In this document: in pieces, positions 1 to 38,838 of the stretch
Layout of the letters: every line of letters begins with the position of its first letter
Position numbering within the stretch: position 1 is the first letter of the stretch
From: Azoarcus indigens
GTDB lineage: Bacteria; Pseudomonadota; Gammaproteobacteria; Burkholderiales; Rhodocyclaceae
Reading direction: 5' to 3'
Length of the DNA: 38,838 nucleotides
NCBI RefSeq assembly: GCF_004361735.1
Contig: NZ_SNVV01000034.1
Coordinates: forward strand, 1-38,838
Position numbers and translations under genes: made by a program
Notes under the pieces: generated by a model
What the model was told of the DNA's origin: nothing
What the model saw: the letters and a program-made list of their open reading frames with translations, nothing else
Database searches by the model: none

Positions 1-90
1 GCTCTGGTATTTCTTCAGCACGTCCGGCACCACCGGCAGGCGGCGTTCGCCTGCGAGCGTCTCCGACGCGACTCCTAGCAACAATGGCAT
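1..90 (-). CDS. NAD(P) transhydrogenase subunit alpha, N-terminal 30 codons (cut by window edge)
   Basis: The minus-strand reading frame starts at the ATG at 90-88 and runs off the window after 30 codons. The N-terminus reads MPLLLGVASETLAGERR followed by VVPDVLKKY. This fits the start of the proton-translocating NAD(P) transhydrogenase alpha subunit (PntA / alanine dehydrogenase fold), whose family begins with a GVPxExxxGERRVAxxPxxxxxL pattern. An AGGA lies six bases before the ATG and supports this start. Alanine dehydrogenase shares the same N-terminal fold and cannot be excluded from 30 residues. If the call is right, the protein belongs to the inner-membrane enzyme that moves hydride between NADH and NADP+ at the expense of the proton gradient. 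Confidence 0.65.
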   Translation of the reverse strand, partial: MPLLLGVASETLAGERRLPVVPDVLKKYQS

Positions 91-235
91 CGAGGGTCCT
101 CCAACGGGGTTGGTAAAAAAGACGCGTCGACGCCGCTATTGTTATTAGGTCGCTTCTCCCTGCCTCACACCAGAATGGTGCGCGGCCGACGCTGGAGGAT
201 AGTTAGCGACGGGGTGCATTCCTGCAATAAGGGTC

Positions 236-256
236 TCCGGCAGCTTGCCTGCCGGA
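236..256 (-). terminator. GC hairpin after the PP2C gene
   Basis: An 8-bp perfect inverted repeat (arms 236-243 and 249-256, 5-base loop, core CCGGCAG/CTGCCGG) lies 21 bases downstream of the PP2C stop codon on the minus strand. There is no T-run after it in that direction, so it is not a classical intrinsic terminator. It may mark the 3' end of the message or only be a stable hairpin. Confidence 0.3.
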
Positions 257-277
257 AAGGCTTGCCTACGCCGCCGC

Positions 278-1051
278 TCAGGATCGAGCCGGCGCAGCCG
301 TGGCGGGCGCTTCGACCAGCTTGACGATGGCGAGCGAGATGTTGTCGCCGTATCCGCCTGAACGCTTGCGGGCTTCGGCGATGAGGCGCTGGGCGGCTTC
401 CCGCGCAGGCAGATGATGGATGACTTCACCCAGCTCCGCGTCGCTGAAGTAGCCCCACAGGCCGTCGGAGCACAGCAGGAAGCTGTCGCCCACCGTCAAC
501 GGCGCGGTGCCGGAACGGTCGATGCGCGGTTCGCGCTCGCTGCCCAGGCAGGACAACAGCACGTTGCGCTGCGGATGGGTGAGCGCGCCCTGCTCGTCGA
601 TGCGGCCCTTGCGCAGCAGTTCGCCGACCAGCGAGTGGTCGCCGCTGCGGCTCAGGGTCTGGGCGCCGCGGAAGTGGTAGAAGCGGGAATCGCCGCAGTG
701 CGCCCACACCGCGCCGCCGGGCTGCAGCATGAAGACCACCGCGGTGCTGTGCGGATCCTGCTCGCTGGTGAAGCGGGTGAGTTTGATGACGAGGTGGGCC
801 TCGTTGATGATGCCCTCGAGCAGATGCTCCGGCGTCTCCGACTGCGGTGCATAGGCTTCGAAGTTCTGCCTGGCCTTGATCAGCACCTGCTCGGCGGCCA
901 TCGCGCCGCCCGAGTGTCCGCCCATGCCGTCCGCCAGCACCGCCATCATCAGGCCAGGCCGCGTCGGATGGCCGAAGAGGGCGACCCGGTCCTGCTGTTC
1001 CCTCCGGTCTCCGGTATGACGGGCTACGCAGGTTTCGACACTCAGGGCCAT
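278..1051 (-). CDS. PP2C-family serine/threonine protein phosphatase
   Basis: This 257-residue protein is a stand-alone PPM/PP2C phosphatase, which removes phosphate from Ser/Thr using two metal ions. The metal-binding motifs are in order: RHTGDRREQQD near residue 10, DGMGGHSGG near residue 42, GDSRFY near residue 120, SDGLWGYFSD near residue 195, and GYGDNISLAIV near the C-terminus, which supplies the last metal-binding Asp. No transmembrane segment or extra domain is seen, so it should be cytoplasmic. Enzymes of this size often pair with Hanks-type kinases or sit in type VI secretion loci, but neither is nearby. It stands alone between a transhydrogenase start and the glycolate oxidase operon, so its substrate cannot be guessed from context. 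Confidence 0.92.
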   Translation of the reverse strand: MALSVETCVARHTGDRREQQDRVALFGHPTRPGLMMAVLADGMGGHSGGAMAAEQVLIKARQNFEAYAPQSETPEHLLEGIINEAHLVIKLTRFTSEQDPHSTAVVFMLQPGGAVWAHCGDSRFYHFRGAQTLSRSGDHSLVGELLRKGRIDEQGALTHPQRNVLLSCLGSEREPRIDRSGTAPLTVGDSFLLCSDGLWGYFSDAELGEVIHHLPAREAAQRLIAEARKRSGGYGDNISLAIVKLVEAPATAAPARS

Positions 1052-1090
1052 GACAACGGGGCATTCGGGTAGATAGGGCCACCCATCATA

Positions 1091-1127
1091 GCGCCCGGCC
1101 GGCCTCCTGACGGCGGCGGCCGGGCGC
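1091..1127 (-). terminator. Long GC hairpin between glcF and the PP2C gene
   Basis: Perfect 11-base arms (GCGCCCGGCCG at 1091-1101 and its complement at 1117-1127) enclose a 15-base loop. It lies about 75 bases downstream of the glcF stop and about 40 bases upstream of the PP2C start, both read on the minus strand. No U-run follows on either strand. It could protect or terminate the end of the glc operon message, but this is inferred from position only. Confidence 0.35.
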
Positions 1128-1202
1128 CTCGATGCACCGCTTTGGGGAGCGCGTGATATCCGTCACGCCCCCGCAAATTTCGCCGTCGCCGCCGGCCGCC
1201 CC

Positions 1203-2447
1203 TCAGAGCGGGAAACCGTTCAACCGCGCATCCAGCAGTTCTACCCAGTGCCTCACCTTCAGCGCGGTGCCGGCCTGCAGATGGGTGATGCAGCCGATGT
1301 TGGCCGAGGCGATCAGCTCGGGCTCGCCGGCCGTCAGCGCCGCCAGCTTGTTCTCCCGCAGCTCGCCCGCCAGCTGCGGATGCAGCAGCGAGTAGGTGCC
1401 GGCAGACCCGCAGCAGAGATGGCCGTCCCGCACCGGGGTGAGGTGGAAGCCGGCCGCGGTCAACAACTGCTCCACCCCGCCGCGCAGCTTGAGGCCGTGC
1501 TGAAGCGTACAGGGCGCATGCCAGGCCACCGGCGGCGGCGTGCCTGGCTTGGCGCGCAGCATGGGCGTGAGGCGCTCGGCCTCGGCGGCGACGATCTCGC
1601 TGATGTCGCGGGTCAGTTCGGCGATGCGGCGCGCCTTCTCGGCGTAAAGGGTGTCGTGCTGCAGCAGGTGGCCATAGTCCTTCACCTGCACGCCGCAGCC
1701 GGACGCGGTCATGGCGATGGCCTCGACCTCGCCGCGTTCCACCAGTGGCCACCAGGCGTCGATGTTGCGGCGGGCGTTGTCGCGGGCGCCAACGGCGTCG
1801 TTGAGGTGGAAGCGCACCGCGCCGCAGCAGCCGGCGCCGTCGGCTTCGACCAGGGAGATGCCGAGCACGTCCAGCACCCGCGCGGCGGCGGCGTTGATGG
1901 TAGGCGCCATCGCCGGTTGCACGCAGCCGGCCAGGGCCAGCATGCGACGAGCATGGCGCGGGCGCGGCCAGGGGCCGGCCGGGCGCGCCGCCGGCACCTT
2001 GTCCTTCAGTGCCTCCGGCAGGAGGCCCCGAGCCAGGCGCCCGGCCTTCATCGCCACGGTGAATACGCCGGTGCGCGGCACCAGCTCGCGCAGCAGCCAG
2101 CGCGCCACCTTGTTGCCGGCCGTGCGTGGCACCTGGCGCTCGACCAGCTCGCGGCCGATGTCGGCCAGCCGGCTGTAATGCACGCCGGAGGGGCAGGTGG
2201 TTTCGCAGGAGCGGCAGGTGAGGCAGCGGTCCAGGTGCAGCTGGGTCTTGGCCGTGACCGGCTGGCCTTCCAGCAGCTGCTTGATCAGGTAGATGCGGCC
2301 ACGCGGCCCGTCCAGCTCGTCGCCCAGCAGCTGGTAAGTGGGGCAGGTGGCAGTGCAGAAGCCGCAGTGCACGCATTTGCGCAGGATCTCGTCGGCCTCG
2401 CGGCCCTCCGGCGTGTCGCGGATGAAGTCGGCAAGCTGGGTCTGCAT
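1203..2447 (-). CDS. glcF: Glycolate oxidase iron-sulfur subunit GlcF
   Basis: This is the Fe-S subunit of the three-part glycolate dehydrogenase (GlcDEF), which oxidises glycolate to glyoxylate at the membrane and passes electrons towards quinone. The 414 residues match the family length (about 407 in E. coli). Two [4Fe-4S] motifs lie near the N-terminus: CVHCGFCTATCP around residue 22 and CLTCRSCETTCP around residue 74. Two CCG-type domains follow, with GCCGAVRFH and CCGSAGTYS. I chose the ATG at 2447, which gives MQTQLADFI and lies two bases after the glcE stop. The same frame stays open upstream, but that stretch overlaps glcE and reads like a GC-rich shadow. It is the last gene of the operon. 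Confidence 0.95.
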   Translation of the reverse strand: MQTQLADFIRDTPEGREADEILRKCVHCGFCTATCPTYQLLGDELDGPRGRIYLIKQLLEGQPVTAKTQLHLDRCLTCRSCETTCPSGVHYSRLADIGRELVERQVPRTAGNKVARWLLRELVPRTGVFTVAMKAGRLARGLLPEALKDKVPAARPAGPWPRPRHARRMLALAGCVQPAMAPTINAAAARVLDVLGISLVEADGAGCCGAVRFHLNDAVGARDNARRNIDAWWPLVERGEVEAIAMTASGCGVQVKDYGHLLQHDTLYAEKARRIAELTRDISEIVAAEAERLTPMLRAKPGTPPPVAWHAPCTLQHGLKLRGGVEQLLTAAGFHLTPVRDGHLCCGSAGTYSLLHPQLAGELRENKLAALTAGEPELIASANIGCITHLQAGTALKVRHWVELLDARLNGFPL

Positions 2448-2449
2448 GC

Positions 2450-3520
2450 TCAGAGTCCTTGGTAGAGCCGGCCGGGGTTGAAGATGCCTGCCGGGTCGAA
2501 GGTCGCCTTGAGACGGCGGTGGAGGGCGAACAGCGGCGCAGGCAGAGGGGAGAACACCTCGCTGGCGCGATCGCCGCCGCGGAACAGGGTGGCGTGGCCG
2601 CCAAGCTCGGCGGCCCGGCCGCGGACCTGCGCCGCCGGCAGGTCGCCGGCCAGCCAGCGCTGGGCGCCGCCCCATTCGATCACTTGCCTGCCGCTCAGCC
2701 GCAGCGGCGCGGCGGAGCTGGGCAGGGACAGGCGCCAGAGCTGCTCATGCCCGGCCAGGGTGTAGAGCGGGCTGCGCTGTTCCTTGACGTCGTCCCAGAA
2801 GGCGGAAGCCTGGTCGTCGGCCAGTTGCTCGCCGCCCAGCCGGGTGATGGCGGCGGCCACCGCCGCTTCGGCGCCCGACAGGCGCAGCGTCAGCACGCCG
2901 GCGCTCCAGGCCGAGGCGGAGATCGGCAGCGGCTGGCCGCCCCAGTCGTTCAGGCGGTCTATGGCTTCGCCCTCGGCCAGCTCGAAGCGCAGCGTGGCCT
3001 CCCGCGGCGGGCGCGGCAGCACCTTCAGCGACAGCTCCAGGATGACGCCCAGCGTGCCCAGGCTGCCGGCGACGAGGCGGGAGACGTCATAGCCGGCGAC
3101 GTTCTTCATCACCTGCCCGCCGAAGGACAGCACCTCGCCGCGACCGTCCAGCAGCTTCACCCCGAGCACGAAGTCGCGCACCGCACCGACGCTGGCCCGG
3201 CGTGGGCCGGACAGGCCGGCGGCGACACAGCCGGCAACGGTGGCGCCGGCGCCGAAATGCGGCGGCTCGAAGGCCAGGAACTGCCCCTGCGCCGCCAGCA
3301 GCGCTTCCAGCTCGGCCAGCGGCGTGCCGCCGCGTACGGTGACGACCAACTCGGTCGGCTCGTAATCCACCACGCCGGCGTGCTCCGCCAGCGCGAAGTC
3401 TTCGCCCACGGCGCGGCGGCCGTGGAAATCCTTGCTGCCCCCGCCTTGCAGGTTCAGCGCCCGGCCATCCGCCGCCGCCGCGCGGATGCGTTCGGCCCAG
3501 GATGCGACGATCTCGTTCAT
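2450..3520 (-). CDS. glcE: Glycolate oxidase FAD-binding subunit GlcE
   Basis: This 356-residue FAD-binding subunit of glycolate oxidase has the PCMH-type FAD fold in its first 200 residues: NLQGGGSKDF near residue 22, VTVRGGTPLAELEALL near 60, and FGAGATVAGCVAAGLSGPRR near 88. The stretch GGQVMKNVAGYDVSRLVAGSLGTLG around 132-156 is typical of GlcE. The C-terminus ends with DPAGIFNPGRLY. It is shorter than GlcD, which carries the larger catalytic half. Its ATG overlaps the stop of the small membrane-protein gene upstream (ATGA), and glcF starts two bases after its own stop, so translation of the operon is probably coupled. Confidence 0.95.
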   Translation of the reverse strand: MNEIVASWAERIRAAAADGRALNLQGGGSKDFHGRRAVGEDFALAEHAGVVDYEPTELVVTVRGGTPLAELEALLAAQGQFLAFEPPHFGAGATVAGCVAAGLSGPRRASVGAVRDFVLGVKLLDGRGEVLSFGGQVMKNVAGYDVSRLVAGSLGTLGVILELSLKVLPRPPREATLRFELAEGEAIDRLNDWGGQPLPISASAWSAGVLTLRLSGAEAAVAAAITRLGGEQLADDQASAFWDDVKEQRSPLYTLAGHEQLWRLSLPSSAAPLRLSGRQVIEWGGAQRWLAGDLPAAQVRGRAAELGGHATLFRGGDRASEVFSPLPAPLFALHRRLKATFDPAGIFNPGRLYQGL

Positions 3521-3678
3521 TCCTTCTCCACTCCCCTATCCACGCCCTTAGCCTGGGCGGTTCTCGTCCCTGCCCTGCGTTGCTGGGCATCCAGCGTGCG
3601 CAACGCCAGCCAGGCGCCGATCAGCGACAGCACCGGCACCGCCACCAGCAGGAACTGCAGCCATCCTTTGTTCGCCAC
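3517..3678 (-). CDS. Small single-span membrane protein inside the glc operon (53 residues)
   Basis: Between glcD and glcE there is an open frame that starts with GTG at 3678-3676 and stops with a TGA at 3519-3517 that overlaps the glcE ATG. It begins three bases after the glcD stop, so it fits the operon without spare bases. The protein starts VANKGWLQF, then has a hydrophobic run LLVAVPVLSLIGAWLAL (about residues 10-26), and ends in a basic, polar tail rich in R, K and Q (RTLDAQQRRAGTRTAQAKG). This looks like one membrane helix with a cytoplasmic tail. I do not recognise a family. It could anchor or assist the peripheral GlcDEF complex, but that is inference. No strong ribosome site is seen, so expression would rely on coupling to glcD. 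Confidence 0.6.
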   Translation of the reverse strand: MANKGWLQFLLVAVPVLSLIGAWLALRTLDAQQRRAGTRTAQAKGVDRGVEKE

Positions 3679-3681
3679 GGC

Positions 3682-5196
3682 TCAAAAGCGCGGCAGTTCC
3701 GGGTGCGGCAGCGCGCCGCCCTGCACATGCATGCGGCCGTATTCGGCGCAGCGATTCAGCGTCGGAATGGCCTTGCCGGGGTTGAGCAGCCCGTCCGGAT
3801 CGAAAGCCGACTTGACGCGGAAGAACTGCTTGCGCTCCCGCTCGCCGAACTGCACGCACATCTGGCCGACCTTCTCGATGCCGACGCCATGCTCGCCAGT
3901 GATGGTGCCGCCGAAGGCCACCGACAGTTCCAGGATCTCGGTGCCGAACGCCTCCGCCCGCTCCAGCTCACCCGGCTGGTTGGCATCGAACAGGATCAGC
4001 GGATGCAGGTTGCCGTCGCCGGCGTGGAAGACATTGAGGCAGCGCAGGCCATAGCGGCCTTCCATGCCCTGGATGGCTTCAAGCATTTCGCCCAGGCGCT
4101 TGCGCGGGATGGTGCCGTCCATGCAGTAATAGTCCGGCGAGATACGGCCGGCAGCCGGGAAAGCAGCCTTGCGTCCGGCCCAGAAGCGCAGCCGCTCGGC
4201 TTCGTCGCGGGAAACGCGGATCTCGCCGGCGCCGCTGGCCTGCAGCACCTCGCTGACGCGGGCGATTTCCTCCGCGACTTCTTCCGGCGTGCCATCGGCC
4301 TCGGACAGCAGGATGGCCTTGGCGTCCAGCGGATAGCCGGCGCGCACGAACTCTTCCACCGCCGCGGTGGCCGGCTGGTCCATCATCTCCAGCCCCGCCG
4401 GGATGATGCCGGCGGCAATCACCGCCGCCACCGCCTCACCCGCCTTGGTGACGTCATCGAAGGTAGCCAGCACGCAACGCGCGATCTGCGGCTTGGGCGT
4501 GAGTTTCACCGTGACTTCGGTCACTACGCCCAGCATGCCCTCGGAGCCGGTGAACAAAGCCAGCAGGTCGTAGCCGGGCGCGTCCAGCGCATGGCCGCCG
4601 AGCTCGATGATCTCGCCTTCCATGGTCACCGCCCGCACCCGCAGCAGGTTGTGCACCGTGAGCCCGTACTTGAGGCAATGCACGCCGCCGGCATTCTCGG
4701 CGACGTTGCCGCCTATGGTGCAGGCGAGCTGGGAGGACGGGTCCGGCGCGTAGTACAGGTTGTGCGGCGCGGCCGCCTCGGAGATCGACAGATTGCGCAC
4801 ACCGGGCTGGACCACCGCGGTGCGGGCGTGGGCGTCCAGATGCAGGATGCGGTTGAAGCGCGCCATCGACAGCAGCAGCCCGTGCGGATGCGGCTGGGCG
4901 CCGCCAGACAGGCCGGTGCCGGCGCCGCGCGCCACCACCGGCACGCCCAGCTCGGAACAGGTGCGCAGGATCGCGACGACCTCCTCTTCGGTGCTCGGCA
5001 GCGCCACCGCCAGCGGCACCGCGCGGTAGGAGGCGAGGCCGTCGCACTCGTAGGGGCGTACATCCTCGCTGTCGAACAGCAGCGCGCCCACAGGCAACAC
5101 CTTCGCCAGTGCCTGCACCACCCTCGCGCGGTCGAGGCCGGAATAATCCACCTCGGTCAGGGCGAAGGCCGGCAGGTCCTCGGTTGTCTCCATCAT
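3682..5196 (-). CDS. glcD: Glycolate oxidase FAD-linked subunit GlcD
   Basis: This 504-residue protein is the catalytic FAD subunit of glycolate oxidase and matches the family length (about 499 in E. coli). The FAD-binding PCMH domain shows VARGAGTGLSGGAQPH near residue 90 and DPSSQLACTIGGNVAENAGG near residues 151-170. The C-terminal FAD-oxidase domain has HAGDGNLHPLI and ITGEHGVGIEK, the usual substrate and metal side-chain motifs, and ends with DPDGLLNPGKAIP. Related D-lactate dehydrogenases share these motifs, but the glcE and glcF neighbours decide for glycolate. Two ATG codons occur in tandem at the start, with an AGGAGAG a few bases upstream. It lies 32 bases downstream of the FCD regulator. 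Confidence 0.95.
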   Translation of the reverse strand: MMETTEDLPAFALTEVDYSGLDRARVVQALAKVLPVGALLFDSEDVRPYECDGLASYRAVPLAVALPSTEEEVVAILRTCSELGVPVVARGAGTGLSGGAQPHPHGLLLSMARFNRILHLDAHARTAVVQPGVRNLSISEAAAPHNLYYAPDPSSQLACTIGGNVAENAGGVHCLKYGLTVHNLLRVRAVTMEGEIIELGGHALDAPGYDLLALFTGSEGMLGVVTEVTVKLTPKPQIARCVLATFDDVTKAGEAVAAVIAAGIIPAGLEMMDQPATAAVEEFVRAGYPLDAKAILLSEADGTPEEVAEEIARVSEVLQASGAGEIRVSRDEAERLRFWAGRKAAFPAAGRISPDYYCMDGTIPRKRLGEMLEAIQGMEGRYGLRCLNVFHAGDGNLHPLILFDANQPGELERAEAFGTEILELSVAFGGTITGEHGVGIEKVGQMCVQFGERERKQFFRVKSAFDPDGLLNPGKAIPTLNRCAEYGRMHVQGGALPHPELPRF

Positions 5197-5228
5197 CGTT
5201 CTCTCTCCTGCGTGCTGGCGGTCGGCCC

Positions 5229-5954
5229 TCAGGGCCGCCGCCGGTCCAGGCCCAGCCGCTCCGCCGCCGCGGATAGGTGGGCAATGGCCGCCTCGCGCGC
5301 GCCTTCGGCGTCCCGCGCCAGGATGGCGTCGAAAATGCGTCTGTGCTCCGCCTGCGCCGCCGCCGCGCGACCAGCCTGCAGGCCGGCCGCGCTCCAGGTG
5401 GGCACGCGGGAGGCGGAAAACTGCCGCCCCATGAAAACAAGGAAATGCTCCAGTTGGGCATTGCCGGTTGCCGCGGCAACGGCCACATGGAAGGCGTCGT
5501 CCGCCTGCGCGCCGTTCTCGCTGCCGCCGTCGGCGCCGAGCAGCGCCTCGTCCATCGCCTCCAGCGCGGCGGAGAGGCGGGCGAGGTCCTCATCGTCGCG
5601 CCGCCGCGCCGCCAGTTCGGCCGCCCCGGCCTCCACCAGGCAGCGCAATTCGAAGATGTCCGCAATCTCGCCGTTGGAGCGCGCTTCGTCGCCCAGCAGC
5701 CGGAACGCCGCGGCCACGGAAGGCTGGGCGACGAACACGCCAGCGCCCTGCCGCGTCTCCACGCAGCCATCCGCCCGCAGCCGGGAAATCGCCTCGCGCA
5801 CCACCGCACGGCTGACGCCGAAGCGCTCGCACAGCGTCTTCTCGGTCGGCAGCTGGGTGCCTGGCGCCAGGCCCATCTCCCGTATCCAGCTCTCGATCTG
5901 GCGCGAAACCGCATCGCTCAGGCGCGGCGGCCGGGCCAACTTGCCGCTCATCAT
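5229..5954 (-). CDS. GntR/FadR-family (FCD) regulator of the glycolate oxidase operon
   Basis: This 241-residue protein has an N-terminal winged helix-turn-helix of the GntR type (LPTEKTLCERFGVSRAVVREAISRLRADGCVETRQGAGVFV, about residues 36-75). The rest is an all-helical FCD ligand domain, recognisable by FELRCLVEAGAAELAA, the AFHVAVAAATGN stretch, and an HRRIFDAILARDAEGAREA stretch. FCD regulators such as GlcC and LldR bind carboxylic acids, and its position as first gene of the glcD-glcE-glcF operon points to glycolate or a related acid. It reads in the same direction as the operon, so it probably controls its own transcription. The 13-bp palindrome at 5969-5981, 14 bases before the start codon, is its likely operator. 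Two ATGs occur in tandem; the first is used here. It could equally be named GlcC-like. Confidence 0.88.
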   Translation of the reverse strand: MMSGKLARPPRLSDAVSRQIESWIREMGLAPGTQLPTEKTLCERFGVSRAVVREAISRLRADGCVETRQGAGVFVAQPSVAAAFRLLGDEARSNGEIADIFELRCLVEAGAAELAARRRDDEDLARLSAALEAMDEALLGADGGSENGAQADDAFHVAVAAATGNAQLEHFLVFMGRQFSASRVPTWSAAGLQAGRAAAAQAEHRRIFDAILARDAEGAREAAIAHLSAAAERLGLDRRRP

Positions 5955-5968
5955 TCGATAGTCGTCAG

Positions 5969-5981
5969 CTTGTCAGACAAG
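5969..5981. promoter_or_regulatory. FCD-regulator operator candidate
   Basis: The 13-bp palindrome CTTGTC-A-GACAAG is perfect. Its core TTGTCAGACAA fits the TNGTNNNACNA pattern known for several FadR/LldR-subfamily operators. It lies 14 bases upstream of the regulator's own start codon and overlaps the inferred transcription start, which suits autoregulation of the whole glc operon. Confidence 0.6.
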
Positions 5982-5986
5982 TTTCA

Positions 5987-6016
5987 AGCGTAGGGTATGT
6001 ACATGATCCCTGTCCA
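5987..6016 (-). promoter_or_regulatory. Sigma-70-type promoter candidate for the glc operon
   Basis: On the minus strand a -35-like TGGACA (6016-6011) and a -10-like TACGCT (5992-5987) are separated by 18 bases. The start of transcription would fall near 5980, inside the palindromic operator. The -35 is good and the -10 is weak, as expected for a regulated promoter. This is a pattern match only. Confidence 0.4.
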
Positions 6017-6031
6017 GATCAGGACATACCC
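5993..6031. repeat. Inverted repeat in the glc/sulP intergenic region
   Basis: GGGTATGT (5993-6000) is repeated in inverted form as ACATACCC (6024-6031) with 23 bases between. It overlaps the candidate glc promoter and lies between divergent genes. It could be a second regulatory site or a weak hairpin. Confidence 0.35.
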
Positions 6032-6093
6032 CGATGAAACGGGGCCCGGGCCAGGTTTGCTAACATCGCGGCATCCCAGCCGCCCTTTCCTCC

Positions 6094-7785
6094 ATGCGCC
6101 TCCACGCCGCCGAACGTTTTTTCCCCTTCCTCGGCTGGCGCCGGCAGTGGACGAATGGCGGATTACGTGGCGACGTGGTGGCTGGCGTGACCGTTGCGCT
6201 GGTTGCGGTTCCGCAGGCGCTTGCCTACGCCCAGCTGGGCCAGTTGCCGCCCCACCTCGGCCTTTACGCGGCGCTGTTGCCGGCGGTGACAGGCGCACTG
6301 TTCGGCTCCTGCGGCCAGCTTTCCACCGGGCCAGTGGCACTCACCTCGCTGCTCACCGGCGCCAGCCTGCTCCCGCTGGCGCGGCCGGACAGCCCGGAGT
6401 TCGTCGCTCTGGCGGTGGCGCTGGCGCTGCTCTCCGGCCTCATCCAGCTCGCGCTGGGCACCCTGCGCCTGGGCTGGCTGCTCAACCTGCTCTCCTATCC
6501 GGTGCTGATGGGCTTCATCAACGCGGCGGCGCTGGTCATCTGCCTGTCGCAGATTCCGCCGCTGATCGGCCTGCCGCTGGCCCAACGCGGCAGCTTCATC
6601 GCCGACTTCGGCGCCGCCTTCGCCCACCTCGACAGGCTGCACCTGGCTTCGGCCGCTTTCGGCATCGGCGCATTGGCTGCGATGCTGCTGCTGCGCCGGC
6701 TCGCACCGCGGCTGCCGGCCGTGCTGGTGGTGGTTGCCGCGGCCATCGTGCTGTCGGCCGCCACTGGCTTTGCCGCAGGCGGCGGCACGGTGGTGGGCAA
6801 CCTGCCGTCCGGCCTGCCCGGCTTTTCGCTGCCCGCCGTCGAACTCGGCACCCTCGCCAGCCTGTTGCCCACCGCCTTCGTCATCGCACTGGTGAGCTTC
6901 ATGGAGGCCGCCTCCAGTGCCAAGCTGATCTCAGGCAAGACCCGCCAGGCCTGGGACCAGAACCAGGAGTTGGTCGGCCAGGGCCTGGCAAAGCTGGCTG
7001 CCGCCTTCAGCGGCACGCTGCCGGTGAGCTCCTCCTTCTCCCGCTCGGCGCTCAACTTCGGCGCCGGCGCCCGCACCGGCTTCTCCACGCTGGTCACCGC
7101 CGCGCTGGTGCTGCTCACCCTGCTTTATTTCACCGAGTTGCTGTGGCATCTGCCCAAGCCAGTGCTGGCGGCCATCATCCTGCTGGCCGTCGCCAACCTG
7201 CTGGACTTCGGCGCCCTCGCCCACGCCTGGCGCAGCAACCGCGACGACGGCATCGCCGGCCTGGTCGCCTTCGCCACCACGCTGGGCTTCGCGCCCAACA
7301 TCCAGAACGGCATCCTCACCGGCCTGCTGCTGTCGCTGGCGCTGATGGTGTATCGCGGCATGAGCCCGCGCGTCGCCATGTTGGGGCTGCATGCGGATGG
7401 CACCTATCGCGACCTGGAGCGCTTCAACCTGCCCCACCCGCGGCCGGACACGGTGATCCTGCGTTTCGACAGCCCGCTCACCTTCGTCACCGTCAGCCAG
7501 TTCGAGGATGCGCTGCTGAAGGCCGCCCGCGCCCAACCCGCGGTGAGGGCGGTGATCGTGTCCGGCGCCGGCATCAACGACATCGACGCCACTGGCCTGC
7601 ACACCCTCGCCGGGCTGATGGAACGCTTCGCCGCCCAACGCCAGATCCTGGCCTTCTGCGGCCTGAAGAAACAGGTGATAGATGCGATGGAGCGCGCCGG
7701 CCTGTGGCCCCGCCTGACCCCGCACGCCGGCTACCGCAGCGAGCAGCAGGCGCTGCTCGGCCTGGAGGCGCACCTCACTGATTAA
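6094..7785 (+). CDS. SulP-family anion transporter with STAS domain
   Basis: This 563-residue inner-membrane protein belongs to the SulP (SLC26-like) family, which moves sulfate, bicarbonate or other anions. The N-terminal half shows the family signature VAVPQALAYAQLGQLPPHLGLYAALLPA (residues 38-65), followed by many hydrophobic helices to about residue 410. The C-terminal part (about 440-560) is a STAS domain, with VILRFDSPLTFVTV and SGAGINDIDATGLHTL around the site equivalent to the anti-anti-sigma serine. The substrate cannot be told from sequence; sulfate and bicarbonate are both common in the family. No sulfur-assimilation genes are beside it. It diverges from the glycolate operon and is followed by the rplU promoter. 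Confidence 0.92.
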   Translation: MRLHAAERFFPFLGWRRQWTNGGLRGDVVAGVTVALVAVPQALAYAQLGQLPPHLGLYAALLPAVTGALFGSCGQLSTGPVALTSLLTGASLLPLARPDSPEFVALAVALALLSGLIQLALGTLRLGWLLNLLSYPVLMGFINAAALVICLSQIPPLIGLPLAQRGSFIADFGAAFAHLDRLHLASAAFGIGALAAMLLLRRLAPRLPAVLVVVAAAIVLSAATGFAAGGGTVVGNLPSGLPGFSLPAVELGTLASLLPTAFVIALVSFMEAASSAKLISGKTRQAWDQNQELVGQGLAKLAAAFSGTLPVSSSFSRSALNFGAGARTGFSTLVTAALVLLTLLYFTELLWHLPKPVLAAIILLAVANLLDFGALAHAWRSNRDDGIAGLVAFATTLGFAPNIQNGILTGLLLSLALMVYRGMSPRVAMLGLHADGTYRDLERFNLPHPRPDTVILRFDSPLTFVTVSQFEDALLKAARAQPAVRAVIVSGAGINDIDATGLHTLAGLMERFAAQRQILAFCGLKKQVIDAMERAGLWPRLTPHAGYRSEQQALLGLEAHLTD

Positions 7786-7787
7786 TA

Positions 7788-7816
7788 TTGACTTTTCTTT
7801 TTCGCCTCAGTACAGT
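7788..7816 (+). promoter_or_regulatory. Sigma-70 promoter of rplU-rpmA
   Basis: TTGACT (7788-7793) and TACAGT (7811-7816) are separated by exactly 17 bases. Transcription would start near 7823, about 30 bases before the rplU ATG. The -35 matches the consensus at five of six bases and the -10 at four. It begins directly after the sulP stop codon. Confidence 0.75.
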
Positions 7817-7854
7817 GCGCGATTCTTTGCAAAACCATCAACTGGAGCAGCACC

Positions 7855-8166
7855 ATGTACGCGGTGATAAAAACCGGTGGCAAGCAGTATCGCGTTGCCG
7901 CTGGCGAAAAGATCAAGGTAGAACAGATACCGGCTGACGTGGGCTCCGAAATCACCATCGACCAGGTTCTCATGGTCGGCGAAGGCGAGTCCGTCAAGAT
8001 CGGCACGCCCGTGGTTTCCGGCGCCGCAGTGAAGGCCACCGTGGTTTCCCACGGCCGTCACGACAAGGTCAAGATTTTCAAGATGCGTCGTCGTAAGCAC
8101 TACCAGAAGCATCAAGGCCATCGCCAGAACTACACCGAGCTTCGCATCGAAGCGATCTCGGCCTGA
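7855..8166 (+). CDS. rplU: 50S ribosomal protein L21
   Basis: The 103-residue product is ribosomal protein L21 of the large subunit, which binds 23S rRNA. It begins [20 protein letters not shown], the near-universal start of bacterial L21. It also carries the [21 protein letters not shown] segment, a basic rRNA-binding region typical of the C-terminal half. Length and start fit the family. A GGAG lies eight bases before the ATG. It is co-transcribed with rpmA 19 bases downstream. Confidence 0.99.
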
Positions 8167-8185
8167 TTGCAGGAGGTAAGACCAA

Positions 8186-8449
8186 ATGGCACACAAAAAA
8201 GCTGGCGGTAGTTCCCGCAACGGCCGCGACTCAGAATCAAAACGACTTGGCGTGAAGCGCTACGGCGGCCAGTTCGTCGTTGCCGGCAACATCATCGTTC
8301 GCCAGCGCGGCACTGAATACCATCCGGGCGAGAACGTGGGCATCGGCAAGGATCACACCCTGTTCGCGCTCAAGGACGGCACCGTGAAGTTCGTGGTCAA
8401 GGGCGCCGCCAAGCGTCGCACCGTGATCATCGAGGCCGAAGCGGCTTAA
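8186..8449 (+). CDS. rpmA: 50S ribosomal protein L27
   Basis: The 87-residue product is L27, which sits near the peptidyl-transferase centre and contacts tRNA through its N-terminal tail. It starts [20 protein letters not shown], the classical L27 N-terminus without the cleavable extension seen in Firmicutes. [19 protein letters not shown] follows. A strong AGGAGGT ribosome site lies nine bases upstream. The operon ends at a clear intrinsic terminator just downstream. Confidence 0.99.
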
Positions 8450-8466
8450 GTCGCGACTCCGGTCCG

Positions 8467-9700
<1,234 letters not shown>

Positions 9701-9723
9701 GCCCAATTCATCCCGAAGGCATC

Positions 9724-10839
9724 ATGAGAGAGAAGATCAAGCACGCCCGCCGGCTGGTCGTGAAGGTCGGCAGCGCCCTGGTGACCAACAACGGCGCGGG
9801 ACTGGACAAGCCAGCCCTGGATGACTGGGCAAGACAGATCGCCGCCCTGCGCGCCGAGGGCCGCCAGATCACCCTGGTCTCCTCCGGCGCCATCGCCGCT
9901 GGCATGCAGCGCCTGGGTTGGACCCGCCGCCCGCAGGAAATGCATAAGCTGCAAGCCGCCGCCGCCGTCGGCCAGATGGGCCTGGTGGAAGCCTACGAGG
10001 ACGCCTTCTCCCGCCAGGGACTGCAGACGGCGCAGATCCTGCTCACCCACGAAGATCTTTCGGACCGCACCCGTTACCTCAACGCGCGCTCCACGCTGAC
10101 CACCCTGCTCGATCTCGGCGTCGTTCCCATCATCAACGAGAACGACACGGTGGTGACCGATGAGATCAAGTTCGGCGACAACGACACCCTGGGCGCCCTG
10201 GTCGCCAATCTGATCGAGGCCGAAGCGCTCATCATCCTGACCGATCAGACTGGCCTCTATACCGCTGATCCGCGCAAGGACCCGACCGCTACCCTCATCA
10301 GCGAGGGCCAGGCGGAAGACCGCCAGTACGAAGCGATGGCCGGCGGAGCCGGCAGCGGCATCAGCAAGGGCGGCATGATCACCAAGATCCGCGCCGCCCA
10401 GCGTGCCGCCCGCAGCGGCGCCCACACCTGCATCGCCAGTGGCCGCGAGACTGATCCGCTGCTGCGCCTGGCCGCCGGCGAAGACATTGGCACCCTGCTC
10501 TATGCCACCAGCAGCCCGCTTCAGGCCAAGAAGCAATGGCTGGCCGACCACCTGCAACTCGCGGGCGACCTGGTCATCGACGACGGCGCAGTGGAAGCCC
10601 TGAGGAGCGGCCGCAGCCTCCTGCCTATCGGGGTTGTGGACGTCAGCGGCGATTTCTCCCGCGGTGCAGCCGTGTGCTGCCGCAGCCTGTCCGGCCAGGA
10701 GATCGCCCGCGGGCTGGTGAACTATAGTGCTTCGGAATGCCGTCGCATCGCGCGCAAACCGACCAGCGCCATCGAGTCCCTGCTGGGCTACATCGGCGAG
10801 GCCGAGTTGATCCACCGCGACAACATGGTGAGCAGTTGA
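9724..10839 (+). CDS. proB: Glutamate 5-kinase
   Basis: The 371-residue enzyme phosphorylates glutamate at the gamma-carboxyl, the first step of proline synthesis. The amino-acid kinase domain (about 1-260) shows [47 protein letters not shown] and [10 protein letters not shown]. The last 100 residues form a PUA domain ([23 protein letters not shown] and [14 protein letters not shown]), present in full-length bacterial ProB and involved in proline feedback. A GAAGG lies upstream of the ATG. proA is not in the window. It starts 23 bases after obgE and is probably read with it. Confidence 0.98.
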
Positions 10840-10976
10840 ACCAAAGCGCATAGCGCTTCACACCCGCTCCGCCGGGTAGCAATATGACGACCGGCGCAGC
10901 GAAGGCAGCCCCTGCCATTCCAGCGCCGCGCGACCACACAGCGTCTCAAGAACCTAAAGCACAAACGGAGACAACG

Positions 10977-11843
10977 ATGCCCGAGCAGAACCAGTTCGAT
11001 TACAACGTCGCCTTCTCGCGCAACATCGGCTGGTTCACCGAGAAGGAACAAGCCTACCTGCGCCAGTGCCGCGTCGCCGTAGGCGGCCTGGGCGGCGTGG
11101 GCGGCAGCCACTTGATCACCCTCGCCCGCTTGGGCATCGGCAAATTCACCATTACGGACCTGGACACCTTCGACTGGCCGAACCTGAACCGTCAGGCCGG
11201 CGCCAGCTGCTCCACCATGGGCCTGCCCAAGCTGGATGTCATGGCGCGCCAGGTACTCGACATCAATCCCGAAGCCGATCTCAAGCTGATGCCCAACGGC
11301 CTCAGCCTGGACAACATCGACGACTTCCTGGACGGCGTCGACCTCTACATGGACAGCCTGGACATTTTCGCCCTGGATATCCGGCGCAAGGTGTTCGCGC
11401 GCTGCCGCGAGCGCGGTATTCCCGCCGTCACCGCCGCCCCGATGGGCATGGGCACGGCCATGCTCGCTTTCCACCCCCAGGGCATGAGCTTCGAGGATTA
11501 CTTCGCCCTGGATGGCTTCGCCTTCGAGGACCAGATCCTGAAGTTCATCGTCGGCGTTTCCCCATCCATGCAGCAGCGCCATTACTTGCTGGAGCGCGGC
11601 TCAGTGAACCTGTTCAAGAAGAAAGTACCGTCCACCGCGATCGGCATCGAACTGGCCGCCGGCGTGGCCTGCAGCAATGCGATCAAACTGATCCTCAAGC
11701 GCGGCGATGTCATCGTGGCGCCACGCGGGCTGCACTTCGACGCCTACCGCAACACCATGATCCGCACCTGGCGCCCCTTCGGGAATCGCAACCCGATGCA
11801 GCGCTTCATGTTCTGGTACATCAAGCGCCTGCTGTCGAAATAG
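10977..11843 (+). CDS. ThiF/MoeB/HesA-family E1-like adenylyltransferase
   Basis: This 288-residue protein has the adenylating E1 fold. The ATP-binding loop GGLGGVGGSH lies near residue 35, DLDTFDWPNLNRQ near 60 supplies the Mg/ATP Asp and Asn-Arg pair, GLPKLDVMARQVLDINP carries the conserved Lys, and YMDSLDIFALD has the family Asp region. So activation of a carboxylate by AMP transfer is likely. The zinc-binding CxxC pairs of MoeB and ThiF are absent and no ubiquitin-like partner, JAB peptidase or rhodanese lies beside it, so the substrate is unknown. The C-terminus is basic and ends FMFWYIKRLLSK. I chose the ATG at 10977 because GGAG lies six bases upstream; a longer frame from 10884 adds a low-complexity stretch without support. 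Confidence 0.85.
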   Translation: MPEQNQFDYNVAFSRNIGWFTEKEQAYLRQCRVAVGGLGGVGGSHLITLARLGIGKFTITDLDTFDWPNLNRQAGASCSTMGLPKLDVMARQVLDINPEADLKLMPNGLSLDNIDDFLDGVDLYMDSLDIFALDIRRKVFARCRERGIPAVTAAPMGMGTAMLAFHPQGMSFEDYFALDGFAFEDQILKFIVGVSPSMQQRHYLLERGSVNLFKKKVPSTAIGIELAAGVACSNAIKLILKRGDVIVAPRGLHFDAYRNTMIRTWRPFGNRNPMQRFMFWYIKRLLSK

Positions 11844-11887
11844 CACGGCGTTTCGTTCGCACCGCCCGGCAACGACAGGCACAAATA

Positions 11888-11917
11888 AAAACCCCCACGC
11901 TTCCGCGCGGGGGTTTT
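11888..11917. terminator. Bidirectional intrinsic terminator between the ThiF and PEP-CTERM genes
   Basis: Arms AAAACCCCC (11888-11896) and GGGGGTTTT (11909-11917) flank an inner short stem. The T-run works for the plus-strand ThiF gene and the A-run for the minus-strand PEP-CTERM gene, which converge here. Confidence 0.88.
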
Positions 11918-11954
11918 AGCCCTTGAGCAACCCGGCCCAGGGCCGGGCATTCAA

Positions 11955-12845
11955 TCAGGCAGCAGCCTTGCTCTTGCGACGACGGGTCAGACCCAGACCC
12001 AGCAGACCAGAGCCCAGCAGCATCAGCGAAGCAGGTTCCGGCACATTGTTCGCAACCACGGTGAAGGTACCGCTACCGTCGTGGTTGGAGGTCAGGTCGA
12101 AACCACCAGGCACCGCCGTGAAGTCGCTCACGAAGATGTTGGTGTCGAAGCTGGCCAGGAACTCGATCGCCAAGGCGTCGGCACCGGAATCACCGCAATT
12201 CAACCAGATGTCGTAGAAGCCGCTGGAGCCGTTGCACTCGAAGTCAGCCGAGTGGAACAGGTTCGCGTAGGTCAGATCCGCGATACCGGTGAAATCGGCC
12301 GTACCGGTCAGCACGGTGCTTACGCCAGTCGCGCCACCACCGCTCACGGCGATGTTCATGAAGTTAATCATGTTGACGCCGTCGAACGAGATGTACATCT
12401 CGATCAGACCCGGGCTGTACGAGAAGGTCGGCACGCCGCCATTCACGCCGGTCACCACGCCGTTGAGGTTATCCACGGAGAAGCTCAGCAGCCAGTTGGT
12501 GCCGTAACCGTTATTGCTGTGAGTACCGAATACCTGGTTCGGAGTGAAGCCAGTGATCTGGTTGTTGGTCAGGTTGCCAACAGCAAGACCACCGCTGGTC
12601 GTCAGGTTGTCGCCGGCGCTGATCACGCCGTCACCGTTGGTGTCCTGGATGAAGGTCCGGGACTGGTAGGTGAAGAGGAACTCATCCTTCAGCGAGGTGC
12701 CGGTGTCGGTAACCTTGTCGCGCTGGGGCGCCGGGACGCCGTCGTAGTTGGTGCCGACATCCAGATAGAACGGGGCAGCGTTGGCAGCCGAGGCACCCAT
12801 CAACAGGCCGGCGGTAGCCATCGCGAATAGTACTTTCTTGCTCAT
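11955..12845 (-). CDS. PEP-CTERM sorting-domain surface protein with an EF-hand-like loop
   Basis: This 296-residue protein carries both marks of the exosortase system. It has a signal peptide (MSKKVLFAMATAGLLMG, likely cut after ANA at residue 23). Its C-terminal PEP-CTERM sorting signal starts at residue 268 with VPEPASLMLLG, then a hydrophobic run, then TRRRKSK. Exosortase/EpsH proteins are thought to process such proteins and help place them in the extracellular polymer matrix. Residues 68-79 (DTNGDGVISAGD) match a 12-residue calcium-binding loop of the dockerin/EF-hand kind. The rest is rich in G, N, T and S and reads like a beta-rich secreted domain. GGGAG lies seven bases before the ATG. 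A sigma-54 promoter lies upstream and a terminator downstream, so it is a single-gene unit. Its specific role is unknown. Confidence 0.9.
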   Translation of the reverse strand: MSKKVLFAMATAGLLMGASAANAAPFYLDVGTNYDGVPAPQRDKVTDTGTSLKDEFLFTYQSRTFIQDTNGDGVISAGDNLTTSGGLAVGNLTNNQITGFTPNQVFGTHSNNGYGTNWLLSFSVDNLNGVVTGVNGGVPTFSYSPGLIEMYISFDGVNMINFMNIAVSGGGATGVSTVLTGTADFTGIADLTYANLFHSADFECNGSSGFYDIWLNCGDSGADALAIEFLASFDTNIFVSDFTAVPGGFDLTSNHDGSGTFTVVANNVPEPASLMLLGSGLLGLGLTRRRKSKAAA

Positions 12846-13160
12846 TTGCCATCTCCCAAAGTGTTGGCGAAATCGTCAGCGTTTGGCTCTGTCTTGGGGT
12901 CAAACACTTTCCGCCACATCGCCGCGCCAAGCAATAAGCAAAGCCAATGCCAGATTTTTAAATTCATTAAAAATCATATAGATAAACAAAAAACCACATT
13001 TTTTCTGTTCTGCCTCAGGCTGGACTGTAAAAAAAACCGACACCCCATCTTGCCACCGGCGGGCCCGCCATCGAAAATCCCTGAGGAGGCTGTGCCAATA
13101 TGCGATTCTCCGCCTCTTCAGGCAGTGCCAGAGCCTTCAACAACTATTCCTATACAAAGC
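12846..13160. other. AT-rich divergent regulatory region between the PEP-CTERM gene and the permease operon
   Basis: This 315-base region holds no convincing gene. It is far more AT-rich in its middle (about 12950-13010) than the rest of the window. It contains the sigma-54 promoter (12937-12952). Next to that is an inverted repeat ATTTTTAA-attca-TTAAAAAT (12954-12974). Further out are a 12-bp palindrome GGCGGGCCCGCC (13058-13069) and a spaced inverted pair CCTCAGG (13013-13019) / CCTGAGG (13080-13086). The last two lie about 90-160 bases upstream of the inferred PEP-CTERM start of transcription, the usual distance for a sigma-54 activator. The AT-rich stretch could be bent for activator looping. 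No clear sigma-70 promoter for the permease operon is seen. Confidence 0.6.
12937..12952 (-). promoter_or_regulatory. Sigma-54 (RpoN) promoter of the PEP-CTERM gene
   Basis: On the minus strand TGGCATTGGCTTTGCT fits the sigma-54 pattern TGGCAC-N5-TTGCW. The GG at 12951-12950 and the GC at 12939-12938 are exactly ten bases apart, the invariant spacing. The -24 element has one mismatch in TGGCAC and the -12 TTGCT is perfect. Transcription would start near 12926, about 80 bases before the ATG. PrsR, a sigma-54 activator, is encoded in the same window. Confidence 0.75.
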
Positions 13161-14402
13161 ATGCTCAAGCCCGCCGTTGCCCTTAATCACTTCCGCACCG
13201 CCTGGCGCAACGTCGTGCGACAGGTCAGCCGCAGCCGCGCGGCCTTGATCGCAATCGCCTTCGGAGTGGTGGCCATGATCCTGGCCGCCGGTTTCATCGA
13301 CTGGAACCTCAGATTCGGCCGGGACAACACCATCCTGTCCCAGCTCGGGCATCTGCAGGTCATGCGTCCCGGCTTCACCGAGTACGGGCGCGCTGATCCG
13401 TACGGCTATCTTCTTCCTGAGATGAAACCTGCGGAAAAGGCGGCGCTGGAAGGGCTGCCCGGCTATCGCGTCTCCGCACCGCGCCTCCTGATCTCCGGGC
13501 TGGCAAGCTCCGGCGACACCACCCTTTCCTTCATCGGCGAGGGGGTGGATCCCGCCGCGGAGTCATCTCTTTCGGCAGCCTTGCGCTTTCCACAAGGGCG
13601 CAATCTGCAAACGGGCGACCACAAGGCCGCCATCGTCGGCCAGGGGCTGGCGCTGAATCTGGGCGTCAGGGTTGGCGACACGCTGGTGTTGATCTCCAAC
13701 ACCGGCAACGGCGGCATCAGCGCCGTCGAAGCCGAGGTCGTCGGCCTGTTCGAATCCATCACCAAGGCCTATGACGACGCCGCCCTGCGCATCCCGATCG
13801 ACCTCGCGCGGGAGCTGATGCGAACCGAAGGCGAACATCTCCGCCTGGTACTGCTGGATAAAACCGAGAACGTACCTGTGGCCGACCGCCAATTGCGCGC
13901 AGCCCTTCCATCAGACCGCTACGAGGTGGTCCCCTGGTGGCAACTGGCAGACTTCTACAACAAGACAGAAGCGCTGTTTTCCAAGCAGGTCGGATTCATC
14001 TACCTCGTCATCTCGATAATCATCGTGCTCGCCATCACAAACACCATGACCATGATGGTGATGGAGCGGATCAGCGAGATCGGCACCATGATGGCGCTGG
14101 GCACCCGGCAACGGGACATCCGCATCATGTTCCTGCTCGAAGGCACCATACTGGGGGGGCTGGGGGCACTGATCGGCATCGTTGCCGGCGTTCTGCTGGC
14201 GCTGCTCATCAGCGCCATCGGCATTCCCATGCCGCCCGGCCCCATCATGAGCTGGCCCTATGAGGCCGGCATCCTGCTGACGGCGGACAACATACTGACA
14301 GCCGCCGGCGTCGCCCTGCTCACCACCGTTCTGGCCAGCGCCTATCCGGCCTGGAAGGCCTCCCGCCAGGAGATCGTCAATGCGCTGCGTGCGCGCATTT
14401 GA
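13161..14402 (+). CDS. FtsX/MacB-type ABC transporter permease, first of pair
   Basis: This 413-residue inner-membrane protein has the LolCE/MacB topology. One helix lies near the N-terminus (AALIAIAFGVVAMILAAGF). A large periplasmic domain of about 230 residues follows, then three helices at the C-terminus starting at VGFIYLVISIIIVLAIT. The motif MERISEIGTMMALGTR after the second helix is the coupling region that contacts an ABC ATPase. Such permeases usually work with a LolD/MacB-like ATPase to extract or push lipids, lipoproteins or peptides, but no ATPase is adjacent. The ATG at 13161 is chosen because the protein then begins with the cytoplasmic lead of the first helix; no good ribosome site precedes it. 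A GTG at 13092 in the same frame has AGGAGG too close. The gene is 12 bases before the second permease. Confidence 0.86.
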   Translation: MLKPAVALNHFRTAWRNVVRQVSRSRAALIAIAFGVVAMILAAGFIDWNLRFGRDNTILSQLGHLQVMRPGFTEYGRADPYGYLLPEMKPAEKAALEGLPGYRVSAPRLLISGLASSGDTTLSFIGEGVDPAAESSLSAALRFPQGRNLQTGDHKAAIVGQGLALNLGVRVGDTLVLISNTGNGGISAVEAEVVGLFESITKAYDDAALRIPIDLARELMRTEGEHLRLVLLDKTENVPVADRQLRAALPSDRYEVVPWWQLADFYNKTEALFSKQVGFIYLVISIIIVLAITNTMTMMVMERISEIGTMMALGTRQRDIRIMFLLEGTILGGLGALIGIVAGVLLALLISAIGIPMPPGPIMSWPYEAGILLTADNILTAAGVALLTTVLASAYPAWKASRQEIVNALRARI

Positions 14403-14414
14403 GAGGGAAGGCGC

Positions 14415-15635
14415 ATGCGAGATCTGACCCGGCTCGGCTTCCGCAACCTGCTCCGCAACAGGGTACGGACCGCGATCACCCTGGCGGTGGTCACCTTCGG
14501 AGTCTGCGGCCTGATCCTCTCCGGCGGCTTCATCCGCGACATCTTCGTTCAACTCGGCGAAGCGCTGATCCATTCCCAGAGCGGCCACGCCCAGATCGGC
14601 CGTGAAGCGCTGTTCAGCTTCGGCTCCCGCTCGCCGGAGCGCTACCTGCTGGAAAAACCTGAAGCCTTGCGCAGCTATCTCGCAGAGCAGCCGGAAGTGA
14701 AGAATGTCATGGCGCGGATCACCTTTTCCGGCTTGCTCAACAACGGCAAGACCGACTACCCGGTGATCGTCGACGGCATCGAGGCCGACCGCGAGAACGA
14801 GCTCGGCACCTTCCTCCATCTGGTGTCCGGGCGCATGCTCACCGACAAGGACCAGTACGGCGCGGTCATAGGTGAAGGGGTGGCCAATGCACTGCGCCTG
14901 AAGGCTGGCGATCAGGCCACCCTGCTGGTGAACACCATAGATGGCGCAATGAACACCCTGGATGTCGAGATCGTTGGCGTGTTCCAGAGTTTCTCCAAAG
15001 ACTTCGACGCCCGGGCGATGCGCATTGCCCTGCCGGATGCGCAGTCCCTTCTGGCCACCGATGGCATTGGCAAATACGTTCTGGAACTGCATCGGACGGA
15101 TCAGACCGCCGCGCTGGTCCAGCGCGTCCGCGCCAACCTGCCGGCCGGTGATGTCGTCGTCCGCGACTGGGAGGAACTGAACGACTTCTACGGCAAGGCG
15201 GTCGAGCTCTACCAGCAGCAGTTCGGCTTCCTGAAGGCCACCATCCTGCTGATGGTCTGCCTCAGCGTCATCAACACCGTGAACATGAGTCTGGCCGAAC
15301 GCAGCTGGGAATTCGGCACCATGCGCGCCCTGGGCAACCGCAACCGGACCGTCATCGGACTCATCCTGACGGAATCCCTGGTGCTCGGCCTCGCCGGCGC
15401 GCTCATCGGCACGCTATTCGGCCTGCTGCTGGCGGCAGTCATTTCGGGCATCGGCATACCAATGCCCCCTCCACCCAATGCCAACCTCGGCTATGATGCC
15501 TATATCAGAATTGAAACAAGCGACGTACTTGAAAGTGCGCTCATCGGTACATGCGCAACCTTGATTGCTGCGATCTATCCCGCCTGGCGAACCACGAGAC
15601 TGAGCATCATAGATGCTCTTCGGGCCCGAGAATAA
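14415..15635 (+). CDS. FtsX/MacB-type ABC transporter permease, second of pair
   Basis: This 406-residue protein is a paralogue-like partner of the preceding permease with the same one-plus-three helix plan. It starts MRDLTRLGFRNLLRNRVRTAITL. The periplasmic MacB-type domain spans about residues 45-265. The coupling motif LAERSWEFGTMRALGNRN follows the second helix. The C-terminal loop GIGIPMPPPPN closely parallels GIGIPMPPGP in the first permease, so the two probably form a heterodimer. GAGAGGGAAGG precedes the ATG. The next gene, the exosortase-system acyltransferase, starts about 25 bases after the stop, so the three genes read as one operon. The missing ATPase must be encoded elsewhere if the transporter is ATP-driven. 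Confidence 0.86.
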   Translation: MRDLTRLGFRNLLRNRVRTAITLAVVTFGVCGLILSGGFIRDIFVQLGEALIHSQSGHAQIGREALFSFGSRSPERYLLEKPEALRSYLAEQPEVKNVMARITFSGLLNNGKTDYPVIVDGIEADRENELGTFLHLVSGRMLTDKDQYGAVIGEGVANALRLKAGDQATLLVNTIDGAMNTLDVEIVGVFQSFSKDFDARAMRIALPDAQSLLATDGIGKYVLELHRTDQTAALVQRVRANLPAGDVVVRDWEELNDFYGKAVELYQQQFGFLKATILLMVCLSVINTVNMSLAERSWEFGTMRALGNRNRTVIGLILTESLVLGLAGALIGTLFGLLLAAVISGIGIPMPPPPNANLGYDAYIRIETSDVLESALIGTCATLIAAIYPAWRTTRLSIIDALRARE

Positions 15636-15660
15636 AGGGCTGCCAACGCTATTCAGGGAG

Positions 15661-16440
15661 ATGACGTTGTTGCTCTTCGAACGCTTCAACCTGGGCCACG
15701 GCTTCAGGAAATACTTCGAGATTGCTCCAGCCACCAACGAGGCTCTGCGGAACGACGTGTTCCGCATACGCCACGAGGTCTACTGCGAGGAGTTGCATTT
15801 CGAGCCCGAACGTCCGGACCGTCGCGAGAGCGATCAGTATGACTCCCACAGCCTGCACTGCCTGATCCGCACCTCCAACCAGCCCACGCAGTTGGTCGGC
15901 TGCACCCGCCTGGTCCTCGTCAATCCGGCCGATCCCGACGAACCGCTACCGTTCGAGCGCACCTGTGCGGCGACGCTGGACCGCTCCATCATCGATCCCG
16001 CCCGGTTGCCTCGCGGAAGCATTGCCGAGGTTTCCCGCCTCGCCGTCCGCGGCCTGTATCGCCGACGCAAGGGCGAGGACCACAGCGCCATCGCCATCAG
16101 TGAAGAAGACTACGGCAACAGCGAGCGGCCGCGCTTCCCCTACATCCCCATCGGCCTTTACCTGGGGGCGGTCGCACTGGCGGCCCGTAGCGGCATCGAG
16201 ACGCTGTTCGTGCTCACCGAGCCTCGGCTTGCCGCGCATTTTGGCAAGCTGGGTGTCGACATTCGCCAGATCGGGGGACCGGTGGAACACCGCGGCACAC
16301 GCGTGCCTTCCGTCATGGACGTACAGAGCATCATCAAGAGCATGCGCTTCATCGTGAAACCCATCTGGAAAGTGATCCACGAGGAAATCGAGCGCGGCTA
16401 TGAGCAGGAAGCGCATAGCGGCAAGCTGAAGAGCAACTGA
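15661..16440 (+). CDS. PEP-CTERM/exosortase system-associated acyltransferase (N-acyl amino acid synthase-like)
   Basis: This 259-residue protein belongs to the GNAT-like acyltransferases found only in species with PEP-CTERM sorting, related to acyl-homoserine-lactone and N-acyl-amino-acid synthases. Visible family features are FRIRHEVYCEELHFEP near residue 34, YDSHSLHCLIRT, LVGCTRLVLVNP, the RGSIAEVSRLAVRGLYRRRKG segment around 120-140, and FPYIPIGLYLGAVALAARSGIETLFVLTEPRLA. The likely reaction is transfer of an acyl chain from acyl-ACP or acyl-CoA to an amino group; the acceptor is unknown. The start is uncertain: AGGGAG touches the ATG at 15661, a TTG at 15667 has better spacing, and an ATG at 15613 overlaps the permease. 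A strong terminator follows. Confidence 0.85.
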   Translation: MTLLLFERFNLGHGFRKYFEIAPATNEALRNDVFRIRHEVYCEELHFEPERPDRRESDQYDSHSLHCLIRTSNQPTQLVGCTRLVLVNPADPDEPLPFERTCAATLDRSIIDPARLPRGSIAEVSRLAVRGLYRRRKGEDHSAIAISEEDYGNSERPRFPYIPIGLYLGAVALAARSGIETLFVLTEPRLAAHFGKLGVDIRQIGGPVEHRGTRVPSVMDVQSIIKSMRFIVKPIWKVIHEEIERGYEQEAHSGKLKSN

Positions 16441-16464
16441 CCTTCCTTCCCTGACCGATGAAAG

Positions 16465-16490
16465 AAAAAGCCCGCATGCGCGGGCTTTTT
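16465..16490. terminator. Bidirectional intrinsic terminator between the acyltransferase and prpE
   Basis: Perfect 11-base arms AAAAAGCCCGC (16465-16475) and GCGGGCTTTTT (16480-16490) enclose a 4-base loop. It is symmetric, so it ends the plus-strand acyltransferase operon and the minus-strand prpE message. Confidence 0.93.
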
Positions 16491-16511
16491 CACTTCCAGC
16501 TTGCCCGGCGC

Positions 16512-18404
16512 TCAGCCGGCCAATGCGGCGCGAATCTGGTCCAGCGTGCTCGGATCGTCTATCGTCGTCAGGTCACCCGGATCCCGCCCTTCGGCCAGCG
16601 CCTGGATGGAGCGGCGCAGCATCTTGCCGGAACGCGTTTTCGGCAAGCCGCTGATGAAATGGATCCGCGCCGGCCGCGCGATAGCGCCCAGGCTGTCATC
16701 CACCGTCTTCATCACCTCCTTCTCCAGCGCGGCCCGCTTCTCCGCGCTGTCGATGCGGCCGGCATCCTTCACCACCGCGAAGGCCATCGGCATCTGCCCC
16801 TTCAACTCGTCATGCACGCCGACCACCGCCACCTCGGCGATGGCGTTATGCCCCTGCACCGCCTCCTCGATCTCGCGTGTTCCCAGGCGATGTCCGGCGA
16901 CGTTGATGACGTCGTCCATGCGACCCAGAATGGTGTGGTAACCCTGTTCGTCCTTGATGCCCCAGTCCGACGAGGAATACACCACCGGGTTGGTGAACAG
17001 GCTGAAGTAGGTGGAAACGAAGCGCTCGTCCTGACCCCAGACGGTGGACAGGCAACCCGGCGGCAGCGGCGGCACCACGCCGACGATGCCCTTCTCGCCC
17101 GCCCCGCACTCACTACCATCCTCGCGGAAGATGCGCAGGTCGTAGCCATAAACGGGGAAGCTGGGGCTGCCGAACTTGATCGGCGTCTTCTCCACGCCGC
17201 GTACCGCCGCCAGCATCGGCCAGCCGGTCTCGGTCTGCCAGTAGTTGTCGATCACCGGGATGCCGAGTTCGCCCATGATCCATTCATGGGTCGGCTGGTC
17301 CAGCGGCTCGCCAGCGAGGAAGAGGTGCTTGAGCGAGGAGAGGTCGTACTTCTTGAGGAAGGCCGGATCCTGCTTCTTTAGCACCCGCACCGCGGTCGGC
17401 GCCGAGAACATCACGCTGACCTTGTACTTCTCGACGATGCTCCACCAGATGCCTGCGTCCGGCCGCAGCGGCGTGCCCTCGTACATGATGGTCGCCATGC
17501 CGGCGATCAATGGCGCGTAGATGATGTAGCTGTGGCCCACCACCCAGCCGATGTCCGAGGTGGTGAACATCGTCTCGCCTTCGCCGCCGGTGTAGATGTG
17601 TTGCATGGACGCCGCCAGCGCCACGCAGTAGCCGCCCGTGTCACGCTGCACGCCCTTGGGCTTACCGGTGGTGCCGGAGGTGTAGAGGATATAGCTCGGC
17701 TCCGAGCTTTCCACCCAGGTCACCGGCACCTTTGCGTCCAGGTGCTTCACGCGCTGTTCGGCGTAATCGACGTCGCGGCCGGCCACCCGCGGGAAGCCCT
17801 TGTCCAGCCCGCGATCGACGATGAGCACCTTCTGCGGCGGGAATTCGGCCAGCTTGCAGGCCTCGTCCACCAGATGCTTGTAGGGCACTGGCTTGCCATT
17901 GCGCATGCCAGCGTCTGCGCTGACCATCAGCTTGGGCCGGGCGTCGTCGATGCGGGTCGCCAGCGAGCCTGCGGCGAAGCCACCGAACACCACCGAGTGG
18001 ATGGCGCCGATGCGGGCGCAGGCCAGGATGGCGAAGCAGGCCTGCGGGATCATCGGCATGTAGATCAGGACGCGGTCGCCCTTGCCCACGCCCAGATCCT
18101 GGTAGATCGCCGCCATGCGCTCGACTTCGCGCTGCAGCTCGGCGTAGGAGTAGATCGTCTCCTCGCCGGTTTCGGTGGAGATGTAGATCAGCGCACGTGC
18201 GTCCGGCCGCTTGGCCGCGTGCCTGTCCACCGCGTTGTAGCAAAGATTGGTTTCTCCGCCCTTGAACCACTTTACGAAAGGCGGTCGCGAGAAATCGCAG
18301 ATCTGTTCGGCCGGCTTGTTCCAGTGAATCAAACGCGCCTGCTCGGCCCAGAATTCGTCACGCTGGTCTATCGACCGGCGATGGAACGCCTGGTAGGTCG
18401 TCAT
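16512..18404 (-). CDS. prpE: Propionate-CoA ligase
   Basis: This 630-residue AMP-forming enzyme activates propionate to propionyl-CoA. The ANL-family motifs are present: YILYTSGTTGKPKGV (P-loop), NYWQTETGWPM (A5), SSDWGIKDEQGYHTILGRMDDVINVAGHRLGTREIEEAV (A7-A8 hinge), and PKTRSGKMLRR near the C-terminus with the catalytic Lys that is often acetylated. The N-terminus YQAFHRRSIDQRDEFWAEQA and the length fit PrpE rather than acetyl-CoA synthetase (about 650 residues with a different N-terminal block). The ATG at 18404 is preferred because AGAGGTGCTT lies directly upstream; an ATG seven codons earlier lacks a ribosome site. No prpB, prpC or prpD is near, so the propionyl-CoA may feed methylcitrate or polyhydroxyalkanoate routes encoded elsewhere. 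Confidence 0.93.
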   Translation of the reverse strand: MTTYQAFHRRSIDQRDEFWAEQARLIHWNKPAEQICDFSRPPFVKWFKGGETNLCYNAVDRHAAKRPDARALIYISTETGEETIYSYAELQREVERMAAIYQDLGVGKGDRVLIYMPMIPQACFAILACARIGAIHSVVFGGFAAGSLATRIDDARPKLMVSADAGMRNGKPVPYKHLVDEACKLAEFPPQKVLIVDRGLDKGFPRVAGRDVDYAEQRVKHLDAKVPVTWVESSEPSYILYTSGTTGKPKGVQRDTGGYCVALAASMQHIYTGGEGETMFTTSDIGWVVGHSYIIYAPLIAGMATIMYEGTPLRPDAGIWWSIVEKYKVSVMFSAPTAVRVLKKQDPAFLKKYDLSSLKHLFLAGEPLDQPTHEWIMGELGIPVIDNYWQTETGWPMLAAVRGVEKTPIKFGSPSFPVYGYDLRIFREDGSECGAGEKGIVGVVPPLPPGCLSTVWGQDERFVSTYFSLFTNPVVYSSSDWGIKDEQGYHTILGRMDDVINVAGHRLGTREIEEAVQGHNAIAEVAVVGVHDELKGQMPMAFAVVKDAGRIDSAEKRAALEKEVMKTVDDSLGAIARPARIHFISGLPKTRSGKMLRRSIQALAEGRDPGDLTTIDDPSTLDQIRAALAG

Positions 18405-18438
18405 AAGCACCTCTCCCTTCCTCATTTGCGAATGGCGT

Positions 18439-18460
18439 ACGGCGGCCCCTCAGCCGCCGT
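18439..18460 (-). other. Hairpin between the REC-GGDEF gene and prpE
   Basis: ACGGCGGC (18439-18446) and GCCGCCGT (18453-18460) form a perfect 8-bp stem with a 6-base loop in the 69-base gap. No U-run follows on the minus strand. It may partly separate the two messages or be a transcript-stability element. Confidence 0.35.
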
Positions 18461-18473
18461 GGTCCTGCTGCTC

Positions 18474-19664
18474 TCAAATGGAGGTCTGGCTACCCTCCGC
18501 GTCATCACCGGTGCCCCGCTCTTTGTCGTACTTCTTGAGCTGCATGATCGGTAGCCCGATGTGAAGTCGGGATTCTACCAATTCCAGCAGCGGCAGCAGG
18601 GTTGTGATGACATCCGGCAAGCGTTCGGCGACTTCGGCTTCACCGCCGGCGCGAATCTGCAGGAGGGCGTGATCGATGCTTACTGCTTGTTTGAGCTGGC
18701 GCTCCACCATCGAGTGGTCCACCTCGCCGCGCTCGGCCACCACCCGGTTGCCGCCAGCGGCGGCGCCTTCGCGCACCCGCTTCACCGCAACGTCGATGAG
18801 CTCGCTGACGCTGTGCAACCCATCCACCGCCGAGCCGGAAATGCCGATGGTAATGCTGATGCGGATGCGCTCTTCGCGGTAGGTCATCACCAGCTTTTCC
18901 ATCGCCTTCTGCAGACGCAGGGCGAAGGCACAGCAGCCAGCGACGTCGGTACTGGGCGTGAGGACGGCGAACTGGGAGGGCGCGAGTTGGGCCACCGTGT
19001 CTTCCTTGCGGACACGGGTGGAGAGGATCTTGGAGAGCTTGCGGGTGATGAGCTGGGCCACATGGGCGCCATGCCATTCCACCAGCTGCTCGTAGTGGTC
19101 GATCTCGATGACCATCGCCGAGATCTCGGAACGCTGGCGCTTGGCCAGCGCGATTTCCTGCTCGCCATGCCAATTGAGGTAGGACTCGCTGAGCAGGCCG
19201 GAGCTGGGATCAACCGGGCTCTGGGAAGCCAGGGCCGCCCGGCTCTCCGCCAGCTCCCGGCGCGTCTGGGCGAGGTGCGTCAGGGAATCCAGGCGGGCGA
19301 CCAGCTCGACGCTGCCTATGCCCTTGGTGATGAAATCGTTGGCGCCCAGCTGCATCGCCTTGGCGCGAGCCTCGTCGTCCTCGTCGCCGGAGATGATCAC
19401 CACCGGCATCTCGTGCACCCGCTGCAGTTTGGAGCTGCGGATGCGCTCCAGCAGGCCGTACCCGTCCAGCTGCGGCATGCCGATGTCAGTGAGGACGACC
19501 TGTATCTCCGGGTCCACCAGCAGCGCCTGCCAGCCGGCCTCGCCGTCGGCCTCCTCGCGCACCGCGAAACGCCCACGCACATGCTTGATGATGGAGGCCC
19601 GCACCATGCGCGAGTCATCGACGACCAGCACTTTCGGCAACTGCGGAGTTTCTTCGGCACTCAT
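18474..19664 (-). CDS. Response regulator with REC and degenerate GGDEF domains
   Basis: This 396-residue protein has an N-terminal receiver domain: VLVVDDSRMVRAS, phospho-acceptor Asp60 in VVLTDIGMPQLDGYG, and FITKGIGS with the conserved Lys. After a linker helix, residues about 165-320 form a GGDEF fold (SGLLSESYLNWHGEQEIALAKRQ and ISITIGISG), but the catalytic GGDEF sequence is replaced by APSQF in VAQLAPSQFAVL. Cyclic-di-GMP synthesis is therefore unlikely, and the domain may bind nucleotide or protein instead. A C-terminal helical tail of about 70 residues is of unknown role. A perfect -10 TATAAT lies at 19744-19739 on the minus strand without a good -35. It diverges from the HDOD-like gene, a common partner of such regulators. 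Confidence 0.85.
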   Translation of the reverse strand: MSAEETPQLPKVLVVDDSRMVRASIIKHVRGRFAVREEADGEAGWQALLVDPEIQVVLTDIGMPQLDGYGLLERIRSSKLQRVHEMPVVIISGDEDDEARAKAMQLGANDFITKGIGSVELVARLDSLTHLAQTRRELAESRAALASQSPVDPSSGLLSESYLNWHGEQEIALAKRQRSEISAMVIEIDHYEQLVEWHGAHVAQLITRKLSKILSTRVRKEDTVAQLAPSQFAVLTPSTDVAGCCAFALRLQKAMEKLVMTYREERIRISITIGISGSAVDGLHSVSELIDVAVKRVREGAAAGGNRVVAERGEVDHSMVERQLKQAVSIDHALLQIRAGGEAEVAERLPDVITTLLPLLELVESRLHIGLPIMQLKKYDKERGTGDDAEGSQTSI

Positions 19665-19782
19665 GGCGGGAGCAGGCTTTCCTGTGGGGCTATGGCCGAT
19701 CCGGACGGAGCCGCGGACGGATGACGAGGATGCGCCAGATTATAACGAAAAGCCATAGTCGGCCCGGCGGCCCGGCCCGCAC

Positions 19783-19811
19783 TTCAAATCCGTCCCTGCG
19801 CAACCGATAAT
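19783..19811 (+). promoter_or_regulatory. Sigma-70 promoter of the HDOD-like gene
   Basis: TTCAAA (19783-19788) and GATAAT (19806-19811) are separated by 17 bases. Each matches its consensus at four and five of six positions. The start of transcription would be near 19818, inside the palindrome at 19816-19828. Confidence 0.55.
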
Positions 19812-19815
19812 TCGA

Positions 19816-19828
19816 CAAGATCATCTTG
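19816..19828. promoter_or_regulatory. Palindrome over the HDOD-like gene's transcription start
   Basis: CAAGAT-C-ATCTTG is a perfect 13-bp palindrome. It covers the inferred +1 and ends 11 bases before the start codon, a typical repressor position. No DNA-binding regulator is encoded beside it, so the binding protein is unknown. Confidence 0.4.
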
Positions 19829-19839
19829 GGTTCGCCGCC

Positions 19840-20706
19840 ATGCCCCTGCTCACGCAGCCCCTGGAAACAGTCGATGCCTACGTCGAGCACTTCTCCCGCC
19901 AGCCGCTACCGGTGCTGCGGCGCACGGTCAAGGATCTCGAAGCGCTGCGCGCCGAGATGGACACCGTGAGCGGCAAGCGCATCGCTGCCGTGGTACTGGC
20001 GGATCCGCTGATGACGATGAAGCTGCTGACTCATCTCGAAAGCCACCGCCGCAGTTCGCAGAACCATGACATCACCACCATAGACCGGGCGGTGATGATG
20101 ATGGGGCTGGGTCCCTTTTTCGACACCTTCACCCGCATGCCGACGGTGGAGGACGGGCTGGCGGCACATCCGCAGGCGCTCATCGGCGTGCTGAAAGTCA
20201 TCGGCCGCGCTCGGCGCGCCGCCCATTACGCCCGTGACTGGGCCATCGTGCGTCACGACCTGGATGTGGACGAGATCACCGTGGCCGCACTGCTGCGGGA
20301 GGCCACCGAAATCGTCTGCTGGGTGTTCGCGCCGGAGCTGACACGCCGTGTCTACAGCCTGCAGCTCGCCGACCGCCAGCTACGTAGCGCCACCGCCCAG
20401 CGCGCCGTGTTCGGCGCCACCGCGCGGGAAATTCAGCTGGCCCTGATCCACGCCTGGACGCTGCCGCAGCTGCTGGTGCAATTGCTGGACGAGACCCAGG
20501 GCGAGCACCCGCGGGTGCGCACCATCAAGCTCGCTGCCGACTTCGCCCGCCATGTCGCCCACGGCTGGGACGACCCCGCGTTGCCGGACGACATCGACGC
20601 CATCGAACGCTTGCTGCCCCTGGGCCGGGAGCAACTGCTGCACCGCTTGAACGTGCCGGAGGAAGCCATGGCCCGCTTCCTGCCCGAGGCGCCGCAGCCG
20701 GAGTGA
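19840..20706 (+). CDS. HDOD-domain-like protein
   Basis: The 288-residue protein looks like an HDOD signalling protein, a relative of HD phosphohydrolases without the metal-binding His-Asp pair. Supporting stretches are LPVLRRTVKDLEALRAE, VVLADPLMTMKLLTHLESH, ITTIDRAVMMMGLGPFFDTF (the usual HDOD segment 'ixxAixxlGxxxl') and ARRAAHYARDWAI near 130, where an active HD enzyme would carry its metal ligands. No second domain is seen; the C-terminal third is helical. HDOD proteins act in two-component and cyclic-di-GMP pathways, and it diverges from a REC-GGDEF regulator 175 bases away, which fits a shared pathway. The biochemical role is not known. Confidence 0.75.
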   Translation: MPLLTQPLETVDAYVEHFSRQPLPVLRRTVKDLEALRAEMDTVSGKRIAAVVLADPLMTMKLLTHLESHRRSSQNHDITTIDRAVMMMGLGPFFDTFTRMPTVEDGLAAHPQALIGVLKVIGRARRAAHYARDWAIVRHDLDVDEITVAALLREATEIVCWVFAPELTRRVYSLQLADRQLRSATAQRAVFGATAREIQLALIHAWTLPQLLVQLLDETQGEHPRVRTIKLAADFARHVAHGWDDPALPDDIDAIERLLPLGREQLLHRLNVPEEAMARFLPEAPQPE

Positions 20707-20769
20707 GCCGGAAGCGCTCTATCGGAGGGCGCTTGCGTATATGATCCTCGGGTTGAACATGGAGTCCCC

Positions 20770-21345
20770 ATGAGCGTTTCCTCCGCCCTGCTGCTCGGCA
20801 TCGTTGTGGTCGCCCTGGCCTACGGCGTCGTCATCTACAACGGCCTGGTCCGGCTGAAGCACAACGTGGCCAAGGCTTGGGCCAACATCGACGTGCTGCT
20901 GAAGCAGCGTCACGACGAGTTGCCCAAGCTGATCGAGGTGTGCAAGCAGTACCGCCAGTTCGAGAGCGAAACCCTGGCCCGCGTCACCGAGGCACGCGCC
21001 CGCGTCGCCGCCGCCCGCGAGCAGCATGACCTGCCCGCGCTGGGTGCGGCCGAAGGCCTGCTGCGCGGCGGCCTGGGCCAGATCTTCGCCGTTGCCGAGG
21101 CTTATCCGGAACTGAAGGCCAACGAGCATTTCATGCAGTTGCAGAGCCGCATCACCGCGCTGGAGAACGGCATCGCCGACCGGCGCGAGTGGTACAACGA
21201 ATCTGTCAATCTGCACAACGTGCGCATCGAGCAGTTTCCCGACCTGCTGCTCGCCCGCCTGTTCCAGTTCCCGCCGCAGCCGCTGCTGGAGTTCGCCAGC
21301 GTGGAGAAGGCGGACGTGGACGTGAAGGCGCTGCTCGGCACCTGA
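20770..21345 (+). CDS. lemA: LemA family protein
   Basis: This 191-residue membrane-anchored protein matches the LemA family length. It has one N-terminal helix (ALLLGIVVVALAYGVVIYNGLV), then the four-helix LemA domain with VKHNVAKAW-type and WANIDVLLKQRHDELPKLIEVCKQY segments, and the conserved IADRREWYNESVNLHNVRIEQFP before the C-terminal FxxxP region. An out-of-frame ATG lies 14 bases upstream; the ATG at 20770 has GGAG at a good distance. LemA proteins often pair with GIDE-domain or TPM-domain membrane proteins, and a GIDE-like gene follows ten bases after the stop. Function in bacteria is poorly defined. Confidence 0.93.
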   Translation: MSVSSALLLGIVVVALAYGVVIYNGLVRLKHNVAKAWANIDVLLKQRHDELPKLIEVCKQYRQFESETLARVTEARARVAAAREQHDLPALGAAEGLLRGGLGQIFAVAEAYPELKANEHFMQLQSRITALENGIADRREWYNESVNLHNVRIEQFPDLLLARLFQFPPQPLLEFASVEKADVDVKALLGT

Positions 21346-21355
21346 CCCGCCTCCC

Positions 21356-22252
21356 ATGCTCGTGCGCCTGCGGCGCGACGGCCTGAACGTCGCGCTGCCC
21401 TCAATCCAGTTCGGCCTGGTCGCCTTTATCCTGCATGTCGGCCCCCGCAGCCAGGCCAGCCTGTTCGCCATCGCCCTGCTGCTGGCCTGCGGCCTCTATG
21501 GCTGGCTGCGCACGCTGCAGCATGCCCGGCTCATCCTCGACACCCCCACCTCCCGGGTGGGCTCCGCCGCCCAGGGCTACGTGGAACTGCGTGGCCACGG
21601 CGAGCCACTGGCCGGCACACCGGTGCTGTCCCCGCTCACCGGCCTGCCGGTAATCTGGTACCGCCTCGCCACCTACCACCGCAACAACGATCGCAAGTGG
21701 GTTCATGCCCACACGGACGAGAGCGATGCGTCCTTCCTGCTGCGGGATGCGAGCGGCGTCTGCGCGGTCGATCCCGAGGGGGCGGAAATGCTGGTGCGGC
21801 GGCAGGACACGGTGGAGCGTGGCGACATCCGGCAGGTCCAGTGGTGCCTGCTGCGTCACGACCCCATCTATGTGCTGGGCGATTTCCACACGCTGGGCAG
21901 CATCACGCCGGAGCTGGACACCGCCGCCCAGGTGCGCGATCTCCTCGCCGAATGGAAACAGGACCACCAGCGTCTGCTTGCCCGCTTCGACCTCGATGGC
22001 GATGGTCAGATCAGCCTGAAGGAGTGGGAGCTGGCCCGTGCCCAGGCCAAGCGCGAGGTGGCAAAGCAACGCCAGGAGGTGCTCGCCGCGCCGGAGGCGC
22101 ATGTAGTGCGGAAACCAGGTGATGGCCGGCTGTACCTCATCTCCGACCTGGATCCGGCGCGCATCGCCCGCCGTTACCGCTGGTGGTCCGCATTGCACCT
22201 CAGCATCTTCCTCGGCAGCGCAGCGGCCGTGGCCTGGCTTTCCCAGGCTTGA
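21356..22252 (+). CDS. GIDE-domain membrane protein with an EF-hand
   Basis: This 298-residue protein has hydrophobic segments at about residues 16-52 and again at the C-terminus (LHLSIFLGSAAAVAWLSQA). Between them lies a region that resembles the GIDE domain found beside LemA in many proteobacteria: GYVELRGHGEPLAGTPVLSPLTGLPVIWYRLATY and FLLRDASGVCAVDPEGAEM. Residues 212-223 (DLDGDGQISLKE) fit the 12-residue EF-hand calcium loop exactly, with D1, D3, D5, G6, I8 and E12, an unusual addition. In eukaryotes GIDE domains precede RING ubiquitin ligases; no RING is present here. No ribosome site is obvious; it probably relies on coupling to lemA. Confidence 0.75.
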   Translation: MLVRLRRDGLNVALPSIQFGLVAFILHVGPRSQASLFAIALLLACGLYGWLRTLQHARLILDTPTSRVGSAAQGYVELRGHGEPLAGTPVLSPLTGLPVIWYRLATYHRNNDRKWVHAHTDESDASFLLRDASGVCAVDPEGAEMLVRRQDTVERGDIRQVQWCLLRHDPIYVLGDFHTLGSITPELDTAAQVRDLLAEWKQDHQRLLARFDLDGDGQISLKEWELARAQAKREVAKQRQEVLAAPEAHVVRKPGDGRLYLISDLDPARIARRYRWWSALHLSIFLGSAAAVAWLSQA

Positions 22253-22297
22253 GGCAGGGCTGAAAGCCCGCGCCCCTCCGGCGATCTCAGCCCAGCC

Positions 22298-24223
22298 TCA
22301 ACCGCCGGCTTCAGCCGCCCGCGTCTCCAGCGCCTCCCAACGCAGCATGGCGGCTTCGATTTCGCCGTCCAGCGCGTCCAGTCTGTCCTTGCAGCGGGCG
22401 ACCTCGTGCGGCGCCTCCTGGTACAGCGCCGGATCCGCCAACCGTGCATGCAGGCTGGCCTGCTCCGCCTCCAGCGTGGCGATCTTGTCCGGCAGGCTCT
22501 CCAGTTCGCGCCGCTCGTTGTAGGAAAGCTTGGCCGTCTTCTGCGCCGCCGGCTTGGCAGGCGCGGCGGCAGGGGTCGCCTTGGGCGCCGGCTGCTGGCG
22601 CTGAGTTTCCTGCTTCTGCGCCTCGCGCGCCGTTTGCACTCGCAGCCAGTCGCCGTAGCCACCGGCATACTCCCCCCACTGGCCACCGCCCTCGGCTGCG
22701 ATCACCTGGGTGACCACGTTGTCGAGAAAGGCGCGGTCGTGGCTGACCAGGAACAAGGTGCCGTCGTAGGCGGCCAGCAGTTCCTCCAGCAAGTCCAGGG
22801 TTTCGATGTCGAGGTCGTTCGTCGGCTCGTCCAGCACCATGATGTTGGCCGGGCGGGCGAACAGCCGCGCCAGCAGCAGACGGTTGCGCTCGCCGCCCGA
22901 CAGCGACTTCACCGGCGAACGCGCGCGCTGCGGCGCGAACAGGAAATCGCCCAGGTAGCCGATGACGTGCTTGCGCTCGCCGGCGATCTCGACGTATTCC
23001 GATCCCGGACTGATCACCTCGGTCAGCGGCAACTCAGGGTCCAACTGGGCGCGCAGTTGGTCGAAGTAGGCCACCGTCTGCCTGGTGCCGCGGCGCACGG
23101 TGCCTTCGTCGGGCTCGATCTCGCCGAGGATGAGCTTCAGCAGCGTGGTCTTGCCGGCGCCATTGGGACCGAGCAGGCCGATGCGGTCGCCGCGCAGGAT
23201 GCGGGTGGAGAAGTCCTTCACCACTGCGCGCTCGCCATAGCGCTTGGTGACGCCATGCAGCTCGGCCACCATCTGGCCGCTCTGCTCGCCGCGATCCACC
23301 GCCAGACTGACATTGCCCAGGCGATCGCGCCGCGCCGAGCGCTCGCGCCGCAGCGCCTCCAGGCGCCGCACCCGGCCTTCGTTGCGGGTGCGCCGGGCTT
23401 CCACGCCCTTGCGTATCCATACCTCTTCCTGCGCAAGCAGCTTGTCGAAGCGGGCGTTGGCCTTGTCCTCCGACTCGAGTTCCTCTGCCTTGCGCCGCTG
23501 GTAGTCGCTGTAGCGGCCGGGGTAGCTGGCGAGCCGGCCGCGGTCCAATTCGATGATGCGGGTGGCAACGTTGTCGAGGAAGACGCGGTCGTGGGTGATT
23601 ACCACCACCGCGCCGCGGAAGTCGCGGATCAGCCCTTCCAGCCAGAGGATGCCATCGATATCCAGATGGTTGGTCGGCTCGTCCAGCAGCAGCAGTTCCG
23701 GCTCCGCCACCAGCGCCCGCGCCAGCGCCACCCGCTTCACCCCGCCGCCGGAGAGGCTGGCAACCTTTGCATCGGCCGACAGTCCGAGACGGGCGAGCAT
23801 GTGCTCCACCCGCCGGTTGAGCTGCCAGCCGTCAGCGGCCTCCACCGCGGCCTGCAGCCGCTCCAGCCGTGCCAGTGCCTCGACGTCGCCCTGCTCCGCT
23901 ACCGCGTGCATCGCCTCATGGTATTCGACCAGCAGGCGGGCGGCATCGCCCAAGCCGTCGGCCACGGTAGCGAACACATCGCGGTCCAGCGGGAAATCCG
24001 CCTCCTGCGGCACGTAGGTGGTCACCAGCCCGGGTTGGCGCCAGACCTGGCCATCGTCCAGCGCGGCCTGGCCGGCGAGTGCGCGCAGCAGGCTGGATTT
24101 ACCCGAGCCGTTGCGGCCGATGAGCGCCACCCGCTCGCCGGCATCGAGCTGGAAATCCGCCCGGTCCAGCAGGTCGACATGGCCAAAGGCAAGGCAGGCG
24201 TTTTCAACGGACAGCAGGGGCAT
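22298..24223 (-). CDS. uup: ABC-F family ATPase, Uup-type
   Basis: The 641-residue soluble protein has two ABC domains in one chain and no membrane segment, as in ABC-F ribosome-acting ATPases. The first domain has Walker A GRNGSGKSS (36-44), signature LSGGGVKR, and LLLLDEPTNHLD. The second has GPNGAGKTT, LSGGERNR and MVLDEPTNDLD. Between them is the charged interdomain linker (RRKAEELESEDKANARFDKLLAQEEVWIRKGVEARRTRNEGR). After an A/P/Q-rich spacer, a C-terminal coiled coil (about 575-641, SYNERRELESLPDKIATLEAEQ) matches the DNA-binding tail of Uup. Uup affects transposon excision and ribosome function in E. coli. The gene is convergent with the GIDE gene and divergent from the Gcr-like gene. 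Confidence 0.93.
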   Translation of the reverse strand: MPLLSVENACLAFGHVDLLDRADFQLDAGERVALIGRNGSGKSSLLRALAGQAALDDGQVWRQPGLVTTYVPQEADFPLDRDVFATVADGLGDAARLLVEYHEAMHAVAEQGDVEALARLERLQAAVEAADGWQLNRRVEHMLARLGLSADAKVASLSGGGVKRVALARALVAEPELLLLDEPTNHLDIDGILWLEGLIRDFRGAVVVITHDRVFLDNVATRIIELDRGRLASYPGRYSDYQRRKAEELESEDKANARFDKLLAQEEVWIRKGVEARRTRNEGRVRRLEALRRERSARRDRLGNVSLAVDRGEQSGQMVAELHGVTKRYGERAVVKDFSTRILRGDRIGLLGPNGAGKTTLLKLILGEIEPDEGTVRRGTRQTVAYFDQLRAQLDPELPLTEVISPGSEYVEIAGERKHVIGYLGDFLFAPQRARSPVKSLSGGERNRLLLARLFARPANIMVLDEPTNDLDIETLDLLEELLAAYDGTLFLVSHDRAFLDNVVTQVIAAEGGGQWGEYAGGYGDWLRVQTAREAQKQETQRQQPAPKATPAAAPAKPAAQKTAKLSYNERRELESLPDKIATLEAEQASLHARLADPALYQEAPHEVARCKDRLDALDGEIEAAMLRWEALETRAAEAGG

Positions 24224-24376
24224 CGGTGGGCTCGGCGGGGATCGGAAAGGGTGAAAAGCTGGATTCTAGCGGGCTGCTACCATGGGGGCACGCCTCCGCC
24301 GCTGCGCGGAAGGGTCGCCACACCGGGCAGCAAGGCCCAGCGGCGCAACGCGGACGCGGCTATGTAGAGGATACGA

Positions 24377-26440
24377 ATGGAAGAACTGTTGTCGGAATTC
24401 AAGGTGGCCGAGGGGGACCAGATTGCCCCCTGGGTCCGCCTGGTGGACCACCTGCGGCCGCGCCGTGCCAGCCGGCCGGACGAAGCGGCGGAGAAGCTGC
24501 GCGCCCTCACCCACCTGCTGTCCCGCCGGCCTGACCTGGCGGAACCGATGTGCGAAGCGCTGCTGCGGCTGTTCCGTGAGCGCAAACAGGTTTCGCTTTA
24601 CGTGTCATCCGGCCTGCTGCCCTCCACCGGCTTCTTCTCCGAGACCGCCAGACGGATTGCCGACCGGGTGCTGCCCAATGTGATCGATACCGCCTACATG
24701 AAAGACGTGCTGGCGGCGGTCTTTCACCGCAGCGACGACGAGTTGTGGGTCAATGCCCTCAGCGACGAGCTGTGGCTGGACTTCCTGCAGACGCTGCTGA
24801 CCGCGCCCAAGTCGCCGTCCCCTGCGTCCGGAGAACGGGAACTGCCGCCGGTCATGGACGAACTCATCGAAGCGTTACGGGTGCTGTCCTTCCACGTCTC
24901 CGCCATCGGGCTGGACCCGGAGTTGGTACGGGTGGAACCCGACCTGGAGGAGTACGAATCCCCCTTCCTCGCCCAGAACGCGGAGCTGCTGGCCTACCTC
25001 GACCAGTACCGTGACCATTGGCGCCGCATCACCACCGAGCCGGCCGACGGCAAGCACCTGCGCGTCATGCTCGACCAGTGCGACGAAGTCCTACAGCGGG
25101 TACGCCGCCGGGCGACCAAGCTGGGCACCAGCCTCACCCTCACCTTCAAGCTGGAGCGCCTGCGCCAACATCTGGAGCGCATCGCCGAATTGCTGCGCCT
25201 GCTGGACACCCTGCGCGAGCAAGAGGACATCCGCGGCGCCCTGCCGCGCATCATTCCACTGTTCAAGGCGCTGGTCCGCGCCGAGTGCCGGCGCAACCGG
25301 CTGTCGGACTACTGGGGCCAGAACGTGGAGTTGCTATCGCTACGGATGACCGAAAGCGCCAGCAAGACCGGCGAGCGCTACATCACCGCCACCCGCGGCG
25401 AGTACTTCGGCATGATGGGTTCGGCTGCGCTGGGCGGTGTCATCATCGCCTGCATGGCCGCGCTCAAGATCGTGTTCAGCCGCCAGGGCATGGCGCCACT
25501 GAACGAGGCGCTGGCCTTCTGCCTCAACTACGGCCTGGGTTTCGTGCTCATCCACATGGTGGGCGGCACCGTTGCCACCAAGCAGCCGGCGATGACCGCC
25601 AACGCCATCGCCGCCTCCATCGGCGAAGCCCGCGGCAAGAGCCGCGACCTGGAGAATCTCGCCGACCTCATCGCCCGCACGGTGCGCAGCCAGATCGCCG
25701 CCATCCTCGGCAACGTCGGCATTGCCATTCCGCTGGCGATCTGCCTCGGCCTGCTCATCCAGGCCATGACCGGCGAGCCTTTCGTCGATACGGAGAAAGC
25801 CAGCCACCTGCTGCATGACGCCGACCCACGCAGCGGCGCGCTGTTCTTCGCCGCCGTGGCCGGCGTATGCCTCTTCCTCTCCGGCCTGATTGCCGGCTAT
25901 TACGACAACCTCTCCGCCTACAACCGCATCCCAGAACGCCTGCGGCAGTTGCGCAGACCGCGCCGCCTGTTGGGCGAAGCCCGCATGGAGCGCATCGCGC
26001 GTTACGTGGAGAACAACCTCGGCGCGTTGGCTGGCAACTTCTTCTTCGGCTTCCTGCTCGGCGGCGCCACCGCGCTGGGCATGCTGTTCGGCCTGCCGCT
26101 GGACATCCGCCACATCGCCTTCTCCTCGGCCTACGTGGGCTACGCGGCTGCCGGCAGCGAATTCACGCTGCCATTGCAGACAGTGGGCATCGCCCTGCTG
26201 GGCGTATTGCTGATCGGGGTGGTCAACCTGACGGTGAGCTTCGCCCTGACCCTGAATGTGGCGATGCGCGCCCGCCACATCACCTTCGCCCAGCGCCGCA
26301 CCCTGGGCCGCCTGCTGCTCAAGCGCGTGCTCACCCGCCCGCAGGACTTCCTGCTGCCCCCGCGGAGCCGAGCCAAACCGAGCGAGCCCACGGAAAGCAC
26401 CACCGCCGACCCGCTTGGACCGCAGCCGCCAAAAGGCTAG
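24377..26440 (+). CDS. Gcr/COG4389-type membrane protein (annotated as site-specific recombinase)
   Basis: This 687-residue protein matches the family labelled 'site-specific recombinase' (Gcr, PF10136) in Neisseria and beta-proteobacteria. The N-terminal 340 residues are helical and charged, with KQVSLYVSSGLLPSTGFFSETARRIADRVLPN near 68. The second half contains about six hydrophobic segments (GSAALGGVIIACMAAL, GLGFVLIHMVGGTVATKQPAMTANAIA, IAAILGNVGIAIPLAICLGLLI, GALFFAAVAGVCLFLSGLIAGYYDN, NFFFGFLLGGATALGMLFG, TVGIALLGVLLIGVVNLTVSFALTL). I see no recombinase catalytic motif, so an inner-membrane role seems more likely than recombination. GAGGATACGA precedes the ATG. The tRNA-Arg promoter begins inside its last codons. 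Confidence 0.85.
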   Translation: MEELLSEFKVAEGDQIAPWVRLVDHLRPRRASRPDEAAEKLRALTHLLSRRPDLAEPMCEALLRLFRERKQVSLYVSSGLLPSTGFFSETARRIADRVLPNVIDTAYMKDVLAAVFHRSDDELWVNALSDELWLDFLQTLLTAPKSPSPASGERELPPVMDELIEALRVLSFHVSAIGLDPELVRVEPDLEEYESPFLAQNAELLAYLDQYRDHWRRITTEPADGKHLRVMLDQCDEVLQRVRRRATKLGTSLTLTFKLERLRQHLERIAELLRLLDTLREQEDIRGALPRIIPLFKALVRAECRRNRLSDYWGQNVELLSLRMTESASKTGERYITATRGEYFGMMGSAALGGVIIACMAALKIVFSRQGMAPLNEALAFCLNYGLGFVLIHMVGGTVATKQPAMTANAIAASIGEARGKSRDLENLADLIARTVRSQIAAILGNVGIAIPLAICLGLLIQAMTGEPFVDTEKASHLLHDADPRSGALFFAAVAGVCLFLSGLIAGYYDNLSAYNRIPERLRQLRRPRRLLGEARMERIARYVENNLGALAGNFFFGFLLGGATALGMLFGLPLDIRHIAFSSAYVGYAAAGSEFTLPLQTVGIALLGVLLIGVVNLTVSFALTLNVAMRARHITFAQRRTLGRLLLKRVLTRPQDFLLPPRSRAKPSEPTESTTADPLGPQPPKG

Positions 26441-26443
26441 AAT
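26415..26443 (+). promoter_or_regulatory. Sigma-70 promoter of tRNA-Arg
   Basis: TTGGAC (26415-26420) and TAGAAT (26438-26443) are 17 bases apart. The -10 shares its first three bases with the TAG stop of the gcr-like gene. Transcription would begin around 26450, just ahead of the mature tRNA. Confidence 0.65.
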
Positions 26444-26452
26444 GCCGCCCGC

Positions 26453-26527
26453 CTCTCCGTAGTTCAATGGATAGAACGAGCGCCTCCTAAGCGCTAGATC
26501 TGGGTTCGATTCCCGGCGGGGGGACCA
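26453..26527 (+). tRNA. tRNA-Arg (anticodon CCU)
   Basis: The 75-base sequence folds as a cloverleaf. The acceptor stem CTCTCCG/CGGGGGG includes two T-G wobbles. The D stem is GTTC/GAAC. The anticodon stem AGCGC/GCGCT holds the loop CTCCTAA with anticodon CCT. The T arm is CTGGG-TTCGATT-CCCGG, followed by discriminator A and an encoded CCA (26525-26527). CCU reads the rare Arg codon AGG. The 3' end of such tRNAs often serves as an integration site, and decayed foreign-looking DNA follows. Confidence 0.95.
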
Positions 26528-26793
26528 AGACAAGGCGCCAGCAACGGTGCAACTTCTGAAGGCGCCAGCCGACATCGCCCTAGGGGCACCCCACTTTCGG
26601 GGGAAATGCAGGATTCGACTCGCCAGCAGCCGCTCGGCAGCCACTACATCGTTCCGGCGACTCCCGCCTCTCGCATTCCTTCGCAGCTAGAGCCCCTGCA
26701 CAAGGAAGCAGCCCTGTCCTCCAGGGAAGCGCATGGCCCGTCAGCAAGGCCGCGCTGCGGCGCTGGCCCGCGGGAACGGCAGAACCGACCTTC
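26528..26793. other. Non-coding stretch between tRNA-Arg and the catalase remnant
   Basis: No convincing gene is seen on either strand. A 9-base direct repeat GGCGCCAGC occurs at 26534-26542 and 26561-26569, just after the tRNA. The stretch may be the scrambled C-terminal part of the catalase pseudogene, but I could not align it. Confidence 0.5.
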
Positions 26794-27157
26794 GGTGAGG
26801 TTGATCAGGCGTTCGTAGATGATCTTGGCCTGGGCCTCGGCAGCGATGTTCGAACGCAGGTCACAGGCGGGATCGCCCAGGGATCGGTGCAAGTCGCAGT
26901 CCAGGGTACGCCGGCGGAATTCATCAGGACGCCCCGGCGCCCTACAGCACCTGGGTCACATGGCCGTTGTCGCCGGCCATGATGGAGCGATAGAGCTCGC
27001 CCTCCTCCTCGGTCACCTCCACAAACTTGCCCTTGGCCCGTTTGTTGGGCATGACCACGACGCTACCGATGGCCTCGAACTGGGACAGCTCTTCGGTGGC
27101 GATATCCATCAGCATGCCCTTCCGTCCCCGAGTCATCCTCCGCCCCTGCGGCTCCAA
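26794..27157 (-). pseudogene. Manganese catalase fragment, broken by a stop and frameshifts
   Basis: Three pieces of a non-haem manganese catalase can be read in order on the minus strand but not in one frame. First, 27157-26942 holds GRKGMLMDIATEELSQFEAIGSVV and ELYRSIMAGDNGHVTQVL, then an in-frame TAG where the family has Tyr (VLYGGG). Second, 26921-26895 reads NSAGVPWTA in another frame. Third, 26880-26794 reads LGDPACDLRSNIAAEAQAKI and IYERLINLT, which matches the second metal-binding helix of the family. The N-terminal 60 residues and the C-terminal half are missing or unreadable. An active enzyme would disproportionate hydrogen peroxide with a di-manganese site. The gene is clearly dead here. 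It sits beside tRNA-Arg, so loss after horizontal arrival is possible. Confidence 0.82.
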
Positions 27158-27269
27158 GACTTACCGGAAGGTGGCAAGAACTGCACGAAAACGGGGCTGC
27201 CGCGGAGCGAGGCGGCAAGGGAAAGCCACTCCACCCGGCACGGAGGCTGCACCAGGGCCCCCCGGCGAT

Positions 27270-28052
27270 CTACTTCGCGCTATCCAGCAGCGCTCTCAGA
27301 TGTTCCACCGGTATCGCATAGGTGATGCCAGACGGGTCGCTCAACACGCTTTCTTTGGTGGATTTGACGAACACCATGTTCACTACGCCGACTACCGCGC
27401 CCGACTCCGGGTCGAACAGTGGGCTGCCGCTGTTTCCGGGATAGGCGGTGGCATCCAGTTGATAGACGCGGAAAACGTCACCGGAGAGGCGGCGGATCAA
27501 TGCCGGATTCAGCGCCCGGGAATTGGCCTGCGGAATGCCGATAGGGGTGATGGCCGAGACGATGCCGCGGTGGGTCACCGGCGTCATGCCCAGCACATTG
27601 CCGATGGGAAAGCCGGTGAAGGCGATCTCCTGCCCTTCGCGCACCGAATGCTCAGGCGCGAGTGGCAAGGCGGGCAGCGCCTCGCCATCCATGCGCAGCA
27701 GCGCAAGGTCGGCATTGCGGTCCACCGCCACGCGGGACGCCGGCCGCATATGGCTCACCTGCTCATCCCCCGGCAGCACGACGACCAGCATTTCCATCTG
27801 TTCGGTGGCCAGCTTCTCCGGCAGCACATGCTCGTTGGTGGCAATCAGGCGGCCATTGCCCACGGCAAAGCCAGTGCCGAGAAAGCGGAAGGCCGGGCTG
27901 CGCGTGCGTTGATAGGTGCCCACCCCGACGACCGAGGCCTTGATACGCGGAATCGCATCCACCAGATCCGCGCGCACCGGCTGCGTCAAGAAGCCTGACA
28001 GCAGCACCCCGGCCCCGAGAAGCAGGGCCCGTCGCCGAACACTGTTGATCAA
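27270..28052 (-). CDS. Secreted trypsin-like serine protease (HtrA-like fold, no PDZ)
   Basis: The 260-residue protein begins with a signal peptide (RRRALLLGAGVLLSGFLTQPVRA, cleavage after about residue 28), so it should act in the periplasm or outside. The chymotrypsin-fold catalytic triad is visible: His in ATNEHVLP, Asp in VDRNADLALLRM and Ser in AYPGNSGSPLFD. A C-terminal IPVEHLRALL closes the fold, and no PDZ domain follows. The start codon is a TTG that overlaps the stop of the lytic transglycosylase gene (TTGA), so the two are translationally coupled. As the last gene of the prs/EPS block it may trim surface or matrix proteins. That role is inferred from place. Confidence 0.87.
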   Translation of the reverse strand: MINSVRRRALLLGAGVLLSGFLTQPVRADLVDAIPRIKASVVGVGTYQRTRSPAFRFLGTGFAVGNGRLIATNEHVLPEKLATEQMEMLVVVLPGDEQVSHMRPASRVAVDRNADLALLRMDGEALPALPLAPEHSVREGQEIAFTGFPIGNVLGMTPVTHRGIVSAITPIGIPQANSRALNPALIRRLSGDVFRVYQLDATAYPGNSGSPLFDPESGAVVGVVNMVFVKSTKESVLSDPSGITYAIPVEHLRALLDSAK

Positions 28053-28963
28053 AGCGTATCCCCGGCAACCAGGACGGCAGGAAAGGCGGCACTAGGTGCG
28101 ACGACCCTGGCGTCGTAGGGATGGCGTTGGTGACGGACGAAACTCAGGATGCGTTGCACGTACATTTTCGTTTCCGGATAGGGTGGCACGCCCCGGTACT
28201 TGTCCACCGCACCCTCCCCTGCGTTGTAGCCGGCCGCGACCAAGGCGATGTCGCCGCGAAAGTAGGCCAGCAACCAGCGCAGGTAGGCCAACCCTCCCTT
28301 GATGTTCTCCTCCGCGTCGTACGGCCGCTTCACATTGAAGCGCTCCGCCGTCTCCGGGATGAGCTGCATGACGCCCATCGCGCTCTTGGGCGACAGCGCG
28401 GCGGGATTCAGGTTGGACTCGGTGAGCGCGATCGCCAGTGCGAAGCGCGGCTGTATCCCGTATTCGCCAGCATGCTGCACTAGCAAGCGGGCAATCCGCT
28501 GCCGCTCCAGCGGCAAAGCGTCGATGACGTCATCGACACGTGATTCGGCCAGCAGCAGCTCCGGCGGCGTCAGCAAGCAGTCTGGTGTCGCGCCGGTGTA
28601 CGGCCCGGTGAAGCGCATCAGGCGCTCGGACTGGGTATTGCCCAGGAAGGCCGCCATGGCGAACAGCGTGCCGGCGTACTCGTCGTTCCGCTCCAGCCCG
28701 CGCCCGTTGGCGTACATCCAGCCCAGTGCATGCATTGCCTCCGCATCGCCCAGCCGGGCCGCCTCGCAATACAGCGCAGCGGCACGCGAAGCATCGCGGG
28801 GCATGCCTTCGCCATGCTCGTAACGGACGGCAAGGTCGGCGAGATAACGCGCGTGCAGGGCAAAGGCCTTGGCGATGGCTTCGTCGTCTGCCGCACAGCC
28901 GGATTGCAGCCAGAGCGCGAGGGCGGCACCGCCAAAGGCAAGCCGCCACTTGCGTCTATCCAT
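28049..28963 (-). CDS. Sel1-repeat lytic transglycosylase
   Basis: Starting at the ATG at 28963, the protein has 304 residues. A short signal peptide (MDRRKWRLAFGGAALALWLQSGCA) is followed by Sel1/TPR-like repeats (YEHGEGMPRDASRAAALYCEAARLGDAEAMHALGWMYANGRGLERND, about 45-95). A C-terminal SLT domain then shows IALTESNLNPAALSPKSAMGVMQLIPETAERF with the catalytic Glu and YNAGEGAV. Such enzymes cleave the peptidoglycan glycan backbone with anhydromuramyl ends. An ATG five codons upstream (28978) is possible but gives a worse signal peptide. The Cys near residue 23 is not in a normal lipobox. The gene overlaps the protease by four bases. Lytic transglycosylases often accompany envelope-spanning export systems. 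Confidence 0.88.
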   Translation of the reverse strand: MDRRKWRLAFGGAALALWLQSGCAADDEAIAKAFALHARYLADLAVRYEHGEGMPRDASRAAALYCEAARLGDAEAMHALGWMYANGRGLERNDEYAGTLFAMAAFLGNTQSERLMRFTGPYTGATPDCLLTPPELLLAESRVDDVIDALPLERQRIARLLVQHAGEYGIQPRFALAIALTESNLNPAALSPKSAMGVMQLIPETAERFNVKRPYDAEENIKGGLAYLRWLLAYFRGDIALVAAGYNAGEGAVDKYRGVPPYPETKMYVQRILSFVRHQRHPYDARVVAPSAAFPAVLVAGDTL

Positions 28964-29005
28964 GCAGTTCCAGCCCATGAGCCTGGACGCGCGCGACAGA
29001 CCGGA

Positions 29006-30286
<1,281 letters not shown>

Positions 30287-30332
30287 GACAACAATCCTTT
30301 CAAAGCAATAGGCGTTATTCGTTGATCTGCGA

Positions 30333-33143
30333 TCAGAGCGTCTTGGCCAGCTCCCGCGCTTCGGCCTGCAGGGGCGAGCCGTCCTTGGCAGTGGCCAGCA
30401 AGGTATCGATTTCTTTCTTCGCCTCGTCCTTGCGACCAACCTTCGCATAGGCCTTCGCCAGGTTCAGCCGCAGCTGAGCCAGATCCGGCGCCAAGGAAAC
30501 CGCCTTGGCCAGCTTGGCGATGCCGGCATCCTGCTTGCCGACATTGATCTCGATGTTGCCGACCGTGTCCAGCACCACCGGGTTGTTCGGCTCGGCGGCC
30601 AGGGCCCGCTCCGCATAAGCCAGCGCGGCCGGGTCCTTGATCTCGTTAGCCACCCAAGCGAGGTTGTTCAGAATCAGGACGTTGTCCGGCGCCACTTCCA
30701 GCATGCTCTTGAAGTGCCTCGCTGCTTCGGCATAACGGCGCTCGGACAAGGCGGTTTCACCCAGGTAGCCCAGCACGGTGAGGTCGCGCGGGTGAGTGGC
30801 AAGCCAGGCGGAGGTGACCTTGTCCGCCTCCGCCTTCCGGCCTGCGCGGCTCAGCGCGGAATGCAGCTTGTTCACCACTTCCGCACTCTGGCCCTGATCG
30901 AAAGCACGGCGATACGCGGCCGCAGCCTCGGTCCACTGGTTTGCGCTCATGCGCACGTCGCCTTCCAGCAAGTAACCCAGCGGGTTGTCGGCATGCTGTT
31001 GCTGCATGCGCTTGGTCTGCGCCAAGGCGCCTTCCTGGTTACCGCTCTGCAGGCGCAGGGTAACCAGGCGCTGGGAAGCGAGCACGTGATCGCGCTGGAT
31101 CGCGAGCGCACGTTGCAGGCTTTGTTCCGCCCCTGTCAGATCGCCTGCCAGGCGCTGGGCCTCGGCCAGGTCCACCAAGGGACCGGGGGCCTGCTGCTGC
31201 AGCGAAACCAGCTTGGTGAAAGAGGAGATGGCCTGCTGCCGGTCGCCCGCGGCCAGTTGGGTGTGCGCCAGGACCTCCAACGCGGGGACATCGGCCGGGT
31301 TGGCCGTGACCGCGGTCTGGGCAATGCCCAGCGCCTTGTTCGGCTGCTGCATCCGCAAATGCTGCTGGATCAGGGCGATCTTCGGCCCGGTCGCGGCCGG
31401 CGCCACCGCGGCGGCCTTTTCCAGCGTGGCGAGCACTTCTGCCGCCGGCGAGCCGGTAGAGCGCTGCACCTCCGCGAGCGCGACCAAAGCGTCGCTGTTA
31501 CGCGGCTCCTGGGCGATAAGCTTCTCGTAGCGCGCCTTCGCTTCCGCCGGCTTCTTGTCCAGCAGGTCGAGCCGGACGAGGTTGGTGATCGCCGGCAGGT
31601 AGCTGGGTTGTATGGACACCGCCTTCTCGAAAGCCTGCCGGGCCTCGGCAAAGTCCTTCTTGGCCAGGAAGACGCCGCCCTTCAGGTTGTAGGTCTGCGG
31701 GTTGTTCGGCTCCTTGCGCTCCAGTTCCTTCTGCGCCACCAGCGCCTTGTCGTACTCGCCACGCCGCATGTGGGCGAACACCAGCGCCAGGTCCGCCTGG
31801 GCGGTGCTCTGATCGAGGCTGGAAGCCGCCTCCAGATCCGCGAAGGCGCCGTCGGTATCGCCACCCGCCATCTTCGCAACCCCCAGGCGGGCCCGGTTGG
31901 TCGCGTCGTTCGGCGATTTGGAAACTGCCCGGCTGAGGTAGGACTCGGCGGCGTCGAAATCGCCATTGGCGAGATAGACCTGCCCGGCCAGCGCCATCAG
32001 GCTGGCGTCCTCGCTCTGCTGCGCCTGCTGCAGCAAGGGCTGCAGGGCCTCCAGCGCCCGCGCGGACTCGCCGGAACCGAGGTAAGAAGCCACCAGCAGC
32101 CGGCGCGCCAGCGGCTGCTGAGGCGCCCGCTCCAGCACCTTGTTGAGGTGCGGACGGGCGGCAATATAGTCGTTCAACCGGACCAGGACGCTGCCGGCGA
32201 GCAGGTGGGCCGGCAGGTAATCCGGCGTGCCCTTGAGAACCAGCTGGACGCCGTTTCTCGCCTCTTGGAAACGGCCTTCACGGAAATCGACGAAGGCCTG
32301 CAGGTAGCGGGTGGACGGGTGGGCCGGTGCGGCCTTCTTCATCGCCGCCAGCCTTTCCTTGGCCTCGTCCAGCTTGTTCATGCTGAGCAACAGCGAAACC
32401 AGTCTGAAGTGATAGGAAAGCGCGCTGGGCCGGGCTGCAACTGCGGCATCCAGAGCCGCCACCGCCTCATCCGGGCGTCGCTCCGCGAGCCAGGTCTCGG
32501 CCAGCAAAGCATGCGCCTCCGGGGCGCCGGGCTCCTGCTTGGCAACGGTTTCGGCCTCAGCCCTGGCGCCGACGATGTCGCCACCGGCCAGCCGCGTCCG
32601 CCCGAGGCCAATGCGCGCCGGATAGACCGAGGCATCCGCCGCCAGAGCGGCTTCATATGCGTTCCTGGCCGCGGCGATATCGCCCTTGGCCATGCGGGCA
32701 TCGCCGACGGCGGCAAGCAGGCGGGCCTGAGCGCCGGCCTCGGGCAGCTTGCGCTCGCCGTAGCTCTTCAGCACGCCGTCGAAATCACCGCTGCGCAACA
32801 AGGCTCTTGCCAGCTCCGGCGCCACCGCATCGGAGGAGTAGCCCAGTTCCTCGGCGCGCTTCAACTCTTTCACTGCAGCGAAAGCATCGCCCTGCTCCAG
32901 ATAGACCTTGCCGAGCAGATAGCGGGCTTCTGCCAGATCTGCGTCCTCCAGCAGCGCATTCTTCAGCTGGATGCCCGCCGCGTTGTAGTCCTTCTTCTCA
33001 AGGTAAGTCTTGGCCGAAGCAACCATGGCCTGCGGGTCGTCCCCGCACCCCGCCAGCAAGGCCACCGAGAGGCAAGCCGCGGCGACGGCACCGCCGAGCG
33101 AGGGATGCCTGCGCAGGGCACGCCCGGAACGTTGCGAACGCAT
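30333..33143 (-). CDS. prsT: PrsT-type TPR-repeat lipoprotein of the PEP-CTERM system
   Basis: From the ATG at 33143 the protein has 936 residues, close to the usual 900 of the PEP-CTERM-associated TPR lipoproteins. It has a lipoprotein signal (SVALLAGC, lipidated Cys33) and then about twenty TPR-like repeats filling the rest, for example YLEKKDYNAAGIQLKNALLEDADLAEARYLLGKVYLEQGD. Such a solenoid would lie in the periplasm under the outer or inner membrane and bind other proteins. A TTG two codons earlier is open, but AGGAG spacing favours the ATG. It starts two bases after the prsR stop. The function is unproven; the family occurs with exosortase and the PrsK/PrsR pair. Confidence 0.9.
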   Translation of the reverse strand: MRSQRSGRALRRHPSLGGAVAAACLSVALLAGCGDDPQAMVASAKTYLEKKDYNAAGIQLKNALLEDADLAEARYLLGKVYLEQGDAFAAVKELKRAEELGYSSDAVAPELARALLRSGDFDGVLKSYGERKLPEAGAQARLLAAVGDARMAKGDIAAARNAYEAALAADASVYPARIGLGRTRLAGGDIVGARAEAETVAKQEPGAPEAHALLAETWLAERRPDEAVAALDAAVAARPSALSYHFRLVSLLLSMNKLDEAKERLAAMKKAAPAHPSTRYLQAFVDFREGRFQEARNGVQLVLKGTPDYLPAHLLAGSVLVRLNDYIAARPHLNKVLERAPQQPLARRLLVASYLGSGESARALEALQPLLQQAQQSEDASLMALAGQVYLANGDFDAAESYLSRAVSKSPNDATNRARLGVAKMAGGDTDGAFADLEAASSLDQSTAQADLALVFAHMRRGEYDKALVAQKELERKEPNNPQTYNLKGGVFLAKKDFAEARQAFEKAVSIQPSYLPAITNLVRLDLLDKKPAEAKARYEKLIAQEPRNSDALVALAEVQRSTGSPAAEVLATLEKAAAVAPAATGPKIALIQQHLRMQQPNKALGIAQTAVTANPADVPALEVLAHTQLAAGDRQQAISSFTKLVSLQQQAPGPLVDLAEAQRLAGDLTGAEQSLQRALAIQRDHVLASQRLVTLRLQSGNQEGALAQTKRMQQQHADNPLGYLLEGDVRMSANQWTEAAAAYRRAFDQGQSAEVVNKLHSALSRAGRKAEADKVTSAWLATHPRDLTVLGYLGETALSERRYAEAARHFKSMLEVAPDNVLILNNLAWVANEIKDPAALAYAERALAAEPNNPVVLDTVGNIEINVGKQDAGIAKLAKAVSLAPDLAQLRLNLAKAYAKVGRKDEAKKEIDTLLATAKDGSPLQAEARELAKTL

Positions 33144-33145
33144 GC

Positions 33146-34504
33146 TCAACTCTCCTTCTTCAAACCGAAGCGATTCATGAGGTCATAAAGCGACGGCCGG
33201 CTGATGCCCAGCACCTCGGCCGCCTTGACGATGTTGCCATTGGTCCGCGCCAGCGCACGCACCACCGCGCGCCGCTCCGCCTCGTCGCGGACGTGACGCA
33301 GATTCAGATGCTCCAGGTCCTCTTCAGCAGAAGCCAGGCCGAGGTCATCCGCGGTGACGCGATTCTCGTCGGCCATGATGACCGCCCGCTTCAGGCAATT
33401 CTCGAGCTCACGCACATTGCCCGGCCAGGGATGCGCCTCTATGGCCGCGAGCGCATCTTCGGCCAGGTGCAGCGTGCCGCGGCCGTTCTCCTTGGCGAAG
33501 CGCTGGACGAAGGCGTGCGCCAGCAGCATTGCGTCGCCCTCGCGCTCCCGCAGGGGCGGAATGTCGATGACGATCTCCGCCAGGCGGTAATAGAGGTCTT
33601 CACGGAAAGCACCGGCCTGTATCTGGGCCTTGAGATCGCGGTGGGTGGCGCACACCACCCGGACATTCACCGGAATTTCCTCCCGTCCGCCGATGCGCTC
33701 CACCACCCGCTCCTGCAGGAAGCGCAGCAGTTTGGCCTGCAGCGGCATCGGCAGATCACCAATTTCATCGAGGAACAGCGTGCCCTTGTTGGCGGTTTCG
33801 ATCTTCCCAGGGGTTTGCTTCACTGCACCGGTGAAGGCGCCTTTCTCGTAGCCGAACAGTTCGCTTTCAAGCAGCGTCTCAGGAATGGCCGCGCAGTTGA
33901 TGGCGACGAAACGCTCCTTGGCCCGCGGAGAAAGCGCATGCAGCCCACGAGCCAGCACTTCCTTGCCGGTACCGCTTTCGCCGAGCAGGGCCACGGTAAC
34001 GGAGGCCGAGGCCACCTTCTCCACCGTGCGGCACACCTTGAGCATCATCGGATCGCGCGTCAGCAGGCCAGCGAGCGCGCTTCCCTGGTGGGCCTTCAAC
34101 CGCACATTCTCCTGCTGCAGGTCGTAGAGCCGGAAAGCGCGCTCTATCGTCAGCGTCAGCAGTTCTGGCTCGAAGGGCTTGGCAAAGAAATCGTAGGCTC
34201 CCATGCCCACCGCACGCACCGCGTTCTCGCGGTCGTGCTGCCCGGTAAGCACGATGACGCGGGTATCCGGTGCCAGCGCGAGGATCTCGCCAAGCAGGCG
34301 GAAGCCCTCGGTAACGTCGTCGGGCGCCGGCGGCAACCCGAGGTCCATGGTGACGACAGCCGGCTCATGCCTGCGCAGTTGGGCCAGCGCGCTCTCGCGA
34401 TCGTCGGCGACGACCGTCTCGAACGCATCGAAGGCCCACCTCATCTGCTTCTGCAGCGCCGGGTCATCCTCGATGATCAACAGCGTGCGAGGCTTATCCG
34501 ACAT
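33146..34504 (-). CDS. prsR: PrsR sigma-54-dependent response regulator
   Basis: The 452-residue protein has the full NtrC-type plan. The receiver domain (1-120) has phospho-acceptor Asp54 in VVTMDLGLPP and Lys in FFAKPFEPE. The AAA+ domain (about 145-385) has Walker A GESGTGKE, the sigma-54-binding loop GAFTGA, Walker B GTLFLDEIGD, and RxDLYYRL with the arginine finger region. A C-terminal Fis-type helix-turn-helix (NGNIVKAAEVLGISRPSLYDLMNRFGL) binds DNA. It should act only on sigma-54 promoters. It overlaps prsK by 11 bases, so the kinase and regulator are co-translated. PrsR is known in the PEP-CTERM family as partner of PrsK. A good sigma-54 promoter lies before the PEP-CTERM gene at 12937-12952. 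Confidence 0.96.
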   Translation of the reverse strand: MSDKPRTLLIIEDDPALQKQMRWAFDAFETVVADDRESALAQLRRHEPAVVTMDLGLPPAPDDVTEGFRLLGEILALAPDTRVIVLTGQHDRENAVRAVGMGAYDFFAKPFEPELLTLTIERAFRLYDLQQENVRLKAHQGSALAGLLTRDPMMLKVCRTVEKVASASVTVALLGESGTGKEVLARGLHALSPRAKERFVAINCAAIPETLLESELFGYEKGAFTGAVKQTPGKIETANKGTLFLDEIGDLPMPLQAKLLRFLQERVVERIGGREEIPVNVRVVCATHRDLKAQIQAGAFREDLYYRLAEIVIDIPPLREREGDAMLLAHAFVQRFAKENGRGTLHLAEDALAAIEAHPWPGNVRELENCLKRAVIMADENRVTADDLGLASAEEDLEHLNLRHVRDEAERRAVVRALARTNGNIVKAAEVLGISRPSLYDLMNRFGLKKES

Positions 34505-36575
34505 GTTTCTCCGCTCCGTCCTTCCCGGCCCCAGCGTGGCGCGCGGCCGGCAAATCGATGGTCACCCGCGTGCCGCGCCCTTCTTCGCTGTCGAAGTGGA
34601 TGGCCCCGCCCAGTTCGGTGATGTATTGCTGGGTTTCGTAGACGCCGATCCCCATCCCGCTTGCCTTGGTCGTCTGAAACGGCCTCGCCAGCCGCTCCCG
34701 CAGGAAGGCGGCCGACATGCCACAACCGCTGTCCTCTACGACCACGCGCACCCGGTCCGCATGACCGGTATTCAGCCGGATCGACACCTTACCATCCTCC
34801 GGCGTAGCGTCCAGGGCATTTTGTACCAAGTGCCCTACCACCCGCTCCAGCCGCTCAGGATGGGCAATCACCTCGGCCGAGCCCGCCCCTTCCCTATGCA
34901 CCTCAACTGGCGGCAGCAAGGCCCGCTTAACCTGCTTGACATGCTCCGCCATGGTGGCGAGATCCACCACCTTTGCAGGGTCGATGGAGCGCTTTTCCTG
35001 CAGCTGTGTCATCAAGGTGCGCATGCGAGACTCAACATGGGCAACCGTCTCCAGCATGTCCTCCTGGAAGGCCGGATTGTGCTTGTGGCGCTCCGCATTC
35101 TTCAGCATCAGTGAAAGCTGCGCGACCAGATTCTTCAGGTCATGCACGACGAAGGCCGACATGCGGTTGAAGGACTCGAACTTCCTTGCCTCCAGCAAGG
35201 CTTCCGCAGCCTGCATCCGCTCCAGGTAACTGGCTGCCTGGCGCTGGGCGGTCTTCAGCAGATCGAGAACCTCCCAGTCAATTTCGAACCGCGCCCGCGG
35301 AGCGTTCAGAACCACGAATCCGACCAAGCCACTGGTGCTCTTCAGCGGGATCACCAACCAGGCATCCGCGATCGAAGAGAGCCAATCGGGCAAGACCAGC
35401 CCTTGGTACTGCATGCGTCTGCTTCGATACTCCTCCAGGTCGATCACCCAGGTCCGCTCATCCAGAAAGCGGCAGAGAGGCGAGTCCGCCGACTCTATCG
35501 CCGCCGACACCGCCAGGTTGAGCCGGGAATGCATCAGGTAACGCCCGTTTCCGTCCCTCAACCACAGCCCACCGCCCGGGCTCTCCACCAGGTCTGAGAG
35601 CGCCTTGATCACCGTCTGTCCCAGGTCCAGCCCATCACCGGCCGAAGATATGGCCTGTGTAAATCTCAGCCATTCGTTCCGGTAGTCGTAGCGGTAGGGG
35701 AAGAGGTGCTTGTTAAGGAACACTCGCAACCGGGCGCGCTGCGCACCAGAGAAGACGAAGACGCCTAGCAACACCAGACCGGCAAACAGCAAGGTCAACT
35801 GCAGCGCCCGCCCCCAGTCCCCCCCAAAGTAGCGAACGTAGTAGCCCGCCGCCGCGATGACCAGGAGATAGACGCCCGTGCCGACCAGAGCGGTCGAGTG
35901 GAAGACCATCTCCCTCGACATCGACATCCGTAAGGTCCAGGCCGGATTGCGCGTCGCCGACAGGGCAACCAGGGGAATCAGTAGCGCGTGGGCAACCCCT
36001 CGTACGGCCCAGACATCAGGATCCAGGCGGCTGAAGAGGAAACCGTCCGCGAAGAGGTAGAGATCGAACATGAAGCCCGCGCCAAGCGCGAGGCACAGTG
36101 GCTTGAATCCCCAGCGGGACTCCGACGGCAGCGCCCTGAACAACTGCTCGACAAGCACCAGACCAAGAATGGCCTGCATGAGAAAAGTCGCGATGGAGAG
36201 GCCGACCACGCTCTCCGCAGGCAGCAGGTCCACCATACCAGCCGCGATCACTAGCAGCTGGGCAGAGATCACCCCCGCAGCAGCCAGGAACGGCCACTTT
36301 GTCCGGCCTGCGCCAAGGGGGCGCAGAAGAACCAGTATGAAGGCGAACCAGGCGGCGCCCCTCGCGATATCCAGCAATCGCACCAGTTCGAATAACCATG
36401 CCGCCGATGTATGGGCAACGAAGCCGCTGGCAGCGGCCCAGATGCAGGACACCACCACTGCCAATATCAGCAGACCGCCCGGCCTTCCCCCCCGCCATGC
36501 GAAAAACAGGTAGAGACCGAAGCATAGATAAGTGAAAGCGGAGAGCCCGTAGCCCCAGATTGCTACCTCCGCCAC
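34494..36575 (-). CDS. prsK: PrsK membrane sensor histidine kinase
   Basis: PrsK is the sensor kinase of the PEP-CTERM system. The 693 residues begin with about eight hydrophobic helices (to about residue 275), then a GAF-like domain (WLRFTQAISSAGDGLDLGQTVIKALSDLVES to LVGFVVLNAP). The kinase core follows: a phospho-acceptor His in FVVHDLKNLVAQLSLM, N-box VQNALDATPEDG, and G boxes VEDSGCGM and GMGIGVYETQQYITELGG. The large number of N-terminal helices suggests sensing in or near the membrane. I chose the GTG at 36575 because GGAGG lies five bases upstream; a TTG five codons earlier also fits. It lies 81 bases downstream of the sugar transferase and overlaps prsR. Confidence 0.95.
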   Translation of the reverse strand: MAEVAIWGYGLSAFTYLCFGLYLFFAWRGGRPGGLLILAVVVSCIWAAASGFVAHTSAAWLFELVRLLDIARGAAWFAFILVLLRPLGAGRTKWPFLAAAGVISAQLLVIAAGMVDLLPAESVVGLSIATFLMQAILGLVLVEQLFRALPSESRWGFKPLCLALGAGFMFDLYLFADGFLFSRLDPDVWAVRGVAHALLIPLVALSATRNPAWTLRMSMSREMVFHSTALVGTGVYLLVIAAAGYYVRYFGGDWGRALQLTLLFAGLVLLGVFVFSGAQRARLRVFLNKHLFPYRYDYRNEWLRFTQAISSAGDGLDLGQTVIKALSDLVESPGGGLWLRDGNGRYLMHSRLNLAVSAAIESADSPLCRFLDERTWVIDLEEYRSRRMQYQGLVLPDWLSSIADAWLVIPLKSTSGLVGFVVLNAPRARFEIDWEVLDLLKTAQRQAASYLERMQAAEALLEARKFESFNRMSAFVVHDLKNLVAQLSLMLKNAERHKHNPAFQEDMLETVAHVESRMRTLMTQLQEKRSIDPAKVVDLATMAEHVKQVKRALLPPVEVHREGAGSAEVIAHPERLERVVGHLVQNALDATPEDGKVSIRLNTGHADRVRVVVEDSGCGMSAAFLRERLARPFQTTKASGMGIGVYETQQYITELGGAIHFDSEEGRGTRVTIDLPAARHAGAGKDGAEKHVG

Positions 36576-36656
36576 TTTCCCCTCCGGCAACCCTATCTTG
36601 TTACATCTAAGGCATCGGTACGCTCACCGTGCCAGCACCTTATTCTCGACAGACGC

Positions 36657-38042
36657 TTAATGCGCCCCTTCACCCGTCAGCACAACCCGCACCGTTTCAA
36701 ACAACACCAGGGTGTCCAGTACGAGAGTGTGATTCTTCACATAGTAGAGGTCGTACTGCAACTTCTGGATTGCATCATCTACCGAAGATCCATACTGGTA
36801 ACGCACCTGCGCCCATCCGGTGACGCCCGGCTTGACGCAATGGCGGACCGCGTAGAACGGAATTTCCTTGGCCAACTGATCGACGAAGTAAGGCCGCTCA
36901 GGCCGCGGCCCGACCAGGCTCATATCGCCGACGAACACGTTGAACAGTTGGGGCAGTTCATCGATTCGCAACTTGCGGATGACTCGCCCTACGCGCGTCG
37001 CCCGATCATCGTTGGAAGATGCCCAGCGCGGCTTGCCATCCTTCTCGGCGTCGGTACGCATGCTCCTGAACTTGATCACACGAAAAACACGGCCCCCGAA
37101 TCCCACCCGCTCCTGGCGATAGAAAATAGGAGCTCCATCCTCGATCAGAATAAACAAGGCCGTCACCAGCATGATCGGAAAGGTCAGTACGAGAAGCAGG
37201 GTCGCCGCAGCCAGATCAAAACAGCGCTTCACGATGGTTCGCCCTACCCCCTGCCTGAAACCATCTCCATAGATCAGCCAACTTGCTCGCAAGGAGTCGA
37301 CCCGAACCTGCCCTTGTACGCGCTCGAAGAAGGAAGAGAGATCGATTACCTGCACCCCAGAGAGCTTGCAGTCCAGAAGCTCGTGCAAAGGCAGGACGCC
37401 TCCTCTCCGCTCCCTCAGCGCCACAATGATCTCGTTGACCCTGTTCTTGCGCACAACATCTAGAAGACGCTCTCCCCGCCCTAGAACCTTGCGGGCGTCG
37501 ACCTCGATCGCGTCCTCACCGCTGGGAGAGAAAAAACCCACGATCTCCATGCCGCTCTGGACCGGGTGCGTGAGCGCCCGCTGCACGGCAACTGCATCCG
37601 TCCCGGTCCCGATGATCAGCACTCTAGGCGCAAAGAGTGAAGAAGCCCGACGGCGGTTTACCAGTCCCCGCATTGAAAGCACAAAGCCTAACAACAGCAA
37701 CACGGAGACCTGCATCGCCTCGGAAGCAACCCCCTCCCATGGGAGCAGACCGAAAATACCGTAGGCAACCGGGATGCTTACAACGATGGACAGCAATACC
37801 CTGGTCAACGCGTTCTTGTGCGATTCGCTCGCCAACGGGCGGTATAAACCCATCGCGGAATTGAGGATCACCATGAGCAGAGCGAACGACAGTGCTGACG
37901 GCACAACCGTGTACCACTGCACCATCTCCGTGTTCAGCTGCATGACCACAGCTACCAGGACAGCAACGAACAGCAAGAAGGCATCGAAGAGGATCTGCTG
38001 AAGCGTGTGGGAGGGGAAGTAGTGGCTGAAGACTTTCAGCAT
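36657..38042 (-). CDS. EpsB-type undecaprenyl-phosphate sugar transferase (PEP-CTERM/EPS system)
   Basis: This 461-residue membrane enzyme starts a polysaccharide repeat by moving a sugar-1-phosphate onto undecaprenyl phosphate. The ATG at 38042 (MLKVFSHYFP) is chosen because AGGAAAACC precedes it; codons further upstream in frame are Arg/Lys-rich and unlike the family. Four helices fill the first 130 residues, then a Rossmann-like domain (VLIIGTGTDAVAVQ). The catalytic domain follows one more helix and shows YRQERVGFGGRVFRVIKFRSM, TDAEKDG, IDELPQLFNV, and DMSLVGPRPERP. It fits the sub-family that occurs beside PrsK/PrsR/PrsT. It is probably the first gene of the block. Confidence 0.92.
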   Translation of the reverse strand: MLKVFSHYFPSHTLQQILFDAFLLFVAVLVAVVMQLNTEMVQWYTVVPSALSFALLMVILNSAMGLYRPLASESHKNALTRVLLSIVVSIPVAYGIFGLLPWEGVASEAMQVSVLLLLGFVLSMRGLVNRRRASSLFAPRVLIIGTGTDAVAVQRALTHPVQSGMEIVGFFSPSGEDAIEVDARKVLGRGERLLDVVRKNRVNEIIVALRERRGGVLPLHELLDCKLSGVQVIDLSSFFERVQGQVRVDSLRASWLIYGDGFRQGVGRTIVKRCFDLAAATLLLVLTFPIMLVTALFILIEDGAPIFYRQERVGFGGRVFRVIKFRSMRTDAEKDGKPRWASSNDDRATRVGRVIRKLRIDELPQLFNVFVGDMSLVGPRPERPYFVDQLAKEIPFYAVRHCVKPGVTGWAQVRYQYGSSVDDAIQKLQYDLYYVKNHTLVLDTLVLFETVRVVLTGEGAH

Positions 38043-38432
38043 GGTTTTCCTCGTTTTGCGGCGGCGCACAACGCAGATATCGACTACAGATATCTGCATG
38101 CACAAGCCATTCTTAGCCCAGAGACCCACACCTTACTGGAATAAAAGCAACAGTTACGTTAAACCGGTCACGGTGATCACGACGCCATTACACGACAGAC
38201 GAACCAGAGAATAACTGATTGATTTTTATGGAGTTAGAGTCTTGGCGAGACATGAAAGGCGGCAATGATAGCACAGCTGCATTGCCCCTCTACCCGACAA
38301 TCTCTCACCTTCCCTCCGTTCTTGCAAAGCTTGATACGCCGCAAAATGAGTGAGAACAAAACCAGTATGATGAGCCGCGGTGCCGCATGCCTTTTCGCAT
38401 GCCCCCATTCACAATTCATGAGGACGCCTCCC
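38043..38432. other. Divergent intergenic region before the sugar transferase and the MaoC gene
   Basis: This stretch of 390 bases shows no convincing gene. It contains the candidate sigma-54 promoter at 38106-38121 and an 8-bp palindrome GTGATCAC at 38173-38180, about 80 bases upstream of the inferred start, a place where an activator could bind. It is less GC-rich than the genes around it. Confidence 0.5.
38106..38121 (-). promoter_or_regulatory. Weak sigma-54 promoter candidate for the sugar transferase operon
   Basis: On the minus strand CTGGGCTAAGAATGGC has GG (38119-38118) and GC (38107-38106) at the ten-base spacing of sigma-54 promoters. The outer bases CTGG and GCT fit, but the middle of both elements differs from TGGCAC and TTGC. 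Transcription would start near 38094, some 50 bases before the ATG. Confidence 0.35.
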
Positions 38433-38838
38433 ATGCCGCAGAGTACCCGCGACTTCACCGAGCTCTATGGTTTCCAGTTTGAAGAGCTCTCCATCGGGCA
38501 GACCGCCGTATCCTCACGTACCGTGACCGACGCCGACCTACTTCTCTTCTCCGGCGTATCTGGCGACACCAACCCCGTCCATCTCGACTCAGAATTTGCA
38601 GCCGCGAGCATGTTCAAGGAGCGGATTGCTCATGGCATGTTGTCAGCCGCGTTCATCTCCGCGGTTTTTGGAACCAAACTGCCCGGCCCGGGCTGCATCT
38701 ATCTGTCCCAGAACCTGAAATTCAAGGCTCCTGTGAAGATCGGCTCGACGGTGGTAACGCGGGTGACGGTGCAGAGCCTGCAGGCGGAGAAGCGGCGAGC
38801 GGTGTTTCTGACGGAATGCCGGGTAGGGGAAACGGTGG
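38433..38838 (+). CDS. MaoC-family (R)-specific enoyl-CoA hydratase (cut by window edge)
   Basis: The frame starts at the ATG at 38433 with AGGA eight bases upstream and runs off the window after 135 codons. The hydratase motif SGDTNPVHLD with catalytic Asp and His lies near residue 40, followed by FKERIAHGMLSAAFISAVFGTKLPGPG, the classical hot-dog fold of MaoC/PhaJ enzymes. These add water to 2-enoyl-CoA to give (R)-3-hydroxyacyl-CoA, often as precursor of polyhydroxyalkanoate. An in-frame ATG at 38418 is possible. The C-terminus is missing, and it reads away from the sugar transferase. Confidence 0.88.
   Translation, partial: MPQSTRDFTELYGFQFEELSIGQTAVSSRTVTDADLLLFSGVSGDTNPVHLDSEFAAASMFKERIAHGMLSAAFISAVFGTKLPGPGCIYLSQNLKFKAPVKIGSTVVTRVTVQSLQAEKRRAVFLTECRVGETV

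Follow-up and report, generated by a model that had tools for sequence, protein, structure and literature searches.

The window, i.e. the whole 38,838-nucleotide stretch of Azoarcus indigens DNA that was analysed, contains a gene for a PEP-CTERM protein as well as genes of the Prs system. The PEP-CTERM gene is transcribed from the minus strand and is separated by an intergenic region of 315 nt (12846-13160) from a divergent gene with its ATG placed at 13161. The divergent gene encodes an ABC permease related to LolC/LolE, with scores far below the cutoffs of those models. The elements in the intergenic region are ordered on the minus strand as a box (13042..13026), 73 bp, a promoter (12952..12937), 91 nt and the ATG. 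The features of the window considered here are:

11888..11917, minus strand: intrinsic terminator 3' of the PEP-CTERM gene, with a 13-pair stem, 8 G-C pairs and a T tail
11955..12845, minus strand: PEP-CTERM gene, 296 amino acids, PepA-like, with a signal peptide-like start and the tail VPEPASLMLLGSGLLGLGLTRRRK (TIGR02595, 24.1 bits, cutoff 16)
12846..12926, minus strand: predicted 5' leader, its +1 at about 12926 derived from the -12 element, with a GGGAG ribosome site ahead of the ATG
12937..12952, minus strand: predicted sigma-54 -24/-12 promoter TGGCATTGGCTTTGCT, a consensus match
12972..12984, minus strand: IHF-like block TATCTATATGATT, at a fixed offset of -32 to -20 from the first base of the promoter, weak when taken alone
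13026..13042, minus strand: PrsR box (motif 1 of Haft et al.), 17 nt, TGTCGGTTTTTTTTACA, a predicted PrsR-bound enhancer and an exact match to TGTCRGNNTTTTTTACA
30333..33149, minus strand: PrsT, a TPR protein of the same Prs system (TIGR02917, 853.4 bits, cutoff 312.2)
33146..34504, minus strand: PrsR, an NtrC-type response regulator with GAFTGA and a Fis-type tail, full length (TIGR02915, 741.7 bits, cutoff 502.6)
34494..36590, minus strand: PrsK, a membrane histidine kinase, full length (TIGR02916, 887.3 bits, cutoff 300)
36657..38129, minus strand: EpsB2-type XrtA/PEP-CTERM glycosyltransferase (TIGR03013, 533.1 bits, cutoff 393.35)

The PEP-CTERM protein matches the floc_PepA model (NF033554) over the full length of the model with residues 4-292, and it is called PepA-like and not PepA because its 64.3 bits do not reach the curated cutoff of 80 bits. 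The product would be a sorted protein of the floc or matrix, and it was detected in 2 of 101 relatives, its own genome included. The gene is probably a single-gene unit since it is followed by a strong terminator, and most PEP-CTERM genes are described as single-gene units in the available text of Haft et al. 2006 (PMC1569441). The original prediction also named a PrsR with an intact GAFTGA loop and PrsK as its kinase, and this agrees with two full-length proteins that score above their cutoffs and with GAFTGA in the translation of PrsR. The genome has two rpoN genes (C20:15195-16607 and C3:256207-257583). Between the pepA-like gene and the prs genes there is also a PEP-CTERM/exosortase-associated acyltransferase at 15613-16440 (TIGR03694, 271.9 bits, cutoff 111.95). 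No exosortase was found among the 30 ORFs of the window scanned with NCBIfam, and the ORFs at 16458-17381, 17532-18554, 18561-19724 and 22406-24367 matched nothing in NCBIfam or Pfam at E 0.001.

The sequence at 12952..12937 has the GG-N10-GC spacing and the perfect -12 element (TTGCT) that were originally described, with a single mismatch (T for C) at -24. If C12938 is taken as -12, transcription is predicted to start at about 12926, giving a leader of 81 nt. The end of the site is 91 nt from the ATG at 12845, and the earlier figure of about 80 bases before the ATG is thus correct for the transcript start but not for the site itself. The fold of the leader is not unusual between 12926 and 12830 (z -0.74), and a leader hairpin, tried as a candidate, was rejected on this value. 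On its own the sigma-54 match is weak because the consensus TGGCACNNNNNTTGCW with at most two mismatches occurs 19 times in the window compared with a shuffle mean of 22.8, i.e. without excess, and because bare GG-N10-GC is common here, with nine occurrences within 500 bases around the start of the PEP-CTERM gene. The pattern TGGCAYNNNNNTTGCW occurs 21 times in the 5.46 Mb genome compared with three times for the same pattern read backward, and its arithmetical chance expectation on the right strand of the 315-nt intergenic region is about 0.0006.

The case for the promoter is made by the box TGTCGGTTTTTTTTACA, which lies 73 bp upstream and was overlooked in the original prediction. A two-part element (motif 1 and motif 2) was predicted for PrsR by Haft et al. 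2006 (PMC1569441). According to the available text, motif 1 is 17 nt long and ends in TTTACA, the sigma-54 motif 2 follows 32-92 nt downstream (mean 62.8, SD 10.6) and the start codon is found 23-221 nt after motif 2. The window has the same element, with a 17-nt box ending in TTTACA, a 73-nt spacer, GG-N10-GC and 91 nt to the ATG of a PEP-CTERM gene, and the genome encodes PrsR, PrsK and PrsT, all above their cutoffs and all in the window.

Exact copies of TGTCRGNNTTTTTTACA number three in the 5.46 Mb, on contigs C34 (the window), C7 and C30, and all three precede PEP-CTERM genes, a count that is partly circular in that the pattern was read from these copies and anchored on the TTTACA of Haft et al. 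Each exact box is followed by a -24/-12 promoter, at 73, 64 and 64 bp. Five more places are found with two mismatches, compared with two in the backward control. The looser combination TTTACA-N55-85-TGGN9TGC is no commoner in the genome (six places) than in the reversed control (five), and only its placement is telling: three of the six places precede PEP-CTERM genes where about 0.001 would be expected by arithmetic. Downstream of a fourth place is an ORF whose tail is PEP-CTERM-like. On the earlier proposal to search for further GG-N10-GC sites before PEP-CTERM genes, the full pair of box and promoter precedes three of the eight PEP-CTERM genes above the cutoff and is absent from the other five, so that PrsR is not the general switch of PEP-CTERM genes in this organism. 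Two boxes with two mismatches before a PEP-CTERM gene (C9:56159 and C9:56458) were not counted as pairs because there is no -24/-12 site with at most four mismatches within 10-140 bp downstream. Autoregulation and further PrsR targets within the window were also considered and rejected, no second box being present there at up to two mismatches. One box with three mismatches occurs in the window at 27984-28000, a stringency at which shuffles give 0.32 matches each.

The pair is preserved in the closest comparison. The ortholog in Azoarcus sp. TTM-91 is 97% identical as a protein, and upstream of it the box (17/17) and the promoter (16/16) are unchanged while the spacer is identical at only 39 of 73 positions and still 73 bp long. 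Pairs were also found ahead of two Sedimenticola homologs (47% and 44%), with spacings of 75 and 74 bp, and in one of these pairs there are 4 and 2 mismatches. For a broader comparison the PepA model was of little use as a source of orthologs, being passed in only 6 of 369 genomes, and the two sets that were compiled therefore represent PEP-CTERM genes in general and not pepA orthologs. Set 1 comprises 99 PEP-CTERM genes with their upstream DNA, taken from 55 genomes of the class after two of 101 places had been omitted for lying near a contig start. Set 2 consists of 84 PEP-CTERM genes, among the matches listed, from 29 other genomes of the phylum; the genomes of set 1 were excluded, and the genes were hand-picked before their upstream DNA was viewed. 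A pair was defined as a box with at most five mismatches and a promoter with at most two, at any distance of 10-140. Such pairs were found in 61 of the 99 genes in set 1, compared with 3 of 99 in the reverse complement and 1 of 99 in the reversed control, and 53 of the 61 are near the gene start. The corresponding figures in set 2 are 42 of 84 genes, compared with two and none.

The distance between box and promoter is not evenly distributed. It clusters at 41, 51-54, 59-65, 72-77, 83-85 and 95-98, followed by scattered values up to 125, and is thus quantised in steps of about 11 bp (41, 52, 63, 74, 85, 96), a pattern that was replicated in the 29 further genomes. The 61 pairs of set 1 give a best period of 11.2 bp with R 0.73, a value that none of 20000 jitter nulls reach. 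When the period and phase of set 1 are applied to set 2 the mean cosine is 0.73 (n=42), again with 0/20000 nulls. With both sets combined the best period is 11.0 (bootstrap 10.75-11.3), and 90 of 94 distances between 35 and 100 are within 2 bp of 41/52/63/74/85/96 with none in the 22 positions between turns, although these positions and the lattice were chosen after the data had been seen, unlike the test on set 2, which used the earlier period and phase. The 73 bp of the window and the 64, 64 and 63 bp of the other pairs in its genome are on the lattice; a weak pair that does not belong to a PEP-CTERM gene (C9:13492, 71 bp) is off it.

A lattice of this kind could also arise by shared ancestry of a few upstream regions and not by physical constraint. 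Distances of 62-63 dominate, and when set 1 is filtered for redundancy (60% gapped spacer identity by single linkage, one site per genome), 16 sites remain and the signal disappears, the observed value being reached by 6710 of 20000 nulls. That filter is judged too harsh because the median spacer identity under gapped alignment is already 0.50 and spacers of equal length are preferentially merged. The signal is kept when only one site per genome is used, both in set 1 (n=41, R 0.75, 0/20000) and in the new genomes of set 2 (n=22, 0/20000, with period and phase fixed beforehand). Shared ancestry is for these reasons regarded as an unlikely source of the lattice, and a constraint on spacing is preferred.

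Two other places in the genome deserve mention beside the spacing. At G000:C1:571621-571704 (L035), a box-promoter pair (four mismatches in the box, 63 bp, TGGCATATTCATTGCT) precedes an ORF ending in LPAPSPLTLLLFGLGACGARGWRGRR. This tail is PEP-CTERM-like with PAP for PEP, and the ORF, which matched no NCBIfam model, is possibly an unrecognised sorted protein. At G000:C9:13492 (L046), a box with two mismatches and a weak -24/-12 site 71 bp away precede an ORF of 204 amino acids without a credible family match. This ORF adjoins an HPr-rel-A PqqD-type protein (TIGR04353, 41.5 bits, cutoff 35), and the place may link PrsR to that peptide system, with a spacing that is off the lattice.

When the spacers are aligned on the promoter with no motif assumed, information is found at -31, -30, -24, -23 and -20, and the profiles of the two sets correlate at 0.73. 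The aligned motif reads YAA-N4-TTGATW, which is the IHF consensus. With YAANNNNTTGATW, taken here as the form of that consensus, a block with at most two mismatches starts precisely at -32 in 17 of the 53 promoters of set 1 and 13 of the 41 of set 2, where the next best combination of offset and orientation gives 8 and 7. Sites with at most one mismatch anywhere in the spacer occur in 24 of 53 and 29 of 41, compared with dinucleotide-shuffle means of 11.9 and 9.5. At the -32 offset the number of mismatches is two in the window, one in Azoarcus sp. TTM-91, two at C7, five at C30, nine at C1 and five and four in Sedimenticola. The block is thus frequent and not universal, because it is absent at -32 from two of the genome's three other PEP-CTERM or PEP-like promoters with a pair and from both Sedimenticola homologs.

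The pair occurs together with PrsR. No PrsR ortholog was found in nine genomes of set 1 and five of set 2; since the family search in set 1 scored the best four candidates per genome, the nine apparent lacks were rechecked with the protein, and in set 2 absence refers, for a few large genomes, to the best 58 of a larger number of candidates. In set 1, well-placed pairs precede 50 of 83 genes from genomes with PrsR and 3 of 16 from genomes without (p 0.0024); the corresponding counts for set 2 are 41 of 69 and 0 of 15 (p 1e-5). The two sets together give 91 of 152 genes where the genome has PrsR and 3 of 31 where no ortholog was found (Fisher p 1.4e-7), where all three p-values are too small because genes within one genome are not independent, while the direction is clear. 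The co-occurrence reproduces, on a larger number of genomes, an inference that Haft et al. drew from 13.

Some other enhancer-binding protein, such as NifA or a paralog of PrsR, might nevertheless occupy the box before a true sigma-54 promoter. Candidates of this class are numerous in the genome (94 at a first look with the PrsR model), and three genes (L099, L117, L128) carry well-placed pairs in genomes where a PrsR ortholog was not found; either PrsR was missed in the assembly or another activator of equal specificity is present there. The upstream activator site of NifA is TGT-N10-ACA, and the box shares this TGT...ACA frame but reads TGT-N11-ACA, and it is thus not a NifA site in the strict sense. 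In addition, box and PrsR co-occur, PrsK and PrsR are encoded within the window, and the profile match of Haft et al. was, in the available text, to PrsR. A different activator is consequently held to be improbable. A chance -24/-12 match, with transcription of the gene from a promoter of the sigma-70 type, might be suggested by the abundance of GG-N10-GC in G+C-rich DNA and the lack of excess over shuffles, but is most improbable given the box at a lattice distance, the conservation of box and promoter over a diverged spacer and the result of a simple scan of 11800-13200, in which the minus strand showed nothing resembling a sigma-70 site.

From the box, the promoter, the spacing rule and the co-occurrence with PrsR, all read from sequence, the site is in all likelihood a sigma-54 promoter from which the PEP-CTERM gene is transcribed as a single-gene unit, and which would be opened via a loop by PrsK-activated PrsR at the box. 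The originally proposed sigma-54 promoter turned on by PrsK/PrsR is thereby supported by the box, the two additional pairs in the genome, the conservation in Azoarcus sp. TTM-91 and the rarity of the pair without PrsR, observations that suggest direct control at this gene. For the families concerned it is established that activators of the NtrC type act on sigma-54 promoters by way of a DNA loop and so open them. In the proposed sequence of events PrsK would phosphorylate PrsR, which would bind the box at 13042-13026; the spacer DNA would loop, perhaps bent by IHF at 12984-12972, and the AAA+ domain of PrsR with its GAFTGA would meet the closed sigma-54 polymerase at 12952-12937 and open the promoter, with transcription predicted from about 12926. 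The box would have to sit on the correct face of the helix, so that its distance from the promoter would vary from gene to gene only by whole turns of about 11 bp.

The regulatory reading is very probably right, and the kind of switch is already known. According to the available text of PMC9012009, PEP-CTERM genes in Zoogloea resiniphila were reportedly placed under RpoN and PrsK-PrsR by Gao and coworkers in 2018. In Aquincola tertiaricarbonis, the available text of PMC9850573 describes a pepA gene that is RpoN1-dependent, with a mapped start, -24/-12 elements TGGCAC/CTGCTT and an enhancer-like sequence upstream. The gene in the window resembles it as a PEP-CTERM gene with a -24/-12 promoter and an enhancer-like upstream sequence, but the Aquincola pepA is located immediately upstream of prsT in that account whereas the present gene and prsT are about 18 kb apart and the protein encoded here is below the PepA cutoff. 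Floc formation in an Aquincola prsK mutant was not restored by a plasmid with prsK or prsK-prsR, according to the same text.

The addition, relative to the available text of the searched papers on the PrsR/PEP-CTERM system, is the quantisation of the distance between box and promoter by about 11 bp together with a fixed IHF-like block. In the text available from Haft et al. 2006 the spacer is given by mean, SD and range, the quantisation and the block are absent and the word "helical" occurs only inside a reference title; in the available parts of the other literature searched, no mention of helical spacing or IHF at PEP-CTERM promoters was found. It is suggested, with fair but not full confidence, that PrsR-controlled PEP-CTERM promoters are a looped device of three parts, with an IHF-type bend about 26 bp upstream of -24 and a box only at whole turns (about 11 bp, over 41-96 bp and possibly about 120), a geometry retained across Proteobacteria even as the spacer itself changes in sequence. 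A comparable rule is described in the available text of PMC4740811 for the Vibrio LuxO-qrr system, where the loop lengths of 61 sigma-54 enhancers cluster at steps of about 11 bp. The two systems share the rule and differ in activator and genes; the qrr enhancers there belong to one gene family in one genus, whereas the present PEP-CTERM genes come from 55 and 29 genomes of one phylum.

The PrsR-dependent genes would be another, independent case of the whole-turn rule seen at the qrr enhancers, which suggests that the rule may be general for sigma-54 enhancers near their promoters. The loose published element, with a mean spacing of 62.8 and SD of 10.6, becomes a geometric rule that is usable to find PrsR targets, and the floc-type surface protein encoded here, in an Azoarcus-like bacterium, is placed under a known switch. 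If the three-part geometry is true, PrsR regulons could be read from sequence, and this would extend to genes that have no recognised PEP-CTERM tail.
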